This document shows positions 1 through 64,000 of a DNA stretch of 64,000 nucleotides, one piece after another. Under the pieces are notes generated by a model. It was given only the letters and a program-made list of their open reading frames with translations, ran no database searches and was not told the origin of the DNA. Within the stretch, counting starts at the first letter, position 1, and each line of letters opens with the position of its first letter. The translations under genes were made by a program, and so were the position numbers. The stretch covers positions 1 to 64,000 of the forward strand of contig CAIVJW010000094.1 in the NCBI GenBank assembly GCA_903906315.1, read 5' to 3'. The stretch is from an uncultured delta proteobacterium (GTDB lineage Bacteria; Myxococcota_A; Polyangia; Polyangiales; Polyangiaceae).

Positions 1-2
1 CG

Positions 3-92
3 GGCGGCACGGGCGGCACCGGCGCCGCGGGCGGCACCGGCGGCACCGGCGGCACCGGCGGCACGGGCGGCACGGGCGGCACGGGCGGCACC
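3..92 (+). repeat. GGC-GGC-ACS 9-bp tandem repeat coding Gly-Gly-Thr linker
   Basis: Ten in-frame 9-bp units, nine Gly-Gly-Thr and one Gly-Ala-Ala, form the first 90 bases and probably continue upstream of the window. It is a low-complexity flexible linker in the surface protein and could change in copy number by slippage. Confidence 0.85.
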
Positions 93-512
93 ACGACGAC
101 CTCGGACGGCGTCTCCGCCGGGGAAGGGTGCCCCGCCTCGAAGGCCATCGTCGCCGACGTGATGCCCGACCCCGGCTACGCGAGCCAGCTCAGGGCCTCC
201 GGTCCGGCGAACATCTCGGGGCTGACCAACGGCACCGCGTACGCGGTCGGCGTCGTGGCGCGCGACAAGATTGGCAACATCGGTCGCATGTCGAACGTCG
301 CGTGCGGCACGCCGATGGCGATCTCCGATTTCTTCAGCATCTACCGGCAGGAAGGCGGCCGCGCCGGTGGCGGCTGCACGGTCGCTCCGCCGCGTGACGG
401 CGCGGTCGCGTTCGCGTTCGGCGGCCTGGCGATGCTCGGGATCGGCCTCGCCTTCCGGAGGAGATCGCTCCGGTCCGCTCGCCGCGCCAGCACTTCGCGA
501 GGCTCCCGATGA
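3..512 (+). CDS. C-terminal part of a surface protein with Gly-Gly-Thr linker, Fn3-like segment and MYXO-CTERM-type tail (partial)
   Basis: The reading frame is open from base 3 and the N-terminus lies outside the window. The visible part has nine Gly-Gly-Thr units plus one variant, a Thr-rich stretch, then a fibronectin type III-like segment with the typical GLTNGTAY strand motif and a MSNVACGTP end. The C-terminus is a Gly-Gly-Cys, a hydrophobic helix (about 20 residues) and an RRR cluster. This tripartite Cys-helix-Arg tail is the layout of MYXO-CTERM sorting signals of myxobacteria, so the protein is probably anchored at the cell surface. The stop overlaps the next start (ATGA), suggesting co-translation with the barrel-like protein downstream. 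The ligand or substrate is unknown because the catalytic or binding part is missing. Confidence 0.8.
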   Translation, partial: GGTGGTGAAGGTGGTGGTGGTGGTGGTGGTTTTSDGVSAGEGCPASKAIVADVMPDPGYASQLRASGPANISGLTNGTAYAVGVVARDKIGNIGRMSNVACGTPMAISDFFSIYRQEGGRAGGGCTVAPPRDGAVAFAFGGLAMLGIGLAFRRRSLRSARRASTSRGSR

Positions 513-1300
513 ACCGCACCCGCCTGCTCTCCGTGTCGGCCGCGATCGGCCTCGCCTCCCTCGTCCTTCCGCGCGCGGCGTCGGCGCAGTCGTCGCTCGC
601 GCTCGACAACGACTGGCGGCGCAGGGATCGCCCTGCCCGCGCCGAGCGGATGATGTCCCCGCAGAGCGCGGCCTTCGAGGCGCGGTTCGGCCCGTACTCG
701 CCCCAGGTCGACTCGGAGCCCGGCCTCAAGGGCAAGCCGTACGAGCAGGTCTTCGGCTCGGGCGCGCAGTTCTACTTCGGCTTCGAGTTCGACTGGCAGG
801 CCGTGCGCATCCCCTGGGTCGGCGTGCTCGGGCCGGGCTTCGCGTGGGGCTACACGCACACCTCGGCGACGGCGAAGGTCACCGCGACGGGGCAGGACTC
901 CGGCGAGAGCACGACCATCACGATCTACCCGATGTACGTGACGGCGGTCCTCCGCGCGGACGACCTGATGCGGCGCACCGGCTTCCCGATCGTGCCCTAT
1001 GGCAAGATCGGCGTCGGCCTCGCTCCGTGGAACACGGGCACCAGCGTCGGATCGAGCGAGTACGCCGGCGTGTCGGGCAGCGGCTTCTCGTACGGCATGC
1101 AATGGGCCCTCGGCGGCATGCTGTGCCTGAACGGGCTCGATCCGCGCGCGGCGGCGTCGCTCGACGAGACCGTCGGCGTCAACCACGTCTACATCTACGG
1201 CGAGTGGTGGCGCATGGCGCTCGATGGGTTCGGCAAGGACCCGCCGGTGATGCGCGTCGGGACGTCCACCTTCACGATCGGTCTCGCCCTCGACATGTGA
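509..1300 (+). CDS. Outer-membrane beta-barrel-like protein, possibly MXAN_2562 family
   Basis: 263 aa. It starts with a cleavable signal peptide (Arg at 3 and 5, hydrophobic core, ASAQ cleavage region near residue 25-30). The mature part is rich in alternating aromatic/Gly strands (for example QFYFGFEFDW and KIGVGLAPW) and ends in a beta-strand with terminal Met. An early FGPYSP...DSE segment resembles what I recall of the MXAN_2562 family of myxobacterial barrels; that assignment is tentative. The start is set by GAGG six bases upstream and by the ATGA overlap with the preceding surface-protein gene, so the two are probably one operon. No enzymatic motif was seen. Confidence 0.65.
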   Translation: MNRTRLLSVSAAIGLASLVLPRAASAQSSLALDNDWRRRDRPARAERMMSPQSAAFEARFGPYSPQVDSEPGLKGKPYEQVFGSGAQFYFGFEFDWQAVRIPWVGVLGPGFAWGYTHTSATAKVTATGQDSGESTTITIYPMYVTAVLRADDLMRRTGFPIVPYGKIGVGLAPWNTGTSVGSSEYAGVSGSGFSYGMQWALGGMLCLNGLDPRAAASLDETVGVNHVYIYGEWWRMALDGFGKDPPVMRVGTSTFTIGLALDM

Positions 1301-1304
1301 CGCC

Positions 1305-1324
1305 GCCGGCCCGTCGTGGCCGGC
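1305..1324. terminator. Hairpin between convergent genes
   Basis: GCCGGCC, a six-base loop and GGCCGGC form a perfect 7-bp stem directly after the stop of the barrel-like gene and before the end of the convergent PDZ lipoprotein gene. There is no clear T tract, so it is a hairpin that may serve both strands. Confidence 0.45.
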
Positions 1325-1386
1325 TCGTCGGTGACGCCGTTCGGGCGCGACGTCGGGCGGGTGCCCTTGCGCCGCGACGACGTGCC

Positions 1387-1998
1387 TCAGTACTCGGTCG
1401 CGCTGCCGCTGCCGGGCGGCGTCTCGTCCTCGATCACGACCGTGCCCTTGCGGATGCCGCTGGCCTGCTGCCGCTTGGGCTCCGTGGGGAGGAGCGCCTG
1501 CTTCGAGGGCTCTCCGTCGATCGGCAGCAGCACCTCGCGCGGGGCGCCGTCGCGCTCGTAGACGATCTTCATCTCGCGCGCGGCTGCCAGCGCCGTCCAC
1601 ACCGTGAAGAGATCGTCCGGTCGCTCGAGCGCCGCGCCGTTCACCGTCTTGACGATGTCACCCGGCCTCAGGTCGACCGTCCACTCCTTCGGCAGGGCGA
1701 GCAGGCGCCAGCCGATGAACTTGCCGTCGCGGAGCACCTCCTCGGTCACGACGCGGCGGAGCAGCCAGGGCGGGCCGTGCGAGAGCGCCTCGTCGACCTC
1801 GGCGCGGACGAGGTGCCCCGGGGCGCGGGCAGCCGCCGGCGCCGCCTTCGCGACCGCCGCGGCGGCCTTCGGTGCTGTCGCGTGCGCCGGCGCAGGAGCC
1901 GACGAAGCGCAGCCGGCGAGGCCAAGGGCGATCGCCGTGATCGCGAAGCTGCGGGCGAAGGCAGACGTCGAGCGCGAGGTCGAGCTTCGGAGGACCAT
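1387..1998 (-). CDS. Lipoprotein with PDZ/GspC-C-like domain
   Basis: 203 aa. The signal peptide ends in the lipobox LAGC with Cys30 as predicted lipidated residue. An Ala/Pro-rich linker follows (about 31-60), then a domain with the pattern LRPGDIV-x-x-VNG (about residues 120-135) and a following strand REVLLPID. This is typical of PDZ-like domains such as the C-terminal domain of GspC in type II secretion. No protease domain is present. It sits alone between convergent and codirectional genes, so its partner is unknown; an adaptor or scaffold role in the envelope is inferred. Confidence 0.65.
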   Translation of the reverse strand: MVLRSSTSRSTSAFARSFAITAIALGLAGCASSAPAPAHATAPKAAAAVAKAAPAAARAPGHLVRAEVDEALSHGPPWLLRRVVTEEVLRDGKFIGWRLLALPKEWTVDLRPGDIVKTVNGAALERPDDLFTVWTALAAAREMKIVYERDGAPREVLLPIDGEPSKQALLPTEPKRQQASGIRKGTVVIEDETPPGSGSATEY

Positions 1999-2121
1999 GC
2001 CGCGACTATGCTCGGGCGGCCCTCGGAGGCCAAATTCCGTGCGTCCGTCCAGGTCCCGCCGCGCGGCGCCGGCCCGGCGGGCAGCCTTTGCTGGCGCCGT
2101 CGGCGAGGGGATCGACCGGTC

Positions 2122-2592
2122 TCAGCCGAGCGCCTTGACGGCCTGCTTCACGGCGTCGTAGTCGGGCTCGACGCCCGGGTTGGGGCCGACCCAGTCGTAC
2201 CGCACGACGCCGGCGCCATCGATCACGAACACCGCGCGCTTCGACGCCGTGTAGCCCACAAGACCAGCGAAGTCGTCCAGGGCCACGCCGTACGCCCTCG
2301 TCACCTCGCGCAGGTAGTCCGACAGCAGCGGGAACCCGATGCGGTTCTTCTCGGCGAACGCTGCGTTGGTGAACGGGCCGTCGACGCTGACGCCGAGCAC
2401 GCTCGCGTTGACCGCGTTGAGCTCGGTCAGCGAGTCGGTGAACGCGCACATCTCCTTGGTGCAAACGCCCGTGAACGCAGCCGGGTAGAACGCGAGGACG
2501 ACCGTCTTCCCCTTGAGAGACTCGAGCGAAACCATCTCCTTCTTGTCGTTGGGCAGGTTGAAGCTGGGGGCCTTGTCGCCGGTCTTGATCAT
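2122..2592 (-). CDS. Peroxiredoxin, Bcp/PrxQ type (thiol peroxidase)
   Basis: 156 aa from the ATG at 2592, giving the family N-terminus MIKTGDKAPSF; an upstream in-frame start would add 12 residues of no family likeness. It is an AhpC/TSA thioredoxin fold reducing hydroperoxides. The peroxidatic Cys44 lies in the FTGVCT motif with Cys49 four residues on, the spacing of the atypical 2-Cys Bcp/PrxQ class. FYPAAFTG precedes it, as in peroxiredoxins. The protein is cytoplasmic, having no signal peptide. It ends at the complete C-terminal helix and has the usual length. Confidence 0.88.
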   Translation of the reverse strand: MIKTGDKAPSFNLPNDKKEMVSLESLKGKTVVLAFYPAAFTGVCTKEMCAFTDSLTELNAVNASVLGVSVDGPFTNAAFAEKNRIGFPLLSDYLREVTRAYGVALDDFAGLVGYTASKRAVFVIDGAGVVRYDWVGPNPGVEPDYDAVKQAVKALG

Positions 2593-2652
2593 GAGGCGGA
2601 CGCTAGTGGCCCATGCGGAGCGCTGCAAGGTGCGCGGGCCGCCCTCGCGGGG

Positions 2653-3540
2653 TCACGTTTCCTGGGTGTTTCCCGCTCGCGCGAGCCGCGCCAGGGCCGC
2701 GACGTGCTCGGGTCCCGTGCCGCAACAGCCGCCCACCAGCGTGGCCCCGGCGGCGACCCATCGGGCGGCGTGGCGCGCGTAGCCGGCGGCTGCGCGGCGG
2801 CGTGCGTCGGCGCGGGATCGGTCGATCCGCGAGGCGTCGCCGACGTCACCGGGGGCGGCGTCGACCCAGCCGAGCTCGTCGCCGGGCGGGCCGGCGTTCG
2901 CGTACGCGCCGAAGGGAACGCCCAGCCCCTTCAGGCTCTCGACGAACGGGTGCGTCCGCGTTGCGGCGACGCAGTTGCACAGCACCGCCGCCGCGCCGGC
3001 GGCGACCGCGGCCCGCGCGGCGTCGCGCATGGCGGCGGGCGTGAACAGCGTCCCTGCGGGGCCCGCCGTGAACGCCACCCACACCGGCAAGCCGGTGGCG
3101 ACGGCGGCCTCGACGGCGACGATCGCCTCGCCCGCGTGCGGAAACGTCTCGCAGAGCAGCAGATCGACGCCGGCGTCGGCGAGCGCGCGCACGAGCAGAT
3201 CGTGCTCGGCGCGCGGCCGTGCAGGGGAGAGGTCGGGCCGGTAGCAGTCCTCGATCGGCGCGACGCTGCCGGCGACGCGGTGACCCGCGGGAACGGCGGC
3301 GCGCGTGATCGCGACCGCCCGCGCCGTGAGCTCGCGGAACCGGGCCCCTGCGGCTCGTGGCGTCGCGCGGAATGTCGCCGCCGTGTGCACCGTCGCACCA
3401 GCGAGGGCGTAGTCTCGGTGAATCGCGCCGACCACTTCCGGCGCCGCCTCGATCGCGGCAGCGCTCCAGAGCGGTGGTGGCGTGGCGACGCCGCGCGCGG
3501 CGAGCTCGGTGCCGACGGGGCCGTCGAGGAGGACGATCAC
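2653..3540 (-). CDS. Homocysteine S-methyltransferase family protein
   Basis: 295 aa TIM-barrel methyltransferase transferring a methyl group to homocysteine to form methionine; the donor could be S-methylmethionine or betaine. The N-terminus LLDGPVGTEL matches the family's DGxxGTEL motif. The zinc-binding cysteines are visible as LCNC (about residue 205) and the C-terminal GGCCGT motif (about residue 273). It matches the single-domain MmuM/BHMT-like proteins in length, without cobalamin domains. No methionine genes adjoin it, so the donor cannot be decided. It lies about 60 bp upstream of the peroxiredoxin gene on the same strand. Confidence 0.85.
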   Translation of the reverse strand: MIVLLDGPVGTELAARGVATPPPLWSAAAIEAAPEVVGAIHRDYALAGATVHTAATFRATPRAAGARFRELTARAVAITRAAVPAGHRVAGSVAPIEDCYRPDLSPARPRAEHDLLVRALADAGVDLLLCETFPHAGEAIVAVEAAVATGLPVWVAFTAGPAGTLFTPAAMRDAARAAVAAGAAAVLCNCVAATRTHPFVESLKGLGVPFGAYANAGPPGDELGWVDAAPGDVGDASRIDRSRADARRRAAAGYARHAARWVAAGATLVGGCCGTGPEHVAALARLARAGNTQET

Positions 3541-3576
3541 GTCGGGGGCGGCGCTCGGCTACGGGGAGGGGGAGGA

Positions 3577-4215
3577 TCAGCCGCGCGCGCGTCCGCGCCC
3601 CGCGGACTTTTTCGCGGTCGCCTTCTTCGCGGGCGGCTTTCTCGCGGTCGCCTTCTTCGCGGCGGGCTTCTTCGCGGCAGCAGGCTTCTTCGCGGCGGGC
3701 TTCTTCGCGGCGGGCTTCTTCGCGGCAGCAGGCTTCTTCGCGGCGGGCTTCTTCGCGGCAGCAGGCTTCTTCGCGGCGGGCTTCTTCGCGGCAGCCGCCG
3801 CGAGAGGCGCTCGGTTGGCCACCTCGGCGAAGAAGTTCTGCATCGGCGCGAAGTAGTGGTCCTGCCAGCCGAGCTCGTAGCCCTTGCCCATGCCGCTCGG
3901 GATCTTCGTGTGCAGCACGGTGACGCGCGTCCCGTCGCCCTCAGCCTCCAGCAGCACCTCGAGCTGCGAGTGATCCGCGTCCTCGGGGAAGTCGCTCGCG
4001 TACCAGCTCTGGACGATCCTGCGGGCGGGATCGAGCGCCGTGGTGATGCCCACGATGTAGCCGTCCCACGACGAATGCTTGGCGCCGACCCTCGCGGTCG
4101 CGACCGCCTTCGCGCCGGTCATCTTCCCGTGGGTCTTGCCGTCGAGCCACGCTGCGTAGATCTGCTCGGGCGACGCGGGGAACACGGCGGACACGCTCAA
4201 CGAGTCTTGCTGCAT
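3577..4215 (-). CDS. SRPBCC/AHSA1 domain protein with a histone H1-like Lys-Ala-Pro tail
   Basis: 212 aa from the ATG at 4215, chosen because GGGGGGAGGAAA lies just upstream and the family N-terminus (SVSAVFPASPEQIYAAW) begins there. Residues 1 to about 135 form an AHSA1-type START-like fold (polyketide cyclase/ligand-binding superfamily). The remaining third is an array of AAKKPAAKKPA units ending in a Gly-Arg basic cluster. Such tails are known from histone H1-like nucleoid proteins and bind DNA non-specifically. Both parts are in one frame with a clean stop. The ligand is unknown; a DNA-tethered ligand-binding role is inferred only from the tail. Confidence 0.75.
   Translation of the reverse strand: MQQDSLSVSAVFPASPEQIYAAWLDGKTHGKMTGAKAVATARVGAKHSSWDGYIVGITTALDPARRIVQSWYASDFPEDADHSQLEVLLEAEGDGTRVTVLHTKIPSGMGKGYELGWQDHYFAPMQNFFAEVANRAPLAAAAAKKPAAKKPAAAKKPAAKKPAAAKKPAAKKPAAKKPAAAKKPAAKKATARKPPAKKATAKKSAGRGRARG
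3600..3800 (-). repeat. Lys-Lys-Pro-Ala-Ala coding repeats
   Basis: Near-identical 15- and 18-bp units (reading GCGGGCTTCTTC on the plus strand) code alternating AAKKP and AAAKKP blocks at the C-terminus of the AHSA1-like protein. The nucleotide identity between units suggests recent expansion by slippage or unequal exchange. Confidence 0.85.
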
Positions 4216-4423
4216 GGGTTTCCTCCCCCCGCGCCGCGACGTGGCGCGAGCTCGACCGAGCCTACCATTGCGGTCGGCCGTGCTGTCGCGCTTCGGCGCC
4301 CCGGCGCGGCTGGTCGGGGCGGACGCGCGGCCCGTAGGTCGGGTCGCTTCGGTGCTTCGGCGCGGTGCTATCGTCGACCCGAGCCGCCCGCTCGAGCGGC
4401 GCGGTCCGGGAGCGAAGAGGACG

Positions 4424-5833
4424 ATGCGACGGTTCCGAATGTTCATCGATGGGCGCGAGATCGACGCCGCCGATCATGACGAGGTCATCGACCCGGCGCG
4501 CGGCGAGCCGTTTGCGCTGTGCCCCCGCGCGACGCCCGCTCACGTCGAGGAGGCCGTCGCGGCCGCTGCCCGCGCGCTGCCGTCGTGGAGGCGGGACGAG
4601 GGCGCGCGCCGCGAGAGCCTCGCCGCGGTGGCGTCCGTGCTCCTGGCTCACGCGGACGAGGTGGGGCGGCTGCTCTGCGAGGAGCAGGGAAAGCCCCTCG
4701 CCGCCGCGGTCGCGGAGGTCAAGAGCGCGGCGCGGTGGTTCTCGTACTACGCGGAGCTCGAGCTCGAGCCCGAGGAGCTCGAGGACGACGCCCAGAAGCG
4801 CGTCATGGTTCGGCGCCATCCTCTCGGCGTCACCGCGGCGATCACGCCGTGGAACTTCCCCGTCGCGTTGCTCGCGTGGAAGCTCGCGCCCGCGCTCCGA
4901 GCCGGCAACACGGTCGTGGCCAAGCCGTCGCCGTTCACGCCGCTCTCGACCCTCCTCCTCGCTTCGCTCCTGCGTGACGTGCTCCCGCCCGGCGTCCTCG
5001 GCGTGGTCACCGGCGGCGCCGAGGTCGGCCAGCAGCTCGTCACGAGCCCCCTCGTCCGCAAGGTCAGCTTCACGGGCAGCGTCGCGACGGGCAAGCGCGT
5101 GATGGCGTCCGCGGCCGCCGATCTCAAGCGCGTGACGCTCGAGCTCGGCGGCAACGACGCGGCGATCGTGCTGCCCGACGTCGACCCAGCCGCGATCGCG
5201 AAGCGCCTGTTCTGGGCCGCGTTCGGTAACTCGGGGCAGGTCTGCACCGCGGTCAAGCGGCTCTACGTCCACGAGGAGGTCCACGACGCCATCGTCGCCG
5301 CGCTCGTCGACCAGGCTCGCCGCGTGAAGCTCGGGCCCGGCCTCGACCCCGGCACGCAGCTCGGGCCCATCAACAACGCGCCCCAGCTCGCCCGGGTGAT
5401 CGATCTGGTCGACGACGCGCGCGCCGCGGGCGGCTCCATCGCTTGCGGCGGCGAGCGATCGCCCGGCGCGGGCTACTTCTACCCGCCGACCATCGTGACC
5501 GGCGCGCGCGCGGGGATGCGCCTCGTCGACGAAGAGCAGTTCGGCCCGGCGCTACCGGTGCTGCGCTTCAGCGACGTCGATCAGGTCGTCGACGACGCGA
5601 ACCGGACGAGCTTCGGGCTCGGCGCCTCCGTGTGGGCCGACGACGTGGAGCGCGCGGTCGAGATCGCCGGCCGGCTCGAGGCGGGCACGGCCTGGGTCAA
5701 CCACCATCAGGACGTCGCCCCGTTCATCCCCTTCGGGGGGGTGAAGCAAAGCGGAATCGGCACCGAGAACGGCGTCGCCGGCCTCTTCGAGTTCACCTCG
5801 CTGCAGGTGCTCAACGTGCGGAGCGGGGCGTAG
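4424..5833 (+). CDS. NAD(P)-dependent aldehyde dehydrogenase
   Basis: 469 aa from the ATG at 4424, which has AGAGG upstream; it is a cytoplasmic ALDH-superfamily enzyme oxidising an aldehyde to the acid. Visible family residues are the TPWNFP motif (Asn144), FTGS-x-x-TGK (217-224), the general base Glu240 in LELGGND and the catalytic Cys274 in GNSGQVC. The C-terminal PFGGVKQSG block is complete, and length and order are normal. The substrate cannot be set from sequence; the GGNDAAIV block and single-gene context fit succinate-semialdehyde or general aliphatic ALDHs. There is no operon partner. Confidence 0.88.
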   Translation: MRRFRMFIDGREIDAADHDEVIDPARGEPFALCPRATPAHVEEAVAAAARALPSWRRDEGARRESLAAVASVLLAHADEVGRLLCEEQGKPLAAAVAEVKSAARWFSYYAELELEPEELEDDAQKRVMVRRHPLGVTAAITPWNFPVALLAWKLAPALRAGNTVVAKPSPFTPLSTLLLASLLRDVLPPGVLGVVTGGAEVGQQLVTSPLVRKVSFTGSVATGKRVMASAAADLKRVTLELGGNDAAIVLPDVDPAAIAKRLFWAAFGNSGQVCTAVKRLYVHEEVHDAIVAALVDQARRVKLGPGLDPGTQLGPINNAPQLARVIDLVDDARAAGGSIACGGERSPGAGYFYPPTIVTGARAGMRLVDEEQFGPALPVLRFSDVDQVVDDANRTSFGLGASVWADDVERAVEIAGRLEAGTAWVNHHQDVAPFIPFGGVKQSGIGTENGVAGLFEFTSLQVLNVRSGA

Positions 5834-6023
5834 GCGCGGCACACCCGCCCCGTCGCGCTCGAGGCCGTTAGATCCTTTCGCGTGGCGGCGCGTCGGAGAG
5901 CCTGCAACGTCCGCCGGGCCCCCCGCGCCGGGCGGCCACGCCGTTCGGGCGCGGCCGGCTCGCGATCGTCCCGGCGCGACCCGAGACCGCGCGCCCGAGG
6001 CGCCGCGGACAAGGAGCCTCGAC

Positions 6024-7496
6024 ATGACTCGGCTTCCCGTCGCCCTCTCCGTCGCCCTCGCGGTCTCCGGATGCGCCGCGAGCGCTGCGCCGCCTGTGAT
6101 CGCCAGCGCTCCTGCGCACCTCGCCGTCGCCGTCGCGGCCGACCCTCCGCCGTCGCGCGCGCCCGACCCGTTCCCCGGGTCGCCCGATCGTCCGCGGCCT
6201 GCCCCATCGGGCGCCTGGATCGGCGCGGCCGGCGACAGCGAGCTGCTTCTCGCGGGCGACCGGGAAACGTTCCTCGGCGTCTGGGTCGACGTGCCGACGG
6301 CCGCGCACAAGGTCCACGCGCCGGTCGCGGTCTCGCTCGTCATCGACACCTCCGGCTCGATGGCAGGCGCCAAGATCGAGCACGCCCGCCTGGCAGCTCG
6401 TGACCTCGTCTTGCACCTCGCCGACGGTGATCTCGTGAGCATCGAGACCTTCGCCGACGAGGCGCGCGAGCGAGTGCCCCCTACCGTGCTCGGGCCCTCG
6501 ACCCGTCGCGACATCCTGGCCGAAATCGCCTCGATCCAGCCCTCCGGTGGCACGAATATGTTCGACGGTCTGCGCGCCGGCGAGTCGCGCGCCCTCGGGG
6601 CCCCGGCACGCTACGCGGTCCGCCGCGTCCTCGTCGTCTCCGACGGGATGGCCAACGTGGGCCCGTCGTCGCCCGAGATCCTCGGCCAGCTGGCCGCGCG
6701 CGGCGCGGATCGTGGCGTCCAAGTCACGGCGATCGGCGTCGGCCTCGAGTACGACGAGCGCACCCTGAACGCCCTCGCCGTGCGCTCGAGCGGTCGGCTC
6801 TACCACCTCGGCGAGCCGCGGGAGATGGAGGCGATCCTCGCCCGGGAGCTCGATCTCCTCGAGTCGACGATGGCGACCGACGCCGTCGTCGAGATCGTCC
6901 CCGCTCCCGGCGTGCAGCTGCTCGGCGTCGACGGCGCCCGCGCCGATCGCGTCGGTGCGGCGCTGCACGTCCCGCTCGGCTCGATGTTCGGCGGCCAGCA
7001 CCGCGAGCTCGCCGTCCGCGTGCGCGTCACGGCGCCCGACGAGATCGCCGGCGCGCGCCCGCTCGCCAGCGTGCGCCTCCGCTTCCGCGATCCCGCCGAC
7101 GGAGGCCTCGAGCGCCTCCACGAGGTCGTCGCCCGCTACGAGGTCACCACCGACGCCGCGGCCGTCGAGCGCCGCGCGAACGCTCGCACCCGCGCGATCG
7201 TCTCGATGCAGGACGCCGCCCAGGTCGCCGTGCGCGCCGCGCAATCCGTCAACGCGGGCCAGCTCGCCGAGGCCGACCGCGACCTCGCGCGCGCGGAGGA
7301 CCGCCTCGCGCAGGCCGCAAAGAAGGCCGACTCGGCCGAGCTCCGCGCGCGCATGGAGAAGGCCGCCGCCGGCATGTCGGCTGCGCGCGCCGTCGCCCAG
7401 AAGGCCGCCGCCGCGCCGGCCGCCGCTCGCCCCGCCGCGATGCGCGCCGGCGCGCTCGACATCAACAGCAAGGGCATGGAGGCTGCGGGCTACTGA
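6024..7496 (+). CDS. VWA-domain lipoprotein
   Basis: 490 aa. Lipobox SGC with Cys17 predicts a lipid-anchored protein; AAGGAG six bases upstream supports the ATG at 6024. The von Willebrand factor A domain (about residues 100-285) has an intact MIDAS: DTSGSM (about 110-115), the SGGTNM threonine and VVSDGMAN. After about residue 300 comes a beta-rich middle part, then an Ala-rich, probably coiled-coil region. The architecture recalls YfbK/inter-alpha-trypsin-like VWA proteins. Metal-dependent protein binding in the periplasm is inferred. It appears to be a single gene. Confidence 0.82.
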   Translation: MTRLPVALSVALAVSGCAASAAPPVIASAPAHLAVAVAADPPPSRAPDPFPGSPDRPRPAPSGAWIGAAGDSELLLAGDRETFLGVWVDVPTAAHKVHAPVAVSLVIDTSGSMAGAKIEHARLAARDLVLHLADGDLVSIETFADEARERVPPTVLGPSTRRDILAEIASIQPSGGTNMFDGLRAGESRALGAPARYAVRRVLVVSDGMANVGPSSPEILGQLAARGADRGVQVTAIGVGLEYDERTLNALAVRSSGRLYHLGEPREMEAILARELDLLESTMATDAVVEIVPAPGVQLLGVDGARADRVGAALHVPLGSMFGGQHRELAVRVRVTAPDEIAGARPLASVRLRFRDPADGGLERLHEVVARYEVTTDAAAVERRANARTRAIVSMQDAAQVAVRAAQSVNAGQLAEADRDLARAEDRLAQAAKKADSAELRARMEKAAAGMSAARAVAQKAAAAPAAARPAAMRAGALDINSKGMEAAGY

Positions 7497-7693
7497 CCGC
7501 CCGCCGGCGGCCCGGTCGTCCTCGGACCGCGACGACGCTCCCCTCGACGAGCTCGTCGCGGTCGGCTTCGCGGCGCCAAGCCGTACGCGTCTCGACTCCT
7601 TCCGCCGCGCTGCCGCGGGCGGGCCGAGCGCGGGGTGGCCTCCCGCAAGGGCGTATCGCGCACCGTTCGCCGCGGTTCTGGTAGCCTCGTGCG

Positions 7694-8749
7694 ATGGCGT
7701 CGGATCCCGATCGCGAGCTCCGGATTGCCCTCGACGCGATGGGCGGCGACCACGCGCCCCGCGCGCAGGTCGAGGCCGCGGCCGAGATCAGCCGAACCTC
7801 GTCGATTCGCGTCGTGCTGGTCGGCGACCCGGAGCGCATCGCCGCCGAGCTCGGGCGCGTCGATCACCGACGAGGGCGCATCGACGTCGTTCCGGCGCGC
7901 CAGGTCGTCGGTATGGCGGAGAAGCCTCGCCAGGCGCTCGACGAGAAGCCCGATGCGTCGATCCTGGTCGCGAGCCGCGCGCTCGCCGACGGCACTGCGG
8001 ACGCTCTCGTGTCCGCCGGCTCGACCGGCGCCGTCGTGCTCGCGACCGCGCGCCACGTGCCGCTCATCGAGGGCGTGCGCCGCGCCGCTCTCGCGGCCGT
8101 CTATCCCACGCGCAAACGCGCGACGAGCGCCGACCGCTTCGCGCGCCTGCTCGACGTCGGCGCCACGGTCCGCTGCACGGCCGAGCAGCTCCTCTTCTTC
8201 GCGTACATGGGGCACGCCTACGCGAGCCGCATCTCGAGGGTCGATCGCCCGGCGATTGGCCTGCTCAACATGGGCGAGGAGGAGACCAAGGGCGACGAGG
8301 TGCTCATCGCTGCCCACCAGCTCATGAAGCGTGACCCGCGCCTCAACTTCGTGGGCAACATCGAGGGAAACCAGCTCCCCTCCGGCGTGGCCGACGTGAT
8401 CGTCTGCGAGGGCCTGATCGGCAACATCGTCCTCAAGATGGCCGAGGGCGTCTTCGAGACGGCACGCAACATCGGCGAGTACGCCTTCAAGACGAAGCTC
8501 CGGTGGAAGCTCGGGCTCGGGCTCCTGTCCTCGGGCCTCGAGCAGCTCAAGACCCTCACCGACTACGGGGAGTACGGGGGAGCGCCCCTGCTCGGGCTGC
8601 AGAAGATCGTCATCAAGGCGCACGGTCGCTCCGGTCCGACGACCCTCGTCAACGCCGTGAAGGTGGCGGCGAAGGCCGTTCGCGGCGGCGTCTCCGACGA
8701 GATCCGCCGCTCCGTCGAGGAGTTCTCGGCGCGCGGCGCGATGACCTGA
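7694..8749 (+). CDS. plsX: Phosphate acyltransferase PlsX
   Basis: 351 aa. PlsX converts acyl-ACP and phosphate to acyl-phosphate, the acyl donor for PlsY in phosphatidic acid synthesis, at the membrane surface. The signature LDAMGGDHAP is at residues 15-24, with further conserved blocks SAGSTGA, LLNMGEEE-x-KG, NIEGN and the helical C-terminal part. Length is normal. The usual neighbours rpmF and fabH are not here; flanking genes are a VWA lipoprotein upstream and a convergent acetyltransferase. Confidence 0.93.
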   Translation: MASDPDRELRIALDAMGGDHAPRAQVEAAAEISRTSSIRVVLVGDPERIAAELGRVDHRRGRIDVVPARQVVGMAEKPRQALDEKPDASILVASRALADGTADALVSAGSTGAVVLATARHVPLIEGVRRAALAAVYPTRKRATSADRFARLLDVGATVRCTAEQLLFFAYMGHAYASRISRVDRPAIGLLNMGEEETKGDEVLIAAHQLMKRDPRLNFVGNIEGNQLPSGVADVIVCEGLIGNIVLKMAEGVFETARNIGEYAFKTKLRWKLGLGLLSSGLEQLKTLTDYGEYGGAPLLGLQKIVIKAHGRSGPTTLVNAVKVAAKAVRGGVSDEIRRSVEEFSARGAMT

Positions 8750-8890
8750 CCCGGCGCAGCTGCGGGCGCTGGGCGCCTCGGCGCGAGCCGTGGCAGTCGA
8801 CGGGAAAGCTCGACGCCGGCGCGCTCACGGCCGTCGCGGAGCCCTCGACGCCGGACTCCAAGCAGCGGCCGGCGAGGCCGCCGCCGTCGC

Positions 8891-10063
8891 TCAGAAGAGG
8901 TCGCACATCGAGGGCGAAGGCCCTGCGAAAAGGGCGTCCGCGAGCGCCACCGCGTGATCGCTCCCGTCGATCGCGCCCACTTGCCGCAGCGCCGACGCCG
9001 AGGCGTGACCTGCGTAGAGCGGCGCGAGCGCGCGCACCGGCAGCCGCAGCCCGCCGGTGCCGCCGCGGCAGGCGGCGCCCTGGCCGCCCTCGACGCGCAG
9101 GGTGAAGCGCCCGTCGTTCTCGGCGCACAGCTCGTCGCGCACCTCGAGCTCGAGCTCGCCCGTCACGCCCGCCGGGTAGCCGCGCGCCTCCAGCGCGTTC
9201 ACCACGTGCGTGACCCGGAGCATCCAGGTGTGCGTGAGTCGCACCGCGAACGTCGGCTCCGCGATCAGGCCGACCAGCGGCTCGGCGGGCCCACCGTGCC
9301 ACACGACATCCATCGCCACCGACCGCTGGTCACCGAGGAAGGTCAGGATCGACCGCGCCGCGCGCGCGGTGACCGCGGCGACGTCGGTGAGGTGCAGGTC
9401 GTGGCGCCCGTCCGGTCCCCGGCGCTGCGTGAGGAACACGTAACCCTCGAGCTCGCCCTCGCGCCCGGCGACATAGCCGTACGCGACCTCGCCCCGTGGA
9501 GCCCCGACCCGGGACCAGACGTACTCTCCCCGGTCGAGATAGCCGGGGCGGCTCGCCGCCCAGGCAGCGTACACGCGCTCTACGTCCGGGCGGTCGGCGG
9601 ACGAGAATGGCCGCAGCGGGAGCGACCGGTCCCCGATCGCCAGCGACCGCGCCGGAACCGTGAGCTCGAAGCGCCCGCCCGCCAGCTCGTATCCCACTTT
9701 GCGGTAGAGCGACTGGGTGGCCGGGTAGAGCGCCGACAGGGGCACGCCGTCGTCGCCGAGCTCGCGGACGAGACCTTCCATGAGCGCCGCCCCCAGGCCT
9801 TGCCCGCGCCGCTCGAGCGGCACGGCGACGCCTGCGACTCCCTCCATCCGCACACTACGCCCGCCGAACCATTGGCCCATCGGGATGCGCATCAGGCACG
9901 CCGACGGCGTTGCCCCGTCGCGCAGGACCCGCACGTTGCCCGTGCCGACCCTGTCGAGCCACGGCCGCGCCTCGGCGGGGGGGAACGCGAACGACCGCCC
10001 CAGCATCTCGCCGAGCGCCTCGGCGTCGCCTTCGACGTACTTACCGTACGATCGCCCGCGCAT
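8891..10063 (-). CDS. Eis-like GNAT N-acetyltransferase with SCP2-like C-terminal domain
   Basis: 390 aa. Two GNAT-type halves are followed by a sterol-carrier-like domain, the layout of the Eis (enhanced intracellular survival) family. The acetyl-CoA binding loop appears as VAVPLERRGQGLGAALM (about residues 78-94), followed by LYPATQSLYRKVGYE, and the chain ends in a C-terminal Phe, whose carboxylate is the catalytic group in Eis. Mycobacterial Eis acetylates aminoglycosides and peptides at several positions; the substrate here is unknown. The gene is convergent with plsX and divergent from the cupredoxin gene. Confidence 0.82.
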   Translation of the reverse strand: MRGRSYGKYVEGDAEALGEMLGRSFAFPPAEARPWLDRVGTGNVRVLRDGATPSACLMRIPMGQWFGGRSVRMEGVAGVAVPLERRGQGLGAALMEGLVRELGDDGVPLSALYPATQSLYRKVGYELAGGRFELTVPARSLAIGDRSLPLRPFSSADRPDVERVYAAWAASRPGYLDRGEYVWSRVGAPRGEVAYGYVAGREGELEGYVFLTQRRGPDGRHDLHLTDVAAVTARAARSILTFLGDQRSVAMDVVWHGGPAEPLVGLIAEPTFAVRLTHTWMLRVTHVVNALEARGYPAGVTGELELEVRDELCAENDGRFTLRVEGGQGAACRGGTGGLRLPVRALAPLYAGHASASALRQVGAIDGSDHAVALADALFAGPSPSMCDLF

Positions 10064-10184
10064 CGGCGAAGCGTAGCCTGCCGCTCGCCCGCTTGACAGG
10101 CCACCGCGCGTGGGCCATTCCCGTCGCCCGTCGTTGCGTGACGGACCTGATTACGACCGCGCCGCAGCCGCGCAAGGAGCCAAC

Positions 10185-10586
10185 GTGAACCCGCGAAGCC
10201 TCGCCCTCGTCCTCGTGCTCTCCGCCGCTCCCTCCTCGCTGCTCGGCTGCGACAAGGCCGGCGCTCAGCAGCCGCCGGCGCCTGCGCCCCCTGCGTCCGG
10301 CGCCGCGGTCACGGGGCGCGTCGTCGCCATCACGGCCGGCGACAGCGGCTTCGTCCCGTCGACGATCCCTGCGGTGAAAGGCGAAGAGCTCATCCTTCGC
10401 TTCACGCGCACGACGGACAGCGACTGCCTGAAGGCGATCGAGCTGCCCTCGCTCGGCATCAAGAAGGACCTGCCGGTGAAGACCCCCGTCGACGTCCCGG
10501 TGCGGGCCGACAAGGAGGGCACCGTCGACTTTCAGTGCTGGATGAAGATGTACAAGGGCAAGGTCGTCGTCGCGGCCGCGAAGTAG
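10185..10586 (+). CDS. Cupredoxin-domain lipoprotein
   Basis: 133 aa from a GTG at 10185 with AAGGAG six bases upstream; a longer in-frame start lacks a ribosome site. The signal ends at LLGC, so it is probably a lipoprotein. The mature part is a compact beta-sandwich of the cupredoxin type with GEELILRFTRT, an early Cys (DSDC) and a C-terminal FQCWMKMYKG loop supplying Cys and Met ligands. In relatives this loop is usually FQCGMGMY. Copper binding in the periplasm is inferred. It faces a YHS-domain lipoprotein gene across a shared terminator, and the two may serve in metal handling. Confidence 0.75.
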   Translation: MNPRSLALVLVLSAAPSSLLGCDKAGAQQPPAPAPPASGAAVTGRVVAITAGDSGFVPSTIPAVKGEELILRFTRTTDSDCLKAIELPSLGIKKDLPVKTPVDVPVRADKEGTVDFQCWMKMYKGKVVVAAAK

Positions 10587-10602
10587 CCCTCGAAATGAGG
10601 TC

Positions 10603-10635
10603 GAGCCCGCCGGCGCTCCAGCGCCGGACGGGCTC
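10603..10635. terminator. Bidirectional hairpin terminator
   Basis: GAGCCCG-CCGGCGCT, a two-base loop and AGCGCCGG-A-CGGGCTC form a 15-bp stem with one bulge, midway between the convergent cupredoxin and YHS genes. No long T tract is present. Confidence 0.6.
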
Positions 10636-10661
10636 GCGTCCCAGCTCGACTGGCGAGCTTG

Positions 10662-11003
10662 TCAGCCCTTCGGCTTCTTCGACAGGTACTTGGCCGGGTC
10701 GGCCTGGAACTTCTTGTCGCAGCCGCCGCAGCAGAAATAGTACGTCTTGCCCTGGTGGTCGACCTTGGGCGACGCCGCCGTCACCACGAACTCCTCGCCG
10801 GAGACGGGGCAGTTCGTCGTGTCGCCGACGCCCGCTTCGCCCATGGGCTTGATGCCGGGCTTGGCCACCGCCGCGGCCGGGGCCGCGCTCGGAATGGCGA
10901 CCGCGCCAGGAGCGGCCGGCGCCGCGGGCACGGAGGGCGCACCGCCGCAGGCGGCGAGGAGCGCGAACGAGGCGATGGAAAGCAATGCGAGTCGCTTGAA
11001 CAT
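10662..11003 (-). CDS. YHS-domain lipoprotein
   Basis: 113 aa. The signal peptide ends at LLAAC (lipobox, about residue 19), followed by an Ala/Pro-rich linker and a YHS/TRASH-like metal-binding domain. The domain shows CPVSGEEF and, after the tyrosine strand, the pattern YYFCCGGCDKKF-x-x-x-P. Its cysteines probably bind a transition metal such as copper. The gene is convergent with the cupredoxin lipoprotein, which supports a joint role in periplasmic metal trafficking, though this is inference. Confidence 0.8.
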   Translation of the reverse strand: MFKRLALLSIASFALLAACGGAPSVPAAPAAPGAVAIPSAAPAAAVAKPGIKPMGEAGVGDTTNCPVSGEEFVVTAASPKVDHQGKTYYFCCGGCDKKFQADPAKYLSKKPKG

Positions 11004-11112
11004 GGGGCCGGTCTACCTCGGGTGATTGGGGTTGTCGAGCGCCGCGCCCGGGGGGCGAGCTCGCGTTCGGGGCGTGCCCGACGAGCTCGACCCCACGGTC
11101 GCAGCCGCGCGG

Positions 11113-12105
11113 TCAGGCGCGCCAGCTCTGAAGGATGCGCAGGTAGTTCGCGCGCTCGAGCGCGGTCGGATCCGGGCAGCGCTCGTGGCTCATGCTGCCG
11201 CGCATCTGCTCGACCGAATGGTAGTCGTGCTCTTCCATCCACAGCACCATCTGCTCGCGCACCTTGCGGAGGTGCTGCGGCCCGTTGCGCAGCAGCGCCG
11301 CCACGAGCTGCACGCCGTCCGCGCCGGCCATGATCGCCTTGATGGCGTCGAGGCCCGTGTGGACGCCGCCGCTGGCGCCGAGCGAGCACTTCACGCGCCC
11401 CGAGAGCATCGCGATCCAGCGGAGTCGGAGCAGGAGCTCGTGCGACTCGGACAGATGCAACGTGGGCACGACCTCGAGCGCATCGACGTCGATGTCGGGC
11501 TGGTAGAAGCGGTTGAACAGGATGATCCCGTTCGCGCCCGCCTTCACCAGCTCGGAGGCGAAATGCGGTATTGACGAGAAGAACGGCGCGAGCTTCACCG
11601 CGACCGGGATCTTCACGGCGCTCTTCATCTCACGGACGAGCTCGAGAATCCGCTTCTCGAGTGCGGCTCCGGGCTCGTACGGGTCGTGCGCCAGGTGGTA
11701 CACGTTGAGCTCGAGCGCGTCCGCACCGGCCTGCTCCATCAGGCCTGCGTAGTGCAGCCACCCCTCGAGCGTCGTTCCGTTGAGCGAGGCGATGACCGGC
11801 AGGTGGACGGCCTCCTTGATCTCGCGGATGCGCTCCAGGTACTTGTCCGGCCCGAGCGCGTAGTCCTCCGCGCTCGGGAACATGGTGGCCGCCTCGGCGA
11901 AGCTCTCGTCGTGTGCGTCCATGGTCTTCAGCGAGCCCATCTGCTCGCGCGCCATCTGCTCCTCGAAGAGAGAATGCATGACGATGGCAGAGGCGCCGGC
12001 GTCCTCCAGGCGCTTCACCCAGTCGAGGTCGTCGACCATCGGGGAAGCGCCCGGCATGAGCGGGCTCTCGAGCTTGAGGCCGAGGTACTTGGTCGTCAGG
12101 TCCAC
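11113..12105 (-). CDS. Dihydroorotate dehydrogenase-like FMN protein coupled to pyruvate:ferredoxin oxidoreductase
   Basis: 330 aa from a GTG at 12105 that has GAGAGGGAAAG upstream; another GTG at 12123 would overlap the nifJ stop as GTGA. It is a class-1 DHOD-like TIM barrel with the N-terminal block TTKYLGLKLESPLMPGASP, a central SLNGTT segment, VAVKLAPFFSS, NGIILFNRFYQPD and the FMN phosphate-binding part ASGGV (about 235) and GADGVQL. Such proteins recur beside NifJ in bacteria and need not make orotate. No pyr genes are near. Ferredoxin-linked reduction is inferred from the neighbour. Confidence 0.8.
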   Translation of the reverse strand: MDLTTKYLGLKLESPLMPGASPMVDDLDWVKRLEDAGASAIVMHSLFEEQMAREQMGSLKTMDAHDESFAEAATMFPSAEDYALGPDKYLERIREIKEAVHLPVIASLNGTTLEGWLHYAGLMEQAGADALELNVYHLAHDPYEPGAALEKRILELVREMKSAVKIPVAVKLAPFFSSIPHFASELVKAGANGIILFNRFYQPDIDVDALEVVPTLHLSESHELLLRLRWIAMLSGRVKCSLGASGGVHTGLDAIKAIMAGADGVQLVAALLRNGPQHLRKVREQMVLWMEEHDYHSVEQMRGSMSHERCPDPTALERANYLRILQSWRA

Positions 12106-12119
12106 GTTCTTTCCCTCTC

Positions 12120-15100
12120 TCACTCGGCCTTCGGAGTCTGCTTGTCGGCGCCGGCCGCGCCCTGCGGGATCATGGCCTCGGCGATGCGCTCGTAGAGCGA
12201 ATACCGCTGCCGCAGGCGCTCCTGCGCAGTCGCCATGAGCTGGTCGTACCGACCCTTGTCGAGCCGCTCGACGAGGTGGAATCGGCCCTCGTTCTTGGTG
12301 AACTGCGCGAGCGTGGACTTGATCGGTCCCGAGTCGATCCTGAGCGGGCTCTCGCCCTTCTCGGCGCGACGCGGGTCGAACCGATAAAGCGGCCAGTACG
12401 CGGACTGCACCGCGAGCTTCTGCTGCTCGAGGCCGAACGCCATGTCGTAGCCATGGGCGATGCAGTGGCTGTATGCGATGACGAGCGACGGCCCCGGGTA
12501 CGAGTCGGCCTCGGCCAGCGCCTGAACCGTCTGATTGTCCTTCGCCCCGAACGCGATCTGCGCGACGTACACGTTGCCGTACGCCATCGCCATCATGCCG
12601 AGGTCCTTCTTGGGGGAATCCTTGCCCAGCGAGGCGAACTTGGCGGCTGCGCCCATCGGCGTCGCCTTCGAGGCCTGTCCGCCGGTGTTCGAGTACACCT
12701 CGGTGTCGAGGACGAGCACGTTGACCTTGCGGCCCATCGACAGCACGTGGTCGAGGCCGCCGTAGCCGATGTCATACGCCCACCCGTCGCCGCCGACGAT
12801 CCACACGCTCTTCTGCACGAGGTAGTCGGCCATGATCCCGAGCCGCACGGCCTCGGGCGTCTTGACCTCGGCGAGCTTCTTCCGAAGCGCTTCGACCCGC
12901 CCGCGCTGCGCCTTGATGCCGGCCTCGCCGAGCTGATCGGCCCCGAGCATCTCGTCGACGAGCCAGGTGCCGACGCGCTCCGACAGGCCCTTCAGGAGGA
13001 TCTTCGCCTGGTCGGTGTGCGCGTCGAGCGCGAGCCGATACCCCAGGCCGAATTCGGCGTTGTCCTCGAACAGGCTATTGGCCCACGCGGGACCGCGGCC
13101 GTCGCGGTTGGTCGTGTACGGCGTCGTCGGCAGGTTGCCGCCGTAGATCGACGAGCAGCCCGTCGCGTTCGCGACGAGGAGCCGGTCGCCGAAGAGCTGC
13201 GTGAGCAGCTTGACGTACGGTGTCTCGCCGCAGCCCGAGCACGCGCCCGAGTACTCGAAGAGCGGCTCGAAGAACTGCGTGTTCTTCACGTCGATCTTCA
13301 CCTGCGTGCGGTCCGCCTCCGGCAGGTTCAGGAAGAAGTCGTAGTTGTCGCGCTCGGCGTCGCGGATCGGCGAGACCGGCGCCATGTCGAGCGACTTGTG
13401 CCGCGGGTTCGACTTGTCCTTCGCCGGACAGACGACCACGCACAGCGTGCAGCCCGTGCAGTCTTCCGTCGCGACCTGAACCGTGTACTTCGAGTTCGGG
13501 AAGTCGGAGGACTTGTAGTCCATCGATTTGAACGTCGCGGGCGCGTCGTCGAGCTCGCCCGGCCCGTACACCTTCGTGCGGATCGCGGCGTGCGGGCACA
13601 CCATCGCGCACTTGTTGCACTGGATGCAGATCGCGGAATCCCACACCGGGACGTCGAGCGCGATATTGCGCTTCTCCCACTTCGCCGTCCCGGTGGGCCA
13701 GGTGCCGTCGATCGGGAACGCCGACACAGGCAGGAGGTCGCCCTTGTTTGCCAGCATCATGGCCGTCACGCGCGACACGAAATCGGGCGCCTTCGGCGAG
13801 ACGATCGGCGAGCGAGCGCGCGTCGAGGTGACCGCGCTCGGGACGTCGATCTGGCTCAGATTCTCGATCGTCTTGTCCACGGCGATGAAGTTGCGGCGGA
13901 GGATCTCCGCGCCCCGGGCGCCGTACGCCTTCTCGATGCCCTCCTTGATCTTGGCAATCGCCTCCTCTCGAGGCAGGACGCCGGAGATAGCGAAGAAGCA
14001 CGTCTGCATGATGCCGTTGATTCGGCTGCCCATGCCGGCCTCCTTCGCGACGCTGTACGCGTCGATCGCGTAGAGCGAGAGCTTCTTCGCGAGGATGACC
14101 TCCTGCACGTCGCGCGGCAGCTCGTCCCAGACCTTCTCCTTGGGGAAGGGCGCGTTGACGAGGAACACGCCGCCCGGCGCTGCCTCAGCGAGCATCTCGT
14201 ACTTGTCGACGAAGCTCCACTGGTGGCACGCGATGAAGCTTGCCTGTCGCACGAGGTAGCTCGACCGGATGAATCGCGGCGAGAACCTGAGGTGCGAGAC
14301 GGTGATCGCCCCAGACTTCTTCGAGTCGTAGACGAAATACCCCTGGACGAACCCGTCCTTCGCTTCGCCGAGGATCTTGAGCGAGTTCTTGTTCGCGCTC
14401 ACGGTGCCGTCGGCCCCGAGCCCGTAGAACACGGCGCGGACCACGTCGGCCTGCTCGATGTCGAGGTCCATGTCGACGGGCAGCGAGAGGTGCGTGACGT
14501 CGTCGACGATGCCGACCGTGAAGTGCCTCTTCGGCGCGTCGCGGGTGAGCTCGTCGAAGACGGTCTTCACCATCGACGGCGTGAACTCCTTCGATGACAG
14601 GCCGTAGCGGCCGCCGATGACGAGCGGCATCACCTTCGGAGCCGCCTCGCCGCGGATCTCGAACAGCGCGGTGACGACGTCCTGATAGAGCGGCTCGCCG
14701 ATCGACCCCGGCTCCTTCGTGCGGTCGAGCACCGCGATGGCGCGCGTCGTCTTCGGCAGCGTCCGGACGAACGTCTCCGTAGCGAACGGCCGATAGAGGC
14801 GCACCTTTAGGAGGCCCACCCGCTCGCCCTTGGCCATCAGCCACTCGACCGCCTCCTGGGCAGCCTCGGCGCCGGAGCCCATCATCACCACGATGCGCTC
14901 GGCCTCGGGGTGGCCGACGTACTCGAAGAGGTCGTAGTGCCGCCCGGTGATCGCGGCAAACTCGTCCATCGTCTGCTTCACGATGCCCGGGCACGCATCG
15001 TAGAAGAGATTGCCCGCCTCACGCGCCTGGAAGAACGTGTCGGGGTTCTGCGCCGTGCCACGCACGACCGGGTGGTCGGGCGTCAGCGCTCGATCGCGAA

Positions 15101-15710
15101 TGGGCTTGACGAGGTCGTCACTCACCAGCTTCGCCAGATCCGCGTCGCTCAACGGGTCGATCTTCGCCACCTCGTGGGAGGTGCGGAACCCGTCGAAGAA
15201 GTGCAGGAACGGCACCCGCGATCGGAGGGTCGCGACGTGACCGATCGCCGCGATGTCCTGCGCCTCCTGCACGGAGTTCGACGCGATCATCGCGAAGCCC
15301 GTCTGGCGGCACGCCATCACGTCCGAGTGGTCGCCGAAGATCGACAGCGCATGCGTCGCGACCGCGCGCGCCGACACGTGCATGCAGAAGGGCAGCAGCT
15401 CCCCTGCGATCTTGAACATGTTCGGGATCATCAGCAGCAGGCCCTGCGACGCCGTGAAGGTCGTCGCCATCGACCCGGCCTGCAGCGCGCCGTGAACGGC
15501 CGCGATTGCGCCGCCCTCCGACTGCATCTCCGTAACCTGGGGCACGGCGCCCCACAGGTTCGTCTTCCCTCGTGCGGACCACTCGTCCGCGAGCTCGCCC
15601 ATCCGCGAGGAGGGGGTGATGGGGTAAATCGCGATGACCTCGCTCAGGCGGTGTGCCACCGACGCGGCGGCCTCGTTCCCCTCTACGGTGATCCTTCGAC
15701 TCGCGGCCAT
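12120..15710 (-). CDS. nifJ: Pyruvate:ferredoxin (flavodoxin) oxidoreductase, single-chain
   Basis: 1196 aa from the ATG at 15710 with GGAGG eight bases upstream. It oxidises pyruvate with CoA to acetyl-CoA, CO2 and reduced ferredoxin, or the reverse. Domains in order are pyrimidine-binding domain I with AIYPITPSSRMGE (residues about 28-40), domain II, the gamma domain, a two-cluster ferredoxin insert with CIQCNKCAMVCP and CTGCTLCVVVCP (about 690-770), then the TPP domain with CSGCGETPY, GDGWAYDIGYGG and NTGGQ. The full set of cluster cysteines is present and length is normal. It is followed by the DHOD-like gene and sits just beyond the terminator of the respiratory operon. It would supply low-potential electrons and acetyl-CoA in anaerobic metabolism. 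Confidence 0.95.
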   Translation of the reverse strand: MAASRRITVEGNEAAASVAHRLSEVIAIYPITPSSRMGELADEWSARGKTNLWGAVPQVTEMQSEGGAIAAVHGALQAGSMATTFTASQGLLLMIPNMFKIAGELLPFCMHVSARAVATHALSIFGDHSDVMACRQTGFAMIASNSVQEAQDIAAIGHVATLRSRVPFLHFFDGFRTSHEVAKIDPLSDADLAKLVSDDLVKPIRDRALTPDHPVVRGTAQNPDTFFQAREAGNLFYDACPGIVKQTMDEFAAITGRHYDLFEYVGHPEAERIVVMMGSGAEAAQEAVEWLMAKGERVGLLKVRLYRPFATETFVRTLPKTTRAIAVLDRTKEPGSIGEPLYQDVVTALFEIRGEAAPKVMPLVIGGRYGLSSKEFTPSMVKTVFDELTRDAPKRHFTVGIVDDVTHLSLPVDMDLDIEQADVVRAVFYGLGADGTVSANKNSLKILGEAKDGFVQGYFVYDSKKSGAITVSHLRFSPRFIRSSYLVRQASFIACHQWSFVDKYEMLAEAAPGGVFLVNAPFPKEKVWDELPRDVQEVILAKKLSLYAIDAYSVAKEAGMGSRINGIMQTCFFAISGVLPREEAIAKIKEGIEKAYGARGAEILRRNFIAVDKTIENLSQIDVPSAVTSTRARSPIVSPKAPDFVSRVTAMMLANKGDLLPVSAFPIDGTWPTGTAKWEKRNIALDVPVWDSAICIQCNKCAMVCPHAAIRTKVYGPGELDDAPATFKSMDYKSSDFPNSKYTVQVATEDCTGCTLCVVVCPAKDKSNPRHKSLDMAPVSPIRDAERDNYDFFLNLPEADRTQVKIDVKNTQFFEPLFEYSGACSGCGETPYVKLLTQLFGDRLLVANATGCSSIYGGNLPTTPYTTNRDGRGPAWANSLFEDNAEFGLGYRLALDAHTDQAKILLKGLSERVGTWLVDEMLGADQLGEAGIKAQRGRVEALRKKLAEVKTPEAVRLGIMADYLVQKSVWIVGGDGWAYDIGYGGLDHVLSMGRKVNVLVLDTEVYSNTGGQASKATPMGAAAKFASLGKDSPKKDLGMMAMAYGNVYVAQIAFGAKDNQTVQALAEADSYPGPSLVIAYSHCIAHGYDMAFGLEQQKLAVQSAYWPLYRFDPRRAEKGESPLRIDSGPIKSTLAQFTKNEGRFHLVERLDKGRYDQLMATAQERLRQRYSLYERIAEAMIPQGAAGADKQTPKAE

Positions 15711-16098
15711 TACTCGACCTCCGCCGGTTTTCGGCTCGCGCCCCCGGGGCAACAGCCGGGCCACTTCGGAGGCGGACGCGCGCCGGTCGGGGCGGCGGCT
15801 CGCTTTGGCGGCGCGCTTCCCGGTGCGCCCCTCCCTCATCGGCACCGCCTGCGCGCTTCCCGTGTTCGGCGCGCAGATCGTGCGCGCGCTACCGACCGCT
15901 CTCCGTCCGTTCAGCGCCGCCGGTGCGCGCCGGGCCGCAATCGATGCAGGGGGGGCCGGTCGGAGGGCCAGCCTCGCGCGTACGCCGGGGACGGTCGTCC
16001 GTCCGGGTGGTCCGGTCGGAGCTCCGACCCCACAAAACGGCCGCGGCGCAGAGGTGAGGCCCCTGCGCCGCGGCGCGGTCGCGCCCGCGGTCGCGCGC
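15711..16098. other. Intergenic region (388 bp) with terminator, no gene seen
   Basis: GC-rich spacer between the end of the CbcL-like gene and the start of nifJ, both leftward. It holds the strong hairpin at 16040-16074 and, next to nifJ, its ribosome-binding site. I see no convincing coding frame or conserved RNA. The nifJ promoter should lie here. Confidence 0.6.
16040..16074 (-). terminator. Intrinsic terminator of the leftward cytochrome operon
   Basis: A perfect 12-bp inverted repeat (GCCGCGGCGCAG and its complement) has an 11-base loop. On the minus strand it is followed by CGTTTTG. It lies 25 bp past the CbcL-like stop codon, which fits a Rho-independent end for the operon. Confidence 0.75.
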
Positions 16099-18240
16099 CT
16101 AGCCGTGCATCAGGCGCTTGGCCATGACCCAGTAGATCGCGACGATGAGCACGACGCCGATGATGAACGCGGCCATCCCGATCGGGGCGACGATCTTCCT
16201 CCAGCGCGCCCACTCGTCGCCGAGTCGCTCGTCATCGAGGCGGCCTTCGGCGGTCAGGCGGTCGAACTGGCGCCTTCGCTCGTGCAGCATCTCGGCCTCG
16301 GTGATGCGGCCGGAGAAGATCACCGGGTCGAAGGGGAACTTCTCGATCCGGAAATGCACGTTGAAGAAGTGGAACGTGAAGATGAAGCCCGTCGCGAGCA
16401 TCGCCTCGTCGCTGTGGATGATGTGCGCGACGTTGATCGCCCAGCCCGGAAGGATGCGAGTCGCCGCCTGGGGCATCCACATGATGAGCCCGGAGAGGCC
16501 GATGGCGAACATACCCCAGAACACTGCGAGCCAGTCGAACTTCTCCCAGTAGGTCCAGCGGTCGAAGTCGGGGCGCGGCCCGCGGCCGAAGAACCACTTC
16601 TGGTGCGCGATGAAGTCCTTCAGGTCCTGCGGGTTGAACATCGGTGAGTCCGGGCCGAAGATCACCCCGACCACCTTCTTCCAGCGGAACACCCCGTTCT
16701 CGTCGCGGTAGCTCTGGCTTCGAATGGCGTTGATCAAGCTCGCCACGTGGACGCTGAAGTAGGCGAGCGTGATCAGCGCGCCGACCCGGTGCAGGCCGGC
16801 CGCGACGTTTGCGCCGCCCATGTAGCGGAACATCACCTTCGCCCAGGGCGCCTCGTAAAACTTGAGTGGCATGCCCGTCGAAGCGAGCAGAAGAAAGCTC
16901 AGAATCACGAGGAAGTGGACGAACCTGTCCACAGGCCGGAACCGAACGTAGACCTTGCCCTCCTTCTCCTCGACGAGCTTCTCCTTCGCCTCCTTGAACG
17001 CCTTCGGGTCGCGCAGGTAGAGGGCGAGGCCGCGCCCGAACCAGAGGACCGTGTGAATGAGGAAGAAGATGCCGACGCTGAGGAGGAGCCCCGTCATCGA
17101 GACGTAGGTCCAATAGAGGATCGGGTAGTTCTTCTTGTCGCCGTGGTCGCCGTGGGTCTGGTACGCGGCGAAGTTGGGGTTCGCGTCCAGGTGACACTTG
17201 CGACACGTCTTGACGAGGTTGGCGGGCGCGAGCGTGGACGCAGGGTCCGACGCCGGCAGGATGTCGTGGTGGCCGTGGCAGTCGTAGCACGCCGCGACCT
17301 GCCCCTCGCCGAGCGCGATGGCGCGGCCGTGGTAGGTCTCGCGGTAGCGCTTCAGCCGGTCTTCGTGGCACTTGCCGCAGCGCTTGTCGGCCTGAAACTT
17401 CATCCCCGACTTCTGCGCCGTGTCGATCTGGTGGGCAGAGTGGCAGTCGGAGCAGACGGGGCCCTTCTTGTCGCCCTTGGCGAGGAGCTTGAAGTGCACG
17501 CTCCGCTCGAACGTCTTCTCGACGCCGATATGGCAGGTTCCGCACGTCTTCGGGATGTTGTCGTGGTTGACGGGCGAGCGGGCGTCCTTCGACTCGTAGA
17601 TCTCGTGCCCCCTGCCGTGGCAGTTGGTGCACGAGGGCGCGACGATGAGGCCGTCGTCGAGGAGCGCGCGGCCGTGCGTGCTCTCGATGAACTGGTTTGC
17701 AGCCATCGGCTGCCTGATGTCGTGCTGCTTCGCGAGCGCCCGGTTCGCGTGACAGTGGGCGCACGTGTAGGGGAGGTTCAGCTTGTAGACGGCCGACCGA
17801 GGGTCGTCGACCTTCGCGATGGCGTGGGACCCGTGGCAATCCCAGCACGTCGCCGCGCCCTTCTCGCCGCGCTCGAGCGACTTGCCGTGGACGCTCTCGG
17901 TGTGCGCCTTGGCTTGCTTCTCGTGGCAGCCGTCGCAGCTCTTCTTGACCGAAGCGCCTTTGGGGCCGGCCGAGCTCGTGTGACACTTGACACAGTCAAT
18001 GCCCTTGTGCACCGACTCGGCTACCGCGCTGACGTAGTACTCGTCGTTCTTCTTCGGGCCTTCGGCGGTCGGGCCGTCGCTGTCCGCCCCGGAATCGTCC
18101 CCGAGGCCGCCGCACCCGGCGCCGGCGATCCCGGCCGCGGCGAGCGCGACGAACAGAAGCAGGATGCGAAGCCTCGAGGCGAGGTCGGGCTGCCACGGTA
18201 TCCCGCGGCGAATCTCGGAAGGTGCAGGTCGGCTCATCAT
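16099..18240 (-). CDS. CbcL-like fusion: decahaem cytochrome c plus membrane cytochrome b
   Basis: 713 aa from the first of two adjacent ATGs (18240 or 18237). The N-terminal signal/lipobox GAGCG predicts export. Residues about 65-385 hold ten CXXCH haem c sites (CVKCH, CDGCH, CWDCH, CAHCH, CTNCH, CGTCH, CSDCH, CGKCH, CYDCH, CRKCH). The rest is a hydrophobic cytochrome b561/HydB-like domain with several helices and conserved histidines (for example GLHRVGAL and FTFHFFNVHF). Geobacter CbcL has the same fused layout and passes electrons from menaquinol to periplasmic cytochromes at low potential. This is the last gene of the leftward operon, 46 bp after the NapC-like gene. The same role is inferred, not shown. 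Confidence 0.8.
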   Translation of the reverse strand: MMSRPAPSEIRRGIPWQPDLASRLRILLLFVALAAAGIAGAGCGGLGDDSGADSDGPTAEGPKKNDEYYVSAVAESVHKGIDCVKCHTSSAGPKGASVKKSCDGCHEKQAKAHTESVHGKSLERGEKGAATCWDCHGSHAIAKVDDPRSAVYKLNLPYTCAHCHANRALAKQHDIRQPMAANQFIESTHGRALLDDGLIVAPSCTNCHGRGHEIYESKDARSPVNHDNIPKTCGTCHIGVEKTFERSVHFKLLAKGDKKGPVCSDCHSAHQIDTAQKSGMKFQADKRCGKCHEDRLKRYRETYHGRAIALGEGQVAACYDCHGHHDILPASDPASTLAPANLVKTCRKCHLDANPNFAAYQTHGDHGDKKNYPILYWTYVSMTGLLLSVGIFFLIHTVLWFGRGLALYLRDPKAFKEAKEKLVEEKEGKVYVRFRPVDRFVHFLVILSFLLLASTGMPLKFYEAPWAKVMFRYMGGANVAAGLHRVGALITLAYFSVHVASLINAIRSQSYRDENGVFRWKKVVGVIFGPDSPMFNPQDLKDFIAHQKWFFGRGPRPDFDRWTYWEKFDWLAVFWGMFAIGLSGLIMWMPQAATRILPGWAINVAHIIHSDEAMLATGFIFTFHFFNVHFRIEKFPFDPVIFSGRITEAEMLHERRRQFDRLTAEGRLDDERLGDEWARWRKIVAPIGMAAFIIGVVLIVAIYWVMAKRLMHG

Positions 18241-18286
18241 CACGGCTTCCGCAGCCTGGGGCTCGAGCCCCGGCGGCGGCCTCGTG

Positions 18287-19846
18287 CTAGTGGTGGCAGT
18301 CGTTACACTCGGTGAAGGGCTTGTGACCCGCCGCGTGGCACTGGTAGCACTGGAGATCCTTGTGCTTCGCCACGGCCAGGTGCTTTTCCGGCATCTCCCA
18401 AGGGTGCCAGTCGACCTTCGCCTCGACCGTGGCGGCGAGGACATCCCCGAGCGCCGACTGGGGGCCGCGGATCGGAGCGGTGTGGCAGATCGTGCACTTG
18501 TTCGAGAGGACCTCGCCGGCGGCGGTTTTGTGCTTTCCGTCGTGACAGCGAAAGCAGCCCGGCCAGTTTCTGTGCCCGATATTTAGCGGATAGGTCTTCC
18601 AGCTCACTTTCATATCGGGGAAGACGGTGCGGTCGTAGATGTCGATGATGGCCGTGACCGCCTTCTCGATGTCCGCGGCGCGCGAGGTGATGAGATCGGG
18701 GTACTTCTCCTGGTAGAAGCCGACGAAGTCCTTGCGCAACCCGGCGTGAGCCGACTTGCGGCTCCCGTAGTCCTTGTCGAGCGCTTCCACCGCCGCGCGC
18801 TTCGAGTACGGCAGGCTGGTCGCGATCTGGTTCGCGAGCAACGCCTTGTCGACAGCCGTGTCCGGAGGCTCGTAGTTGTGCGAAGGCCTGTTGTGGCAGT
18901 CCATGCAGTCCATCACGCGGTGCTTCATGCCGGCGACGTCCTCCGGCGTGACCTTGTGATCGTTCGTGAAGAACTCGGTCACCTTGCCGTCGGAGCGCGT
19001 CACCTTGAACCAAGGAATGTGCTGCAGCTGCTCGTCCTCGGCCGCGTACTCCACCTTGTTCTCGATGAACATGTGCCAGTGGATGCCGGCGCCGAGAACG
19101 CCGCCGCCGCCGCCCGTCTTGATGAGGAGGCTGATTTGCTCCGCGGTGTTCTTCTCGTCGTAACGAAAGTGCGGCTTTTGAGTAAGCTGAGCTCCGAAGA
19201 ACTTCTCCGGCCAGTGGCAGTGCTGGCAGGTCTCGCGCGCCGGCCTTAGATCGTGAATCGGCGTGGGGATGGGCCGCTGATAGGTGTTGAAGATCACCGC
19301 GAACAGCTGGCGTGCGCCCGAGAGCTTGGAGTGCACGTACCAGCCCGCCCCCTCGCCGACGTGGCACTCGACGCAGCGCACACGCGCGTGCGGCGACGAC
19401 AGGTATGCGGTCATCTCGGGCTCCATCGGCGTGTGGCAAGTCTTGCCGCAGAAGCCGACCGACTCGGTCAAGAGGAAGCCGTTGTAGCCAGCGAACGAGA
19501 AGACCATGAGCGAGATGGACCCAGCGACGGCGAAGACGGCGAAGCGCCTGCGCTGTTGCGGATCGTTCAGGTCGAGCGACGGGTAGGGCAGCGCTTCGGA
19601 AGACCCGGAGGAGTGACGGCGCTTCGCCTCGCGTCGCATGCCGAAGAGGAAGACGCCAATGCCACCAGCTGCGAAGGTGGGAAATACGACGTACGTGAAG
19701 ATACCGATGTACGGGCTCGCGTGCTCCATGCTCAGCGTGCCGAGCGTGAGGATGCCCACGACGATCATGCTCGCGGCCGCGACCAGCCCACCGAAGTAGC
19801 TGAGCGTGTTGCGGTACAAGCCCGACTGACCCTGCTTCCCTGTCAT
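18287..19846 (-). CDS. ImcH-like NapC/NirT-type octahaem membrane cytochrome
   Basis: 519 aa; the ATG at 19846 has GAGGAG upstream. Residues 1-70 carry two membrane helices and a third lies near 105, before the first haem motif. The first haem site is CGKTCH, a CX3CH variant within FCG-x-x-CHTPMEPEM, common in this family. It is followed by CVECH, CQHCH, CMDCH, CFRCH, CTICH, CYQCH and CNDCHH, eight sites in all. Geobacter ImcH is a NapC/NirT inner-membrane quinol oxidase of similar size, with seven haems by my recollection. Quinol oxidation at the inner membrane is inferred. It lies between the cytochrome b gene and the CbcL-like gene in the same operon. Confidence 0.78.
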   Translation of the reverse strand: MTGKQGQSGLYRNTLSYFGGLVAAASMIVVGILTLGTLSMEHASPYIGIFTYVVFPTFAAGGIGVFLFGMRREAKRRHSSGSSEALPYPSLDLNDPQQRRRFAVFAVAGSISLMVFSFAGYNGFLLTESVGFCGKTCHTPMEPEMTAYLSSPHARVRCVECHVGEGAGWYVHSKLSGARQLFAVIFNTYQRPIPTPIHDLRPARETCQHCHWPEKFFGAQLTQKPHFRYDEKNTAEQISLLIKTGGGGGVLGAGIHWHMFIENKVEYAAEDEQLQHIPWFKVTRSDGKVTEFFTNDHKVTPEDVAGMKHRVMDCMDCHNRPSHNYEPPDTAVDKALLANQIATSLPYSKRAAVEALDKDYGSRKSAHAGLRKDFVGFYQEKYPDLITSRAADIEKAVTAIIDIYDRTVFPDMKVSWKTYPLNIGHRNWPGCFRCHDGKHKTAAGEVLSNKCTICHTAPIRGPQSALGDVLAATVEAKVDWHPWEMPEKHLAVAKHKDLQCYQCHAAGHKPFTECNDCHH

Positions 19847-19913
19847 GAATCGCTCCTCGTTGCCGCTTCAAAGGCGGGCCGACCGATGCGCCCAGCAGCC
19901 GCAGACCATGCCG

Positions 19914-20675
19914 TCATGTGCTTTCGACCTCCGGCTTCGGGCTTGCAGCCGTGGGTGTGGGATTGCCGGCTTCGGCCTTCGTGTGCTCCTCGGCCAGGAG
20001 CCGCTCGAGCTCGAGCGGGTGCTCGTGATGCATCCGCTCTTCGGTGATCTTGCCGTTGAAGATCGTCCAGTCGAACGGGAAGACGTCCGGGCTGAGGTGG
20101 GCACTGTACATGTGCCAGAGAAGAATCGACGCGAAGGCGAGCAGACCCTCCCCACCGTGCGCCGCCTTGGACGCGGGAATGATCTCCCCCGGGAGGTAGG
20201 TGACCGTCTCGATCGGGAACCACATGGCGAGCCCCGTCGCGATCATCAGGAAAGTCCCCCAGATGAGGGCCAAATACTCGACCTTTTGGCGAAAGTCGTA
20301 GCGGTCGAATCGAGCGCGCTCTTTCCTGAGGAAGAGGAAGTACTTGATCATCTGTCCGGCGTCGCGGAGGTCCTGCAGGCCGGGCATCATCGACCAGCGC
20401 GCCTTCTTGACGGCGAGAACGTAGCCCATCGCGACGAAGTGGTAGGCCGTCTCGACGATCAGGAGGGCGCCAAATGTTCGGTGCATTCCGCGTACGACGT
20501 CGATGCCGCCCATCGCCTGGATCATCCCGTCGGCCCAAGCCGCGCCGTTGAAGCGCTGCGGAATGCCCGTCAGGCACAAGCCAAAAAAACCGAATATGTT
20601 TACGAAGTGCTCGACCCGCTGTGAAGCGGTGAAGCGAACGAACGTCCGCCCGCTGCTCTCGCCGTGCCCGTTCAT
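19914..20675 (-). CDS. Cytochrome b561/formate dehydrogenase gamma-like membrane subunit
   Basis: 253 aa from the ATG at 20675 (GGAGG five bases upstream). Its start overlaps the stop of the nonahaem cytochrome gene as ATGA, so the two are translationally coupled. Four to five hydrophobic segments carry conserved histidines (VEHFVNIF, MHRTFGALL, ETAYHF, LLWHMYSAH), fitting two b haems and a quinone site. It aligns by eye with the C-terminal half of the CbcL-like fusion, including the shared end FPFDWTIFNGKITE versus FPFDPVIFSGRITE. Together with the preceding cytochrome it forms a split CbcL- or CbcBA-like quinol oxidase. A soluble Pro/Thr-rich tail ends the chain. Confidence 0.78.
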   Translation of the reverse strand: MNGHGESSGRTFVRFTASQRVEHFVNIFGFFGLCLTGIPQRFNGAAWADGMIQAMGGIDVVRGMHRTFGALLIVETAYHFVAMGYVLAVKKARWSMMPGLQDLRDAGQMIKYFLFLRKERARFDRYDFRQKVEYLALIWGTFLMIATGLAMWFPIETVTYLPGEIIPASKAAHGGEGLLAFASILLWHMYSAHLSPDVFPFDWTIFNGKITEERMHHEHPLELERLLAEEHTKAEAGNPTPTAASPKPEVEST

Positions 20676-21937
20676 CCCTGCCTCCAGCGCTTGACCCTGA
20701 CGATGAGTTCGTGGATGAGCTCGAGGGCGATGTAGAAGACGAAGCCGCCGAGGATGCCCGGAATGGCCCACTTGTAGAACACGTTGACCCAGTAGACGAG
20801 AGCCCAGCGCTTGCTGTCGGGCTCGTAGTGGGATGTCCACGCGGCGGGGAAGTTGGCGTTCGACCCGGGGTGGCAGCGGCGACAGGTCTCAGCGAGGTTT
20901 TCCCGGACGACGCGCGACGCCGGGTCCTTTACCTTCTTGATGTCGTGAATGCCGTGGCAGTCGTAACAGACAGCCTTGTACTGATCGATCTCGGGCGTCG
21001 AGCCCTTGCGACCGAGCCGCACCGTGGTGCCGTGGAAGTCGTTGAGATACGACTTCGTCACGTTCGCGGAGAGATTGTACTTGCCCATCAGGGCCGCGTC
21101 GCCGTGGCACTTCGAGCACGTGTCAGGCGAGTCGAGCCGAAACAGCATCGTTTCGGGGTTGCGGATGTTGTGGATGCCGTGGCAGTCGGTGCAACTCGGG
21201 ACGTCGAGGTTGCTCTCCTCGATGAGCGCCTTGCCGTGCACGCTTTCGCGGTACTGCTTGAATATCGGCTCGTGGCACTTGGCGCACCCGCGCTGGATGA
21301 TGCCACGGTTGAGCTCTCGAGCGACGTTGCCGGTGAACGCATCGTGCGGCTTGCCGGCGTTGCTCTGGGAGGCTTCCAGGGTCTTGGTCTGGTTGTCCGG
21401 GTGGCAGGCCGTGCAGCTCATGTGCTTCACGCCGTGCATTGACTTGGCGTAGGCCGCCTTGTCGATGTAAAGGCTGAGCTCCTGGCCGCTCGGCAAGACC
21501 ATCTTGAGGTCCTGCTTCTCGTGGCACGCGAGGCAATACTCGTTGGTCACGCGTGGGGGCGTCGGCGTGTTCGCCACCTGCGCACGCGAGGACTGCGACG
21601 GGACGTGGCACGAGAGGCACGCCGCGCTGGGACGGCCCAGGTGGTCCCCCGGGAACGGCCGGCGCCCGGCGGGGCCGTGGCACGTGATGCATGCGGCCCG
21701 CCCCTCGAGGCTGTGGGGAACGATGCTCGGCGAGTCCGGGTCGGCGGGCCTCCGCGACGAGGTTGCCCCGTCCGCCGTGCCGGCAGGCGCTGGCGTTGAG
21801 CCGCCGTCATCGGCCGCGGCCACCGAGGGCGCCCGGTCGGCCACCGTGGGCACGCCCTGGGCCCAGCTCGCCGAGTGAGGGACGATCAGGTCGAGAACGA
21901 CGAGTGCAGCGCTAGTGGCAAGGCAGGCGCGACGCAT
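20672..21937 (-). CDS. Nonahaem cytochrome c with C-terminal membrane anchor
   Basis: 421 aa from the ATG at 21937, which opens a signal peptide (MRRACLATSAAL, cleavage near SWAQG). Nine CXXCH sites follow (CITCH, CLSCH, CLACH, CTACH, CAKCH, CTDCH, CSKCH, CYDCH, CRRCH), then a single transmembrane helix (about 385-410) and a short basic cytoplasmic end. The last part, CYDCHGIHDI to CRRCH and the anchor helix, matches the corresponding part of the CbcL-like fusion. It should hand electrons from the coupled cytochrome b to periplasmic cytochromes. An Ala/Pro-rich low-complexity stretch (about 35-80) precedes the haem region. Confidence 0.82.
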   Translation of the reverse strand: MRRACLATSAALVVLDLIVPHSASWAQGVPTVADRAPSVAAADDGGSTPAPAGTADGATSSRRPADPDSPSIVPHSLEGRAACITCHGPAGRRPFPGDHLGRPSAACLSCHVPSQSSRAQVANTPTPPRVTNEYCLACHEKQDLKMVLPSGQELSLYIDKAAYAKSMHGVKHMSCTACHPDNQTKTLEASQSNAGKPHDAFTGNVARELNRGIIQRGCAKCHEPIFKQYRESVHGKALIEESNLDVPSCTDCHGIHNIRNPETMLFRLDSPDTCSKCHGDAALMGKYNLSANVTKSYLNDFHGTTVRLGRKGSTPEIDQYKAVCYDCHGIHDIKKVKDPASRVVRENLAETCRRCHPGSNANFPAAWTSHYEPDSKRWALVYWVNVFYKWAIPGILGGFVFYIALELIHELIVRVKRWRQG

Positions 21938-22047
21938 GGAACCCAACCGACCCCCCCAAGGAGTTTCGAGGCATCCAGACACTACGCTCTTCGCCCGGGT
22001 AGCCGGGGCATGGTACATCGGCCTGGCTCCTGCGAGCGCAGCGCCGC

Positions 22048-22725
22048 TCAAGGCTTGTGCGAAGGACCTCCGTGTTCTGCGCCGGCGTCCGCGGGCGCCG
22101 CGGCGGCCGACCCGCTCGGCGCGGCCGACTTCAGGGGAGGCGGCGCTTCCACGGGCAGGGTACCGCGCACGGCTTCATCGAGCGACACTCGGCAGTAGGG
22201 AGCGCTGAACGTCCCCATCACGCAACTCTTTTCCCCATCTCCGAAGCACACGGCCAGGTCGCCCACGACGAGCCCGTCCGGAGTGGCCGCGCGAATGCGA
22301 AGGATCGCGGCGCCATCGGCACTGCCCGTCCAGCGCTCGGCGTCGCGAACCTGGTAATGGATCGACCAGCCGCCCGCCGGCTTCCCGGGCTCGAACCGCA
22401 GGACGCCGGGTTCGATCTTCCCGTCGCCCTCGAGGCGCAGCCAGATGCTCGTGGGCGTCTTCGGCTTGATCTCGCCGCAGGCCGCCTCGGAGCTGCCGCC
22501 GGAGAGCTTGATGTCGGTGTGAAGGTAGTTGACGCGGTGGTCGACGACGACTCGCGCGTCCCCGAGCTTGAACGGGACGCCGCGGATGGAACCGGTCAAC
22601 GGTGCATCGGGGATGGACTCAGGAGAGTCGGCCGGCGGGGCAACGTCCTTCGGAGCCTTCGGGTGCACCTCGTCCTGGCATGCAGCGAGCCCGAGTGCGA
22701 TCACGAGTAGGGGCGAACGGGTCAC
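22048..22725 (-). CDS. Hypothetical lipoprotein encoded with the NrfD module
   Basis: 225 aa from a GTG at 22725 that overlaps the NrfD-like stop (GTGA) and has GGAGG seven bases upstream. The signal ends in the lipobox LAAC (about residue 16). The mature protein is a small beta-rich domain with RGVPFKLGDARVVVDHRVNY, two cysteines in VCFGDGEKSC and an Ala/Pro-rich tail. It has no haem or Fe-S motif. I do not recognise the family. Tight coupling suggests an accessory lipoprotein of the NrfD/ferredoxin complex. Confidence 0.7.
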   Translation of the reverse strand: MTRSPLLVIALGLAACQDEVHPKAPKDVAPPADSPESIPDAPLTGSIRGVPFKLGDARVVVDHRVNYLHTDIKLSGGSSEAACGEIKPKTPTSIWLRLEGDGKIEPGVLRFEPGKPAGGWSIHYQVRDAERWTGSADGAAILRIRAATPDGLVVGDLAVCFGDGEKSCVMGTFSAPYCRVSLDEAVRGTLPVEAPPPLKSAAPSGSAAAAPADAGAEHGGPSHKP

Positions 22726-23930
22726 GAGGCGGCCTCCGGCTCGAGACGGCTCGTGCCAAGCTCGATGGGAACCGCTGCCTTCAGCAGCAAGGTGTAGATG
22801 AGCGCACCGGTCGCCCAGATCCCAGCCGATACGCAGAATTCGGTGAAGCTGGGGATGTAGTCTACCACCTCGCCGAGCGGGGAGGGCACGAAACCCGGAA
22901 TGACGAGCCCCATTCCCTTTTCCACCCAGACCCCAACGATCGCTGCAGCGCACCCCGCGTGGAGAACCGCTGGGCGCCGATAGAGCGCCTTCGTCGTGAA
23001 CACGATGGCCGCAAAGACGTCGAGGGCGACGGCGGACCAGATGTAGGGGACGAGAGTCGTGTGGCCGTGAAGTCCGAAGAGAAGGTACCGCATCGACGCG
23101 GCGTGGTGCTTGAAGCTGTACAGCTCGGTGAAGATCTCCGAGAAGAAGAAGAACAGATTGATGAGCATGGTCACGGCCACGATTTGACGTAGCCGATTGA
23201 GCGCCTCGTCCTTGAGCGGGAAGCCCATCTTGTCCCGGACGATGGTGAGCGCGATGATCATCAACGACGGCCCGGCCGCGAACGCAGAGGCGAGAAAGCG
23301 CGGAGCCAGGATCGCCGCGTTCCAGTGCGGTCGGGCACCCATGCCGCTGTAAAGAAACGCGGTCACGGTGTGAATGCTGACGGCCCAGCCGATCGCAAGG
23401 AAGACGAACGGGACGTACTTCTTCCGCTCCGGCGTTCGCCCGCAGAACTTGGTAAAAAGTATGTATCCCGTGATGTAGGCATTCAGTGCCAGATACCCAT
23501 TGAGGACGATGACGTCCCAGGTGAGCATCGAGACAGGCCAGTTGAACCGAATGAAGTGCCAGATTCGGTCGGGCCGCCCGATGTCGACCATCACGAACAT
23601 GAGGCACATCGTGAGTACGGCAACCGCCAGCAGCTCGCCGAGCACCACGACATCGTGGAGTGCGTGGTCGTGGTAGACGTACGCAGGGATGACCAGCATC
23701 ACGGCGCCCGCAGCCATTCCGACGAGGTACGTGAAATTGGCGATATATGCGCCCCAGGGCACGTGGTCGACGAGATTCGTCGCAACGAAGCCTACCCTCA
23801 GCTGGTGAAGGTACGCGGCGCCTCCGAGCGCGATCCACGCCAGAAGGAAGGCGATCCATATGTAGTAGGACCGCCCTCCCCGGAGCATCGAGCGCAGGGA
23901 AGAGGTGACGAAGCGGAACAAGGGGAGCAT
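22722..23930 (-). CDS. NrfD/PsrC-family membrane quinone-interacting subunit
   Basis: 402 aa with about ten hydrophobic segments, the size and topology of PsrC/ActC/HmcC-type NrfD proteins. Typical features are HVPWGAYIANFTYLVGMAAGA near the second helix, DIGRPDRIWHF after the third, and PRFLASAFAAGPSL in the middle. NrfD proteins exchange electrons between quinol and a partner ferredoxin and may couple this to proton movement. The ferredoxin partner is the gene 15 bp upstream; no molybdopterin catalytic subunit is present. Electrons probably pass to the tetrahaem lipoprotein at the start of the operon. Confidence 0.88.
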   Translation of the reverse strand: MLPLFRFVTSSLRSMLRGGRSYYIWIAFLLAWIALGGAAYLHQLRVGFVATNLVDHVPWGAYIANFTYLVGMAAGAVMLVIPAYVYHDHALHDVVVLGELLAVAVLTMCLMFVMVDIGRPDRIWHFIRFNWPVSMLTWDVIVLNGYLALNAYITGYILFTKFCGRTPERKKYVPFVFLAIGWAVSIHTVTAFLYSGMGARPHWNAAILAPRFLASAFAAGPSLMIIALTIVRDKMGFPLKDEALNRLRQIVAVTMLINLFFFFSEIFTELYSFKHHAASMRYLLFGLHGHTTLVPYIWSAVALDVFAAIVFTTKALYRRPAVLHAGCAAAIVGVWVEKGMGLVIPGFVPSPLGEVVDYIPSFTEFCVSAGIWATGALIYTLLLKAAVPIELGTSRLEPEAAS

Positions 23931-23945
23931 CGGCGTCCGTTCCTG

Positions 23946-24908
23946 CTAGCCGAAGAAGTAGTAGAAGCGCGGCAGGGTAGCGAGCTCCTCCTTGAGGACG
24001 TAGACCCGCTTGCTCTCGATGATCTTGCGAATATCGCTGTTCGGGTCGTTCAGATTGCCGAACTTGCGTGCGCCCGTGGGGCACGCCTCGAGGCACGCCG
24101 GAAGCCTACCCGTCCTCGTCCGATGAAGGCAGAAGGTGCACTTCTCGACGACGCCCTTGTGCCGAGCTCGGTTCGAAAGGTAGCCCTGGGTCGGATTGAT
24201 TCGGTCTGGCGGGATGCTGGCTTCGACGAAGTTGAAGCGGCGGGCGAAGTAGGGGCACGCGACGACGCAAAACCGGCAGCCGATGCACCAGCTGTAGTCG
24301 ACGACGACGATGCCGTCGGGCTCCTTCCAGGTGGCCTGGACCGGGCAGGCCTTCACACAGGGCGGATTGTCGCACTGGTGGCACTGCACCGGCATGTAGA
24401 ACTTGCCCTCGGCCGGCACCTTCTCACGGTCGTAGTAGGGCGTCGCCTCCTCGAATTCGAGAGAGCCCTTTTCCATCTCGAGGACCCGAATGTATCGAAT
24501 TTCGGGGTCGTCTGGGAGGTTGTTCTCTCGCGCGCAGGCCTCCACGCACCGGCGACTCCCATTGCACACGGAGAGATTGAGCGCGTAGGCGAACTCGACA
24601 CCGTCGATGGGGGCGGGGTCATTCATGTGGATGGTCACACCACTTCGACCGCGCACCTCGTCTTCAATCAGGGCGAAGATCCGCTTCTTGTCGTCCGGCG
24701 TCAGCGTCTTGTAATGCTGGCGGAGAAACTCCTCCCCGGTTGGAGCGCCGATTCCGCAGCCCTCCGTCGCTGCGGTCGCGGCGGCAGCGGCAGCGACCTT
24801 GAGGAAGGTTCGGCGCGTCCCGGAGTCGTCGACACGCTGGTCGACGAGCCCATGCGTGACATCGTCCCCGGAGGACGAGGCTGCGCAGTGTTCAGTGTCC
24901 TTTGCCAT
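23946..24908 (-). CDS. Tat-exported multi-[4Fe-4S] ferredoxin subunit (HybA/PsrB-like)
   Basis: 320 aa. A Tat motif RRTFLK with a long Ala-rich core (about residues 32-50) predicts export. Four clusters are visible. Site 1, CNGSRRCVEAC, has Ser where the second Cys is expected, so it may hold a modified or three-iron cluster. The others are CHQCDNPPCVKACP, CIGCRFCVVACP and CTFC-x11-CLEACP. It would pass electrons between the NrfD subunit and periplasmic cytochromes. The start overlaps the upstream cytochrome gene by 17 bp, and GAAGG precedes the ATG. Confidence 0.87.
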   Translation of the reverse strand: MAKDTEHCAASSSGDDVTHGLVDQRVDDSGTRRTFLKVAAAAAATAATEGCGIGAPTGEEFLRQHYKTLTPDDKKRIFALIEDEVRGRSGVTIHMNDPAPIDGVEFAYALNLSVCNGSRRCVEACARENNLPDDPEIRYIRVLEMEKGSLEFEEATPYYDREKVPAEGKFYMPVQCHQCDNPPCVKACPVQATWKEPDGIVVVDYSWCIGCRFCVVACPYFARRFNFVEASIPPDRINPTQGYLSNRARHKGVVEKCTFCLHRTRTGRLPACLEACPTGARKFGNLNDPNSDIRKIIESKRVYVLKEELATLPRFYYFFG

Positions 24909-25518
24909 GTCCTTCGCTCTCGCCCTCCTCCGGGCCCATCGCGTGCGTCTCTGCAGGCGCCGTCCTCGGCCACTCGGGCATTCGCTCCGGCTTCATGGGA
25001 GCGAAGGCGGGGGAGTGGGGGTCATGGCAATTGGGACAGGATCTGCGTACTTGGGCACCGTTCCAGAAGCCCGTCGTCAGTCCGTGCAGGCCAGCTTTCC
25101 AGTCGCGGAACTTGTCGCCGTGGCAGGAGCCGCAGACCTCGTATGCGTGGTCGAAGTCGACGAGGGTCCCGTCCTGAAGGTGCAGCTTGTCGATGTCGTC
25201 TTTTGTGTGGCAGCGATAGCACCACCCACCCTGCGTCCCGTGGTTGAGGACCTTGTGGGTGTGAAACTCCGTGAATTTGCGCTCGCGAGGGTCCGGCTCC
25301 CGGTTCGGCGAGAAGTGGCACCGGGAGCACGGATAGGTCGAGAGCAGGGGCGTCCTCGCCTCGACAGTCACTACGACGCTGGACGTGCCACCCTTCGGCA
25401 GCTGGCGGTGGTGCAGCGGCTCCTCCGACTGGTTGCAGCCGGCGGCCAGACTGGCGAACGGGAGCAGCACGGTGGCCCCGAGGCGAGGCGAAATGTAGGC
25501 TAGCCAGGGGAGGCGCAT
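24892..25518 (-). CDS. Tetrahaem cytochrome c lipoprotein
   Basis: 208 aa from the ATG at 25518, the in-frame start that leaves a short signal ending in LAAGC (lipobox near residue 28); the frame stays open upstream to about 25800 and no start has a strong ribosome site. Four CXXCH sites occur: CSRCH, CYRCH, CGSCH and CPNCH, with many extra His for axial ligation. The C-terminus is rich in Glu, Gly and His. It is the first gene of the leftward operon and probably takes electrons from the ferredoxin/NrfD pair. The start is less certain than the rest. Confidence 0.75.
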   Translation of the reverse strand: MRLPWLAYISPRLGATVLLPFASLAAGCNQSEEPLHHRQLPKGGTSSVVVTVEARTPLLSTYPCSRCHFSPNREPDPRERKFTEFHTHKVLNHGTQGGWCYRCHTKDDIDKLHLQDGTLVDFDHAYEVCGSCHGDKFRDWKAGLHGLTTGFWNGAQVRRSCPNCHDPHSPAFAPMKPERMPEWPRTAPAETHAMGPEEGESEGHGKGH

Positions 25519-25850
25519 CAGCGCGGGCGGCGTAGCAAGGGGCGTGCCGGGAGGGTTCGCGGGCGGTCCCGTCGTAGCCGTCGGGGCGCTGCGGTTCGCG
25601 GCTCTGCGTTGGCCGACCATTGGAGTGCCGGCGTGCGCATCCGTTGCGGGGGATCGGGTCGTGCCGTGACTCGATTCGTCCCGGGGGGTCACGCCTGGCG
25701 TCGCGCGGCGCCGTCGTGTGGCGAGGCGCCTCGCCGCAAGGTGCGCGCGTCTCGCGCAAGAGCTGCGGCCCATTTGGCTCAAATTCCCCTTGAAAGCCAT
25801 GGCTCATGACGTGCATAAGGCCGCGTGTCCCCTTGCACGAGGAACGTTCG
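25519..25850. promoter_or_regulatory. Divergent promoter region between the two inner-membrane operons
   Basis: About 330 bp separate the start of the tetrahaem lipoprotein gene (leftward) from that of the Rieske gene (rightward). Promoters for both operons should lie here. I see a slightly AT-richer patch around 25775-25810 but no clear -24/-12 or -35/-10 pair, so the position is inferred from gene orientation only. Confidence 0.45.
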
Positions 25851-26333
25851 TTGTCCGACTCGACCCCCCCGCCGGAACACGCTGGCATGCAGCCCGAGGC
25901 GCCCCAGTTGGCCCCTGCTCCGCGCCGAGACTTTCTGAGTGTTGCCGCTGGAGGCAGTGCGGTCGCGTTTGCCGCGGCTGCGGGCTACCCGGTCCTGCGG
26001 TACATGGAGCCGCGGACGCGTCCGCCCTCGGGCCCGACGACGATTGGCCGGCAGGAGGAGTTCCCCCCGGGGGCAGCGAGGATCGTTGCGGTCGAAGACC
26101 GGCCGGTTCTCGTCATCCGGGGCGAAGACGGGAAGTTTCAGGCATTCGTCGCGCTGTGCACGCACCTACAGTGTGTCGTCGGGTACTCGAAGGAGCGCAA
26201 GCAGATCGAGTGCGGTTGTCACCGAGGCGTCTACAATCTCGAAGGGCTTAACGTCGCGGGGCCGCCCCCGCGGCCGCTGGAAGTGCTCGATGTGGCCCTG
26301 CGGGATGGCATGGTCGTCGTGAGTGAGGCGTGA
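25851..26333 (+). CDS. Rieske 2Fe-2S protein of a bc-type complex
   Basis: 160 aa from a TTG at 25851 with GAGGAA six bases upstream; ATGs at 25806 and 25887 are alternatives. An RRDFLS motif followed by an Ala/Gly-rich helix resembles a Tat-type membrane anchor. The cluster-binding motif is complete: CTHLQC and CGCHRG, giving two Cys and two His ligands plus the disulfide Cys pair. It transfers the first electron from quinol. The stop overlaps the cytochrome b start (ATGA). Confidence 0.9.
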   Translation: MSDSTPPPEHAGMQPEAPQLAPAPRRDFLSVAAGGSAVAFAAAAGYPVLRYMEPRTRPPSGPTTIGRQEEFPPGAARIVAVEDRPVLVIRGEDGKFQAFVALCTHLQCVVGYSKERKQIECGCHRGVYNLEGLNVAGPPPRPLEVLDVALRDGMVVVSEA

Positions 26334-27364
26334 TGGAAGCGGGCGGACGGCGCACTGGATGGCTTGCGGACCGCTCTGGTTGGTCCGACCTCGTTCGGCC
26401 TCTCGAGGCGCGACGCGTCTCTGCCACGGGCTTCGATCGGTACCTTGGCGGCATCACGCTGCTCCTCTTCCTGATCGAGGTGGCGAGCGGCATCCTTCTG
26501 CTGCTTTACTACAAGCCGGATACGGTCCAAGCGTACGCCTCCGTCGGGCGAATCGTCGGCGAGATCCCCTACGGCAATCTCATCCGGAACGTGCACGCCT
26601 GGTCTAGCGACCTGTTCGTTGCCAGTCTCGGCGGTCACTTGCTTTCGGTCGTGCTGCGCCGGGCCTACCGCGCGCCCTATGAGCTCCGCTGGCTCAGCGG
26701 GATCGTGCTGCTCGCCATCGGAATTGGGCTCGCATTCACCGGAGCCGTCCTGCCGTGGAGCCAGAAGGCCTACGTTCAGGCTCGCGTCGGCAGCGAGCTC
26801 GCCCGATACGTGCCGGTGCTGGGCGATTGGCTTCATCGGTTCTTGCGCGGGGGCGACGAGGTTACCTCGGCGACGCTGCAGCACGCGTTCGGGTTTCACG
26901 TCGCGGTGCTTCCTGCTGCGTTGTCTCTCTTCTTCGCTGTCCACGTCGTTCTCCTCATGAGAAAGCGCGAGGAAACGGCTCCGGTCGAGGGGGCCTCGAT
27001 TCCTGTCTATCCGGATTTCATCATCAGGCAAGCGGCCGCCTGGACCGGCGTCGTCGTCGCGGTCATCACGCTCGCGACGTTTTCGGATCGTCTTCTTGGC
27101 TCGCCTGCTGATCCGCGCATGGCGACTCCCAGCGACGCTAGGCCGCCGTGGTACTTCCTCTGGTTCCACCAGATCGTTGCGTCGTCGTCGCGCGATCTAT
27201 TGGGCGTGAACGGGCCCAAGTTTCTCGTGGGTACTGCGTGCTTGCTCGGTGCGCTCGTCGTGGGGCTTCCATTTCTCGATCGAAGAGGTTGGAAAGTCAC
27301 TGCGTACTTGGCGCTCGTCCTCGTCTTCGTCCTCGTCGTGCTGTCAGTCAATGCGCTCTCCTAA
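26330..27364 (+). CDS. Cytochrome b of a bc-type complex (cytochrome b6-like with extra helices)
   Basis: 344 aa. Helices B and D carry the haem histidines: HAWSSDLFVASLGGH (14 apart) and the pair in HAFGFH...FAVHVV. The Qo-site region usually reading PEWY appears as RPPWYFLWFHQIV (about residues 265-277), so Glu of PEWY is replaced by Pro. About eight hydrophobic segments are present. With the Rieske protein it should oxidise quinol and pump protons by a Q-cycle or a variant. There is no cytochrome c1; the next gene is a nonahaem cytochrome whose start lies inside this gene's end. Confidence 0.88.
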   Translation: MMEAGGRRTGWLADRSGWSDLVRPLEARRVSATGFDRYLGGITLLLFLIEVASGILLLLYYKPDTVQAYASVGRIVGEIPYGNLIRNVHAWSSDLFVASLGGHLLSVVLRRAYRAPYELRWLSGIVLLAIGIGLAFTGAVLPWSQKAYVQARVGSELARYVPVLGDWLHRFLRGGDEVTSATLQHAFGFHVAVLPAALSLFFAVHVVLLMRKREETAPVEGASIPVYPDFIIRQAAAWTGVVVAVITLATFSDRLLGSPADPRMATPSDARPPWYFLWFHQIVASSSRDLLGVNGPKFLVGTACLLGALVVGLPFLDRRGWKVTAYLALVLVFVLVVLSVNALS

Positions 27365-28694
27365 CCGCAACGCAATCCGCCTCTCCGTGATCGCGCTCGC
27401 GCTCGCGGCCCTCGCCCGTCAGCCGGACGCCGCTGCCGGTCCGCCGGTTCCGGCGGCGTCCGCCTCGGCTTCGCCGGCATCGAGTCGGGCGCTGACGCCG
27501 CCTCTCGAGTCCGCAAATACCTGCGTGACGTGTCATGCCGGCCTCGCCGATCCGAAGCTGCGAGCGCCCACGACGGAGTATTCGTCGAGCGTGCACCGCG
27601 ACGACCGGATTGGTTGTGTCGGCTGTCACAAAGGGGATCCGCGCGACCCGACCGCGGGCGCCCATCGGGCGGCCGGCTTTCTCCCGCACCCGTCGCACGC
27701 CGAGATCGCGGGCGTCTGCGGCGGTTGTCACAGCGATGCCGGGTTCATGCGGCACATCAACGCGCGGCTGCCGGTTGGTCAGCAAGCCCTGTTCAATCTC
27801 AGCCTCCATGGCAAGCTGTCGGGGGCTGGGGACACCATGGCCCCGACGTGCTCGGTCTGCCACGGGCGGCACGAGATTCTGCCGGCAGCGTCGCCGAAGG
27901 CGCCCGTCAACCGATTGAACGTCGCGAAGCTATGCGCTGGGTGCCACGCCGACCCGAAGCACATGGCGCCCTACCAGATCCGAACGGATCAGTTCGCCAA
28001 GTGGGAGCGCAGCGTTCACGGTGAGGCCTTCAAGAAGGGCAATCCGCTGGCGCCGACCTGTACCGGCTGCCACGGTGCGCACTCGGCGACGCCTCCCGAG
28101 GCGTCGTCGGTTGCACGGGCTTGCGGGCGCTGCCACGAGGAGGAGCTTGCGCTTTTCGAGCAGAGCCCGCACTCGAAGGGCTTCAAGAAGCGAGGGCTGG
28201 CTCCTTGCGTCGCTTGTCACAGCAACCACGACGTCGCGCCGGCGAGCTCGCTGCATGTGGGCCTCACTCCGGACGCCACGTGCACGAAGTGCCACTCGAA
28301 CGACGAGAAACCGCTGAAGGCCGCGGACGAGCTCGCCGGTTTGCTTCGAGGCGCGCGTGATCGTGCGGCGGCGGCCCGTGCTGCGGTCGCCCGCGCGGGT
28401 GACGAGGGGCTCCATATCTCGGGGGCACCTTTTGCGCTGGACCAGGTGGCTACTGCGGAGCTGAAGTTGAGGCCCGTCGTCCACACGCTCGACCCGAAGC
28501 GGATGGCGGTGGCTGTCGCAGCCGTCGAGCAGGCGGCTGCCGCGGCCGAAAAGCTGGTCACTGACGCGGAGCAGGGGAGGAGAATTGAGCGGCGCGGCTA
28601 CTACGCGGCGCTTGCGCTCGCATTCTTGCTGTTTTCGACGCTTTCCCTGAAGGCTTGGCAACTAGAGGGGCGACGGAGGCTGGGTTCACCATGA
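27351..28694 (+). CDS. Nonahaem cytochrome c, tail-anchored, in place of cytochrome c1
   Basis: 447 aa from the ATG at 27351, which overlaps the cytochrome b end by 14 bp. A signal peptide (cleavage near DAAAG) is followed by nine CXXCH sites: CVTCH, CVGCH, CGGCH, CSVCH, CAGCH, CTGCH, CGRCH, CVACH, CTKCH. Then comes an Ala-rich helical part (about 340-420) and a C-terminal membrane helix. Intervening SVH and SLH motifs, as in octahaem cytochromes of the NrfA/HAO style, may be axial ligands. Its place suggests it receives electrons from the Rieske protein. It ends as ATGA with the 34-haem gene. Confidence 0.85.
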   Translation: MRSPNRNAIRLSVIALALAALARQPDAAAGPPVPAASASASPASSRALTPPLESANTCVTCHAGLADPKLRAPTTEYSSSVHRDDRIGCVGCHKGDPRDPTAGAHRAAGFLPHPSHAEIAGVCGGCHSDAGFMRHINARLPVGQQALFNLSLHGKLSGAGDTMAPTCSVCHGRHEILPAASPKAPVNRLNVAKLCAGCHADPKHMAPYQIRTDQFAKWERSVHGEAFKKGNPLAPTCTGCHGAHSATPPEASSVARACGRCHEEELALFEQSPHSKGFKKRGLAPCVACHSNHDVAPASSLHVGLTPDATCTKCHSNDEKPLKAADELAGLLRGARDRAAAARAAVARAGDEGLHISGAPFALDQVATAELKLRPVVHTLDPKRMAVAVAAVEQAAAAAEKLVTDAEQGRRIERRGYYAALALAFLLFSTLSLKAWQLEGRRRLGSP

Positions 28695-30952
28695 CGTCGC
28701 CCGTGGCCGCCAGCGGTCGCCGAGGAGCGGCCCGAGGCGGAGTTCGGCGGTACCTCGTTCTCCTCGCGGTGGTTGCGCTTGCCGTGCTCGTGGGCGCTGC
28801 GGTGTACCGAACGCACGGCTATGTCAGCCATGAGGCGGCGTTCTGCGGCGGGTCGTGTCACATCCCGAAAGACGCCACGGACTCGTGGCACTCCCGCGGG
28901 CACGAGGGTGTGCAGTGCCAGTCGTGTCATCCGGTGAACACGGGGTCGAGCTACGGCTTGCTCTGGCGCAAGGTGCTTGCAACGAGGGACGTCCCGAAGC
29001 ATGGGAAGGCGGAGGCGCGCGAGTGCACGAGCTGCCACCAGAAGAAGCCGGCGGAGTGGCGCCTGATCTCGGCTACCGAGGGGCACCGGACTCATCGTGC
29101 GGTCAAGGACGTCGACTGCATCGCGTGCCACGGGCCTGCGACGCACAAGGCGCCCGCGCCTGCTGAGCAACTGTGCCTGAAGTGCCACGAGATGGCGCGC
29201 TTGCACAAGCAGGCGAACGATGCCGAGACCTGTCTTTCCTGCCACAGCTTCGCCGTGAGCTCGCGCTTGGCTCAGAAGCTCACGACGCGCGCGTGCGAAG
29301 GGTGTCATGCCGACCCGGCGAAGATCCTCGAGGCAGCCAAACCAGGTGCGAAGCTGCCTGCGAAGCTCGTGGGGCCGGAGGTGTTGCACGGGGGGTTGGA
29401 CTGCAAGCTCTGTCACGACCCGCACGGTCGTAAGCCTCGTGTTCCCGAGGGGCAGCCGGTTTGCGCGCGGTGCCACCAGTTCGAGATGTTTCAGGCCGGC
29501 ACCGAGGAGCGAAAGGGGCCTGAGGGGCACCGTAACTGCGAGGGGTGCCATCGTCCGCACATGGAGCGCAAGCACGCTCTGGATTCGTGTGTGCGTTGTC
29601 ATGAGACCCGCGCAAAGGGCATCACTGCCGCAGGAGCGGGGACGTCGAGCGCGACGAAACACCGTAGCTGCGCGAGCTGTCACCTGCCGCATTCGTGGCG
29701 GGCGGAGCGTGCCGGCTGCATGACGTGCCACGAGGACAAGGCGGCGAGCATTCTCAACGCGAGTCCGGCAGGGCACAACGAGTGCACGAAGTGTCACGAC
29801 GTCCATGGGCCGCCGCCGAGCGGACAGGTCTGCCTGAAATGTCACAGCGATACGAAGTCGAAGCACGTCGCATTGGCGCCTGCTCGGCATAAGGACTGCA
29901 CTGCGTGCCACAATCCCCATGCGGCGAGCCGCGTCGTCGCTCGAGGCGCGTGTGCGGGATGCCACACGCAGCAGCTCGCGAACGTCATGCGGGACGGCCC
30001 GCAAGGGCATGCGAAGGGCGGGTGCTTCGGCTGTCACAAGCCGCACGAGAACCCGTTGCCTCCGGCAGATCTTTGCAGCCAGTGTCACGGGGAGAAGGCG
30101 AAGGTCGTCGCTGCTGCGGGCCCGCCGAAGCACCGCGTTTGCACCTCGTGTCATCAGCCACACAAGTTCGCCATCACGAGCGCCGCCGCGGCATGTTCGA
30201 AGTGCCATGGCCCTATCATTCAGCCCGGGGGGCCACACCAGGGCGATTGCAAGAAGTGCCACACCTTGCACGGCACGCCCACTGTCCCGAAGAGCGCGTG
30301 CTTCGAGTGCCATCAAAACGTATCGGCGGTCTTCAAGCCGCCGCCTGGCAACGAGCAGCATTCGAAGTGTCGCTCGTGTCATCAGCCGCACCGGCCGGCG
30401 TCGACGGCTCCGGCGAAGTGCCCGACCTGCCACCAGCCGAAGGCGGAGGTTGCCAAGGCTTGGCCCCCGAGCTCCGCGCACGCTCAGGAGTGCAACAAGT
30501 GTCACCAGCCGCATGATGTGCGGAGCAAGAAGCCCTGCGTCGAGTGTCACGCGAGCGAAGCTGCCAGCGCGATGGGTGGGAAGCACCAGTGTATGCAGTG
30601 CCACCCGCCGCACAAGGCGCCACCGGGCGCAGGGCCTGCTTGGTGGGGGCGCTGCCAGAGCTGCCATGCCGAGAAGGCTCAGAGCGTGAAGAGCCGTGGG
30701 CCGAAGCACTCCGAGTGCAAGAACTGCCATCAGCCGCATCGGTTTGCGGTGCCAGCGTGCACGACCTGTCATAAAGCCATGCAGGACAAGGGGGCGCACG
30801 GTATCAAGGAGCACGCTGCCAAGTGCAACGCCTGCCACAACCCTCATACGAGCGACGCGCCAGTTCGCGCTCAGTGCCTCGCTTGTCACACGAACAAGCA
30901 GAGCCATCAGCCCGAGGCGCAACGCTGCCAGGCTTGTCACCCGTTTCTGTGA
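28691..30952 (+). CDS. Giant 34-haem cytochrome c with NapC-like N-terminus
   Basis: 753 aa from the ATG at 28691 (ATGA overlap with the previous gene; GGAGG upstream). One N-terminal membrane helix (about residues 25-45) lacks a clear cleavage site, so it may stay membrane-anchored. I count one CX3CH site (CGGSCH) and 33 CXXCH sites, roughly one per 22 residues, up to CQACHPFL at the very end. Most sites occur in pairs, with -PH- after one member (CTSCHQPH, CNKCHQPH, CKNCHQPH), giving a repeated fold. There is no catalytic domain. A periplasm-spanning electron wire or store is inferred; it is the last gene of the Rieske/cytochrome b operon. Confidence 0.88.
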   Translation: MTSPVAASGRRGAARGGVRRYLVLLAVVALAVLVGAAVYRTHGYVSHEAAFCGGSCHIPKDATDSWHSRGHEGVQCQSCHPVNTGSSYGLLWRKVLATRDVPKHGKAEARECTSCHQKKPAEWRLISATEGHRTHRAVKDVDCIACHGPATHKAPAPAEQLCLKCHEMARLHKQANDAETCLSCHSFAVSSRLAQKLTTRACEGCHADPAKILEAAKPGAKLPAKLVGPEVLHGGLDCKLCHDPHGRKPRVPEGQPVCARCHQFEMFQAGTEERKGPEGHRNCEGCHRPHMERKHALDSCVRCHETRAKGITAAGAGTSSATKHRSCASCHLPHSWRAERAGCMTCHEDKAASILNASPAGHNECTKCHDVHGPPPSGQVCLKCHSDTKSKHVALAPARHKDCTACHNPHAASRVVARGACAGCHTQQLANVMRDGPQGHAKGGCFGCHKPHENPLPPADLCSQCHGEKAKVVAAAGPPKHRVCTSCHQPHKFAITSAAAACSKCHGPIIQPGGPHQGDCKKCHTLHGTPTVPKSACFECHQNVSAVFKPPPGNEQHSKCRSCHQPHRPASTAPAKCPTCHQPKAEVAKAWPPSSAHAQECNKCHQPHDVRSKKPCVECHASEAASAMGGKHQCMQCHPPHKAPPGAGPAWWGRCQSCHAEKAQSVKSRGPKHSECKNCHQPHRFAVPACTTCHKAMQDKGAHGIKEHAAKCNACHNPHTSDAPVRAQCLACHTNKQSHQPEAQRCQACHPFL

Positions 30953-31394
30953 GTTGTCGCGGCCGCCTTCCGATGGGGCTTGGGCCTCGGAGGGCGGTGC
31001 GGCGACGGCCTGGCCCACGCCGGGGCGCTTCGCTGCGGGCGCCCTCTTGGCGGACTCGGTTGGCTGGCGCGAACGTTCGCCCGGGGGGCTGAGCTCTCCG
31101 CGCGACGGTGCGAGGAGTGCACTCGCGAAGGGGTCTCCGCGCCGGGGTTGGCTGGGCTCTCGTCGGATGCGTGCACTTCTCGAGGGACCGCTTCCGCCGA
31201 CCTCACGGCGGGGGCCTTTGGCGTTGGCTCAGGCCAGCCTCTCACCTGCGGGGCAGGGCGTGCTTTGGGCCGGGCCGCGCTGAACGGTTGCCGGCCTAGG
31301 TGCCGTCAATCGGGGCGCGCGCGGTTCGCGGGCTCCACGTCGCCAGCGCTGCCTCTGCGGCGGGGCGGAGTCATCCGCTCTTGCCGCGGTCGTC
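30953..31394. other. Convergent intergenic region (442 bp), no gene supported
   Basis: The space between the 34-haem cytochrome gene and the YceI-like gene contains the hairpin at 30963-30997. Short open frames occur on both strands but are Arg/Gly-rich and lack ribosome sites. No repeat or RNA gene was recognised. Confidence 0.5.
30963..30997 (+). terminator. Hairpin after the 34-haem cytochrome gene
   Basis: CCGCCTTCCGA and TCGGAGGGCGG pair with one mismatch around a 13-base loop, ten bases after the stop codon. No T tract follows, so it is a probable but not typical terminator. Confidence 0.45.
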
Positions 31395-32090
31395 CTATTG
31401 TGGATGGAACTCGAGGGATGCCTCGATTCGAACGACGTCGTCGATGCTGTCATGCATGCAGACGCTCATCAGGCGCTTGGCGTTCTCGTTGAGACCGTAG
31501 TCGGAGATTCGGACCTCCGTCGGCTTGGTCGTCTTGACCCAGATCGTGCCGGTCGGGAGCACGCCGAGGTCGACGGCCAAGAGGACCCGCGCTGTGCGTT
31601 GGTGCAGCGTCAAGTCGCCGTCGAGCTTGGCATGGAGGACCGGCTTCTTGTCGCGTAATCCGACGAGGGCGCTTTCGGGCAGCGGGCGCATGACCAGCTC
31701 CGCGGTGTCCTTCGCGGAGGTTTCGAAAAAGAACTGCTTTACGCGCTCGTTGCGCATGGGGACGCCGGATTCGAAGGTTCCCAGGTCGAACGAGATTCGG
31801 CCCGACGACAGCGCCGGCTCGCCCAGGGCGAGCACCCCGTCGCGCAGGGCCATCGTCGCCACCACCGGCGTCGTGGCATCGTGGTCCTTGACGATCGTCA
31901 GCTTGATCGAGCTTCTCTGCAGATCGAGCAGGACCTCGCCGCTCTTGGCGACCCGCGGGGGAGAGGCCTTCGTCGCCTGGGTGCCGGCGGGGCCCGCGGT
32001 CGGGCCGGCCGTTGTCTCGCGTCGGCCGCACGCGACCGTCAGCATCGCGCCGACGATTGTCATCCTACAAGCCAGCGCCTTTGGATTCAT
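31395..32090 (-). CDS. YceI-like lipoprotein
   Basis: 231 aa. The signal ends in VACG (lipobox near residue 21), then an Ala/Thr/Pro linker. The main domain (about 50-230) has the YceI lipocalin-like pattern: an SSIKLTIVKDH opening strand, SFDLGTFESGVPMRNERVKQFFFE with the conserved RN-x-x-x-x-x-FF turn, a ...LDGDLTLH strand and a C-terminal SDYGLN segment. YceI-type proteins bind polyprenoid lipids such as quinones. The gene is set opposite the cytochrome operons, so a link to quinone handling is only suggestive. Confidence 0.75.
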   Translation of the reverse strand: MNPKALACRMTIVGAMLTVACGRRETTAGPTAGPAGTQATKASPPRVAKSGEVLLDLQRSSIKLTIVKDHDATTPVVATMALRDGVLALGEPALSSGRISFDLGTFESGVPMRNERVKQFFFETSAKDTAELVMRPLPESALVGLRDKKPVLHAKLDGDLTLHQRTARVLLAVDLGVLPTGTIWVKTTKPTEVRISDYGLNENAKRLMSVCMHDSIDDVVRIEASLEFHPQ

Positions 32091-32402
32091 CGCACCACCC
32101 CACGACAGACCGAGGTGCCACTAGAGCAAACGGCCCGTGGCCAGTCAATCTTCGTCGTGCGTCGAGCGCGCCGGGGATTTGCCGCGCATGACGTGGTCGG
32201 CCGCGTCGGCGCGAGCGGGGGGCGCACCCGCGAAGCTTGGGACGCGCGGCGCGTGCGTGCGGCGCGCAGCGGGTGCGCGGCGAGGGGGCGGTGCGGCGGG
32301 CTGTACTGGGTTGGACACGCATGGTATCGCTGCGTGACGTTAGGCGGCTGGCTTGGTTTGGTTCTTGCTCGCGCTCCCGCAGCAATCACGGAGGTTTGGG
32401 TC
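32091..32402. promoter_or_regulatory. Divergent intergenic region (312 bp) upstream of the conduit operon
   Basis: This region lies between the YceI-like gene (leftward) and the OB-fold gene (rightward). It must hold the promoter of the porin-cytochrome operon. I found no confident promoter element, repeat or coding frame in it apart from the ribosome site GGAGG at its right end. Confidence 0.45.
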
Positions 32403-33245
32403 ATGCGTATGGCGTATGTGCTGGTGGCTGGGATCGTGGTCGCCGGGGCGCTCGCTGCCGGCGGGATTGATCGGAAGTTCGGCCACACGAGCGAGGCGAC
32501 GCCCGCCCCGGAGGCGACGGTGGCGGCTGCCGCCGGTCACGCGGCGGCCGCGCCGGCGGCGGACGACGCGACCGAGGTCATTGCGGGTGAGGTGCTCGAG
32601 ACGCTGGATGCGGGCCGGTACACCTACGTCCGCATCGGCCCGAAGGGCTCACCGGGCACCTGGGCGGCCGTGTCGAAGGAGCCCATCGAGATTGGCTCGA
32701 CGCTGAAGATCGCGAACGCGGTCGCCATGAAGGACTTCAAGAGCGAGACGCTGAAGCGCACGTTTGCGACCGTCTACTTCGGTGTCGTGGACCGTGGTGG
32801 AGCCCCGAGCGACGGGACCCACGGCGGCGCGCTGCCCGGAAGCGCACACGGCGGGGACGTCGATCCCGCGAAGAACCCGCACGGCAACCGGCCCGACGTT
32901 CCCGCGGACATCAAGGTCGGCAAGGTCGAGCGCGCCAAGGGGGGCAAGACGATCGAGGAGATCTGGGCGAAGAAGGCTGAGCTCGTCGGCAAGAAGGTGG
33001 CGGTGCGCGGCGTCGTCGTGAAGCGCACGAACGGCGTGTTGAACAAGAACTGGCTGCACCTCAAGGATGGATCCGGCGGGCAGCCGAGCGGCGACGACGA
33101 CCTCGTCGTGACCACGACCGAGACCGTCGAGCTCGGCCAGACCGTGGTGCTCGAGGGGACCGTCTTTGCGGACAAGGACCTCGGTTCCGGCTATCGCTAC
33201 CCCGTGCTGGTCGAGGACGCGGCAGTCATCAAGGACTCGAAGTAA
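32403..33245 (+). CDS. Exported OB-fold (nucleic-acid-binding-like) protein
   Basis: 280 aa from the ATG at 32403, eight bases after GGAGG. A signal or anchor helix (residues 1-22) is followed by an Ala-rich linker, a first OB-like beta-barrel (GEVLETLDAGRYTYVRIG...TWAAV, about 60-120), a Gly/His-rich linker with HGG repeats, and a second OB-like barrel (KKVAVRGVVVKRTNGVLNKNWLHLKDG, about 195-275). Such exported OB-fold proteins are known beside multihaem cytochrome genes in metal-reducing bacteria; their job is unclear. It heads the conduit operon, 198 bp before the barrel gene. Confidence 0.7.
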   Translation: MRMAYVLVAGIVVAGALAAGGIDRKFGHTSEATPAPEATVAAAAGHAAAAPAADDATEVIAGEVLETLDAGRYTYVRIGPKGSPGTWAAVSKEPIEIGSTLKIANAVAMKDFKSETLKRTFATVYFGVVDRGGAPSDGTHGGALPGSAHGGDVDPAKNPHGNRPDVPADIKVGKVERAKGGKTIEEIWAKKAELVGKKVAVRGVVVKRTNGVLNKNWLHLKDGSGGQPSGDDDLVVTTTETVELGQTVVLEGTVFADKDLGSGYRYPVLVEDAAVIKDSK

Positions 33246-33443
33246 TCGAGTGAATGGCTGCGCATGGTTTGCGCCCTGGGCGCAGAATCGACCGGCGTCC
33301 GGCGGGGCGACACGCTTCCGTTGGGCGTCTTGGGGGCTGGTACGCGGCTTGTTAGCGAGCCGCGCGCGATGCCGAGCACGCGGGTCGTCGCGCGCCGGGT
33401 CGGCCGCGCTTCTCGGCCCCGCAGGTCTGTAAGTGACGTTGCC

Positions 33444-34871
33444 ATGAGGATTCGACTCCCGATCGCCGCCGCCACCGTCCTCGCCGCGATCACGTGCTCC
33501 GGGCGAGGCGCCGCGCAGGCTGCGGCCGAGTCGGCGCCGGCGGCGCCCGCGCGTGCGGTCGAGCGGCGGCCCGACGCCGATCAGACGACGGTCCGCGTGG
33601 ATTCCGCGACGTACGTCCGCTACTTCCAGCGAGCGCTTCTGCCGGGGCCTGGGGGCGCGCTCGTCGAGAGCACCTCGACCGCGCCCCTCTACGAATACGC
33701 GGCGGTGCGCATCGACGGCATCGATACGCCCTGGAAGAAGGACAGCGTCGACGTCGAGCTAGCGGGCTGGGCGAACGTCAACCTCGGTGACGCCGAGGGG
33801 GGGCTCCGTGCGGACGGAGACGTGACGGTCGCGAGCGTCCGGCATCGGCTCGGGCCAGCCTACGTGACGGTCGGGCGCCAGCTCCGGGTGGGCGGGGCGG
33901 CTCGGTTCTCCCGCTTCGACGGCGCGTCGGCGGGCGTACGGGCTCCGTTCGGTGTGGGAGCGGACGCTTACGGTGGTTGGAGCGTGCTGCCTCGTTGGTC
34001 CCAGCAACCGGGGTACCATCTGCTCGGGTCCGCGTCCGACACGCTGCTCAGGAACCCGGAGGCGCTGCCGCCGACGTCCCGGAACGGCTACTGGCTTGCG
34101 GGGGGACGCGCGTACTACGCATACCGAACGAAGGCCGAGCTGGGCGTATCGTTTCACGAGCAGCGAGAAGCGGGTAACCTCGGTCGTCGGGATGTTGCCG
34201 CTGACCTGCGCATCGCACCGTGGGAGGTCGTCTCGCTGTCCGGCCAGGCGATGATGGACGCCGACTCGTGGTCGCTCGCGGACGCGCGCGGAGTGCTCGA
34301 GGTGGCCCCGCTTCGGTGTATCTCGATCACGGGCGAGTACTTGCACACGGACCCGTCGCTGTTCTTGTCACGCCAGTCGCTCTTCAGCGTCTTCGCGACG
34401 AACGCCTTCGACGAAGCCGGCGGCACCGTCACCTGGAGGCCCGTGCTAGCGCCGCAGTTGCAGCTTGCGGGTGGCGGCTTCGTCGAAATGTTCCGCGACG
34501 GCGAAGCGGGCTACCGGGCAAATGGGCGCTTGCGGTATTCGATGCGTCGCGACCGGGTCGTCGGTCAGGTGGCGTACACGCGAGTCCACGAGATGCAGAA
34601 TGGCTACCACGGCGGCCGCATCTCTCTGGGGGTTCGGCCCATCGAGCAAGCCGCCTTGAACTTCGAAGGCTACCTTTACCTCTATGACGAGACGATCCGA
34701 GGGGCCTCCTCCTCGCTCGTGGGGGCCGCGAACGCGGAGTGGAGCCCGAGCCGCCTGTTCTCGCTTCTCGTGGGCGGCTCCCTCGCGCGCACGCCCTACG
34801 CTTCGCTCGACGCGCAAGGCCTCGTTCGTGCGATCGTCCACTTCGAGACTCGCGCTGGAGGTGCCCGTTGA
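33444..34871 (+). CDS. Outer-membrane beta-barrel of a porin-cytochrome conduit
   Basis: 475 aa from the ATG at 33444, which opens a signal peptide (cleavage near GAAQA). The mature chain is almost entirely alternating beta-strands with aromatic girdles (for example DSVDVELAGWANVNLG and QLQLAGGGFVEMFRDG) and a closing IVHFE strand near the C-terminus. The size fits the OmbB/OmbC porins of Geobacter rather than larger MtrB. No haem motif is present. The stop overlaps the TTG start of the dodecahaem lipoprotein gene, strongly coupling the two. An insulating sheath for a cytochrome wire through the outer membrane is inferred. Confidence 0.72.
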   Translation: MRIRLPIAAATVLAAITCSGRGAAQAAAESAPAAPARAVERRPDADQTTVRVDSATYVRYFQRALLPGPGGALVESTSTAPLYEYAAVRIDGIDTPWKKDSVDVELAGWANVNLGDAEGGLRADGDVTVASVRHRLGPAYVTVGRQLRVGGAARFSRFDGASAGVRAPFGVGADAYGGWSVLPRWSQQPGYHLLGSASDTLLRNPEALPPTSRNGYWLAGGRAYYAYRTKAELGVSFHEQREAGNLGRRDVAADLRIAPWEVVSLSGQAMMDADSWSLADARGVLEVAPLRCISITGEYLHTDPSLFLSRQSLFSVFATNAFDEAGGTVTWRPVLAPQLQLAGGGFVEMFRDGEAGYRANGRLRYSMRRDRVVGQVAYTRVHEMQNGYHGGRISLGVRPIEQAALNFEGYLYLYDETIRGASSSLVGAANAEWSPSRLFSLLVGGSLARTPYASLDAQGLVRAIVHFETRAGGAR

Positions 34872-35947
34872 GCCGCGCATCGGTCCTTGCCGTCCTCGCG
34901 CTCGCCGCCGCGCTGGGGGCGGGGCTCGGCTGCAGCACTGGGGCGTCGACGCGTTTTCCGCACGCCCCCCACCTCACCGGCAAGAATTGCGGTGGCGCGG
35001 GGCAGCTCGCCTGCGCGACGTGCATGACCTGCCACGCGGGCGTGCGCGAGTCGAATGACAAGGCGTTCCCGACCGTCGCACGCTGCGCGAGCTGTCATGC
35101 GTCCGGGGCGACTCCGGAGGGCGACTCCGTCACGGTGAAGGGGATTCGATACGCTGGGCCCAGTGCCGCTTCGCCGGCGGTTCAGGCCTCGAGGGCGATC
35201 GTGTTCTCCCACAAGAGCCACATGCCGCGCGCTGGCATCCGCGAGCAGTGCATGAAGTGTCACGCGGGGGCGCCCGACGATGGCAAGTCGGCGGCCATGT
35301 ACCCGCCGATGGAAAAGTGCCTGACGTGCCACGACCAGGGCTTCGCGGTCGGCGACTGCCGGCGCTGTCACCAGGCGGGCGACCTCACCCGCCTGCGTCC
35401 GGAGAGCTTCCTCCGCCACGACGCCGCGTTTTTTCGCGACCATGGCGTGAAGGCCACGCAAAACCAGAAGGTTTGCGCGCAGTGTCATTCGCAGAACTGG
35501 TGCAACGACTGTCACGACCCGAGCCAGACGATGACGTTCGAGGCCCGGAACCCCGACGCATTTCAGCGGGAGATGGTCCATCGAGGCGACTTCGTCACGC
35601 GGCACTCGATCGAGGCGCGCTCTGCCGTGGCTACCTGCCAGCGGTGCCATCAGCCGTCGTTTTGCGACAGCTGCCACGTGCGGCGTGGCGTGTCGGGTGG
35701 CGCGCAGGGCGCCCGCAACCCGCACCCCGTGGGTTGGGTAGGGCGCAATGCGTCGGGGCCTAACTTCCACGGAGCAGCCGCGAAGCGGGACATCGTGACG
35801 TGTGCGGCATGCCACGATCAGGGGCCGGCGACGAACTGCATCTTGTGTCACCGCGTGGGCGCCGCCGGCGGTAATCCTCATCCGAGCGGCTGGTCGAGCT
35901 CGCGCTCGTCGCAGTCCGCGATGTGCAGGTACTGTCATGGTGGCTGA
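34868..35947 (+). CDS. Dodecahaem outer-membrane lipoprotein cytochrome (OmcB-like)
   Basis: 359 aa from a TTG at 34868; GGAGG six bases upstream and the TTGA overlap decide this start over longer frames. The signal ends in GLGC (Cys about 20). Twelve CXXCH sites follow: CMTCH, CASCH, CMKCH, CLTCH, CRRCH, CAQCH, CNDCH, CQRCH, CDSCH, CAACH, CILCH, CRYCH. FSHKSHM and HRGDFVTRHS supply likely axial His. The length and haem-to-residue ratio are those of a compact nanowire cytochrome; OmcB of Geobacter is also a 12-haem lipoprotein paired with a porin. It probably spans or caps the barrel. Confidence 0.82.
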   Translation: MSRASVLAVLALAAALGAGLGCSTGASTRFPHAPHLTGKNCGGAGQLACATCMTCHAGVRESNDKAFPTVARCASCHASGATPEGDSVTVKGIRYAGPSAASPAVQASRAIVFSHKSHMPRAGIREQCMKCHAGAPDDGKSAAMYPPMEKCLTCHDQGFAVGDCRRCHQAGDLTRLRPESFLRHDAAFFRDHGVKATQNQKVCAQCHSQNWCNDCHDPSQTMTFEARNPDAFQREMVHRGDFVTRHSIEARSAVATCQRCHQPSFCDSCHVRRGVSGGAQGARNPHPVGWVGRNASGPNFHGAAAKRDIVTCAACHDQGPATNCILCHRVGAAGGNPHPSGWSSSRSSQSAMCRYCHGG

Positions 35948-37622
35948 TCGGCTTCTCTGGCTCGCCATCGGTCTGGGCGTCTCCGCCACGCTTGGGGGCT
36001 GCCTCGAGCGTCGCGACGACGATCAGGGCGCGAACGCCGAGCCGAACCCGTGCACGCCGTGTCACGGCGCCAGCGGGCGGCCCGGTACGCCGTTGCAGCA
36101 GGCCGCTCCTCCCAACGACCTGAGCGGTAACACCGAGATGTCGGCGCCAGGGGTCGGGGCGCACCAGATCCATCTCGCCACGACCGCCGGGCACCGCGCG
36201 ATTGAGTGTGGCGAGTGCCATGTCGTCCCCCGGACGGTCGAGCAGCCCGGTCACGCGGACGGCAAGGGACCCGCGCAGTTCGTGCCGGGCCCGCTTGCCT
36301 CCTACGCGGGGCGTGCTCCGAGGTACGACGCCGTCGCGCATACGTGCAGCAACGTGTATTGCCACCTCGACGCGACCCCCCAGTGGACCGCGCCGCGCGT
36401 CGATGCGTGTGGGACATGTCACAGTTTGCCACCCGCCGCGCCGCATCCTCAGTCCAAAGACTGCTATGCGTGTCACGGCGAGACCGTCGACAAGTCGGGC
36501 GCCATCGTCGACGTCACCAAGCACATCGACGGCAAGGTGGAGGTCTCGCAGACTTGTCACAGTTGCCACGGTACGCCCGAGTCCGTGGCGCCGCCCAGGG
36601 ACCTGGCGGGTAACACGGATCCGTCGGCACCGGGCGTCGGGGCGCACCAGAAGCACCTCGCGGGCGGCGCAAAGAGCCGTCCGATCGCGTGCGGGGAGTG
36701 CCACGTGGTGCCGGCGAAGGTCGGAGATTCGGGGCACCTGGATGACACCGAGGGGGCTGAGGTCACGTTCAGCGGGGTGGCGAGGACGGAGAAGCACGAG
36801 CCGAGCTTCGACGCGAAGACGCTCCGCTGCGCGGACTCGTGGTGTCACTCGCCCCAGCCCGACGGCAAGCCGGCGGCGTCGCCGCGCTGGACGGGTGAGG
36901 ATGGCGACCCGACCTGCACGACCTGTCACGGTCAGCCGCCGTCGGCGCCGCACGTGCAGATGTCCAATTGTTCGTTCTGCCACCTCGATGTCGCGGGTGA
37001 TGCCAAGGACTCGATCAAGAATCGGGCGCTCCATGTCGACGGCAAAGTCGAGGTGGTGCTTCCGACGAAGTGCAATGCGTGCCACGGCAGCGCCGACTCC
37101 GACGCCCCCCCGCGCGACGTCGCGGGCGAGACGGCGACCACGGCGCGCGGGGTCGGTGCGCACCAGAAGCACCTCGGAGCCAGCTTGGTTTTTCGCAAGG
37201 TGGAGTGCAACGAGTGCCACGTCGTCCCGGCAACGGTGAAGGCGGCAGGTCACTTCGACACCCCGGCGCCCGCGGAGCTCACCTTCTCGGGCGTGGCGAC
37301 GGCGGGCGTGGCGAAGCCGCAATGGGACGGCGTGAAGTGCTCGGACACGTATTGCCACGGGACGGCGGTGAAGGCCGGCCAGGACATGAAGGGCTCGGTT
37401 CCGGCGCCCGAATGGACGAAGGTCGACGGGTCGCAGGTGTACTGCGGTAGTTGCCACGGCATCCCGCCGATCGAGACGGACCCGAACAAGCCTCAGACGA
37501 CGCACCCGATCGCCTACGAGTGCCCGGACTGTCACAAGAACCTCTCGACGGGCTTCATCTTCAAGGACCCCTCGCTGCACGTGAACGGCAAGGTGGACAT
37601 GACCGTCGGGGTCGATCTCTGA
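35937..37622 (+). CDS. 15-haem lipoprotein cytochrome with CX4CH sites (Geobacter CxxxxCH...CXXCH-type repeats)
   Basis: 561 aa from the ATG at 35937, overlapping the previous gene by 11 bp. The lipobox is LGGC. Three similar repeats (about residues 20-195, 195-365, 365-545) each contain GVGAHQ-x-HL, a CXECHVVP site, a CX4CH site (CSNVYCH, CADSWCH, CSDTYCH) and further CXXCH sites. I count 12 CXXCH plus three CX4CH. The combination matches the CxxxxCH...CXXCH domain first noted in Geobacter (I recall it as TIGR01904). It is probably a surface or periplasmic partner of the barrel. Confidence 0.82.
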   Translation: MVADRLLWLAIGLGVSATLGGCLERRDDDQGANAEPNPCTPCHGASGRPGTPLQQAAPPNDLSGNTEMSAPGVGAHQIHLATTAGHRAIECGECHVVPRTVEQPGHADGKGPAQFVPGPLASYAGRAPRYDAVAHTCSNVYCHLDATPQWTAPRVDACGTCHSLPPAAPHPQSKDCYACHGETVDKSGAIVDVTKHIDGKVEVSQTCHSCHGTPESVAPPRDLAGNTDPSAPGVGAHQKHLAGGAKSRPIACGECHVVPAKVGDSGHLDDTEGAEVTFSGVARTEKHEPSFDAKTLRCADSWCHSPQPDGKPAASPRWTGEDGDPTCTTCHGQPPSAPHVQMSNCSFCHLDVAGDAKDSIKNRALHVDGKVEVVLPTKCNACHGSADSDAPPRDVAGETATTARGVGAHQKHLGASLVFRKVECNECHVVPATVKAAGHFDTPAPAELTFSGVATAGVAKPQWDGVKCSDTYCHGTAVKAGQDMKGSVPAPEWTKVDGSQVYCGSCHGIPPIETDPNKPQTTHPIAYECPDCHKNLSTGFIFKDPSLHVNGKVDMTVGVDL

Positions 37623-37753
37623 GCGTGCCGACCATGGGACGAACCAAACAATTTCGAACGTCGACTGGAACTGCATCGCTCGCGGCCTGGGAGCGCTCGC
37701 CGAGGACCGGACTCACCGGCACCGGGGCATGCTGGGCATCAAGGAGGCATGTC

Positions 37754-40141
37754 ATGCGGACTTCGATTGCCATTGCTTGCCTCGCCGGCGCGGCCCTCGC
37801 GGCCGGGTGCGTGGGCGCGGACGGACTTCAGGGCTCGAAGGGCGAGGCGGGGCCGGCTGGCTCGGTCGCGGTCGGGCCCCAGGGACCCGAGGGGACGACC
37901 GGGCCGCAGGGCGCGGACGGTAAGCTCGGCGCGGATGGCAAGAACGGCGCTGATGGCACGTCGGTGTCTCAGGTGGGGGCCGTGCAGGGGACCGTCGTCG
38001 ACGGCGACGGCGCGCCGGTTGGCGACGTCGCGATCGAGACGGATCCGCCGACTTCCAAGCTCACCTCCGACGCGAAGGGCGCCTTCTCTTTGAAGGACGC
38101 CAACATCGGCGCCTACACGCTGACGGCCACGAAGAAGGGCTACGGCGTCGCGAGCCTCGTGTTCGGCGTGGTCTCGTCGGCAACGACGACGGTGAAGGTC
38201 ACGATGACCGCGCTTCCCGCGATCGCGGCGGCGTCGATCTCCGGGCTCGTGCAAGGGCCGTCTGGGCAAGCGCTTGCCGGTGCGAAGGTGTCGGTCGACG
38301 GCCAGGGCCTCGAGGCCACGACGGCGCAGGATGGGACGTTCACGATCACCGACGTGATGCCGGGGTACCTGTTCCTGTCGGTGAAATCGCCCGACGCGAG
38401 CAAGTACCTCGATGGCGACACGCGGTCGGCGATCAGCGTGGCGCCGGCAGCGAGCGTGAAAGACCTCAAGATCGCTCTCTCGGGGCGGCCGAGCGACGGG
38501 GCGACGTACATCGGCACGTATCTCTGCGCGGGCTGTCACAAGGCGTATGGCAATGAGCACAAGGCCAGCGCGCACGCCCGCTCGATCACGCCGGACGCGT
38601 CGCGCCTGGTCGCGAAGAACCTCTGGCCGAGCGTCGGCGCGACCGTCGACCCCGGCGTGAAGGCGCTGAGCCCGGTGGACGGCCTGGCGCTCGTGTCCGT
38701 CGTCCTCTGCCAGAAGACGGCCGGCGTGTACTCGATGAAGTTCGGCGGAGCTGCGGACTGCGCGGCTGCCGACGGGACGGTCGTGCCCGTGGCCGGCACC
38801 TACGGCGGCGAGGGCGACGGTGGCGTCGACCAGAAGCCGAACCTCGGGGTCCACAAGCAGCAGTTCTTCGCGAAGCTCGCGGACGTGCCCGTGGCCGCCG
38901 GGTGGACGTACACCGCAGGCAAGGACAAGGACTACCTCGTTCTGCCGGTCCAGGTGACCCAGAGCGGCGGCGGTCCCAAGCTCGAAGCGTATCGTGCGGT
39001 CGCCACCGCGAAGGGGGACGACGGCTGGACGAATCGCGGCCAGACGTTCTCGCATGCGTGTGCCGGTTGCCACGTCGTCGGGCTGACGCTCGACTGGGAA
39101 AAGCAGTCGGGCAAGTCGTACATCACGAAATTCGCCTACGCGGACCAGGACCTCGACCCGTCGCATCAGCTGAACATCGCTTGCGAGGGCTGCCATGGTC
39201 CGGGCAGCGACCACTTCGACGCGGCGAACGGGCAGAAGCCCGACACGATCATCCGGCCGAAGCTCCTCAGCGCGAAGGCGGAGCGGGAGCTTTGCGGCAA
39301 GTGCCACGGGGCTCACGACGGCGTATCGGCGGACCCGCCGGGCCTCGGGTACCCCTGGAATGCGGCCAATGCGGCCAAGCTGGGCGGCGGGGAGTTCTTC
39401 GCCGGCGCGTTCGCCCTGGCCGACTATATCGGCAACCTCGATTCTGGGGGCGTCGTCAATTGGCCCGACGGCAAGCACGCGAAGGAGCACCGCCAGCAGG
39501 GCGCCATGTTCGAGCTCTCGGTGCACGCCAACAATAGCGTCGAGCGACTGGCCTGCTCGAACTGCCACAACCCGCACTCGCAGGCCAACGGGCCGACGAA
39601 GTTCCCGGTGGCCGACGCCTCCGGCGATACCTACGAGCTGACGAGCCCGGGCCTCGGCGATAACACGGTCTGTCTCGGCTGCCACGCTGGGTTCGGGCCG
39701 TACGCGTCGGTGGCGAAGGCCGACGTCGCGAACGTCCTCGTCGGCGGCGGGGGCGCAGCCAAGAAGAACGGCGCCGCCTACGCGCCGACGGCTTCCGAGA
39801 TCGCGGCGTCGAAGGCGGCTTTCGCGTCCAGCGTGACGGGCCATATGTCGCTCAAGTCCGCGATGTCGCTTGCCGGGTACGACCCGGAGAGCGCGGCGAA
39901 TCCGGTCGGGCGCTGCTCGTCGTGCCACATGCCGAAGACGGGCAAGTCGGGTGGGTTCACCATCGCGAACAACAAGGCCGGTGTTGCCGCGATGGTGGGC
40001 GGCGACGCGGCGTCGCACGTGTTCGATGTGGTCCAGCCGTGGCAGGGGCAGGCGACCGCGAAGGGCGCAGCGTCGCCCGCCGAGGTGATGCCGAACAGCT
40101 GCGGAAGCTGCCACATCGAGGATCGGTTCGCGCCGAACTGA
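37754..40141 (+). CDS. Octahaem lipoprotein with collagen-like and carboxypeptidase-regulatory-like domains
   Basis: 795 aa; the ATG at 37754 has AAGGAGG upstream. The lipobox is AAGC (Cys19). Order: collagen-like Gly-X-Y repeats (about 28-72, as GPQGPEGTTGPQG), two carboxypeptidase regulatory-like beta-sandwiches (about 75-150 and 155-245), then a cytochrome region (about 255-795). That region has eight CXXCH sites: CAGCH, CAGCH, CEGCH, CGKCH, CSNCH, CLGCH, CSSCH, CGSCH. CEGCHGPGSDH and CSNCHNPHS resemble cytochrome c554-like proteins. A cell-surface terminal reductase or contact cytochrome on a stalk is inferred. The last gene before the terminator at 40164. Confidence 0.8.
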   Translation: MRTSIAIACLAGAALAAGCVGADGLQGSKGEAGPAGSVAVGPQGPEGTTGPQGADGKLGADGKNGADGTSVSQVGAVQGTVVDGDGAPVGDVAIETDPPTSKLTSDAKGAFSLKDANIGAYTLTATKKGYGVASLVFGVVSSATTTVKVTMTALPAIAAASISGLVQGPSGQALAGAKVSVDGQGLEATTAQDGTFTITDVMPGYLFLSVKSPDASKYLDGDTRSAISVAPAASVKDLKIALSGRPSDGATYIGTYLCAGCHKAYGNEHKASAHARSITPDASRLVAKNLWPSVGATVDPGVKALSPVDGLALVSVVLCQKTAGVYSMKFGGAADCAAADGTVVPVAGTYGGEGDGGVDQKPNLGVHKQQFFAKLADVPVAAGWTYTAGKDKDYLVLPVQVTQSGGGPKLEAYRAVATAKGDDGWTNRGQTFSHACAGCHVVGLTLDWEKQSGKSYITKFAYADQDLDPSHQLNIACEGCHGPGSDHFDAANGQKPDTIIRPKLLSAKAERELCGKCHGAHDGVSADPPGLGYPWNAANAAKLGGGEFFAGAFALADYIGNLDSGGVVNWPDGKHAKEHRQQGAMFELSVHANNSVERLACSNCHNPHSQANGPTKFPVADASGDTYELTSPGLGDNTVCLGCHAGFGPYASVAKADVANVLVGGGGAAKKNGAAYAPTASEIAASKAAFASSVTGHMSLKSAMSLAGYDPESAANPVGRCSSCHMPKTGKSGGFTIANNKAGVAAMVGGDAASHVFDVVQPWQGQATAKGAASPAEVMPNSCGSCHIEDRFAPN

Positions 40142-40163
40142 GCGGTTCGCGCCGCGAGCGAGC

Positions 40164-40197
40164 ACGCCCTCCTCTCCGGCGGAGAGGGGGGCGTTTT
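40164..40197 (+). terminator. Intrinsic terminator ending the conduit operon
   Basis: The hairpin ACGCCC-T-CCTCTCC, loop GGC, GGAGAGG-GGGGCGT is directly followed by TTTT. It lies 22 bp after the stop of the octahaem lipoprotein gene and is the clearest Rho-independent terminator in the window. Confidence 0.85.
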
Positions 40198-40341
40198 CGC
40201 GTCTGTGGGAGGGCGGGGCCCCTCGCACGTCCGACCCTGCGGCGTCCGCCCCACGGCCGGTTGGTCGGGCGTGCGCCGAAGGAACGAGCGCGGGTGAGGC
40301 TGCTCCGGCGCGCGCGTGGGGCGCCGGCGCGCGGGGCTCCG

Positions 40342-41397
40342 TCAGGCCGGCTCGTAGGCGCAGAGCGGGTCGGAGCCGAAGGGGCTGCCGGTCGCGGCGT
40401 AGGCACGGGCGCGCGACCCGCCGCAGAGCGCGCGGAAGTCGCACCGGCCGCACTTGCCCTCGAAGTGCTTCGGGTCGCGCAGGCCTACGAACACCGGCGA
40501 GTTGCGGTAGACGTCGAGGATGCTGTCCGTCTTGGCGTTGCCCGCGACGAGCGGCAGAAACCCCGACGGGTTGATCTCGCCGTCGTGGCCGATGAACATG
40601 ACGCCGTTGCCGTCGCGGATGCCGAAGCCGCGCGCGAGCGGGTGGCTTGCGAGGGCCTCGGCCGGGTGGCCTTGCGCGCGCAGGTGCTCGACCACGATGC
40701 GGCGGTAGTGCGGCGCCTCGGTCGTGGTCGTGATGGGGCCGGGCTTGCGTGACCGCTCCCAGACCCATTGAAACAGGGTCTCGCATTCCTCGGGAGTGAT
40801 CTGTCCGAGCACCTTTCCGCGCCCGACGGTGATGAGGAAAAAGAGGCTCCACCGCTGGGCGCCGAGGTCGGTCACGAGGCGGTCGATGGCCTGGAGGTCG
40901 CCCATCGTGCCGGTCGTCACGAGGGTGTTGATCTGCAGCAGGATGCCGGACTCGATGGTGTCGCGCGCGGTGGCGAGCGTGCGATCGAACGTGCCGGGCA
41001 CGCCGCGCAGCCCGTCGTGTCGCGCCGCGGTGGACCCGTCGAGGCTCAGCGACATCGCTTCGACCCCGGCCTGCTTGAGGCCGAAGATGCGCTCGCGTGT
41101 CAGCAGTGGCGTCGCTGCGGGCGAGACCGAGACGTGCAGCCCGAGGCCGACCGCGTGGGCGAGCAGGTCGAGGAAGTCCGCCCTCTTGAGGGGGTCGCCG
41201 CCGGTGAGGATGACGTGGGGCTTCGGGGGGCCGAACGACGCGAGCTCGTCGAGGACGTGGAGCGCCTGCGCCGTCGACATTTCGCCGGGCGCGCTCCAGG
41301 GCTGCGCCTCGGCCCGGCAGTGCGTGCAGGCGAGATCGCAGGCGCGCGTGATCTCCCAGTAGACGCGCTGCGGGGCTTCGGAGAACACGTAGCTCAT
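40342..41397 (-). CDS. Radical SAM/SPASM-like protein (TIGR04053-like)
   Basis: 351 aa. The radical SAM motif CDLACTHC is at residues 20-27, and LTGGDPL gives the SAM-binding GGE-like loop. The C-terminus has a second Cys set, CGRCDFRALC followed by a distant Cys (DPLC), as in SPASM or Twitch auxiliary Fe-S regions. The layout WEITRACDLACTHCRAEA with SLDGSTAARHD recalls the TIGR04053 group, and also AhbD/NirJ enzymes of alternative haem and haem d1 synthesis. The substrate is unresolved. It is convergent with the 109-haem cluster, which makes a tetrapyrrole or cytochrome-maturation role worth testing. Confidence 0.78.
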   Translation of the reverse strand: MSYVFSEAPQRVYWEITRACDLACTHCRAEAQPWSAPGEMSTAQALHVLDELASFGPPKPHVILTGGDPLKRADFLDLLAHAVGLGLHVSVSPAATPLLTRERIFGLKQAGVEAMSLSLDGSTAARHDGLRGVPGTFDRTLATARDTIESGILLQINTLVTTGTMGDLQAIDRLVTDLGAQRWSLFFLITVGRGKVLGQITPEECETLFQWVWERSRKPGPITTTTEAPHYRRIVVEHLRAQGHPAEALASHPLARGFGIRDGNGVMFIGHDGEINPSGFLPLVAGNAKTDSILDVYRNSPVFVGLRDPKHFEGKCGRCDFRALCGGSRARAYAATGSPFGSDPLCAYEPA

Positions 41398-41577
41398 CGG
41401 TGGGCCTCTCGAGAGGGGAGTGGGCTGCGGAGCGAACGCTCCGCGCAGCGGCGTTGCGTTTGAAAGAAGCGTGCCAGACGGGCGCGTCGGCCAATCACCA
41501 GCCGAACTGCGCGGGTCCGTCGCTCTCGTGTCAGTGTAGCGCGAACGTTGCGTTGCGGTACGCGGCGTGTGCGTCGG

Positions 41578-42912
41578 TCAGCGGAGATCGACTGCCTTCT
41601 GGACCGTGACGGGGTCGCCATCGAATGCCGGGACCTGTGCGCCGCGGAACGCGCGGGCGATGCAGCCGCCGGCGGCCGACCCGATGTACGGGCCCCCGAC
41701 GACCTGCGAGTTCGTCACGCGCCCGGAAGGGGCGAAGGTGATCGAGACCTTGGCGATGCCCGCCGGATCGCCCTCCTTCTTGCAGCCCGCGGCCTGCCCC
41801 GCGGCGGCCGTGAGGGCAGCGCCGGCTGCGCTCCGGCTGAACGAAGCCGCCTTCGGCGCGTTCAGCGCGGCGTTCTGTGCCGCGAGCAGCGTGTCGGCCT
41901 CCGACGGCTTGGCGGGCGCAGCAGGCTCCGCGGACGGGGCTTCCTTGGCGGCCTTCGGCTCCTTGGCGGCTGTGCCCTCCTTCCCGGCGCTCGGCTCCCG
42001 GACGCCTGGGCTCGCGGCTGCGAGCGCGCCGGCCGTCGACCCGGGTGCGTCCTTGACCGCCGGCTTGGCCTCGGCGGCAGGTTCCCTCGCCGAGGCGATC
42101 GGCGCAGGCTCGTCGGCGGCCGCCTTCGCGCCCGGCGTGAGCGCCTTGACCCGCGGCTCCTCGGCCACGGCAGCAGGCTCCGCCGTGCGCGATGGCTTGG
42201 CCGCGGCGGCGGCGATCGGGGACGCGCTCGGTGTGGGGCTGGGAGCGTCGCCCGACCGCAGCAGCTGGCTGATACCGAGGGTCAGGAGCACTCCGACGAC
42301 GACGCCGGCGCCCACCCCGATCATGCTCCGCTTCCGTGCGGCCTCGGGCGTGCTTCGGTCGGTCGCCGCCCCGTCACCTCTCGGTGGTGCGGCCAGCGCC
42401 GAGAGCAGGTCGACCGTCGGAGCGAGGCGTGCATCGCCTCCCGTCGACGAAGCCGCGCGTCGCAGGTCGGGCGCCTCGAGCGAGGGGCCGTCGTTGCTGA
42501 AGTACTCGGCGCGCAGGTTCATCAGGTCGTCGACGTGGCGCGGAGCGCGCTGCTCCGACGGCGCGGCGAGCAGGCGGAGGTCCTCGAAGGATGAGTTGTG
42601 GACGGAGGGCTTCACGACCACCGGCGCGCTCGGTTCCTTGTCGGGAGCGGCGGCGCCCTTGTCGCGCGCCGCGGCCTCGTCGTCGCCGAGCCAGAACGAT
42701 GCGCGGCCGGCCTTGCGGCGGCTCGCGGGAGCGGTCTCGATGGGCGGTGCCGCTTCTTGCGTCGGTAGGGACTCTTCTGCCGGCTTCGTCGTGGCGCCGC
42801 CGGCCGCGGTGGCGACCTCCTTGCGGCACGTTTCGCAAATGACCTCGCCAAGCTCCGCCGGTGCCGCCTCGAGGTCGACGGGCCGGTCGCAGATCGCGCA
42901 CGCTGAACGCAC
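41578..42912 (-). CDS. AgmX/PglI-type TonB-like C-terminal domain protein with N-terminal zinc ribbon
   Basis: 444 aa from a GTG at 42912. Cys5, Cys8, Cys26 and Cys29 form a cytoplasmic zinc-ribbon-like motif. A disordered Ala/Pro/Ser part follows, then one membrane helix (about 200-222, VGAGVVVGVLLTLGISQLL) and a long Ala/Lys/Glu/Pro-rich periplasmic spacer. The chain ends in a TonB-like domain with ITFAPSGRVTNSQVVGG and a Cys-containing ARAFRGAQVPAFDG strand. The AgmX/PglI C-terminal domain is a myxobacterial hallmark linked to gliding genes. Energy or signal transfer across the envelope is inferred. It is transcribed away from rplC. Confidence 0.75.
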   Translation of the reverse strand: MRSACAICDRPVDLEAAPAELGEVICETCRKEVATAAGGATTKPAEESLPTQEAAPPIETAPASRRKAGRASFWLGDDEAAARDKGAAAPDKEPSAPVVVKPSVHNSSFEDLRLLAAPSEQRAPRHVDDLMNLRAEYFSNDGPSLEAPDLRRAASSTGGDARLAPTVDLLSALAAPPRGDGAATDRSTPEAARKRSMIGVGAGVVVGVLLTLGISQLLRSGDAPSPTPSASPIAAAAAKPSRTAEPAAVAEEPRVKALTPGAKAAADEPAPIASAREPAAEAKPAVKDAPGSTAGALAAASPGVREPSAGKEGTAAKEPKAAKEAPSAEPAAPAKPSEADTLLAAQNAALNAPKAASFSRSAAGAALTAAAGQAAGCKKEGDPAGIAKVSITFAPSGRVTNSQVVGGPYIGSAAGGCIARAFRGAQVPAFDGDPVTVQKAVDLR

Positions 42913-43211
42913 GGCGCCTTATCCCGCGACTTGGCCCGGCCCGCAACCCGGGCCGTGGTCGTGGCCTCGCTTTTCGCTTTCCCTTTCGGGTCGCCCGAGT
43001 AAGCTTCCGGCCCCCGGTCGGCCTATCGACCAGTTGCGTCGTCGCGTCCGTCCTCGCAGAGGGCGCCGCGGTTGGCTCGCTGGTCCCGGCACCGAGACGC
43101 TTGGCGGCCCGTCCGCCCCGGTTTCGCGCTCCGAACCGGCTTCCGAGAGGCGATCGAGGTTGAGAACGACCGACCCTCGACCCACTGCGAGCGCATGAGA
43201 GGCACATTCGA

Positions 43212-43880
43212 ATGAACCAGAACCCCGGCATCATCGGCACGAAGGTCGGCTACACCCAGATCTTCGACGAACGAGGCGAGGTCCTCCGCTGCACCGTCGT
43301 GCAGGCGGGCTGCGTCGTGATCGGCAAGCGCACCGTCGAGAAGGACGGCTACAGCGCGCTGATCCTCGGCCTCGGCGAGCGCAAGGAGAAGCACACCTCC
43401 AAGCCGCTCGCGGGCGCGTACAAGAAGTCCGGTCAGACGCCCAAGCGCATCGTCCGCGAGCTTCGCGCTTCCGTCGAGCACGTCGCGAAGTTCGAGGTCG
43501 GGCAGAAGCTCGCCGTGGACGAGATCTTCGAGGTCGGCCAGTTCGTTGACGCCCAGGGCGTCTCGCGCGGTCGCGGCTTCACCGGCGTCATGCGGCGCTG
43601 GAGCTTCGCAGGCGCCGTCAGCTCGCACGGCACGCACGAGTACTTCCGGCACGGCGGCTCGATCGGCACGAACATGACCCCCGGTCGCACGCTGCCGAAC
43701 GTGAAGATGCCCGGTCACTACGGCGATGAGACGACGAGCACGCTCAACCTCAAGATCGCGAAGCTGATCCCCGAGGACGACCTCGTGCTCATCCTCGGCG
43801 CCGTCCCCGGTTCGAGGGACGGCGTGGTCACGATCCGCGGCGCCGTGAAGAAGAAGAACGGCGGCAAGAAGAAGGCCTGA
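43212..43880 (+). CDS. rplC: 50S ribosomal protein L3
   Basis: 222 aa; slightly longer than E. coli L3 because of a Lys-rich C-terminal tail. The block IIGTKVGYTQIFDERG opens the globular part. The long central loop reaching the peptidyl-transferase centre has SRGRGFTGVMRRW, HGTHEYFRHGGSIGTNMTPG and KMPGHYGDE. The position matching methylated Gln150 of E. coli is Met. The 299 bp upstream are non-coding and should hold its promoter. The usual S10-operon neighbours rpsJ, rplD and rplW are absent; the next gene is rlmE. Confidence 0.95.
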   Translation: MNQNPGIIGTKVGYTQIFDERGEVLRCTVVQAGCVVIGKRTVEKDGYSALILGLGERKEKHTSKPLAGAYKKSGQTPKRIVRELRASVEHVAKFEVGQKLAVDEIFEVGQFVDAQGVSRGRGFTGVMRRWSFAGAVSSHGTHEYFRHGGSIGTNMTPGRTLPNVKMPGHYGDETTSTLNLKIAKLIPEDDLVLILGAVPGSRDGVVTIRGAVKKKNGGKKKA

Positions 43881-43894
43881 GCGCCACCCGCGTC

Positions 43895-43926
43895 CTCCTC
43901 CCCCGTCGGCACGGCGCGGGGAGGAG
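43895..43926 (+). terminator. Hairpin between rplC and rlmE
   Basis: CTCCTCCCC and GGGGAGGAG form a 9-bp stem with a 14-base loop, 15 bp after the rplC stop. There is no T tract; it may terminate or attenuate transcription into rlmE. Confidence 0.45.
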
Positions 43927-43948
43927 ACCGTCGCGGCTCCGTTGCGTG

Positions 43949-44557
43949 ATGAGCAAAGCTAGAAACCCCTACCGGCGCCCGGACGCGTTCACCAAGGCGG
44001 CCCGGGCGCAGGGGTATCCGGCGCGCAGCGTCTTCAAGCTCGAGGAGATCGACCAGCGGGTCCGGCTTCTGCGGCCTGGCCAGCGGGTCATCGATCTCGG
44101 CGCGGCCCCGGGCTCCTGGTCGATGTACGCGGCGAAGCGCATCGGCGCGAGCGGCAAGCTGCTCGCGATCGATCTCTCGGAGATCCTCGGTACGCTCGGG
44201 CCGAACGTGCGCGTGGTGCGCGGCGACGCGCTAGCCATCGGGAGCGACGACATCGCCGCGTTCGGCCCGTACGACGTCGTCCTGTCGGACATGGCCCCCG
44301 CCACGAGCGGATCGAAGATTTCGGATCAGGCCCGCAGCTTCGAGCTGTTCATGGGCGCGGTGGCGATCGCGGCGGCGCACGGCGCCCCTGGGAGCGCGTT
44401 CGTCGGGAAGATCTTCATGAGCGACGACTTCTCGAGCGCGAAGGAGGCTGTGCGACTCCAGTACGAGGAGGTGCGCACGCTCCGGCCCGAGGGGACGAGG
44501 AGCAGCTCGAGCGAGGTGTTCGTCGTCGGGCTCCGGCAGCGCGGCAAGGGGAGCTGA
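43949..44557 (+). CDS. rlmE: 23S rRNA (uridine-2'-O-)-methyltransferase RlmE (FtsJ/RrmJ)
   Basis: 202 aa from the ATG at 43949 (a GTG directly before it is the alternative). It is a Rossmann-fold SAM methyltransferase acting on U2552 of 23S rRNA in E. coli numbering. The SAM loop DLGAAPGSW is near residue 50. The catalytic K-D-K-E tetrad is visible as Lys in SVFKLEEID, Asp in LSDMAP, Lys in VGKIFM and Glu in SSEVFVVG. Length and order are normal. Pairing with rplC makes this a small ribosome-related unit. Confidence 0.92.
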   Translation: MSKARNPYRRPDAFTKAARAQGYPARSVFKLEEIDQRVRLLRPGQRVIDLGAAPGSWSMYAAKRIGASGKLLAIDLSEILGTLGPNVRVVRGDALAIGSDDIAAFGPYDVVLSDMAPATSGSKISDQARSFELFMGAVAIAAAHGAPGSAFVGKIFMSDDFSSAKEAVRLQYEEVRTLRPEGTRSSSSEVFVVGLRQRGKGS

Positions 44558-44560
44558 CCC

Positions 44561-44585
44561 GCGCGCCCCGAGCGAGGCGCGCTTT
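44561..44585 (+). terminator. Intrinsic terminator after rlmE
   Basis: GCGCGCC, an eight-base loop and GGCGCGC form a perfect 7-bp stem followed by TTT, four bases after the rlmE stop and just before the end of the convergent acyl-CoA dehydrogenase gene. Confidence 0.6.
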
Positions 44586-44596
44586 GCAATGCGCTT

Positions 44597-45781
44597 CTAG
44601 AAGGCGTCGTGGCCCGTGAGGGCGTTGCCGAGGATCAGCGTGTGGACCTCGTTGGTGCCCTCGTACGTGTAGACGCTCTCGAGGTTGAGCATGTGCCGGA
44701 CGACGGGGTACTCGAGCAGGATGCCGTTGGCGCCGAGCAGCGCGCGCGACGCGCGGGCGATCTGGAGCGCCCAGCCGACGTTGTTCTTCTTGCAAAGCGA
44801 GACCTGGACGGGCGTGATCCCGGTCGTGTCCTTCTTGCGGCCGTAGTGGAGCGCCATGAGCTGGCCCTTCGTGATCTCCGAGGCCATCTCGGCGAGCTGC
44901 TGCTGGACGAGCTGCTTGGCGCCGATCGGCTTGCCGAACTGGACGCGCTCGCGGGTGTACGAGAGCGCGGCGTCGTAGCAGGCGCGCGCCGCGCCGAGCG
45001 CGCCCCACGCGATGCCGAAGCGGGCCTGCGTGAGGCAGGAGAGCGGCCCGCGGAGGCCGACGACGTTGGGTAGGACGTTCTCCTTCGGGACGCGCACGTC
45101 GGACAGGACGATCTCGCCGGTCGCGCTCGCGCGCAGGCTCATCTTGCCGTGCATCGTCGGCGTCTCGAAGCCCTTCATCCCGCGCTCGACGACGAAGCCG
45201 CGGATCGACGAGGCGTCGCCGTCGTCGACCTTGGCCCAAACCACCGCGAGGTGGGCGAACGGGGCGTTCGTGATCCACATCTTGGCGCCGTTGAGCACGT
45301 AGTCGTCGCCGTCGCGGCGGGCGCGCGTCGTCATCGACCCCGGGTCGGATCCGCTGTCCGGCTCCGTCAGCCCGAAGCAGCCGATCAGCTCCGCGGAGGC
45401 CATGCCCGGCAGCCAGCGCTGCTTCTGCTCCTCGGACCCGTACTTCCAGATCGGGTACATCGCGAGCGAGCCCTGCACGCTCACGAAGCTGCGGAGGCCG
45501 CTGTCGCCGTACTCGAGCTCCTGCTGGGCCAGGCCGTACGCGACCGAGTTCATCCCGGCGCAGCCGTAGCCTGTGAGCGAGCCGCCGAGCAGGCCCATCT
45601 CCGCGATGGCGGGGACGAGGTCGGAGGGGAATTGTTCTTTGGCGAACAGGTCGGCGGCGCGGGGCAGGTAGCGCTCCCTGACGAAGCGACGCACCGAGTC
45701 GCGGATCATTCGCTCCTCTTCGGAGAGGAGCGGGTCGATGGACATGAGATCGTCGAGCGAGAGCGGCTCGTGGCTGGCCAT
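44597..45781 (-). CDS. gcdH: Acyl-CoA dehydrogenase, glutaryl-CoA dehydrogenase-like
   Basis: 394 aa FAD enzyme. FAD/substrate motifs are CFGLTEPDSGSDP (about 133-145), KMWITNAP and the C-terminal TYEGTNEVHTLILG. There the Glu of YEGT is the catalytic base, in the position used by glutaryl-CoA and short-branched acyl-CoA dehydrogenases. An early GYGCAGMNSVAYGL block and the ending NALTG also fit glutaryl-CoA dehydrogenase, which oxidises and decarboxylates glutaryl-CoA to crotonyl-CoA in lysine and tryptophan breakdown. No other pathway genes adjoin. An alternative is another acyl-CoA substrate. Confidence 0.82.
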   Translation of the reverse strand: MASHEPLSLDDLMSIDPLLSEEERMIRDSVRRFVRERYLPRAADLFAKEQFPSDLVPAIAEMGLLGGSLTGYGCAGMNSVAYGLAQQELEYGDSGLRSFVSVQGSLAMYPIWKYGSEEQKQRWLPGMASAELIGCFGLTEPDSGSDPGSMTTRARRDGDDYVLNGAKMWITNAPFAHLAVVWAKVDDGDASSIRGFVVERGMKGFETPTMHGKMSLRASATGEIVLSDVRVPKENVLPNVVGLRGPLSCLTQARFGIAWGALGAARACYDAALSYTRERVQFGKPIGAKQLVQQQLAEMASEITKGQLMALHYGRKKDTTGITPVQVSLCKKNNVGWALQIARASRALLGANGILLEYPVVRHMLNLESVYTYEGTNEVHTLILGNALTGHDAF

Positions 45782-45852
45782 GGGGCACCTCTAGTCCGGG
45801 TCCCGGGTTCGCCGCAAGGCGCGTCGCCCGGCGTTCGGGGGCGGCGCGCGAC

Positions 45853-47079
45853 GTGGCGGCCCAGCCGTGTATGATCGACCTCGTGGCGGCCGAGAAAGCA
45901 GCGGGCGCGCGGGGGAGCCCGAGCGATGAGATCGACCTGCCGGTCGTCGAGTGCGTGCTCGTCGTGGACGACAACGCCCAGAACCGCATGGTGGCCGAGG
46001 GGCACCTGCGAGCCGCGGGCTACGAGGTCGTGCTGGCGGAGGGCGGCGAGCGCGCGCTCGCGCTATTCCGCGAGCGCGCGCCGGACCTCGTGCTGCTCGA
46101 CATCCTGATGCCCGGGATGGACGGCTTTCAGACGTGCGCCGCGCTGCGGCAGGTGCAGGGCGGAGCGGACACGCCGATCGTGTTTCTCACCGCGCTCGGC
46201 GACCTCGAGACCCACGGGCGGGCGATGGCGTCCGGCGGGGACGACTACCTGACCAAGCCGATCAACCGCACCGAGCTGTTGCTCCGGGTGCGTTCGCTGC
46301 TGCGGATTCGCAAGTTCTCCCGCGATCTGAAGCGCAGCTACCAGATGATCCGCTATCAGCGGGACGCGCTCGCCAAGGAGAAGCGCCTCCGCGAGCAGCT
46401 CGTCGTGTTCCTCGCGAGCGATCTCGGGACGCCGCTCGCGACCATCGATTCGAGCCTCGCGTCGGTGATCGGCGACCCCCTGCTACCCGACGAGTACCGC
46501 GAGCCGCTCGACGTCGCTCGCCGCGCCGGCGCGTCGGCCGCGCGTCTGGCGCGGAGCCTGCTCGACGTGAACCGCAGCGAGGACGGCGCGCTCACCCCGG
46601 TGCTGTCGGACGTCGACCTCCCCGCGATGCTCGAGGAGCTGCGCTTCGAGGCGGCGGGGCGCGCGGCGCTCTCGGGGCATCGGATCGCGCTGAAGCTCTC
46701 GCTCGAGCAACGCACGGTGCCCGCCGATCGCGACCTCCTGCGGCGCGCGCTGGAGAACCTCCTCGAGAACGCGACGCGGCAAGCGCCGTCGCCGTCGACG
46801 ATCACGCTCGAGGCGAGCTCGTTCGCGGGAGCGTACGTCGAGCTCCGCGTGCGCGACGAGGGGCCGGGCGTGCCGACCGCGATGCGCGCGCGGATCTTCG
46901 ACAAGTACACGCGCGTCGAGAGCTCGCCGCCGGAGAGCGTGCGCGCCGGCTCGGGCCTGGGGCTGACGTTCTGCCGCGTGGTGGCGCTCGCGCACGGTGG
47001 CCAGATCTGGGTCGAGGACGTCGTGCCGCGCGGCGCCGCGTTCTGCATGCGCTTGCCGCTGCGGTCGCAGGCGACCTGA
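45853..47079 (+). CDS. Receiver-histidine kinase hybrid with a degenerate H-box
   Basis: 408 aa from a GTG at 45853 (an ATG at 45871 is possible). Residues 34-150 form a receiver domain with acidic pair Asp39-Asp40, phospho-acceptor Asp83 (LLDILMPGMDG), Thr113 and Lys135 (YLTKPI). A coiled-coil dimerisation helix follows, but the H-box reads FLASDLGTPL, with Ser189 where the phospho-His is expected. The ATPase domain looks intact: N-box ENLLENAT, G1 DEGPGVP, F-box FDKYTRV and G2 GSGLGLTF. It may be a non-canonical kinase, phosphatase or ATP-binding sensor. It is divergent from the acyl-CoA dehydrogenase gene. Confidence 0.85.
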   Translation: MAAQPCMIDLVAAEKAAGARGSPSDEIDLPVVECVLVVDDNAQNRMVAEGHLRAAGYEVVLAEGGERALALFRERAPDLVLLDILMPGMDGFQTCAALRQVQGGADTPIVFLTALGDLETHGRAMASGGDDYLTKPINRTELLLRVRSLLRIRKFSRDLKRSYQMIRYQRDALAKEKRLREQLVVFLASDLGTPLATIDSSLASVIGDPLLPDEYREPLDVARRAGASAARLARSLLDVNRSEDGALTPVLSDVDLPAMLEELRFEAAGRAALSGHRIALKLSLEQRTVPADRDLLRRALENLLENATRQAPSPSTITLEASSFAGAYVELRVRDEGPGVPTAMRARIFDKYTRVESSPPESVRAGSGLGLTFCRVVALAHGGQIWVEDVVPRGAAFCMRLPLRSQAT

Positions 47080-47094
47080 GGCGCGGTCGCGCCT
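47079..47094. terminator. Short hairpin between convergent genes
   Basis: AGGCGC-GGTC-GCGCCT forms a 6-bp stem with a four-base loop in the 13-bp gap between the hybrid sensor and the L,D-transpeptidase genes, overlapping both stop codons. Possible shared terminator. Confidence 0.35.
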
Positions 47095-48724
47095 ACGGGT
47101 GCGTGTGGACGAGCGTGCCCTTCTTCAGCGTGAGGGCGGCGTGCCAGCCCGGAGGGACCTCGGGGCCCGTCCACCCGAACAGCCACGCGGCGTCGATGGG
47201 CGCGAGGTTCACGCAGCCGTGGCTGCGCGGCGTGCCGAACTCGTCGTGCCAGTACGCGGCGTGGAGCGCGAAGCCCTCGGTGAAGTACTGCACGAAGGGG
47301 ACGTCGCGGAAGTCGAACTGGTCCTCGCGCTCGTCGCCGTCCATCGTGACGGTGACGTGCTTCGTGTGAATGAGGAACGCGCCCTGGATCGTCGATCGGG
47401 TCGTCTTCGGATCGCCGACGCCGTCCGCGCCCGTGGACACGAGGGTGACGTAGACGGGCGTCGTGCCCTCGTAGGCGACGAGCGCTTGCCGCAGGATCGA
47501 CACGTCGATCCACCGGCGGCCGGGGGTGGCCCACGAAGGGGGGTGTTGCGGGGGATCGACGCGCACGGATTCGTCCTCGCGCAGGAAGGACCCGTCCTTG
47601 GCCTCGAGGTAGCGAGCGCCCGACTGGAGCCGCACGCGGCCCGTGAGGGCGACGGCGTCGCGGAACGCGAGCGGCGCGCCGCGTGACAGGAGGCCCGCGC
47701 CGGCGTCGGTGAAGCGCGCTGCGTGACGTGAGCGCACGAACGCGATCGGGAGCGTCAGGGCGCCGTCGAGCTTCACGCCGTGGAAGGTGCTCGGCCGGAT
47801 GACGCGGGTGCGATCGAGGGGGATCACCGCGAGCTCGGTCGTGAGCCCGAAGCGGCGGCCTTCGTGGTCGAACGTCGACAGGAGCGCGAAGCCGGAGCGC
47901 CCGCGCGCACGGCCGACGAGGAGATCGTCGGGGCTACGCCAGGTGTTGCCGAGGGGCGGCAGCGGGCGCCCGTAGAGCAGGGCGGAGGGGAGCGGATCGG
48001 GCGCGGGGGGCTCGACGAACGAGGGCTCGCGGTGTGCGCGCAAGGCCGCGCGGATCACCTGCTTGAGGTCGGGCTCGAGCTTCGCCTGCTCGTCCTCGGA
48101 GGGCAGGCGCGCGTAGAGGGGCGGCGGCGGGGACCGCGACATCACGTACGTGTACGGGAGGCCGTCGAAGGAGGGGCGGCGAGACGAGGCGGCGACGACG
48201 GCGTCGTGCACGTCGAGCGTCGCCATCGAGCCCACGCAGACGAAGCCTCGCGGCTGGACGCGGTACCAGCCGTCCGCGCACGAGGCGCGGCTGGCCGGCT
48301 CCGCGGCACGCTCGACGATGGCGCCCGCGCGCAGGTAGCCGATCCGTCGGGCGGACCAGCGCGGCTCGGCGTAGACCCACGTCTCCTTTGCCGTGCTCGC
48401 GAGCTCGTCGGCCTCCCGGCCGCGGCGAGCGATCGGCTCCGGCTCGGGCTCACTGTCGTCCGGGCCCTCGATCAGATCGGCCGGCAGCGTGGGCTCCGAG
48501 GGCGTCGCGGAGGCGACCACGAGCGGAGGGGGAGGCGCGGGCGGCGGCGTGGTGGCCTGCGCGCGAGGCGGCGGGGCGGGCGGTGGGGCCACGGTCGGCC
48601 GCGCGATGGGAGCAGGGGCGGGCGAGCGGGCGGGCACGGGGGCGTTGTCGCCCTCGAAGCGGCAGCTCGCGAAGAGGCTCGAGAGCCCCATCGCCGGGAC
48701 GAGCAGCGTCGCGCCCCATCGCAT
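47093..48724 (-). CDS. Lipoprotein with L,D-transpeptidase (YkuD) domain
   Basis: 543 aa. The signal ends at ASC (Cys about 21) and is followed by a long Pro/Ala-rich spacer to about residue 80. Then comes a possible SH3-like module (WVYAEPRWSARRIGYLRAG...YRVQPRGFVCVG, about 115-165). The C-terminal part (about 380-543) is a YkuD domain with the catalytic motif SHGCVNL, Cys504 being the nucleophile, preceded by HAAYWHDEFG. It would make 3-3 cross-links or attach proteins to peptidoglycan in the periplasm. Convergent with the hybrid sensor gene. Confidence 0.85.
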   Translation of the reverse strand: MRWGATLLVPAMGLSSLFASCRFEGDNAPVPARSPAPAPIARPTVAPPPAPPPRAQATTPPPAPPPPLVVASATPSEPTLPADLIEGPDDSEPEPEPIARRGREADELASTAKETWVYAEPRWSARRIGYLRAGAIVERAAEPASRASCADGWYRVQPRGFVCVGSMATLDVHDAVVAASSRRPSFDGLPYTYVMSRSPPPPLYARLPSEDEQAKLEPDLKQVIRAALRAHREPSFVEPPAPDPLPSALLYGRPLPPLGNTWRSPDDLLVGRARGRSGFALLSTFDHEGRRFGLTTELAVIPLDRTRVIRPSTFHGVKLDGALTLPIAFVRSRHAARFTDAGAGLLSRGAPLAFRDAVALTGRVRLQSGARYLEAKDGSFLREDESVRVDPPQHPPSWATPGRRWIDVSILRQALVAYEGTTPVYVTLVSTGADGVGDPKTTRSTIQGAFLIHTKHVTVTMDGDEREDQFDFRDVPFVQYFTEGFALHAAYWHDEFGTPRSHGCVNLAPIDAAWLFGWTGPEVPPGWHAALTLKKGTLVHTHP

Positions 48725-48870
48725 GGTGCGGCGGTATCAGGAGCTCGGTGGCGGGGCCAAATTCGCAGAAATCGCTTCGTGAAGCGCTTCGCGAACGGAG
48801 GTGCCCGGCGACCGCGGCCCCGAACGTCTCGGGGGACGCGGCCATGTGGGCGCTCCGCCGGGGCGGGGGG

Positions 48871-49425
48871 TCAGCGGTGTTGCTTGCGGGTCGACGTGGC
48901 CGGCGCGGCGAGGCGGCGGCTCGGGCGCGAGGCGGGCGGCCGAGGGGCGTCGGGGCGCAGGTGCGCGCGGAGCTTGTCGAGGAGGCCGATGAGGGTGCCG
49001 AGCTCCGCGGGCGTGAGCGGAGCGAACAGGGTCCGCACGCGCGCCGCGTGGTGCCGCTCGGCCAGCCGGAATGCGCGCAGTCCCTTGGCGGTGACGTGCA
49101 CGCGCCACGCGCGGCGATCGGTCGGATCCGCCCGCCGCTCCACGAGCCCGTCGCGCGCCGCGCGGTCGACGAGGCCGGTGAGGTTGCCCGCGGTGACGAG
49201 CATGCTGCGCGACAGCGCCGCGAGCGTCTGGTCGTCGACGCGCACGAGGTTCGCGATCAGGTCGAACCGCGGCAGCGTCATCTCGCGATCGAGGTCGTCC
49301 CGGATCGCCGCGAGCGCGCGCTTGTGGACGGCAAGGATCCGGACCCACGCACGCACCGCGGCCTGCTCGCTCTCGGACGCGGCCGCCGGCGCCACCGGTC
49401 TCCGCGCGGGTGCGCCTCGCCTCAC
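48871..49425 (-). CDS. MarR-family transcriptional regulator
   Basis: 184 aa from a GTG at 49425. A winged helix-turn-helix with flanking dimerisation helices: LTLPRFDLIANLV-type opening, QTLAALSRSMLVTAGNLTGLVDRAARDGLVERRADPTDRR as recognition helix and wing, where the D-x-R-DRR wing signature of MarR is clear. An N-terminal Ala/Pro/Arg stretch and a C-terminal basic, Pro-rich tail are extra. It follows a possible 33-codon frame (GTGA overlap). A palindrome in the upstream region suggests autoregulation, possibly together with the divergent lipoprotein hydrolase. Confidence 0.87.
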   Translation of the reverse strand: MRRGAPARRPVAPAAASESEQAAVRAWVRILAVHKRALAAIRDDLDREMTLPRFDLIANLVRVDDQTLAALSRSMLVTAGNLTGLVDRAARDGLVERRADPTDRRAWRVHVTAKGLRAFRLAERHHAARVRTLFAPLTPAELGTLIGLLDKLRAHLRPDAPRPPASRPSRRLAAPATSTRKQHR

Positions 49426-49523
49426 GCCGCGGCCCCCCCGGGCAGCGCGGCGATCGCCTCGAACGCGAGCCGCGCGCCGTCGACCGAGCTCCTGCCTCTC
49501 CAGGCGTCGATCTCCGTGCCCAT
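49422..49523 (-). CDS. Possible 33-aa leader frame before the MarR gene
   Basis: A short frame starts at ATG 49523, just downstream of the AT-rich promoter/operator region, and its stop overlaps the MarR GTG start as GTGA. It begins MGTEIDAWRG and ends in Gly/Ala. No family is recognised. Its placement suggests a translated leader coupled to the regulator, but it could be chance. Confidence 0.3.
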   Translation of the reverse strand: MGTEIDAWRGRSSVDGARLAFEAIAALPGGAAA

Positions 49524-49529
49524 TGCTAC

Positions 49530-49556
49530 AACCCTATATGGTTCATATGTAAAGTA
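49530..49556. promoter_or_regulatory. AT-rich palindrome, probable MarR operator/promoter
   Basis: ATATG-GTT-CATAT (49536-49548) is a perfect 5-bp inverted repeat within a conspicuously AT-rich island in a GC-rich context. It lies between the divergent MarR gene and the lipoprotein hydrolase gene. It overlaps plausible promoter elements (TTGTAC/TTTACA and TATA-like on the minus strand). Confidence 0.5.
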
Positions 49557-49661
49557 CAACGACCGACCCGGCCCCGGGCCCCCGCGGGACGCCTCGCCGC
49601 TTGGCGGCCCGGCGCTTCGTTCGGGTCGGCCGCGCGGGGCGTTTCGTGCGAAGATCTCGTC

Positions 49662-51744
49662 ATGATCGGTCGCGCGCTCGCGTCTTCGTTCGCGGTCCTC
49701 TTCGTCGGGTCGCTCTGCGCGTGCGAGGGGGCGCCGGCGGCGGGCGCGTCCGGCGCGGGCGGGGGGGGGCGGGGCTGGAGGGTCGGGCGGCGGCGCGCCG
49801 CTCGACACGACGGCGCTCTACGTCGTGCCGGCGTCGTTCGCAGACCTCGCCGGCGAGACCTTCCTCGACCACCCGTTCCCGAGCGATCTCCGCATGGAGA
49901 ACGGCCACCCGCGCTACGCGGGCTACCCGAACCCGCGACAGAGCGTGCTGATCCAGCAGTTCATCGACGTCGTCGGCCCGGTGCTCGACGGCTTCTCCCC
50001 GGCGGCCACGGGCTACCTTCGCTGGAGCGGGCCGATCGACCCGGCGACGCTGCCGACGACGCCCGTCGACTCGCTCGGCGCGGGCGCTTCGGTGCAGCTC
50101 CTCGACGTCGACCCGGCCTCCCCCGAGAGCGGCACGCGCCGCCTCGTGTCGGTCGCGTGGCGCGAGAGCGAGGGCGTCTACTGGCAACCTCGCACGCTCG
50201 CGTTCATGCCCGCGCTCGGCTTCCCGCTCCGCGCCAAGACGCGCTACGCGCTGGTCGTCACCGACGCGATCAAAGCCCCCGGCGGGCGCGCGGTTCACCC
50301 GAGCGCCGACCTGGCGGCGGTCCTCGGCCTGTCCGCCGGCGACGACCGCACCGCGGGCGCGAAGGCCGCGCTCGCGCCCGCGCTCGAAGCCGTCGAGGCC
50401 GCGGGGGTCGCGCGCGCTCGCATCGTCCACCTGGCGGTCTTCACGACGGCGGACCCCGCGAGCGAGCTCTTCGCGGTGCGCGACGATGTGCTGGCGAGCG
50501 TGCCCGCGCCCACGCCGCACCTCGCCGACTGGACGGTCGCCGGGTCGAACGATCGCTTCGACGAGTACCTCGGGCGCTTCGGTCCGTCGCCGAACTACCA
50601 GGCCGGCACCACCCCGTTCGAGACCGAGGGATCCGGCGGCGAGTTCCAGATCGTGGACGGCAAGCCGAAGCTCGTCGACACGTTCGACCCGCGATTCTCC
50701 CTTTCCGTGCCCAACGCGGCCGCGTGCCCGATGCCCGCGGCCGGCTACCCGATCGTGCTCTACGCGCACGGCACGGGCGGCAACTACCGCAGCTACGTCT
50801 CCGAGGGCGTCGCCGAATCGCTGGCCGCGCGGTGCCTCGCGGTGATGGGCGTCGACCAGATCTTCCACGGCGACCGCCCCGGGGCGCCCAACCCCCCGAA
50901 CGACGCGAAGGCCGGCATTCTCTTCTACAACTTCCAGAACCCGCGAGCGGGGCGCACGAACGGCCGTCAGTCGGCCATCGACGAGGTGCAGCGCGCGCGG
51001 CTCTTCACCGAGACGAAGATGACGGTCCCCGCGGCCGTCGCCAAGACGGGCGCCGACGTGCGCTTCGACCCCGCGAAGGTGCTCTTCTTCGGCCACTCGC
51101 AGGGCGGGCTCAACGGTCCGCTCTACCTCGCGGCGGATCCGTCGGCGCGCGGCGGCGTGCTGTCGGGATCGTCGGCTTCGATCGCGATCACGTTCCTGCA
51201 GAAGTCGCTGCCGACGCCCAGCATCGCGGCGCTCGTGAGGTCGGTGTTCCTCGGCCTGAAGCCGGACGAATACGATGAGCTCGATCTCTTCCACCCCGCG
51301 CTCGCGGTCGGTCAGGCGCTCGCGGACGTCATCGATCCGATGCACTACGCGCGGTACACGATCGCGGCGCCGCGCTTCGGCGGAGCGCCGAAGAGCATCT
51401 ACCTGACGGAGGGCATCAACCCGGACGGCGTCGGCGACAGCTACGCGCCGCCGCACGGGATCGAGGTGCAGGCCCTCGCGCTCGGTCTGCCGCTGCAGCT
51501 GCCGTCGCAGCGCGCGGTCGTCGAGGCCGCGTGGGGCGGCCCGCCCGCGACCGCGATCCCGCCGGGCGGGCTCTCCGGCAACCTCGCGGGCGGCAAGGCT
51601 TCCGGGGTGCTCGCGCAGTGGCCGGTTGCGCAGGGCAGCGACGGGCACTTCGTCGTGTTCGACGTGCCTGCCGCCCGCGACCAGGCCGCCGCCTTCCTGC
51701 AAAACCTCGCGGCCGACCCGGTCGGGCGCGTGCCGCCGCCGTAG
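49662..51744 (+). CDS. Alpha/beta-hydrolase lipoprotein, frameshifted at a poly-G tract
   Basis: The start at ATG 49662 encodes a signal and lipobox (SLCAC, Cys about 21). The frame then needs a shift at the nine-G run at 49761-49769 to reach the long body. Removing one G gives a continuous Gly/Ser-rich linker and then ...APLDTTALYVVPASFADLAGE and about 640 further residues. The body has the nucleophile elbow GHSQGG, an upstream YAHGTGGN oxyanion segment and a late SDGHFVV His. As read here the gene is split, either by sequencing error or by real slippage. The substrate is unknown; an exported esterase or lipase is inferred. Confidence 0.72.
49761..49769 (+). repeat. Poly-G tract at a reading-frame break
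   Basis: Nine consecutive G bases sit exactly where the signal-peptide frame and the hydrolase frame must join. Eight G would restore one open frame. Such tracts can mediate phase variation and are also a common sequencing error. Confidence 0.8.
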
Positions 51745-51785
51745 CGCGCCGCGGCCGCGCGCGCCTCACGCGGAGGCGCCTGCGG

Positions 51786-52307
51786 TCACTCGAACTCGAC
51801 CGGCTCGCCATCCCCGGCGAGGCCGATCATCTCGAGGATCTGTCGCACCTCGATCGCGACCTCGGCCTCCGGGGCCGCGTCGAGGAAGCCCTCGAGCTCG
51901 CGCGTGGCCTCCTGGCGCTGGCCGAGGGCGGCGTGCGCGAGCCCCGCCGCGTGCATGGCGTCGGCGTCCTTGGGGAACCGGCGCAGGGCCTCTTTGGCCT
52001 CCGCGAGCGCACCCTTCGCGTCGCCCAGCATCCGCAGCGTGTTCGACAGCGCGACGCGCGCGCCGAGGAAATTGGGCGAAACGCGCAGAGCCGCGCGGTA
52101 CGCGTCGCGTGCCGGCTCGAGCTTCTCGGTCTCGAAGAGGGCCGTGCCGAGGTGGTTGTATGCGTACGGGTTCATCGGGTCGGCCTTGATCACGTCGCGC
52201 AGCGCCAGCAGCGCCTCGACGTAGTGCAGCTCCTGGAGGAGCTCGGCGGCCTCGTCCACGGCGTCCCAGTGGGCCTGGTCTCTCGCGTCGTCCCGGTCCG
52301 TTCGCAT
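51786..52307 (-). CDS. TPR-repeat protein
   Basis: 173 aa, cytoplasmic. At least three tetratricopeptide repeats span residues about 18-150 (for example AYNHLGTALFETEKLEPARDAYRAAL and AMHAAGLAHAALGQRQEATRELEGFL). They give a helical protein-binding solenoid. The chain ends in an acidic PVEFE tail. Its start is only 19 bp from that of the divergent membrane-protein gene, so the promoters must overlap or lie inside the genes. Partner unknown. Confidence 0.8.
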   Translation of the reverse strand: MRTDRDDARDQAHWDAVDEAAELLQELHYVEALLALRDVIKADPMNPYAYNHLGTALFETEKLEPARDAYRAALRVSPNFLGARVALSNTLRMLGDAKGALAEAKEALRRFPKDADAMHAAGLAHAALGQRQEATRELEGFLDAAPEAEVAIEVRQILEMIGLAGDGEPVEFE

Positions 52308-52326
52308 GCTGGTAGCTTAGTGGCCC

Positions 52327-54399
52327 GTGACCGCGCCCGCCGCAAGACGTCGTGCAGCGAAGGGGCGCGCCGGTCGGCTCGAGCCCGTGGCCTGGTACGT
52401 CTTCGCGGTCGCCCTCGTCGTCGTCGCGGCGGCGGCGTTCCTCGTGCCTGCGCGCGCGCGCCTCTCCGGAGCGCTCTGGCCGGCGCCCCTGGACGACGTC
52501 TACATCCACTTCGCGTTCGCCCGATCGGCCGCGCTCGGCCACCCGTTCGAGTGGATGCCCGGCAACGGCTACTCGTCGGGGGGCACCAGCCTCACGTATC
52601 CGATCGTGCTCGCCGTCGGCTGGGTCGCCGGCTTCCGCGGCGCTTCGCTCGGTGCGTTCGCGGCGCTCGTCGCCGTCGTTTCGCTGGTCGACCTCGCGCG
52701 CTCGCTCCGGGGCGTGATCGACCGCGTCGCGCGCGCGCCTCGGTTCGTCGCGTGGCTCGCGCCGCCGCTCCTGCTCGCGGTCCCGCTGCTCGACTGGAGC
52801 CTCTTCTCCGGCATGGAGACGGCGCTCTTCGCGGCCGTCCTCGGTCGCGCGCTCGGCGCCTCGGCGCGCGCCCTCGACGCGCCGCCGCACGCGCGCCCGG
52901 TCGCGCAGGTCCGCGCAGGGGCCTGGCTCGCCGTGGTCGTCGCCACGCGGCCGGAGTCCGCGGCGCTCGCGATCCCCCTCGCGGTCGCGGTCGTCCACGG
53001 CGCGCGCTCGCTGGGGACGATTGCGTCGCTCTGCCGGGCCGCGGGCCCGACGTTCGCGCTCCTCGCGGCGCAGGCCGCCGTCAACCTCGCGCTGACGGGC
53101 GAGGCGAGCGCTGCCGGCGCCGTACGCAAGCTGGTGTTCTCGAACCCGTACGCGAGCCCGCTGGAGATGGCGGGTGAAATCCTACGCAATTTCGCGGTGC
53201 TGCGCGCCCAGGCGTTCGACGTGGCCCTCGGCGGCGGCCTCCTCGCGCTGGCGCTTCCGGCGCTCGCGGTCGCGGCCGTCGTCGACGCGCGCACGCGGCG
53301 GCTCGGCGCAGCGCTCGGCGTGGGGGCCGCGCTTTGCCTCGCGCTCGTGTGCGCGAACTCGACCGCGCGCTTCCAGAACTTGCGCTACGCAGCGCCCTCG
53401 CTCGCGATGCTGATCGCGGCCGCCACCCTCGGCGTCGGCGCCGTCGCGCGGCGCGGGCGTGGCGGCGCCGTCCTCGCCGCGTCGCTCGCCGCGGTCGCGA
53501 TCGTCGCGCCGGCGTCGGGCTTTGCCCGCCAGATCCAGCACTTCTCGCGAGCCTCGGCGAACGTGGCGGAGCAACAGGCGCGCGTCGCCGAGATCGTCCG
53601 CGATCGCGGCGCGCGCCGCGTCCTCGTCAACGACGCCGGGGCGATCCCGTATCTCTCGGGCGTCCCAGCGATCGACGGCCTCGGCCTCGGCGGGTACCGC
53701 GGGCTGCCCTTCGCGCGGGCGTCGGTGCACGGCGTGCCGGCCGTCGTCGAGCTCCTCGAGCGCTTGCCGCGCGACGAGCGCCCCGACGTGCTCGCGCTCT
53801 ACCCGGGCTGGTGGGGAGGGCTCGCGGACGTGTTCGGCCATCCGATCGCGTCGGTGCGCATCGCCGACAACGTGATCTGCGGCGCCGACGAGAAGGTCGT
53901 CTACGAGGCCGATTGGTCCCCCCTCGACGCGCCGCTCGCGGTTCGGCCCGGATCGGTCGACGAGATCGACCTCGCCGACCTCGTGAGCGAGCGCGACCAC
54001 GCCTACGAGCTGCCGAGGCGGGGCGGCTGGGTCGTCGGGCGGTCGCTGCGCCTCGGCGGCGGCGCGCCTCGCTTCGACGCGGGCCGCATCGTGCCCGAGG
54101 GGGCGCGCGAGGCGTTCGTCGTCGCCCGCTCGGCCCCGCGCGGCGAGGCGACGCTGGTCCTCCGCACCGATGCGGGGCCTCCGGGCGCGCTGCGCGTCGG
54201 CGTCGAGCGAGGAGGCGTCGCCGTTCACTCCGTCGACGTGGAGGTCCCGCTCCGCCCCGACGGCGCCTGGTTCGAGATCTCCGTTCCGATAGGCGAGGTC
54301 GCCGGCGGTGACCGCGTCTCGCTCGAGGCGCGCTCGGGAGCCTGGCGCGGCTTTCACGCCTGGATCGTGCCCGCTCCGGCCGGTCCGCCCCGCCGCTGA
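52327..54399 (+). CDS. Polytopic membrane protein, GT-C glycosyltransferase-like
   Basis: 690 aa from a GTG at 52327. About ten hydrophobic segments occupy residues 25-410. The first periplasmic loop has PLDDVYIHFAFARSAALGHPFEW, the acidic loop pattern of GT-C (mannosyltransferase-like) enzymes using polyprenyl donors. Another loop carries ATRPESAALA. The last 270 residues are soluble and beta-rich. Transfer of a sugar from a lipid carrier is inferred from topology and the DD loop; the exact family is uncertain. The alpha/beta-hydrolase gene follows 37 bp downstream. Confidence 0.65.
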   Translation: MTAPAARRRAAKGRAGRLEPVAWYVFAVALVVVAAAAFLVPARARLSGALWPAPLDDVYIHFAFARSAALGHPFEWMPGNGYSSGGTSLTYPIVLAVGWVAGFRGASLGAFAALVAVVSLVDLARSLRGVIDRVARAPRFVAWLAPPLLLAVPLLDWSLFSGMETALFAAVLGRALGASARALDAPPHARPVAQVRAGAWLAVVVATRPESAALAIPLAVAVVHGARSLGTIASLCRAAGPTFALLAAQAAVNLALTGEASAAGAVRKLVFSNPYASPLEMAGEILRNFAVLRAQAFDVALGGGLLALALPALAVAAVVDARTRRLGAALGVGAALCLALVCANSTARFQNLRYAAPSLAMLIAAATLGVGAVARRGRGGAVLAASLAAVAIVAPASGFARQIQHFSRASANVAEQQARVAEIVRDRGARRVLVNDAGAIPYLSGVPAIDGLGLGGYRGLPFARASVHGVPAVVELLERLPRDERPDVLALYPGWWGGLADVFGHPIASVRIADNVICGADEKVVYEADWSPLDAPLAVRPGSVDEIDLADLVSERDHAYELPRRGGWVVGRSLRLGGGAPRFDAGRIVPEGAREAFVVARSAPRGEATLVLRTDAGPPGALRVGVERGGVAVHSVDVEVPLRPDGAWFEISVPIGEVAGGDRVSLEARSGAWRGFHAWIVPAPAGPPRR

Positions 54400-54436
54400 T
54401 CGTCGGACCGCCGGCGTGGCGTGCTAAATACGAGCC

Positions 54437-55192
54437 ATGGCAGCCCCGTCCCCTCCGCCACGCTTCCCGCGCGCGCTCGCCGCCGCAGGGCGCGAGGTCG
54501 GGGCGTTCTTTCGGCAGGCCTTGCTCGTGCGCCACGACCTGACCGACTCCGTGCTGCCGCCCGCCAACAAGGTGGTCGAGGACGTGGTCGTGTTCCTGCA
54601 CGGAATGCTCGCCTCGGCCGGCGTCCTGCGGCCCCTGCGCGCCGGCGTCGAGCGCCACGCGGGCGTCCACGCGGCGGCGCTGACGTACCCGCCCGGGCCC
54701 GGCGTCGTCGAGATCGCGACCCGACTCGAGGCGCTCGTGCGCGAGCTGCCCGCGGCCACGCGCGTCCACCTCGTGGGCCACAGCCTCGGCGGCGTCGTCG
54801 CGCGCTATTACGCCCAGGAGTCCGGCGACGCGCGCATCGTCCAGACGATCTCGCTGGCGAGCCCCTTCGCCGGCGTGTCGGGCGCGCGCTTGCTGCGCTT
54901 CATCGGCATCGCCGATCTCGAGCCGCACAGCCCCGTGCTGCGCCGGATCCTCCTCGGCGCCGAGCGGTGCGCCCACGTCCCGCACCTGTCCATCATCGCG
55001 GCCGAGGACCAGTTCATTCCGTCGCCCCGCGTCCACGCGTTGCCGGTCGGCGACGTGGTCGTCCTCGAAGGGCGCGGCCACAACGCGATCCTCTACGACG
55101 ACGAGGTCGTCCGCCTCGTCGCGCGCCGCGTCCTCGAGCTGCGACGCCCCCGGACGGCGATCGCCGGCCCGAAGGGCGACGCCGCGGCCTGA
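54437..55192 (+). CDS. Alpha/beta-hydrolase (lipase/PGAP1-like)
   Basis: 251 aa without a signal peptide. The fold is clear: FLHGMLASAG oxyanion loop (about 55-64), nucleophile Ser in GHSLGG (about residue 117), acid Asp in AEDQFIPS and His in GRGHNAILYD. The GHSLGGVVARYYA helix is typical of esterases and lipases acting on acyl esters or membrane lipids. It may be co-transcribed with the preceding membrane protein gene. Substrate unknown. Confidence 0.82.
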   Translation: MAAPSPPPRFPRALAAAGREVGAFFRQALLVRHDLTDSVLPPANKVVEDVVVFLHGMLASAGVLRPLRAGVERHAGVHAAALTYPPGPGVVEIATRLEALVRELPAATRVHLVGHSLGGVVARYYAQESGDARIVQTISLASPFAGVSGARLLRFIGIADLEPHSPVLRRILLGAERCAHVPHLSIIAAEDQFIPSPRVHALPVGDVVVLEGRGHNAILYDDEVVRLVARRVLELRRPRTAIAGPKGDAAA

Positions 55193-55201
55193 GCCTCCCC
55201 G

Positions 55202-55228
55202 CGCGCCCGTTTCCCCGCAAGCGGGCGC
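55202..55228 (+). terminator. Possible hairpin after the hydrolase gene
   Basis: GCGCCCG and CGGGCGC form a 7-bp stem around a 13-base loop, ten bases past the hydrolase stop and 26 bp before the next start. No T tract, so this is tentative. Confidence 0.35.
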
Positions 55229-55253
55229 TCCTCCGTGCTACGCACGAAGCTGC

Positions 55254-55832
55254 ATGCGTTCCCCCGTCCGCGCACTCCTGGCCGCTACGGTCTTGCTCGG
55301 CGGCGTGGCGCTCGCGCCTCCGGCCAGCGCGGACCCGTCCGCGTGGGTCTTCGTCGGCGCCGGGCCTCTCGGCTGGAAGCAGTCCGACGCCGCGTTCACG
55401 ACGTCCGGCGCGATGTCCTTCGACGTCGGGGTGGGCACGACGCCGGAGGCCCGCCTCATCGCCGGCGGTCTGTTCCGCATGACCCCCGTATTCGGCAGCG
55501 GCACCGACCTCGCGCTGCTCGCTCGCGTCGCGACGCACGGCTTCCAGGCTGGCGGTTTCGGCTTCGCGGTGGACGCCGGCGGCTATGAGCGCTTCTGGGG
55601 CGCGACGTCTCGCGGCTTCGCCGGGGCGGTGAACCTGGGCGTTCCGCTCGGCTTCACGCTCTCGCTGCAGACGGAGATCGGCACCGACCGCGCGGTCGCC
55701 CTCGGCGCGGTCGCCGGCCTCGACCTGCTCCGCCTCACCGTGTTCCGTAAGTCCTTGCTGAACTGGTGGCCGAACCCGGCACCGGCCCAGCGCCCGCGTG
55801 ACGCCTTCGTCGGCGGCACGGGCCACTGGTGA
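55254..55832 (+). CDS. Exported hypothetical protein (barrel-like)
   Basis: 192 aa. Signal peptide MRSPVRALLAATVLLGG with cleavage near PASAD. The mature chain has alternating Gly/aromatic strands (AWVFVGAGPLGWKQ, GGFGFAVDAGGYERFWG), suggesting a small beta-barrel or beta-sandwich in the outer membrane or periplasm. No known family recognised. Its end overlaps the GTG of the next gene (GTGA), so the two are coupled. Confidence 0.6.
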   Translation: MRSPVRALLAATVLLGGVALAPPASADPSAWVFVGAGPLGWKQSDAAFTTSGAMSFDVGVGTTPEARLIAGGLFRMTPVFGSGTDLALLARVATHGFQAGGFGFAVDAGGYERFWGATSRGFAGAVNLGVPLGFTLSLQTEIGTDRAVALGAVAGLDLLRLTVFRKSLLNWWPNPAPAQRPRDAFVGGTGHW

Positions 55833-56371
55833 ACGCGAACGCGGGACTGGTCGCGGCGATCGGCGGCGTGATCGCGCTGATCTCCACCGGCTGCGGTCCG
55901 CGCGTTCCCGACCCGCCACCGCGCGTCGGCCGCGAGGACGCGGGGATGCACCTCTCGCGCATCGGCAAGGTGTGGGTGCTGGCCGCCGAGGACCAGGGCG
56001 TGTTGCAGGGCGATCCGCTCGGCGTGGTCTCGTTCCGCGTGCGGGAGGAGACGGTCTTCTCGTTCGCTCGCGGCGCGGAGCCGCACCGAACGGTCGCGCG
56101 CGACGAGGTCTTCGCCATGGCGAGCGGCGCGGAGCTTCACTGCACGGTCGAGGGGTCGCTCCCGCTCGCGGCGCGCGCCTTCTGGAAGGGGCGCGAGGTG
56201 TGGGTGACGCTCGAGTCCGCGGGTGGACGCCTCCCGCGCCGCTGCACGGGCGGCGCGTTCCCCGCGAAGGTCCGCGACGTCGGCGCGTGGTCCGCGGTGT
56301 ACGTGCTGCGCGACGATCGCCTCGTGCCCGTCGAGCCACCGACGGTTCGGGACGTGCTGCTCCCGCAGTAG
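55829..56371 (+). CDS. Hypothetical lipoprotein
   Basis: 180 aa from a GTG at 55829 overlapping the previous stop. The signal ends in STGC (Cys about 22). The mature domain is beta-rich with conserved-looking segments (GKVWVLAAEDQGVLQGDPLG and a Cys in LHCTVEG). No motif recognised. Coupling suggests it works with the exported protein encoded just upstream. Confidence 0.6.
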   Translation: MNANAGLVAAIGGVIALISTGCGPRVPDPPPRVGREDAGMHLSRIGKVWVLAAEDQGVLQGDPLGVVSFRVREETVFSFARGAEPHRTVARDEVFAMASGAELHCTVEGSLPLAARAFWKGREVWVTLESAGGRLPRRCTGGAFPAKVRDVGAWSAVYVLRDDRLVPVEPPTVRDVLLPQ

Positions 56372-56485
56372 GAGGTTCTCCGCGCTTGCCGCGTGCGGGC
56401 GTACCATCCGTCGGCGCATTTGGCTACGCCTCCGACGCGGGCGTTCGATTGTTCGCCGTCGGATCGCACTTTCTACGATTGGCTC

Positions 56486-56929
56486 ATGTACAGCCTCCTC
56501 GTCGTGGCTCATATTCCCCGGCCCGCCGTGAAGACCACGACCCCCAAGAGAAGGCGTGCGTCCTCCCCGGGTCGGTTGAAGGACGGTGTGGCTCTGCCCC
56601 TTCCCGCCGGGGATGGGCAGCGACCACGCACCTCGCTGACGCCTCCCGAGGGGCTCCGCGCGGCCCTTCTCACGAGCGACGCCGGCGAGGTCGTCCTCCT
56701 CAGCTACCCTGCGCCCTCGATGCTCTTGCCGCCGGGGCTCACGGACGCGGAGCGCGAGGTCGTGACCTCGGTCCTCGACGGCAAGTCGAACGCCGCCATC
56801 GCCGAGGAGCGCGGGCGATCGGTGCGGACGGTGGCAAACCAGGTCAACAGCGTGTTTCGCAAGCTCGGCGTCGCTTCCCGCGCCGAGCTCGTCGCGCTTT
56901 GCGCGCGGAGCGCCGCGGGGCGCCGGTGA
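56486..56929 (+). CDS. LuxR-type HTH regulator without receiver domain
   Basis: 147 aa from the ATG at 56486; an in-frame start at 56393 would add 31 residues. The C-terminal 65 residues are a GerE/LuxR HTH: LTDAEREVV, LDGKSNAAIAEERGRSVRTVANQVNSVFRKLGVASRAELV. The N-terminal part is short, basic and Pro-rich, then a strand-rich stub (ALLTSDAGEVVLLSYPAP); no phosphorylatable domain is seen. The stop overlaps the start of a second LuxR-type gene (GTGA), so both are co-expressed. Confidence 0.78.
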   Translation: MYSLLVVAHIPRPAVKTTTPKRRRASSPGRLKDGVALPLPAGDGQRPRTSLTPPEGLRAALLTSDAGEVVLLSYPAPSMLLPPGLTDAEREVVTSVLDGKSNAAIAEERGRSVRTVANQVNSVFRKLGVASRAELVALCARSAAGRR

Positions 56930-57423
56930 CACGGCAGCGGGAGGGGAGCGCGCGAGACCGCAGCGTCAGGCCCGCCGGCCGCGGACGCGCGACCGCGTCC
57001 GACCTGCGCCTTTCGCTCGTGAGGCGCGCCCGTGCCCACGCCGCAGCCCGCGCGTCCGCCGAGGCAGGCGTCGATGCCGGCCCCGACCCGGTCGCGATTT
57101 GGGACGCCCTCGTCTCGGGCCGCCTCTCGGTCATCGGCCACTTCGCCCTCGGCGGCCGCCGCGTTCTCGTGCTCCAGGCAGCGCCGCCCGGCGGCACTCC
57201 GGGCGGCCTCTCGCGGCGCGAGCTCCTCGTGTGCTTCCTCGCGGCGCGCGGACACTCGAACGCCCACGTCGGCTGGGAGCTCGACGTCGCCCCGTCGACC
57301 GTCGCGACCTATCTGGCCAAGGCGATGGCGAAGCTGGGCGTTACGTCGCGCGTGGAGCTCGTGCGGCTGTTCTCGAGCACGCGCACGAAGCGGCGAACGC
57401 GCGGCGCCGCAGCCCTGGCTTGA
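56926..57423 (+). CDS. Second LuxR-type HTH regulator of a tandem pair
   Basis: 165 aa from a GTG at 56926. The N-terminus is Arg/Ala-rich, followed by a short beta segment (VIGHFALGGRRVLVLQAAPP) that parallels the strand stub of its neighbour. A LuxR/GerE HTH comes next: LSRRELLVCFLAARGHSNAHVGWELDVAPSTVATYLAKAMAKLGVTSRVELV. The shared layout suggests tandem duplication. There is no receiver domain, so signal input is unknown. Confidence 0.75.
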   Translation: MTRQREGSARDRSVRPAGRGRATASDLRLSLVRRARAHAAARASAEAGVDAGPDPVAIWDALVSGRLSVIGHFALGGRRVLVLQAAPPGGTPGGLSRRELLVCFLAARGHSNAHVGWELDVAPSTVATYLAKAMAKLGVTSRVELVRLFSSTRTKRRTRGAAALA

Positions 57424-57426
57424 GCC

Positions 57427-57464
57427 CGCGCGCCGCCCGCCGATCCGCGGACCGGCGGGGCGCG
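57427..57464. terminator. Bidirectional hairpin terminator
   Basis: CGCGC-CCCGCCG and CGGCGGG-GCGCG pair as a 12-bp interrupted stem between the convergent LuxR-type and gcvPA genes. Confidence 0.5.
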
Positions 57465-57472
57465 TCGGCGGG

Positions 57473-58834
57473 TCAGGCGAACGCGGCGAGCGCGTCGGCG
57501 AAGCGATCGAGGTCGGATCGTGAGTGGCGCTCGGTGACGGCCACGAGGAGCTCGCCCTTGTGGGCGGCATCGACGCGGCCGAGGTCGAAGCCCGCGAGGA
57601 TGCCCTCGCCGGCGAGCGCCTCGACGAGGCGCGCGGCGTCGCCGCCGCGCACCCGCACGGCGAACTCGTTGAACGTCGGCGCGGCGTAGGGGACCGAGTA
57701 GCCGGGGAGCGCCGCGATCCGGCCCTTCAGGTACTCGGCCTTGGCGAGGCACTGCCGCGCGGCCTCGACGAAGCCGCGCTTGCCGAGCATGCACATCTTG
57801 ATCGTCGCCGCCGTCGCGACGAGCCCGCTGTTCGTGCAGATGTTGCTCGTCGCACGCTCGCGCCGGATGTGCTGCTCGCGCGTGGCGAGCGTGAGCACGT
57901 ACCCGCGCTTGCCGCTCTTGTCGGCCGTCTCGCCGACGAGGCGGCCGGGGATCTGCTGCAGGTAGCGTCGGTCGTTGCGGCACGCGAAGAGGCCGACGCC
58001 AGGGCCTCCGAACTGCGGGGGCAGCCCGAGCGCCTGCCCCTCGCCGACGGCGATGTCGGCGCCGAGCGCGCCGGGGGATTCGAGCAGCGCGAGCGCGTAC
58101 GGCTCTGTCGTCGCGGTGATGAGGAGCGCCCCCTTCGCGTGCGCGATCTCCGCGAGCTTGCGCAGATCGCCGACGCACCCGAGGAAGGTCGGGTAGCCGA
58201 CGACCACGCCCGCGGTCTGGTCGGTGATCGCGGAGGCGAGCGTCGCCGCGTCGGGGGTGCCGTCGGCGCCTTCGTGCACGGTCGTGATCGAAGCTCGCCC
58301 CGTGCCGAGCCCCTGCACGTACGTCTCGACCGTCGCGAGGTACTCCGGCGGCACGCCGCCGCAGATGACCGTGTGCTCGCGCCCCGTGAGACGGCGCGCC
58401 ATCAGCACGGCCTCCGCCGTCGCGCTCGCGCCGTCGTACATCGACGCATTCGCGATGGGCAGGCCGAGGATCTCGCTGATGATCGTCTGGAACTCGAAGA
58501 TGACCTGCAGCGTGCCCTGAGCGACCTCGGGCTGGTACGGCGTGTACGCCGTGTAGAACTCGCTGCGCAGCAGGAGCTGGTCGGCGGCCGGCGGGAAGTG
58601 GTGGTCGTACGCGCCCGCGCCCAGGAACGACAGCATCGTGGCCGCGCGGTTCTTGCCGGCCAGCTCGGTGACGTGACGCATCAGCGAGACCTCGTCGAGC
58701 GCCGGGGCGAGCTCGAGCGGCCTGTGCATGCGCGCTTCGTCGGGGATCGAGTCGTAGAGCGCCGCGAGCGAGCCGACGCCGGACGCCTCGAGCATCGCCG
58801 CGATCTCCTCGGGCGTGTGGGGCAGGTAGCGCAT
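57473..58834 (-). CDS. gcvPA: Glycine dehydrogenase (decarboxylating) subunit 1
   Basis: 453 aa from the ATG at 58834. This is the N-terminal half of the PLP-dependent P-protein in the two-subunit form. The opening YLPHTPEEIAAML, FLGAGAYDHHFP, YTPYQPEVAQGTLQ, the long FGGPGVGLFACR-x-x-x-R-x-x-PGR loop and TSNICTNSGL are all family blocks. It decarboxylates glycine and passes aminomethyl to lipoyl-GcvH. The PLP lysine belongs to subunit 2 (GcvPB), which is not encoded in this window. Order is gcvT-gcvH-gcvPA with gaps of 18 and 8 bp. Confidence 0.93.
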   Translation of the reverse strand: MRYLPHTPEEIAAMLEASGVGSLAALYDSIPDEARMHRPLELAPALDEVSLMRHVTELAGKNRAATMLSFLGAGAYDHHFPPAADQLLLRSEFYTAYTPYQPEVAQGTLQVIFEFQTIISEILGLPIANASMYDGASATAEAVLMARRLTGREHTVICGGVPPEYLATVETYVQGLGTGRASITTVHEGADGTPDAATLASAITDQTAGVVVGYPTFLGCVGDLRKLAEIAHAKGALLITATTEPYALALLESPGALGADIAVGEGQALGLPPQFGGPGVGLFACRNDRRYLQQIPGRLVGETADKSGKRGYVLTLATREQHIRRERATSNICTNSGLVATAATIKMCMLGKRGFVEAARQCLAKAEYLKGRIAALPGYSVPYAAPTFNEFAVRVRGGDAARLVEALAGEGILAGFDLGRVDAAHKGELLVAVTERHSRSDLDRFADALAAFA

Positions 58835-58842
58835 GGCGAGGC

Positions 58843-59244
58843 TCAGTGACCGGCGGTCTTCAGGAGCTCGGCGTACGCCGCCGGATCCAGCAGCGCCTCG
58901 ACCTCGGCCGGGCTCGACGGGGCGATCTCGATCATCCACGCCTTGTCCCACGGGTCCTCGTTCACGAGCTCAGGCCGCGTCTCGAGGTCCGGGTTCACGC
59001 GCGTGACCTTGCCCGCGATCGGGGCGAACAGGTCGCTCAGCGTCTTCACGCTCTCGATCGTGCCGAACGCTTTGCCCGCGGCGAGTGTGTCGCCCGCCTT
59101 CACGTCCAGGTTCACCAGCGTGATGTCACCGAGCTGCTCGACCGCGAAGGCGCTGATGCCGATGAGGACACCGCCCTCGACCTGCTTCGCCCACTCGTGG
59201 TCCTTCGTGTACCGCCGGTCCGCCTTCACGTCGTCGTTCGCCAT
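58843..59244 (-). CDS. gcvH: Glycine cleavage system H protein
   Basis: 133 aa lipoyl carrier. The lipoylation site is Lys67 within GTIESVKTLSDL; the fold blocks YTKDHEWAK, GISAFAVEQLGDITLV and GKVTRVNPDL are complete. It shuttles the aminomethyl group between P-, T- and L-proteins. Lies 18 bp downstream of gcvT and 8 bp upstream of gcvPA. Confidence 0.95.
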   Translation of the reverse strand: MANDDVKADRRYTKDHEWAKQVEGGVLIGISAFAVEQLGDITLVNLDVKAGDTLAAGKAFGTIESVKTLSDLFAPIAGKVTRVNPDLETRPELVNEDPWDKAWMIEIAPSSPAEVEALLDPAAYAELLKTAGH

Positions 59245-59262
59245 GCTCGTGTCTCCTCCGGC

Positions 59263-60384
59263 TCAGGCCCGCTTGTAGAAGGGCGTCTTCACGACGACCG
59301 CCTCGATGTTGCGTCCGCGGCAGTCGACCAGGAATCGGGTGCCGATCTCGGCCATCGACGCGGGCAGGTAGCCGAGGCCGATGTTCTTGCCGAGGGTCGG
59401 CGAGGGGCTACCGCTCGTGCAGACGCCGACGGCGCCGCCGCTCGCGTCGAGCAGGGGATAGCCATGCCGCGCGATGCCGCGCCCGACCATCTCGAAGCCG
59501 ACGATCTTGCGCGCGAGGCCGGCTTCTTTGACCGACGCGAGCGCGTCCTTGCCCACGAAGTCGCGCTTGTGCAGCTTCACGATCCACCCCAGGCCGGCCT
59601 CGAGCGGGTTCGTCGTCTCGTCGATCTCGTTGCCGTACAGCGACAGGCGCGCCTCGAGCCGGAGCGTGTCGCGCGCGCCGAGCCCCGCGGGCTCGAGGCC
59701 GAGCGGACGGCCGACGTCCACGAGGGTGCTCCAGAGCTTTGCGGCGTCCTCGGTCGGGCAGAAGATCTCCATGCCGTCTTCGCCGGTGTACCCGGTGCGC
59801 GCCACCGTGCACTTGACGCCCGCGAGCACCGCGTCGCGAAAGTGGAAGCTGCCGAGGCTGGCGAGAGCCGGGCCGTCGTCGCCGGCGAGCGCCGCGATCG
59901 CGTAGGCCTTCGGGCCCTGCATCGCGATGAGCGCGGTGCGGTCCGACGCGTCCTCGAACCCGCAGTGGTTCTCCGCGGCTGCGCGGAAGTGCGCGACGAT
60001 CTTGTCGCGGTTCGACGCATTGCAGACGACGAGCCAGCGCGTCTGGGCGATGCGATAGACGATGAGGTCGTCGAGCACCGTGCCCTGCGCGTTGCACGCG
60101 CACGTGTAGAGCGCCTGGCCGTCCACGAGCTTCGCGGTGTCGCCCGTGACGAGGTACTCGACGACCGAGGCGGCGTGCTCGCCCTCGAGGAGGATCTCGC
60201 CCATGTGCGAGACGTCGAAGAGCCCGGCCGCCGTGCGGACGGCCTTGTGCTCTTCGGTCAGCCCTTTGTACTGGACCGGCATCTCCCAGCCGGCGAAGGG
60301 GACGATGCGACCGCCGAGGCGGACGTGCTCGTCGAAGAGGGGGGTGCGTCGGAGGGGCGTGGTAGGCGCTTCGTCGTGCGACAC
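59263..60384 (-). CDS. gcvT: Glycine cleavage system aminomethyltransferase (T protein)
   Basis: 373 aa from a GTG at 60384 (GGGGC upstream), which places RRTPLFDEHVRLGGRIVPFAGWEMPVQY at the N-terminus as in the family. It transfers the one-carbon unit from lipoyl-GcvH to tetrahydrofolate, releasing ammonia. Visible blocks are FDVSHMGEI, RTGYTGEDGMEIFCP, the GLGARDTLRLEA loop and GIARHGYP. First gene of the gcvT-gcvH-gcvPA operon. Normal length. Confidence 0.94.
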   Translation of the reverse strand: MSHDEAPTTPLRRTPLFDEHVRLGGRIVPFAGWEMPVQYKGLTEEHKAVRTAAGLFDVSHMGEILLEGEHAASVVEYLVTGDTAKLVDGQALYTCACNAQGTVLDDLIVYRIAQTRWLVVCNASNRDKIVAHFRAAAENHCGFEDASDRTALIAMQGPKAYAIAALAGDDGPALASLGSFHFRDAVLAGVKCTVARTGYTGEDGMEIFCPTEDAAKLWSTLVDVGRPLGLEPAGLGARDTLRLEARLSLYGNEIDETTNPLEAGLGWIVKLHKRDFVGKDALASVKEAGLARKIVGFEMVGRGIARHGYPLLDASGGAVGVCTSGSPSPTLGKNIGLGYLPASMAEIGTRFLVDCRGRNIEAVVVKTPFYKRA

Positions 60385-60484
60385 GCTGCCCCGTCTAGTC
60401 CGATCCGCGAGCGAAGTCGATCTCCGCGCGGAGCCGGGTGTGCACGCGGACGTCACGCCGCGAGGCGCGCCCCCGAGCGTGGCC

Positions 60485-61006
60485 TCACCGCAGGTGGGTC
60501 GGGTCGAGCAGGCGACCGTCGGGCGACATCCCGACGGACTTCCAGGCGTCGTCCGGGGTCAGCCCCGCGGGCGCCGGGAGGCGCGACTCGTCCTTGACGA
60601 AGAGCTCGCAGCCTCCCCCCATGCTCGCGTTCACCTCGATGCGAAGCGGGGTCGGAGGCGCGCCCTTGACGGTCACCTCGGCGAAGACCGTCTTGACCGC
60701 GCCCGTCTCGACGTGGGCGCCCACGACGCGCTCGCGCACGTAGTTCGCCAGCTGCTCGGGGGTGAGGGGGCCCGAGGCGAAGACCTCGTCCGAGAAGCGC
60801 GCCGTGACCCGCATTCGTCGCGGGATCGGGAGGCCAAACGCCTTCTCCGCGCCCTCGCCGAGCTCGTCCGGCCCGACCTGATCGACGTGCTTGGCCGCCG
60901 GGCCCGCGGGCGCGGTGGCTTCCGCGTCGTCGTGCGGCTGCTCCTTGGTGCGGCACCCGCCCGACATGCAGGCGAGCGCCGCGAGGAGTACCCCGGACCG
61001 AATCAT
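60485..61006 (-). CDS. Hypothetical lipoprotein coupled to the PilY1-like gene
   Basis: 173 aa from the ATG at 61006, overlapping the stop of the upstream PilY1-like gene (ATGA). Signal ends in SGGC (Cys about 18). The mature part has a Pro/Ala linker, then a mixed alpha/beta domain (about 60-145) with IPRRMRVTARFSDEVFASG and GGGCELFVKDE. No known family recognised. Coupling suggests a role in the same envelope machinery as the PilY1-like protein. Confidence 0.68.
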   Translation of the reverse strand: MIRSGVLLAALACMSGGCRTKEQPHDDAEATAPAGPAAKHVDQVGPDELGEGAEKAFGLPIPRRMRVTARFSDEVFASGPLTPEQLANYVRERVVGAHVETGAVKTVFAEVTVKGAPPTPLRIEVNASMGGGCELFVKDESRLPAPAGLTPDDAWKSVGMSPDGRLLDPTHLR

Positions 61007-64000
61007 TCGACCACGCTGGCCCACGAGTCCATTCTCGTCATTCGCTTGGGTGAAGCCAGCGACTTCGTGACCGTCGCGAGGGGTGCGTTGTTCTGCTTGG
61101 ACCCGCCCTTGGCGCCGGTCTGGATGACCAGGGAGTAGCTCGCGTTGCTGGCCCCCTGCACGGCGGTGTGCGAGCCGACGTAGCCGTCGTTGGTGGTCGT
61201 CGTCGACAGGCAGCTCGGGGTCTGCGTGATCGCGACCCCGAACGGCGTGGCGCCCTTCATCGTCGCGTCGGTCCAGTAGGGCTTGGTCGTGGCCGGGGTG
61301 AGGTCCCAGCGTTCGAGCGGCTTCTGCGAGGTCTTGCCGGTCGGCGAGTCGTCGAGCAGGTAGTCGACCGCCCAGATGTAGCCCGTGCCGTCGCCGGCCA
61401 CGGGATCGCACACCGGGGCGCCCACGCCGTTCGGCGTGAAGACCGAGAAGTACGCCGTCGAGTTGAAGAGCGAGATCGGGCCGACGACGCGTGCCCCCGG
61501 TCCGCCCTTCAACGTCGCGTCGGCGAGGTCGACGTGCCAATTCTCGGTCGTCTTGAACGCGCTCCCCAGGGGCTTCTCGAGGACCGACCAGACGCGCGTC
61601 TGGACGTTGATGTTCGATGTGAACATCTGCTGATCGCCCGTCGAGAACAGGATGACGGTGTTGCCGACCGAGTCCACGGAGAGCACGGGCGGCGTCGCGA
61701 TCGGCTGGCCCGAGGTCGCCGAGTCCATCGTGGGCGGGTGGCCGTCCCACGCGATGCCCGCCGTCCACAGCGTCGGATCGGTCGACGAGAGGTCCAGCCT
61801 CCACAGCGTGCCGTCGGCGTCACCGATGTAGACGCGGTTCGCGACCTGGCCCGTGCCGTTCGGGAAGGCGACGGGGGTGCCGACGAACGGCGAGTCGAAG
61901 CCGACGAACTTCTTGCTGGTCGTCGAAGCCGCGAAGGCCGGGCCGTCCTCGGTCAGGACGCCGCCCACCGTGGACCGGCCGCGCAGGCTCATCAGCACCT
62001 TGCCGTCGCTGAGGCGCACGATGGTGACCGACCGCGACGGGTTGATCGCGTTGGCCGCGCCCCAGCACCGCACAGAGGCCCTCGGCGCGATGCCGACGTT
62101 CGCGAGGCTCAGGTTCTTGTTCGTGTCGCTGGTGTCACGAAGGCACGATCCGGCTGCGACCGGGGCGGTGCCGCCGGGGAGTATGGCGACGGCCACCTCC
62201 TGGATGTCGGCGCCGTCCTTGAGCGTGATGGTCGCGATGGTCGGCTGCGGGACCGTGTCGCCGAAGAGCTTTGCTCCCGCGGCATCGGTCGAGATCTGCC
62301 AGAGGAACTGCGGCGCCTTCGGGTCCGTGACGTCGAGCGCGTAGTAGAAGCCACCGGAGGGGCTCTGACCCGAGCCGCCGACGAGCACCGTGTTCCACAC
62401 GAGCGTGCCGCTGTTGATGGCGAGCGCCCTCGATCGGGTGAACACGACGTCGCGGATGACCGGCGCGCCGTCGAGGAGGAGCGTCTGGTTGTCCACGCTG
62501 CCGAGGAGGCTGGGCAGGACGGCGGGCGGCACGAACGAGAAGACCTCGTTGCGCGTCGGGCCACCGGGGCCGGCGTTCGGGGTGTAGCCGACCTCGTTGG
62601 CGCCGACCACGAAGCCGTGCAGCTGACCGTCGGTCGTCGCCGTGAACAGGCTGAGCGGCCGGGTCGCGACGACCTGCTGGTGGGCGTTCAGGACGGGCGT
62701 CTTGTACGTCGTGGCGAACGCCGAGTACGACTCGTCGCGCACGAACTCGCGTGGCGGGCCCGACAGCGAGGGCGTGGAGTGATAGACGGCGCCGAGCAGG
62801 CTGCACGTCTTGCCCGCCGGGCAGTTCGCCTTCAGGCGCGTGGAGCCGGCCGCGCCGACGTTCCAGCCGATGACCTTCTGCGTGCAGGTGGCCGCGCTGC
62901 CGCTGTTGTAGAGCGACAGGCACGTCGGGGCGTTGGCGGCGATGGCGAGCGCGCCCGGGAACGCGCTCATGTTCGACGCGAAGAGGTCGGGCGTCGTCGG
63001 CGACGTCACGGTGCCGGTGTAGAGGCCGAGGCCGTCGTCGACCGCGACCTGGGCGAACTTCGGGCGGATCGAGCGTTCCGAGCGGATCAGCCCGTTCGCG
63101 TCGGCGTTGCCGACGACGGTGAAGATCTGGCGCAAGGCGCCCTGGCCGGAGTCGAGGTTCGCCCTGAAGTCGTCGCCCGAGGCGGGGTCGACGCTCGCCA
63201 TGGTGGCGTTCAGGTTGGCGTCGCAGACCCAGCGCTTGCGGACCAGGTTGCCCACCCAGAGCGACGACCCGACCGCGGGCGTGAACCCGGCGAGGAACTG
63301 GTAGCTCACCGCGCCGGCGTTGCCGCCGCCGTTGAGGCCGACGTTGACGCTCCCGCCGGCCACGTTCACCGGCATCGTGCGTGACGTCGCGCTCGTTGCG
63401 ATCTGCGCGAGGACCGCGGCGAGGGCGGACTTGAGGTTGGCCTTGTCCGCGGCGAAGTACGCGCCGCAGCTCGCCGCGTCGGCGCACGCCGGCATCGCCG
63501 ACGGGTGACCTTGCATGGCGATGCGGAACATGTTGCAGCAGCCCTGCAGCGTCAGGTCGACCGGCTTGTCGCAGACGCCGCCCGCGTTGAAGTCCGTGGG
63601 CTTGAGCGCCTTGCAGTCGACGGCGACGTTCGCGTTGCTCTTTGCGGCCGTCAGGCCGAACGCCACGGTGAACACCTTGACCGCCTGGCTCACGGCCGCC
63701 GGATGCGCGATGTCGTAGGCGTAGTCCCAGGCGTACTTGTTCTGACCGTAGGGGCAGACGCCGTTCGGGTTGCCGGCGTTGTTGCACACCGGCATGAGGT
63801 CGAGGTTCGGCGCGCCGTCGGACATCAGGATGATGAACGTCTTGCGGCAGCCGGCCTGCCAGTACGGATCGCCTGCGGCGCCCGACGGGCCGAACTGCTT
63901 GCCCGTCGCCGGGTTGACCATCGTGTCGTCGAACAGGAACGTCTTCGCGTCGGACAGCATGCCGATGAGCGGAGTGGCGCCGTACGGGCGGATCGCGATG
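61003..64000 (-). CDS. PilY1-like protein with VWA remnant and beta-propeller (partial, N-terminus outside window)
   Basis: About 999 residues are visible; the frame is open through the right edge. The first part has VWA features (FIILMSDGAPN, with NLDLMPVCNNAG next). The C-terminal two thirds form a quinoprotein-like beta-propeller with blades such as TTDGQLHGFVVGANEVGY, LVWNTVLVGGSGQ and VYIGDADGTLWRLDLSS, typical of PilY1/Neisseria PilC C-domains. The blade motif VYIGDADGTLWR sits where the calcium-binding DxDxDG-like loop is often found. PilY1 proteins act in type IV pilus extension and adhesion. Followed, with ATGA overlap, by a small lipoprotein. Confidence 0.85.
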   Translation of the reverse strand, partial: IAIRPYGATPLIGMLSDAKTFLFDDTMVNPATGKQFGPSGAAGDPYWQAGCRKTFIILMSDGAPNLDLMPVCNNAGNPNGVCPYGQNKYAWDYAYDIAHPAAVSQAVKVFTVAFGLTAAKSNANVAVDCKALKPTDFNAGGVCDKPVDLTLQGCCNMFRIAMQGHPSAMPACADAASCGAYFAADKANLKSALAAVLAQIATSATSRTMPVNVAGGSVNVGLNGGGNAGAVSYQFLAGFTPAVGSSLWVGNLVRKRWVCDANLNATMASVDPASGDDFRANLDSGQGALRQIFTVVGNADANGLIRSERSIRPKFAQVAVDDGLGLYTGTVTSPTTPDLFASNMSAFPGALAIAANAPTCLSLYNSGSAATCTQKVIGWNVGAAGSTRLKANCPAGKTCSLLGAVYHSTPSLSGPPREFVRDESYSAFATTYKTPVLNAHQQVVATRPLSLFTATTDGQLHGFVVGANEVGYTPNAGPGGPTRNEVFSFVPPAVLPSLLGSVDNQTLLLDGAPVIRDVVFTRSRALAINSGTLVWNTVLVGGSGQSPSGGFYYALDVTDPKAPQFLWQISTDAAGAKLFGDTVPQPTIATITLKDGADIQEVAVAILPGGTAPVAAGSCLRDTSDTNKNLSLANVGIAPRASVRCWGAANAINPSRSVTIVRLSDGKVLMSLRGRSTVGGVLTEDGPAFAASTTSKKFVGFDSPFVGTPVAFPNGTGQVANRVYIGDADGTLWRLDLSSTDPTLWTAGIAWDGHPPTMDSATSGQPIATPPVLSVDSVGNTVILFSTGDQQMFTSNINVQTRVWSVLEKPLGSAFKTTENWHVDLADATLKGGPGARVVGPISLFNSTAYFSVFTPNGVGAPVCDPVAGDGTGYIWAVDYLLDDSPTGKTSQKPLERWDLTPATTKPYWTDATMKGATPFGVAITQTPSCLSTTTTNDGYVGSHTAVQGASNASYSLVIQTGAKGGSKQNNAPLATVTKSLASPKRMTRMDSWASVVE

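Follow-up and report, generated by a model that had tools for sequence, protein, structure and literature searches.

The locus at positions 3577–4215 of the window (the whole stretch of 64,000 nucleotides analysed here) raises the question of whether the joining of a compact AHSA1-type domain to a long Lys/Ala/Pro-rich end is genuine, to which proteins the folded part is related and what such a tail would do for it. The open reading frame 4215..3577 on the minus strand comprises 212 codons followed by a stop codon, and its start position is the same as in many homologues. It lies in a genome of 8.8 Mb in 455 contigs (G000, contig 94). The following features were delineated:

3577–4215, minus strand: gene for the 212-residue fusion protein (Aha1-CTD-like domain plus H1-like tail), placed by the open frame, the GGAGG motif and the starts of homologues
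4222–4226, minus strand: Shine-Dalgarno-like GGAGG, read from the minus strand, with a 6-nt spacing to the ATG
3811–4215, minus strand: globular AHSA1/Aha1-CTD-like domain, residues 1–135 (Pfam AHSA1, AlphaFold2, solved folds)
3580–3810, minus strand: Lys/Ala/Pro-rich tail, residues 136–212 (composition, low pLDDT)
3658–3786, minus strand: tandem array ABABAABA (exact match, TRF arrays)
2653–3540, minus strand: downstream neighbour, a homocysteine S-methyltransferase domain protein (Pfam PF02574, 175.6 bits), 36 bases past the stop codon

Within its own genome the protein appears singular, with one AHSA1 match in total and a tail sequence that matches itself alone among the 150 scored of 770 candidates. 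Its neighbours in the window are the homocysteine S-methyltransferase and an aldehyde dehydrogenase. For possible plasmid spread, a DNA search with window positions 1–20000 yielded nifJ-like and aldehyde dehydrogenase matches alone, in five records, and a protein search gave no match. Window positions 12367–15677 share about 72% DNA identity with nifJ (pyruvate:ferredoxin oxidoreductase) from Azospirillum plasmids, and the window opens with a 9-bp tandem repeat, CGGGCGGCA, present in about 10 copies at positions 1–91.

Composition and repeat DNA of the tail

The tail, residues 136–212, comprises 32 Ala, 23 Lys, 11 Pro and 4 Arg and is devoid of Asp and Glu. Its 77 residues account for 36% of the chain, in agreement with the preliminary description of a Lys-Ala-Pro tail of about a third. 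It contains 27 Lys plus Arg and has a pI of 12; the pI of the domain (about residues 1–135) is 5.4. In the AlphaFold2 model the block means of pLDDT were in the range of 53–68 from residue 141 onward, and the tail would accordingly be predicted as disordered in the cell. With its long Lys/Ala/Pro carboxy-terminus, the absence of acidic residues and the predicted disorder it has the hallmarks of the H1-like K/A/P tail class. Unlike chlamydial Hc2 and the H1-like proteins it scores below the thresholds of the established models, with 30.4 bits for Pfam HC2 (PF07382, cut-off 40) and 30.1 and 22.5 bits for the NCBIfam H1-like models NF038053 and NF038052 (cut-offs 80 and 135). As judged from its residues, the tail is H1-like by composition and not a member of the HC2 or NCBIfam H1-like families. 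We know of no AHSA1-type domain in Hc2 or in the Bordetella/Burkholderia H1-like proteins.

The underlying DNA is highly repetitive. Positions 3658–3786 form an array of 129 nt in the order A-B-A-B-A-A-B-A, built of five 15-nt units (A, encoding KKPAA) and three 18-nt units (B, encoding KKPAAA) with zero mismatches, and overlapping tandem arrays were detected by TRF at 3601–3792. The 18-nt unit retains synonymous codons of its own (CCT, GCT) where the 15-nt unit has others, which argues for duplication at the DNA level and not for codon preference alone. Perfect units of this kind indicate that the tail grew recently, as had been proposed from its near-identical repeat DNA. The array finishes in frame in a distinct, non-repeat carboxy-terminus.

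Identity of the folded domain

Residues 14–123 match Pfam AHSA1 (PF08327) with an E value of 3.5e-13 and 50.3 bits (cut-off 22.1), as do all 24 rows of our A1 profile at E ≤ 0.01, and AlphaFold2 predicted residues 1–130 with pLDDT values of about 95–99. In having the Pfam AHSA1 signature and a helix-grip fold the domain resembles generic bacterial AHSA1/SRPBCC proteins. Its closest PDB sequences by profile comparison were eukaryotic Aha1 C-terminal domains (CTDs) with E values of 4e-25 and 3e-28, far ahead of the bacterial entries TxnO9 (1.6e-8) and CalU16 (0.091). A Foldseek search with the predicted structure returned eukaryotic Aha1-type domains in all top eight PDB rows, and comparison with 8z3h gave a TM-score of 0.91 by target length, an rmsd of 1.5 and 24% identity. 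For a tail-less family member (L031) the first matches were likewise the Aha1 proteins of Plasmodium and human.

Two generic AHSA1 proteins from the window's order served as controls; their Pfam scores, 103.2 and 83.8 bits, exceed that of the window protein. Unlike the window family, both matched bacterial AHSA1-like structures and, at E ≤ 0.1, gave no match to human Aha1; a weak match to the Plasmodium protein (0.00046) appeared for one, behind nine bacterial entries. By profile and predicted structure, the domain is thus closest to the eukaryotic Aha1 CTD and not a generic START/AHSA1 protein. The label Aha1-CTD-like is our own and denotes agreement in sequence and fold rather than placement in a tree including eukaryotic sequences. 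Of the initial assignment as a START-like, ligand-binding AHSA1-type domain, the AHSA1 fold held, whereas the generic START and ligand-binding part was an inference from the superfamily to which the nearer kinship with the Aha1 CTD is to be preferred; a Pfam START match was not found in the window protein.

In an alignment of 83 rows, the conserved positions are H29 (78 rows), T33 (79), W71 (82), W117 (83) and Y121 (83), together with R72, which is kept in 81 rows and replaced by Tyr in the window protein. Human Aha1 has W71, R72, W117 and Y121 in common with the family and a Val at the position of H29. Unlike eukaryotic Aha1, the window protein has no N-terminal Aha1 domain (Aha1_N) detectable by Pfam and, as outlined below, the family exhibits no dependence on Hsp90 across genomes. 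To our knowledge, human Aha1 carries no comparable Lys tail.

Distribution and history of the tail in relatives

To follow the fusion across relatives, we defined a tail as at least 20 residues with at least 20% Lys plus Arg. A search with the domain alone in family and order gave matches in 30 of 59 genomes, the A1 profile (24 rows), with a threshold of E ≤ 1e-10, reached 83 of the order's 183 genomes, and a profile search of a sample of the phylum reached 87 of 377 genomes at E ≤ 1e-20. The counts cover 115 distinct cores of at least 95 bits, after 12 of 127 cores below this score had been dropped; outside the order, ends were read in 25 of the 49 matching genomes, and one core there is identical to L031. 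A basic tail was borne by 66 of the 115 cores (eight of these tails run past the end of the available stretch), 42 had none, two had a short basic end and five were cut off. Within the order (86 cores) the corresponding numbers were 61, 18, 2 and 5, with 22, 8, 2 and 3 for the window protein's own family including itself and 39, 10, 0 and 2 for the other families. Of four cores from the same class outside the order, three were tailed and one was not, and none of 20 cores from other classes of the phylum had a tail. Among five metagenome-assembled genome (MAG) records known by their NCBI titles, two were tailed and three were not; the tailed ones are L033, whose MAG bears the label Myxococcaceae, and L034, which comes from a Hyphomicrobiales MAG and has a core identical to that of L035.

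The proposed search for the fusion in other Myxococcota was thereby answered positively for the order (61 of 86) and the class, and negatively for the 20 cores of other classes. Relatives lacking the tail, which had been named as evidence against the fusion, do exist (42 of 115), yet the tail recurs in dozens of assemblies. The fusion is a genuine architecture, conserved and confined to a lineage. In one family of the order (f5), 30 of 35 cores are tailed, and the remaining five, four tail-less and one cut off, are second copies that branch separately. These f5 copies (L114–L118) form a long branch of their own and, like L120, L121 and L122, share their genomes with another, mostly tailed copy; tailed and tail-less copies reside together in some genomes (e.g., G092, G037). 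Frameshifted hidden tails were found in none of the 44 tail-less relatives checked. One homologue (L010, G016:C35) has an in-frame TAG within the domain and otherwise intact halves, the second with a KPAPK-repeat tail, which suggests a pseudogene or a sequencing error.

Such tails are rare on other genes. Of the called genes in sampled stretches, 2 of 342 had one in two tail-bearing relatives (2/154 and 0/188; 200 kb each) and none of 182 in the 244 kb taken from the own genome, in which the window gene itself had escaped the gene caller. Among 819 open reading frames of at least 90 residues in the same 244 kb, a K-rich 40-mer occurred once, in the window gene. Comparing the 61 tails on the 81 order cores with determined ends to the 2 of 342 genes at large gave a Fisher p of about 2e-53, with kinship ignored. 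A different protein of a relative (L153:16269–17636, G133) has a long Lys/Ala/Thr/Pro tail and measures 455 residues from its first possible start.

Composition was scored in 65 tails, with the N-containing tail of L016 excluded. The median length was 156 residues (23–336) and the median net charge +39, and the mean Lys fraction was 0.263 in the coding frame versus 0.002–0.032 when the same DNA was read in its five other frames. Dominant repeat units vary by clade (KKPAA, PASAK, KAPA, PAKKAK, KKKA and others), as seen for KKPAA in the window, PASAKR in L012, AKPPAKKK in L003, AAPKKK in L016 and KAPAK in L046. In close pairs the tails diverged faster than the domains: L096 and L099 (tails of 137 and 166 residues) are 91% identical in the domain and 70% in the tail, and L075 and L076 (127 and 156 residues) 94% and 68%. 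Differing repeat DNA that yields one composition in one frame at free length indicates selection on net charge and flexibility, and these sequence patterns point to tails kept under selection for charge. In the f5 proteins (L018, L019, L054 and others) a conserved linker comes after the domain, then an acidic stretch and a K/A/E-rich segment, which may be helical, with the basic end last. We take this acidic-then-basic order to resemble that of CarD.

At least nine changes of tail state were required on a 91-row domain tree and at least seven on an 85-row tree (mixture model, wider sampling). Supported sister groups mix tailed and tail-less members (L066 with L006; L012 with L005 and L100), and the window protein is located near tail-less relatives in both trees, in which the deep forks are not resolved. 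Together, the trees suggest several independent tail origins. As forcing all 45 tail-bearing rows together was not rejected (p-AU 0.127), we do not claim repeated gain as established.

Possible roles of the tailed domain

We lean, by a modest margin, towards an Aha1-CTD-like module that would be tethered on the nucleoid in a sequence-independent manner by its H1-like tail. The gene product would be a single-copy cytoplasmic protein, in which an acidic, compact module of helix-grip fold would bind another protein or, in its groove, a small hydrophobic ligand. The long, disordered and positively charged tail would bind DNA by charge, without sequence preference, and thereby hold the module on the nucleoid, as the preliminary description had proposed. 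Repeat unit and length would drift by slippage or unequal recombination while the charge is retained. The eukaryotic Aha1 CTD itself is a protein-binding module.

DNA binding by the tail is inferred from the precedents of CarD, PhaF, AlgP and Hc2. In myxobacteria, the C-terminal domain of CarD is rich in K/A/P, binds DNA and is H1-like or HMGA-like by lineage (PMC9304148). For AlgP and PhaF, DNA binding by their KPAA-repeat tails and a part of these tails in granule tethering are reported (PMC9239181, PMC3574117). Hc2 is a DNA-binding protein whose length varies via Lys-rich repeats (PMC2848022), and the disordered C-terminal tail of mycobacterial MDP1 organises the genome (PMC5974015). CarD of Myxococcus/Anaeromyxobacter, probably of the same phylum, likewise combines a folded partner-binding module with a basic K/A/P-rich carboxy-terminus. 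Its module is the RNA-polymerase-binding CarD_CdnL_TRCF domain, unlike the AHSA1/Aha1 fold of the window protein, which is thus not a CarD member. PhaF and AlgP of Pseudomonas share with the window protein a globular or helical amino-terminus followed by a disordered KPAA-type tail, for which DNA binding is reported in their case, and the AlgP tail, described there with 154 residues of repeats, exceeds the window tail. Their folded parts are unrelated, being a phasin in PhaF and an uncharacterised helical domain in AlgP. Chlamydial Hc2 and the Bordetella/Burkholderia H1-like proteins have Lys-rich repeats in variable number in common with the window tail.

Several observations speak against the nucleoid tether. 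Among the 115 cores, the 42 tail-less ones include some from the same family, indicating that the domain is able to work without the tail, and the closest relatives of the window protein by tree path are tail-less. There is no conserved gene neighbour tying the fusion gene to a DNA process, and the acidic stretch and K/E/A-rich segments that precede some f5 tails differ from a plain H1 tail. Moreover, basic tails bind RNA, ribosomes or polyphosphate too.

The last point gives rise to the best surviving alternative, a minor possibility in our judgement, in which the tail would bind polyanions in general, with polyphosphate or RNA/ribosomes as its main target, and place the domain on polyphosphate granules or translating ribosomes instead of DNA. 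AT-hooks or other sequence-specific DNA motifs are absent from the window tail, and the AlgP study describes its KPAA tail as required for polyphosphate granule spacing and AlgP as associated with granules (PMC9239181). The same precedents weigh on the side of DNA, as DNA binding has been reported for the tails of AlgP and PhaF and is a property of myxobacterial CarD.

Rather improbable is a near-neutral tail, that is, low-complexity sequence grown by slippage in GC-rich DNA and tolerated on a small enzyme or ligand-binding protein. The perfect repeats, the length shifts between close relatives and the tail-less relatives would all fit such an origin. A neutral tail would have to reconcile clade-specific repeat DNA with a shared amino-acid composition in a single frame (Lys 0.263 versus at most 0.032), the rarity of such tails on other genes, and f5, in which 30 of 35 cores are tailed and the exceptions are second copies that group apart.

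Hsp90 is the known partner of Aha1, and a third alternative is a co-chaperone of bacterial Hsp90 (HtpG), in which the Aha1-CTD-like domain would stimulate HtpG and the tail would be accessory. Although eukaryotic Aha1 CTDs are its nearest solved relatives by profile and fold and its own genome contains an HSP90 match, we consider this very unlikely. HSP90 matches were present in 132 of the 183 genomes of the order, or 124 after removal of eight with weak or partial matches, which were counted as absent (G061, G062, G063, G069, G071, G076, G101 and G043). Of the 83 genomes carrying the family, 43 had HSP90 and 40 had no convincing match, with only 3 of 30 positive among the f5 carriers. Across the 183 genomes, the presence of the family and of HSP90 was negatively associated (Fisher p 3e-5, kinship ignored). 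With 40 of 83 carriers lacking convincing HSP90, HtpG co-chaperone activity was rejected as a general role, and together with the missing N-terminal domain this sets the protein apart from the Aha1 Hsp90 co-chaperones.

A conserved operon was also rejected, as neighbours differ between clades and share no common partner. In 29 loci (28 of f5 and one of f9, e.g., L013, L019, L039) a divergent gene lies upstream of the fusion gene, which we take to resemble 5-oxoprolinase/hydantoinase. The f5 genes usually have this presumed 5-oxoprolinase/hydantoinase-like protein on one side and a presumed leucyl aminopeptidase-like protein downstream, and in eight loci of another family (f1) the neighbouring gene presumably resembles M18 aminopeptidase.

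An assembly or sequencing artefact in this contig, as could be suspected from the 455-contig genome, a perfect 129-nt array difficult for short reads and an N run followed by a shifted frame inside the tail of a relative (L016), is hardly credible, because 66 of 115 cores, drawn from many assemblies, have the architecture, some of them on contigs of several hundred kilobases or more (G087:C1, G133:C1), and the array ends in a distinct in-frame, non-repeat carboxy-terminus. The recurrence of the tail in dozens of separate assemblies excludes the assembly error that had been named as a possible refutation for the fusion, leaving aside the exact copy number of the repeats in this MAG. The N run and frame shift of L016 suggest that repeat tails of this type disrupt assembly from short reads.

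An H1-like tail on a folded module is already known, and what is unexpected here is that the module is akin to eukaryotic Aha1. We found no published description of a fusion of an Aha1-like domain with an H1-like tail in a literature that covered few subscription papers. A more far-reaching reading, which we put forward as speculative and would not expect to hold in full, is that a lineage of the Aha1 CTD has become, in one bacterial class, a nucleoid-tethered protein- or ligand-binding module, with several rounds of gain, loss and rebuilding of its H1-like tail out of differing repeat DNA. The protein would then represent an undescribed type of chaperone or sensor domain anchored on DNA, and its bacterial lineage would be sister to the eukaryotic Aha1 CTD.

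If the nucleoid tether is true, H1-like tails would extend beyond nucleoid proteins, transcription factors and granule proteins to the placing of an Aha1-type domain on bacterial DNA. The family offers a natural series of tail-less, short, long and rebuilt tails on one domain, from which the charge and length needed for holding a protein on the nucleoid may be read. The presence of an Aha1-like domain in genomes devoid of HtpG raises the question of what job this fold performs without an Hsp90 partner.

Follow-up and report, generated by a model that had tools for sequence, protein, structure and literature searches.

Positions 25851–30952 of the 64,000-nucleotide stretch of DNA analysed here (the window) carry four coupled genes, for a Rieske protein, a cytochrome b of fused type and two cytochromes c, one with 9 haems (c9) and one with 34 (c34). 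We put at roughly 60% the probability that their products form a low-potential quinol:multihaem-cytochrome oxidoreductase that feeds an outer-membrane porin–cytochrome conduit, with c9 at the place of cytochrome c1 or f. In favour of this reading are the conservation of the cassette and its overlaps, haem counts that hardly vary, the absence of c1 and f, the haem-b histidines and Rieske ligands, a bc1-like AF2 fold, the C-terminal helix of c9, a glycine in the Rieske protein, and porin and 12-haem genes downstream that recur with c34. Against it stand the occurrence of both c34 and c9 without Rieske/cytochrome b, the loss of haem bH ligands in half of the family, and a docking of c9 that we infer.

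Pfam matches and haem motif counts confirmed the gene set proposed in an earlier, sequence-only reading of this DNA. The Rieske [2Fe-2S] protein (25851–26333, on the plus strand like the other three genes) has an RR-type membrane anchor, the ligand boxes CTHLQC and CGCH and a Pfam Rieske match with E = 2e-13; its TTG start at 25851, with GAGGAA upstream, is assigned tentatively. As that reading had it, the cytochrome b and c9 genes overlap by exactly 14 bp and the c9 and c34 genes by ATGA (4 bp), but the ATGA it gave for the Rieske/cytochrome b junction was wrong: the letters are TGATG (1 bp, ATG start) or GTGA (4 bp, GTG start). The 14-bp overlap is found in 8 of 11 other genomes and the 4-bp overlap in 10 of 11, with cytochromes b that are 31–61% identical, and this recurrence indicates that the junctions did not arise by chance. 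The proposal that the proteins are made in fixed proportion is therefore supported in the form of coupled translation, which the overlaps kept across genera make probable for all four genes.

The window Rieske protein carries Gly instead of the Ser of CPCHGS (low-potential type) and keeps the Tyr. A second, unlinked bc complex in the same genome (contig C1) has the Ser (Rieske CPCHGSRY, cytochrome b APWY) and its own partner, a multidomain class-I c-type cytochrome. By established mutant work on Rieske proteins, this difference between the two complexes fits a low-potential chain in the window system. Cytochrome b (26333–27364, plus strand, 343 aa) is of the fused b6 + subunit IV type (PF00033, E = 1e-37; PF00032, E = 3e-8). 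Its top sequence match is cytochrome b6, and its AF2 model (pLDDT 83.7) superposes on bc1 cytochrome b from the PDB with a TM score of 0.80. As in bc1, all four haem-b histidines are present alongside the Rieske ligands: H88 (haem bL) and H102 (haem bH) in helix B (26594–26638, plus strand), H189 (bL) and H204 (bH) in helix D (26897–26944, plus strand). The helix-A Cys that holds haem c_n in b6f is missing at the aligned column.

The Qo site is altered at three places, all on the plus strand. Ala138 (26744–26746) replaces the Tyr that is Y147 in Rhodobacter capsulatus, the canonical PEWY is PPWY (27143–27154), just as first read, and His279 (27167–27169) replaces Tyr302. The last position is His in all but one of the 14 cassette members, the exception being an Asp in G136. 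Across the c34-linked clade the joint change is Y147→A/S/T/D, E295→P/S and Y302→H (R. capsulatus numbering). A Y147S change is reported to abolish activity. The R. capsulatus E295V variant is still functional and there are species with no protonable residue at this position (PMC10583091), so the Glu-to-Pro exchange by itself is a poor argument that proton handling is altered, and we rejected it as a sign of new chemistry. The wider suspicion that proton handling may differ holds up better, since the clade has lost Y147 and gained a His at Y302.

The nonahaem cytochrome c9 (27351–28694, plus strand) has an N-terminal signal, exactly 9 CXXCH motifs, a helical stalk and a predicted C-terminal membrane helix. 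A C-terminal hydrophobic helix is also a feature of c1 and f, and c9 likely occupies their place. Sequence searches found no solved relative, a Foldseek search with the predicted model (pTM 0.56) gave no significant match (E > 0.1), and comparison of the same model with HAO/octahaem cytochromes yielded a weak, partial alignment of the helical part only (VIA Z 8). A c1-like docking of c9 is consequently something we infer. The c34 gene (28691–30952, plus strand) encodes an N-terminal membrane anchor and a NapC/NrfH-like region followed by c7/c3-type haem repeats, with 33 CXXCH motifs and one CX3CH. The homologue in G210 has 34 CXXCH and no CX3CH, and the CX3CH of the window is thus probably a real haem site. 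Nine full-length c34 homologues are encoded near NapC, b-type and porin genes, in loci that lack Rieske/cytochrome b as well as c9. Since homologues exist without any bc genes, c34 is not a dedicated c1 substitute.

The host genome is 98.6% complete, and profile searches in which the positive controls were detected returned neither cytochrome c1 (PF02167) nor cytochrome f (PF01333), which extends the original claim of their absence to the whole genome. A c1 gene elsewhere in the genome, named in the sequence-only reading as evidence that would count against it, was rejected for lack of a PF02167 match. MqnA/D of the futalosine pathway to menaquinone (PF02621) was not found in the genome.

Downstream by 2.3–7 kb, on the plus strand, lie a putative outer-membrane porin of a porin–cytochrome conduit (33264–34871; no Pfam match, assigned by conserved context) and two 12-haem cytochromes as its conduit partners (34739–35947 and 35802–37622); the three genes recur with c34 in relatives. 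On the minus strand, divergent from the cassette, are a tetrahaem cytochrome (c4; 24892–25800), whose true start is probably well inside the ORF and which is linked in relatives too, a DsrO-like 4Fe-4S protein (23946–24908; 185.8 for DsrO, below the cut-off of 200) and an NrfD-type membrane quinol protein (22722–23930; 406 bits for NCBIfam DsrP, above the 350 required). This NrfD/4Fe-4S/c4 module is found linked to almost every cassette.

Taken together, the gene content suggests extracellular electron transfer. Quinol would be oxidized where cytochrome b meets the low-potential Rieske protein, at the remodelled Qo site. One electron would pass from the Rieske protein to c9, at the c1/f place, and on to c34, which would be anchored in the membrane and act as a wire spanning the periplasm; the porin/12-haem conduit would then carry it to acceptors on or outside the outer membrane. 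As both b haems of the window copy can be ligated, the second electron can still follow a Q cycle and may run from bL through bH to the Qi site. The proton exit on the bL side would have been rebuilt, perhaps onto His279.

Another 13 genomes from the same order contain the cassette; the c9 homologues have 9 haems without exception, and the cassette c34 proteins all have 32–34. A scan beyond the phylum with one query sequence gave one locus only. The bL ligands are found in 34/34 cytochromes b compared, and the window and six close relatives have all four His. Of the 14 members, 7, belonging to five genera, lack the helix-B ligand of haem bH, and 5 of those 7 lack both bH ligands; the genes concerned are under purifying selection (dN/dS 0.21–0.32). 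A limited literature search on natural loss of haem bH found nothing relevant. Loss of these ligands in half of the family suggests that a Q cycle may be unimportant in this system. It favours a non-bifurcating enzyme that has abandoned the Q cycle and sends both quinol electrons through the Rieske protein to c9 and c34, with cytochrome b chiefly a scaffold that binds quinol and carries haem bL, and with the window copy at an early stage. The clade-wide loss of Y147 and E295 points the same way, as does the persistence of c9–c34 without adjacent Rieske/cytochrome b in four relatives (G187, G190, G152 and G135). However, the four His are intact in the window and its close relatives, and His279 and a conserved SE at 154–155 of cytochrome b look like a rebuilt site rather than an abandoned one. 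In G144, G146 and G136 helix D has a His three positions further on that could serve as a ligand. The order of bH loss is uncertain owing to long branches, and the losses come from draft genomes throughout, with two genera represented by two agreeing genomes each. We regard a non-bifurcating enzyme as unlikely, but as the most serious competitor.

Judged from these loci, the Rieske/cytochrome b core is optional in the relatives. The G187 locus reads c4–FeS–c9–c34–NrfD, and G190, G152 and G135 keep c9–c34 alongside other modules. In relatives without bH ligands or core, c9–c34 would probably receive its electrons from the neighbouring DsrOP-like (NrfD/4Fe-4S) module. These loci, with the near-constant linkage of the NrfD/4Fe-4S/c4 genes, are also what would be expected of two separate machines, in which c9–c34 is primarily the outlet of the divergent DsrOP-like quinol module and Rieske/cytochrome b has a different acceptor, such as a soluble cytochrome. 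We consider this improbable, because the Rieske–cytochrome b–c9 order is invariant, even where c34 is not directly downstream (family f4 genus g64; f52), and the 14-bp cytochrome b/c9 overlap is conserved.

By its gene content, the proposed quinol:multihaem-cytochrome oxidoreductase falls into a broad class in which a multihaem c-type gene is contiguous with Rieske/cytochrome b and c1/f is lacking. Geobacter ext (extHIJKLMNOPQS, GSU2940–GSU2930) likewise combines a Rieske protein (ExtO), cytochrome b (ExtP), 10- and 12-haem cytochromes and a porin, with no c1/f reported (PMC2825233, PMC5877670), and ExtP is the top NCBIfam match of the window cytochrome b. That the cassette is an ordinary ext-type (ExtO/ExtP/ExtN) complex with nothing functionally different is nevertheless very improbable: the match to ExtP (NF040969) reaches 176.8 bits against a curated cut-off of 290 and spans residues 36–212, the b6 half; ext has a 23 kDa b6-type cytochrome b plus a separate membrane protein, ExtQ, whereas here cytochrome b is fused, the partners have 9 and 34 haems and Qo is remodelled; and no ExtKL-like selenoprotein was found here, unlike in ext. 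CbcVWX and PcmABCDEFG of Geobacter, likened by description, also pair Rieske and cytochrome b with multihaem cytochromes c, but with far fewer haems (CbcX five, Pcm two tetrahaem proteins), and Pcm likewise has a 4Fe-4S protein (PMC10989804). In anammox bacteria (Kuste4569–4574, Kustd1480–1485) a hexa-/octahaem cytochrome c replaces cytochrome f, together with split b6/subunit IV, haem c_n and an NAD(P) oxidoreductase subunit, none of which is seen in the window system (PMC12954380); the Methanoperedens cluster has multihaem cytochromes c too, but is archaeal, with pentahaem proteins and an annotated c1/f-like cytochrome (PMC4683180). Canonical bc1/b6f shares the cytochrome b fold, the four haem-b His and the Rieske cluster ligands, and differs in c1/f and in Y147/E295/Y302, all replaced here. 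Multihaem partners are published, and the second Qo residue need not be acidic, so neither of the two headline features is a novelty by itself. The part that appears to be new is the three-residue Qo change in the c34-linked clade, the loss of haem bH ligands, and the c9–c34 pair without the core.

More tentatively, a bc complex may have been dismantled stepwise around multihaem partners that were kept: the Qo relay rewired (Tyr147/Glu295 lost, His at Tyr302), then haem bH and finally Rieske/cytochrome b gone, leaving quinol oxidation without a Q cycle, one-way into a 43-haem relay. The dispensability of the haem bH/Qi half and of the Qo proton residues is usually studied in damaged mutants. 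Here nature offers a series: haems intact, haem bH lost, core absent. The nonahaem partner stays the same and purifying selection is retained, and the series makes that dispensability directly testable. It would also show how a chain for extracellular electron transfer can take in, or drop, a proton-pumping quinol oxidase.

The Rieske protein (25851-26333; Pfam Rieske, E = 2e-13), cytochrome b (26333-27364; Pfam Cytochrome_B, 1e-37, and Cytochrom_B_C, 3e-8), the nonahaem cytochrome c9 (27351-28694; nine CXXCH) and the 34-haem cytochrome c34 (28691-30952; 33 CXXCH and one CX3CH) lie where the sequence-only reading placed them. Its 14 bp cytochrome b/c9 and ATGA c9/c34 overlaps were also confirmed, but the Rieske/cytochrome b junction is TGATG or GTGA, not ATGA. 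Neither cytochrome c1 nor cytochrome f, whose absence had been proposed, was detected in the window's genome (98.6% complete) by searches whose positive controls worked.

Searching 317 genomes across the class and inspecting neighbourhoods recovered the same gene order in G201, G182, G276, G202, G217, G210, G184, G183, G216, G215, G144 and G146, and at a contig end in G136. The cytochromes b of eleven aligned cassette members are 31-61% identical to that of the window. Among the 11 cassettes first measured, the 14-bp overlap recurs in eight and the 4-bp c9/c34 overlap in ten. Every c9 has nine haem motifs and every cassette c34 has 32-34. The CX3CH of the window c34 is CXXCH in G210, so this position probably does bind haem. 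Only a single taxonomic order yielded full-length c34 homologues (E < 1e-100). Genus g64 and family f52 (another class) also have a c9 homologue after Rieske and cytochrome b, with no c34 directly downstream, and the Qo motif of these loci is PEWY.

The Qo motif of the window (27143-27154) is indeed PPWY, aligning with the PEWY of the chicken and human proteins. It had been suggested that this change alters proton handling. By itself the substitution says little, because E295V bc1 is functional and non-protonable residues occur naturally at this position (PMC10583091; R. capsulatus numbering). Across the c34-linked clade, three Qo positions are altered together. The Y147 position is Ala, Ser, Thr or Asp (Ala138 in the window), E295 is Pro (Ser in G144, G146 and G136), and Y302 is His in 13 of 14 cassette members (His279 in the window) and Asp in G136. 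Of the other 20 cytochromes b in the comparison, 19 keep Tyr at the Y147 position. Since a Y147S mutation reportedly abolishes activity and an H276F/E295V double mutant showed none in vivo (PMC10583091), the bL-side proton exit has probably been rebuilt; we hypothesize that His279 is a candidate proton acceptor there.

The window cytochrome b retains H88/H189 (haem bL) and H102/H204 (haem bH). Each of the 34 cytochromes b in the comparison has the bL pair. Seven of 14 cassette members lack the helix-B bH ligand, which is replaced by Gln (G184, G210), Leu (G215, G216, G136) or Thr/Ala (G144/146), and the helix-D ligand is also gone in G215/216, G144/146 and G136. In the last three (loci L057, L078 and L096), a His three residues further on in helix D is conserved. 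Both bH ligands are complete in 20/20 cytochromes b outside the cassette set (Fisher p = 0.0006, phylogeny ignored). The cytochrome b tree implies at least three losses, uncertain given its long branches. Purifying selection acts on the bH-less genes (dN/dS 0.32 in G144/146, 0.21 in G215/216). In G187, G190, G152 and G135, the neighbourhood that was sequenced contains c9-c34 but neither Rieske nor cytochrome b, and c9-c34 adjoins tetrahaem cytochrome/4Fe-4S/NrfD or conduit genes; on the c9 tree these four cluster with G144/146/136 (91/97). The simplest reading of these sequences is that the core was lost in steps and its c9-c34 partners were kept.

c9 begins with a signal, carries its nine haems and a helical stalk, and ends in a predicted membrane helix. 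In layout it resembles cytochromes c1 and f, which have a signal, a haem domain and a C-terminal anchor; sequence and fold comparison found no solved relative of c9. The N-terminal anchor of c34 matches NrfH over residues 13-75, and its repeats resemble the G. sulfurreducens 12-haem protein 3ov0. Nine full-length c34 homologues occur in loci lacking Rieske/cytochrome b and c9, often beside NapC-like or multihaem-b proteins and a porin with 12-haem proteins; c34 thus looks like a general periplasmic wire. We consider c9 the better candidate for the place of c1.

Downstream of the cassette are genes for a putative porin and for two 12-haem proteins (33264-37622), which recur with c34. At 37451-40141, an 896-aa protein carries eight haem motifs together with collagen-like and carboxypeptidase-regulatory-like domains and is possibly a surface cytochrome. 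Divergent from the cassette are an NrfD-type protein (22722-23930; passes the DsrP cut-off), a DsrO-like 4Fe-4S protein (23946-24908; below cut-off) and a tetrahaem, not trihaem, cytochrome. Because this DsrOP-like module adjoins most cassettes and several core-less c9-c34 loci, it may offer another source of electrons. Counting this module, four possible quinol-oxidising modules adjoin the cassette on the minus strand (16099-25800), the others being a CbcL-like multihaem/b-type fusion, a NapC-like 8-haem protein and a b561-type protein partnered by a 9-haem protein; with the cassette itself, about 15 kb holds five inlets.

The window's complex is not the cell's sole quinol:cytochrome reductase, since contig C1 of the same genome encodes a second bc complex (L008, about 9525-13093) with APWY cytochrome b and a multidomain class-I c-type cytochrome; G074 carries a set 60-69% identical. 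The genome also encodes two haem-copper oxidases. The Rieske box of the second complex is CPCHGSRY (Ser), whereas that of the window is CGCHRGVY (Gly). In well-studied Rieske proteins, replacing this Ser lowers the potential, so the window's complex likely serves a lower-potential chain. Another bc type recurs in the class (L079, L083, L087), with Rieske, cytochrome b (PEWY) and an 8-haem cytochrome, followed by a ~770-aa TAT protein and a tetrahaem cytochrome.

Multihaem c-type partners of Rieske/cytochrome b have precedents in the Geobacter ext cluster (PMC2825233, PMC5877670), in CbcVWX and Pcm (PMC10989804), in anammox bacteria (PMC12954380) and in Methanoperedens (PMC4683180); Caldithrix has a Rieske/cytochrome b pair with no nearby monohaem cytochrome c gene (PMC5317091). 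Geobacter ExtP is the best NCBIfam match for the window cytochrome b, but its cut-off is not reached. What makes the system interesting is not so much the 34 haems or the PPWY motif as the concerted change at the Qo site and a series, found in nature, that leads towards losing haem bH and the core.

Follow-up and report, generated by a model that had tools for sequence, protein, structure and literature searches.

An open reading frame of a Myxococcota contig (28691..30952, + strand), here called J, encodes a c-type cytochrome of 753 residues with 34 haem-binding sites. With moderate confidence, we propose that J is a periplasmic conduit, anchored in the inner membrane, that connects quinol oxidases with a conduit in the outer membrane. 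The gene was analyzed within a window of 64,000 nucleotides (i.e. the whole stretch of DNA under study) and in related genomes. It is debated how electrons traverse the periplasm, which is roughly 20 nm wide; for Shewanella and Geobacter, small shuttle proteins are the accepted means. J probably carries respiratory electrons across this space, and if it does, small shuttle proteins would be needless.

The reading frame, its coordinates, and its 34 sites (33 CXXCH and one CX3CH, the latter at C52 of the ORF translation) were confirmed as described in a sequence-only reading of this DNA. All 68 Cys residues of J belong to haem motifs, and none is spare. The mean density of 22.1 residues per haem (20.6 within the haem-bearing part) agrees with the one site per 22 residues noted earlier, and the regular CXXCH-PH pairs of that reading were recovered as 11 occurrences of CHxPH (13 of CHx[P/V/L]H). 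Haem-haem spacing alternates, mostly between 14-18 and 18-27 residues. Haems 8-34 form a chain of di-haem units (29375..30949, + strand) with the pattern H..CXXCHxPH..CXXCH, and distal His and haem alternate strictly one-to-one across most of haems 7-34.

Relatives were collected in two surveys. The first covered 145 related genomes, 56 of which had a match, and 20 loci were read with their flanks. The wider survey consisted of a profile search of 237 Myxococcota genomes and the reading of 20 more loci. The search for homologues of similar repeat number was fruitful: at 34-62% identity (n = 21), 34 sites were counted in 17 members (J and 16 of 20 relatives) and 33 sites in the other four, with sites from CX2CH to CX4CH included in the counts for relatives. 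Over these 21 members, the columns of the haem motifs vary little or not at all, far beyond chance; the alignment has 124 invariant columns, nearly all Cys or His, and most members have 68 Cys. In addition, the His columns outside the motifs that are shared by at least 70% of the members number exactly 34. Because exactly 34 further conserved His thus accompany the 34 proximal ones, all 34 haems of J are predicted to be bis-His ligated. In one relative (L034), haem 25 (near C580 of J) has apparently kept the first Cys and the His and lost the second Cys, which might mean a haem bound through a single thioether, or else an error.

Interhaem spacing is position-specific and constant across the family, and the C-terminus always lies 3-17 residues past the last haem. 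The same-numbered haem block was the best match in relatives in 351 of 544 comparisons (about 16 expected by chance). Self-comparison for repeat units was partly successful: blocks were more similar at even haem lags (about 0.12) than at odd lags (about 0.08), but outside the motifs identity among the repeats is only about 13% (0.13, vs 0.33 when one and the same haem is compared across species). Judged from these alignments, the di-haem repeat of J is real but ancient; since repeats are less alike than the same haem in different species, the duplication is old and predates the family. The suggestion of growth by repeat duplication therefore stands for the repeat itself but not for ongoing growth, as count and per-position spacing are fixed. 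Recent repeat growth was ruled out by the fixed haem count, the fixed spacing, and the low inter-repeat identity.

Across the wider survey, haem number was fixed per clade, at 12, 27, 30, or 33/34. Members of the 12-haem class (about 300-340 residues) have the same N-terminal module as J, and those of the 27-haem class start with a lipoprotein signal or a transmembrane (TM) segment and have no NapC-like part. A relative in another family (L024) has 28 haems. Two shorter members, with 19 and 23 haems, either sit at or close to the end of a contig or represent short forms. Full-length 33/34-haem matches occurred in about 23 of the 184 genomes of the order. In 247 Desulfobacterota genomes, matches were partial and generic, and no N-terminal module was found among the matches listed. 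A scan of genome contigs with one protein brought up a single true relative, together with a weak match in Desulfatitalea, whose genome yielded short generic multihaem matches only. No relative was found in the viral contigs, plasmids, and phages searched.

Near its N-terminus, J has a predicted TM anchor (residues 21-39; 28751..28807, + strand; hydropathy 2.64) that is conserved in relatives, and all haems lie C-terminal to this single segment. Because an Arg-rich tail precedes the hydrophobic segment (positive-inside rule), the haem-bearing part is expected on the periplasmic side, in an N-in/C-out topology, in line with the export of the N-terminal region that had been presumed. The anchor and haems 1-6 form a module with a NapC/NrfH-like start (28718..29269, + strand) that is homologous in the 12-, 30-, 33-, and 34-haem classes and alignable through all six haems. 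This module (184 residues, 10-193) matches PF03264 NapC/NirT (E = 1.5e-9, 38.3 bits vs a cut-off of 24.1), and its profile matches the NrfH structure 2j7a_C over the TM segment and haems 1-2 (E = 3e-13). The earlier statement that J has no other domain was thus incorrect.

These two matches are what would be expected if J were itself a NapC/NrfH-type quinol dehydrogenase extended by a long tail of haems, and the Rieske complex belonged to a separate branch. The CXXCHxM motif kept by some 12- and 30-haem relatives points the same way. However, the haem 1 motif of J is CGGSCHIP, without that Met, conservation is low between haems 2 and 3, and a separate quinol oxidase nearly always travels with J; we therefore regard a dehydrogenase role as improbable.

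The genes around J would supply both ends of the proposed conduit. Upstream, on the + strand, are genes for (i) a Rieske Fe-S protein (25806..26333; PF00355; CTHLQC, CGCHRGVY, and a twin-Arg RRDFL), (ii) a cytochrome b (26330..27364; PF00033/PF00032; HX13H and HX14H as the two haem-b His pairs, and PPWY), and (iii) a 9-haem c-type protein (27351..28694) with a signal peptide and a C-terminal hydrophobic tail, which stands in the place of cytochrome c1. J follows, and the successive overlaps are 4, 14, and 4 nt. Divergent from this operon, and conserved beside it, is the gene of a 4-haem lipoprotein-like cytochrome (24892..25800, - strand), whose true start is probably downstream of the ORF start. 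The same strand encodes a 4Fe-4S ferredoxin-type subunit (23946..24908; PF13247 and others), an NrfD-like membrane subunit with 8 TM (22722..23930; PF03916), a further 9-haem c-type protein with a C-terminal TM as read from sequence, domains, and TM prediction (20672..22051), an ImcH-like NapC/NirT protein with 7 CXXCH, 1 CX3CH, and 3 TM (18287..19846; PF03264), and a CbcL-like fusion of 10 CXXCH and a b-type membrane domain (16099..18444; PF14537/PF01292; true start downstream). The names ImcH-like and CbcL-like rest on domain layout and resemblance. One island thus holds three putative kinds of quinol oxidase (CbcL-like, ImcH-like, and Rieske/cytochrome b) and an NrfD/4Fe-4S/4-haem module (16099-25800 and 25806-27364); this module as a whole is divergently oriented to the Rieske operon and stays next to it in relatives.

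Downstream of J, a YceI-like lipoprotein (31395..32090, - strand; PF04264), sometimes near J in relatives, precedes a set of genes on the + strand. The first, L, encodes a small exported protein (32412..33245, its start placed inside ORF 31881-33245) without Pfam match, recurring in the vicinity of J at about half of the loci. M (33516..34871, putative start) is a predicted outer-membrane beta-barrel, possibly a porin; it has no Pfam match and its barrel signal is weak (family-averaged alternation of 21 segments vs 14.2 ± 2.6 in shuffled sequences), and its position beside N and O recurs in relatives. N (34739..35947) is a 12-haem lipoprotein-like cytochrome; O (35802..37622) is another, with 12 CXXCH and CxxxxCH/CxxCH domains (TIGR01904, E = 1.6e-32); and P (37451..40141), likewise a lipoprotein-like cytochrome, has 8 haems and carries a collagen-like stretch as well as carboxypeptidase-regulatory-like domains. 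For N, O, and P, the true start is downstream of the ORF start. G+C content is 65-69% in the cytochrome island (12001-40000 of the window) vs 70-75% in the flanks, which may reflect a separate origin or the codon demands of Cys/His/Lys-rich proteins.

Neighbours within 7 kb were counted for 20 33/34-haem loci; several contigs end early, and the counts are therefore lower bounds. Rieske and cytochrome b genes adjoin the 33/34-haem gene in at least 11 loci, a CbcL- or ImcH-like gene is near it in at least 8, and a quinol oxidase of any of these kinds is present in at least 17. The order around the 9-haem protein is conserved in relatives, and its gene accompanies the relative of J also at two loci (L048, L052) where Rieske/cytochrome b was not seen. 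The coupling of J to the Rieske/cytochrome b operon, which its gene overlaps, was correctly recognized in the sequence-only reading, but a wire from a bc complex is too narrow a description, because seven of the 20 relatives have neither Rieske/cytochrome b nor the 9-haem gene beside them and six of those seven adjoin CbcL/ImcH-like genes. The family tree of the 34-haem proteins, which has some long branches, does not separate Rieske-linked and other members into two clean clades. The CbcL-linked L038 nests with the Rieske-linked group, and partners have therefore changed. Three genomes carry two copies with different quinol oxidase partners, i.e. G112 (L037, L038), G054 (L039, L040), and G043 (L036, L045). 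The link of J to a given quinol oxidase is genomic.

At the other end, outer-membrane-type genes (M, N, O) were present in at least 11 of the 20 loci, a recurrent genomic link that is consistent with the outer-membrane connection suggested earlier. The remaining nine loci had no gene of this set within 7 kb. These nine loci would fit J being an electron store (capacitor) or a local hub in the periplasm, anchored in the inner membrane, which would accept up to 34 electrons from several quinol oxidases, pass them to soluble partners, and leave the outer membrane untouched. So would the 12-haem relative, which is clearly too short to span the periplasm and adjoins a CbcL-like gene in 9 of 9 cases; a linear geometry of the chain in J, moreover, is hypothetical. 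Several points speak against a store or hub. The fixed haem number and the matched distal His favour a defined chain; in the 27- and 30-haem clades, 8 of 10 genes lie directly beside N, which ties these clades to the outer-membrane set; and no c7/c3 partner was found in three carrier genomes. In the latter search, which addressed c7/c3 types, the Cytochrome_C7 and Cytochrom_c3_2 models had no match in open frames shorter than about 210 residues; by comparison, about 10 of 39 Desulfobacterota genomes yielded frames of 116-166 residues with the same c7 model. We consider the store or hub somewhat unlikely and retain the conduit as the preferred reading.

Structural models were of limited use in describing the chain. 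The full-length AlphaFold2 model of J, built from a two-sequence input, reached a pLDDT of 32, and its sole usable part was the TM helix (block pLDDT up to 74). A four-haem segment was modelled with a pLDDT of 60 and a pTM of 0.50 from an alignment of the internal repeats and one relative (L031), overlapping repeat windows being left out on account of wrong register. This model had no match in the PDB, and Foldseek and VIA gave none. Profile searches of the PDB with J gave the GSU1996 dodecahaem 3ov0 (E = 9e-19) and MtrA 6r2q chain A (E = 8e-14) among the best matches. Multihaem proteins of linear (GSU1996, MtrA) and of non-linear arrangement (HmcA) were matched alike, and these matches may reflect motif composition. 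Packing in OmcZ takes 58.1 Å per 8 haems, 7 of these in the main chain (PMC9473688), and the periplasm is about 200 Å wide (PMC7096707). By simple arithmetic, OmcZ-like packing would give a chain of 34 haems a length of about 240-274 Å.

In the conduit that we favour, the inner-membrane enzyme that oxidizes menaquinol would be the Rieske/cytochrome b complex, in which the 9-haem protein would take the position of cytochrome c1; relatives would also use CbcL/ImcH-like enzymes. The electrons would enter J near its membrane end, hop along the 34 bis-His haems towards the outer-membrane set (barrel M and lipoprotein cytochromes N, O, and P), and then leave the cell. We infer this direction of flow, a linear chain that crosses the periplasm, and physical contact between J and its presumed partners (the 9-haem protein and M/N). 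Direction is unreadable from sequence, and similar conduits have been proposed for Fe(II) oxidizers (PMC5566968, PMC10734462), so that J might instead carry electrons inward, e.g. from Fe(II). Yet the ImcH- and CbcL-like genes and the Rieske complex of the same island are mainly quinol-oxidizing types, and ImcH homologues have been reported from Fe(III) reducers only (PMC6295460), which makes uptake quite improbable. A stronger form of the outward conduit, in which each quinol oxidase owns a covalent wire, i.e. an anchored, periplasm-spanning 34-haem chain docked on one outer-membrane conduit and replacing shuttles, appears rather unlikely; haem number would then be fixed because chain length must match periplasm width. 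With a built-in anchor, a fixed set of 34 haems, and no c7/c3 shuttle detected in three carrier genomes, crossing by a single molecule is directly testable. The paired copies beside different quinol oxidases also raise the question whether differences in potential separate the electron routes.

Several known systems share features with J. The closest in proposed role are the PCC3 periplasmic multihaem cytochromes of Sideroxydans, Leptothrix, and others, which have 21-27 haems and have been proposed to span the periplasm (PMC5566968, PMC10734462). They resemble J in their many haems (22-39 residues per haem vs 22.1), and they lie beside a porin and outer-membrane cytochromes, for which M, with its weak barrel signal, and the lipoprotein-like O and P are the candidates here. 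Compared by description, J has 34 haems, with 27 and 30 in related clades; it differs in having its own TM anchor with a NapC/NrfH-like start, and it sits with Rieske/cytochrome b or CbcL/ImcH-like genes. A PCC3-type inner-membrane protein with 5 TM (WX3HX13H) was absent from 12-45 kb, where only cytochrome b, NrfD, and the CbcL-like fusion have at least 4 TM. J resembles NapC/NirT proteins (NrfH, CymA) in its single N-terminal TM and in haems 1 and 2, with PF03264 above cut-off, but has 34 haems instead of 4-5 and misses the Met after the first haem motif.

The neighbours of J have the Rieske 2Fe-2S motifs and the cytochrome b His pairs of a bc-type complex with a multihaem c subunit. Rieske, cytochrome b, and multihaem c-type proteins also occur together in Geobacter, in the clusters GSU2930-2937 (2, 10, 12, and 5 haems; PMC2825233) and Pcm of G. 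metallireducens (Gmet_2117-2123; PMC10989804). The island of J resembles the latter, which includes 4Fe-4S and 4-haem subunits as well (PMC10989804). In contrast to J, no long anchored cytochrome is described in either cluster (PMC2825233, PMC10989804), and PpcA-type triheme periplasmic proteins are abundant in Geobacter.

In haem number, J is matched by Gmet_0571, Gmet_0581, and Gmet_2470 of G. metallireducens (34 haems; PMC10989804) and by cytochromes of ANME archaea (up to 34 haems; PMC5673622). By description, J is set apart from Gmet_0571 and Gmet_0581, which are described as outer-surface proteins (Gmet_2470 has no assigned location), and from the large archaeal cytochromes, some of them S-layer-fused. 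GSU1996 and MtrA have 10-12 haems and no anchor, and J scored 62 bits against the DmsE/MtrA decahaem family TIGR03508, below the curated cut-off of 192.2. OmcS-type nanowire subunits are secreted and have no anchor, unlike J with its predicted, family-wide TM segment. Spanning multihaem cytochromes had thus been proposed before (PCC3), as had clusters of Rieske/cytochrome b and multihaem proteins been described in Geobacter, and 34-haem cytochromes were known. What is new in J is the combination: its anchor is of NapC/NrfH type, its haem number is fixed and has ligands to match, and the quinol oxidases beside the gene alternate.

Follow-up and report, generated by a model that had tools for sequence, protein, structure and literature searches.

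The locus described here, from an uncultured delta proteobacterium of the Polyangiaceae, probably encodes a Myxococcota porin-cytochrome conduit that moves electrons outward over the outer membrane and is fed by a quinol-oxidizing module coded upstream of it. It lies in the middle of the window, by which we mean the whole stretch of 64,000 nucleotides that was analysed (contig CAIVJW010000094.1, positions 1 to 64,000). We propose the following division of labour among its products. The quinol-oxidizing module: a Rieske/cytochrome b pair would oxidize quinol and feed a membrane-anchored 9-haem and a membrane-anchored 34-haem protein. The periplasmic bridge: these two proteins would span the periplasm up to the conduit, with the 34-haem protein as the periplasmic wire. 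The conduit proper: a 22-strand barrel would serve as an insulating sheath, in which a lipid-anchored 12-haem protein would sit as a haem wire. The outer component: a modular 15-haem lipoprotein on the outer face would take the electrons and hand them to an extracellular acceptor, plausibly Fe(III) or Mn(IV) minerals, humics or another cell. The order of transfer would accordingly be quinol, Rieske/cytochrome b, 9-haem, 34-haem, 12-haem in the barrel and 15-haem protein.

The barrel and its two lipoprotein cytochromes

The centre of the locus is a run of three genes on the forward strand (Table 1). The barrel gene, whose best start is an ATG, codes for a protein of 475 amino acids with a Sec-type signal peptide. 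Its stop shares 4 bp (TTGA) with the TTG start of the next gene, which has GGAGGT placed 5 nt before the TTG and codes for a lipoprotein of 359 amino acids with 12 CXXCH motifs and the lipobox LGLGC. The ATG of the third gene lies within the end of the second, with an overlap of 11 bp, and its product is a lipoprotein of 561 amino acids with the lipobox LGGC. The barrel, the 12-haem lipoprotein and both overlaps had been claimed in an earlier sequence-only reading, and direct inspection bears them out. The label '15-haem' from the same reading stands as regards lipidation and the count of 15 motifs; these are, more precisely, 12 CXXCH and 3 CX4CH, the latter being putative sites of haem attachment. 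A scan for promoters in the locus found none, and terminators were at chance level.

Table 1. Genes of the conduit locus and its neighbourhood, in positions of the window
Feature	Coordinates	Strand	Basis
Rieske [2Fe-2S] protein with Tat-type RRDFLS signal/anchor; quinol-oxidizing module	25806..26333	+	PF00355, E 2.5e-13; Rieske box CTHLQC...CGCH
Cytochrome b, b6 fused to partial subunit IV	26330..27364	+	PF00033, PF00032; 4-bp overlap with Rieske gene
9-haem cytochrome with C-terminal TM helix	27351..28694	+	9 CXXCH; start ATG 27351; Cytochrome_C7 matches
34-haem cytochrome with N-terminal TM anchor	28691..30952	+	33 CXXCH and 1 CX3CH; N-terminal NapC/NirT match PF03264; 4-bp overlap with 9-haem gene
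YceI-like lipoprotein, separating the two modules in the window	31395..32090	-	PF04264, E 1.4e-13
Protein with an OB-fold-like domain, anchored in the membrane or exported; optional accessory	32403..33245	+	Weak OB matches; neighbour of the conduit at 22 of 104 loci
Porin-like outer-membrane barrel, predicted 22 strands, no plug domain	33444..34871	+	AlphaFold2; beta-barrel fold matches
12-haem lipoprotein, proposed in-barrel	34868..35947	+	Lipobox Cys22, 12 CXXCH and 11 further His invariant (27 homologues); 4-bp overlap with barrel gene
15-motif lipoprotein, probable surface protein, three 5-haem repeats (CX4CH/CXXCH type)	35937..37622	+	Geobacter CX4CH/CXXCH domain TIGR01904, E 6e-33; repeats 39-46% mutually identical; number of copies differs among relatives
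8-haem lipoprotein with collagen-like and carboxypeptidase-regulatory domains	37754..40141	+	PF01391, PF13620 and cytochrome matches; 8 CXXCH

An AlphaFold2 model of the barrel, built from a 27-sequence alignment (mean pLDDT 81.8, pTM 0.75), has 22 long strands and no plug. Its backbone radius comes to ~20 A by the standard barrel formula (shear 24); a 26-strand barrel like that of MtrB would have 23.5 A. The model thus predicts a wide barrel and speaks against the earlier concern that it might be too narrow to take in the 12-haem protein. Its fold matches are to beta-barrels at large: ushers, OprD, TonB receptors and MtrB, the last of these (6r2q_B; Z 14.4, 349 aligned) being level with the usher, OprD and TonB-receptor barrels. 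No match to the barrel family was obtained among Pfam, NCBIfam or PDB sequence profiles. The 12-haem protein, modelled without haem, gave a poor prediction, as expected when haem is lacking (pLDDT 62, pTM 0.41), with only weak Foldseek matches, to alternative complex III cytochromes (VIA Z about 5), to which we give no weight. Its sequence profile has 3ov0 as the best PDB chain (E 1e-14), with MtrA (6r2q_A, E 4e-6) as a weaker match.

Of the immediate neighbours, the gene for the OB-fold-like protein leads the trio across a gap of 199 bp to the barrel ATG, is not tightly coupled to it, and varies in position among relatives. PF01336 is detected in 3 of 10 members of its family and an AsnRS OB region matches at E 0.084, both weakly; domain and profile searches gave no firm family, and a haem chaperone of the CcmE kind is at most a speculative candidate. 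The leading OB-fold protein of the sequence-only reading is hence present, as an optional neighbour and not as part of the core. The YceI-like lipoprotein is probably no part of the conduit system. The 8-haem lipoprotein, whose gene is linked to the conduit in few relatives, is a possible extra surface cytochrome.

Conservation of the trio

Full-length homologues of the barrel, with 40-51% identity, occur at ~22 places in 144 relatives, with a patchy distribution even within the same family, and each of them has a 12-haem homologue adjacent to it. The named loci with the closest homologues come from the Polyangiaceae, other Polyangia and other Myxococcota, mostly from metagenome assemblies, and include Minicystis rosea DSM 24000, represented by a complete genome; no Anaeromyxobacter record is among them. 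Among 104 loci with a 12-haem homologue, all from Myxococcota and drawn from two collections that share genomes, so that some are counted twice and the figures are not independent, the barrel gene is found at 98, a 15-haem homologue at 82, a 34-haem-like cytochrome at 69 and the OB gene at 22. The general trait of porin-cytochrome systems, a barrel gene adjoining a multihaem cytochrome gene, is therefore present at nearly all of these loci, and the trio recurs frequently across related genomes, against the possibility that its members never co-occur there. The order barrel-12-haem-15-haem that the sequence-only reading had remarked on holds for the family of the window; elsewhere in the phylum the order is mostly 15-haem homologue-barrel-12/13-haem, often with a large cytochrome next.

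The 4-bp overlap of the barrel and 12-haem genes is seen in nearly all of the loci read that have both. The 12-haem and 15-haem genes overlap in 13 relatives, by 11 bp in nine of them and by 8 bp in the other four. Starts in the relatives were set by the distance to the expected N-terminus and not by overlap. Since the same overlaps recur in relatives, the coupling of these genes goes beyond chance. Pairwise distances of the barrel and the 12-haem protein correlate more closely (r 0.93) than those of the pairs with the 15-haem protein (0.87), although correlations of this sort are to be expected of any co-inherited genes. One relative (G149) was considered as a possible Anaeromyxobacter and then discarded as such, its locus having a GC of 0.61 and a 7-haem relative.

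The 11 His residues of the 12-haem protein that, like its lipobox Cys and all 12 of its CXXCH motifs, are invariant in 27 of 27 aligned sequences are candidate distal ligands and, judged from the alignment, would suffice in number for bis-His ligation of eleven haems. Members of this family have 12-13 motifs, once 14, whereas the 15-haem homologues range over 8-28 CXXCH and 2-8 CX4CH and vary by copies of the 5-haem unit. A steady motif count in the former and a variable one in the latter are as expected if the 12-haem protein fits a fixed barrel length and the 15-haem protein is free outside. In Geobacter, likewise, it is the surface cytochrome that varies (PMC6148476).

These observations bear on an alternative that we regard as improbable: the 12-haem lipoprotein would lie outside the barrel, and both lipoproteins would be cytochromes of the surface or the periplasm that are simply expressed alongside an ordinary porin. 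Lipidation would indeed be unusual for an in-barrel component, OmaB and MtrA being described as periplasmic, and a lipid-anchored protein could lie alongside the barrel. Against this, the barrel and 12-haem genes form the most constant pair across the loci, with the same 4-bp overlap and a fixed haem number, and the barrel is predicted to be wide and without a plug domain. We therefore favour the reading in which the 12-haem protein enters the barrel.

The upstream module and the direction of electron flow

The Rieske, cytochrome b, 9-haem and 34-haem genes lie upstream of the conduit on the same strand and overlap one another by 4-14 bp. The 9-haem gene occupies the place expected for cytochrome c1, and close relatives of the 34-haem protein keep 33-34 motifs. 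In the window this inner-membrane module is ~1.45 kb from the OB gene, with the YceI-like gene on the opposite strand between them; the link to the conduit is drawn because relatives have a fused layout. Two loci (L043 and L048) have a continuous OB-Rieske-cytochrome b-9-haem-34-haem-barrel-12-haem-15-haem series, in which the stop of the 34-haem gene overlaps the start of the barrel gene by 4 bp, and a third (L066) has the order 15-haem-barrel-12-haem-Rieske-cytochrome b-9-haem-34-haem. Only 7-8 of the 104 loci have Rieske and cytochrome b genes adjoining the conduit, and the fused layout is one variant and no rule. The functional unit in the window probably includes the Rieske-cytochrome b-9-haem-34-haem operon and extends beyond the stretch from the OB gene to the 15-motif gene that the earlier reading had taken.

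The genome offers a further indication of how such a conduit might be used. The assembly, of which contig 94 holds the window, comprises 8.79 Mb in 455 contigs and is 98.6% complete; it has two COX1 genes, and a RuBisCO large subunit was not found in it. These two features point to an oxygen-respiring heterotroph, for which the conduit is more likely an electron sink, and they favour its use as such when oxygen is short. Inward flow through the same proteins, on the model of MtoAB/PioAB and with Fe(II), minerals or a partner cell supplying the electrons, seems unlikely to us. The anatomy of the system does not fix the direction, and with terminal oxidases in the genome incoming electrons could reach oxygen; however, the lack of a detected RuBisCO large subunit gives no sign of Calvin-cycle use, and the upstream bc-type quinol oxidase fits the outward direction more simply. 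Outward flow remains our preferred direction.

Relation to known conduits

The sequence-only reading had likened the barrel with its lipidated multihaem cytochrome to the Geobacter conduits. It was right in kind, in that these are porin-cytochrome genes, a kind already known, with a barrel of a predicted 22 strands; the core cytochrome departs from the Geobacter type in that it has 12 haem motifs and is lipidated and is not an 8-haem periplasmic protein. What differs here is the lipidated core cytochrome, a barrel outside the Pfam, NCBIfam and PDB models, an outer cytochrome built from repeats, and the tie to a bc-type operon that also codes for a 34-haem protein. The following comparisons, made by description for the Geobacter OmbB-OmaB-OmcB and Anaeromyxobacter systems, place the locus among its nearest counterparts.

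The Geobacter OmbB-OmaB-OmcB system also consists of a barrel, a core multihaem cytochrome and an outer multihaem cytochrome, and belongs to the Pcc set, in which barrels are predicted to have 18-22 strands, a range that includes the 22 found here, and core cytochromes have 5-14 haems (PMC4245776). Its core is, however, a non-lipidated periplasmic 8-haem protein and its outer cytochrome has 12 haems, whereas here the core has 12 motifs and an invariant lipobox Cys and the outer cytochrome 15 motifs, and the gene order differs. Within the same phylum, the Anaeromyxobacter system (Group IV of Shi et al. 2014, e.g. Adeh_3392) has two genes, for a porin and a 12-14-haem cytochrome of ~340 amino acids (PMC4245776). 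Our barrel and 12-haem protein share this combination; the Anaeromyxobacter cytochrome, in contrast, is described as periplasmic and as having no outer partner, while here it is a lipoprotein followed by a third gene with 15 motifs. The locus resembles MtrCAB, Mto and Pio in the proposed design of a haem wire insulated by an outer-membrane barrel. MtrB is one of the fold matches of the barrel, level with many unrelated ones; MtrAB differs in having 26 strands and 10 haems, against a predicted 22 and 12 here. Membership in the MtrAB/MtoAB/PioAB group was rejected: none of 27 barrel members matches TIGR03509 (MtrB/PioB) at E <= 1, and the 12-haem protein has no match to TIGR03508. A search of the window's own genome for TIGR03509 gave no hit, but its controls gave none either, so that it is no evidence of absence.

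A precedent for porin and bc genes clustered together is the Geobacter extHIJKLMNOPQS cluster, which unites a porin, multihaem cytochromes, a Rieske protein (ExtO) and a cytochrome b (ExtP) (PMC5877670). The corresponding Rieske and cytochrome b genes here are upstream in the window (25806-27364) and contiguous with the conduit in the three fused loci. The rhodanese lipoprotein ExtH and the selenoprotein ExtKL were, however, not seen among the conduit genes here, and the cytochrome b scores 176.8 bits against the ExtP model, under the cut-off of 290, and is thus no ExtP equivalog by this test. The same cluster suggests another reading, about as improbable as the placement of the 12-haem protein outside the barrel: the barrel would be a substrate pore or export gate of an oxyanion-reducing system and the cytochromes its reductases, with no wire. 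ExtI, for which such a role has been suggested and which affects selenite and tellurite reduction, is likewise encoded alongside a Rieske protein, a cytochrome b and multihaem cytochromes (PMC5877670), and the cytochrome b here resembles ExtP, if below the cut-off. The barrel, however, matches no NCBIfam porin model, and its coupled 12-haem partner has conserved candidate His ligands and no recognized reductase domain. A haem wire through the barrel remains the reading that we prefer.

It is tempting, if at present a tentative and rather doubtful step, to see in the locus a class of trans-outer-membrane conduit that arose independently and extends throughout the Myxococcota, with a barrel family peculiar to it, a lipid-anchored core and hard-wiring to a bc-type quinol oxidase via the membrane-anchored 34-haem protein. 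If so, a haem-lined route linking the quinol pool with the cell surface would be encoded in a single operon and would need no soluble shuttles. To our knowledge, extracellular electron transfer in myxobacteria has been described mainly for Anaeromyxobacter, and we found no account of this locus in Polyangia among open-licence papers. A conserved conduit in Polyangia and other Myxococcota, the cultured Minicystis rosea included, would enlarge the set of bacteria that exchange electrons with minerals or partners, and the compact set of barrel, 12-haem, 15-haem, 34-haem and Rieske/cytochrome b genes offers a test case for whether a single operon suffices to connect the inner membrane electrically with the surface.

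Features of the cytochrome island and of the second pair

Feature	Position	Strand	Basis or annotation
Divergent operon, DsrP/NrfD-type protein and multihaem cytochromes	window 16099-25800	-	family-model scores, motif counts
8-haem lipoprotein	window 37754-40141	+	collagen-like GXY repeats, carboxypeptidase-regulatory domains
Radical SAM/SPASM protein	window 40342-41397	-	TIGR04053, 435 bits
Barrel-like ORF and 13-haem relative of the 12-haem protein	G000:C127, locus L062, ~13453-16589	-	second pair, window's genome

A second quinol-linked module

The divergent operon is a second quinol-linked module, adjoining the bc-type one. Its membrane protein is of the DsrP/NrfD type and scores 406 bits with the DsrP model, above the cut-off of 350, whereas the DsrO-like ferredoxin stays below its own cut-off (186 bits against 200). 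The operon also codes for cytochrome b561-like domains, and its multihaem cytochromes carry 4, 9, 8 and 10 motifs. Together with the plus-strand genes of the island this gives a total of ~109 haem motifs. GC is 0.65-0.69 over the island (window 12000-40000) and 0.71-0.75 in the flanks: the lower value may reflect either cytochrome composition or horizontal gain.

Genes downstream of the conduit

The lipoprotein downstream of the conduit combines haems, collagen-like repeats and carboxypeptidase-regulatory domains in one chain, an unusual mix. The radical SAM/SPASM protein is kin of the haem b synthase AhbD; its gene also adjoins the conduit in locus L067.

Relatives of the conduit cytochromes

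In the second pair the barrel-like ORF immediately precedes the 13-haem gene, whose product apparently lacks a lipobox. Comparable 13-haem relatives are present in most family genomes. In other Myxococcota groups, the 15-haem homologues of loci L170, L171 and L176 have 24-28 CXXCH motifs, which apparently arose by repeat expansion.
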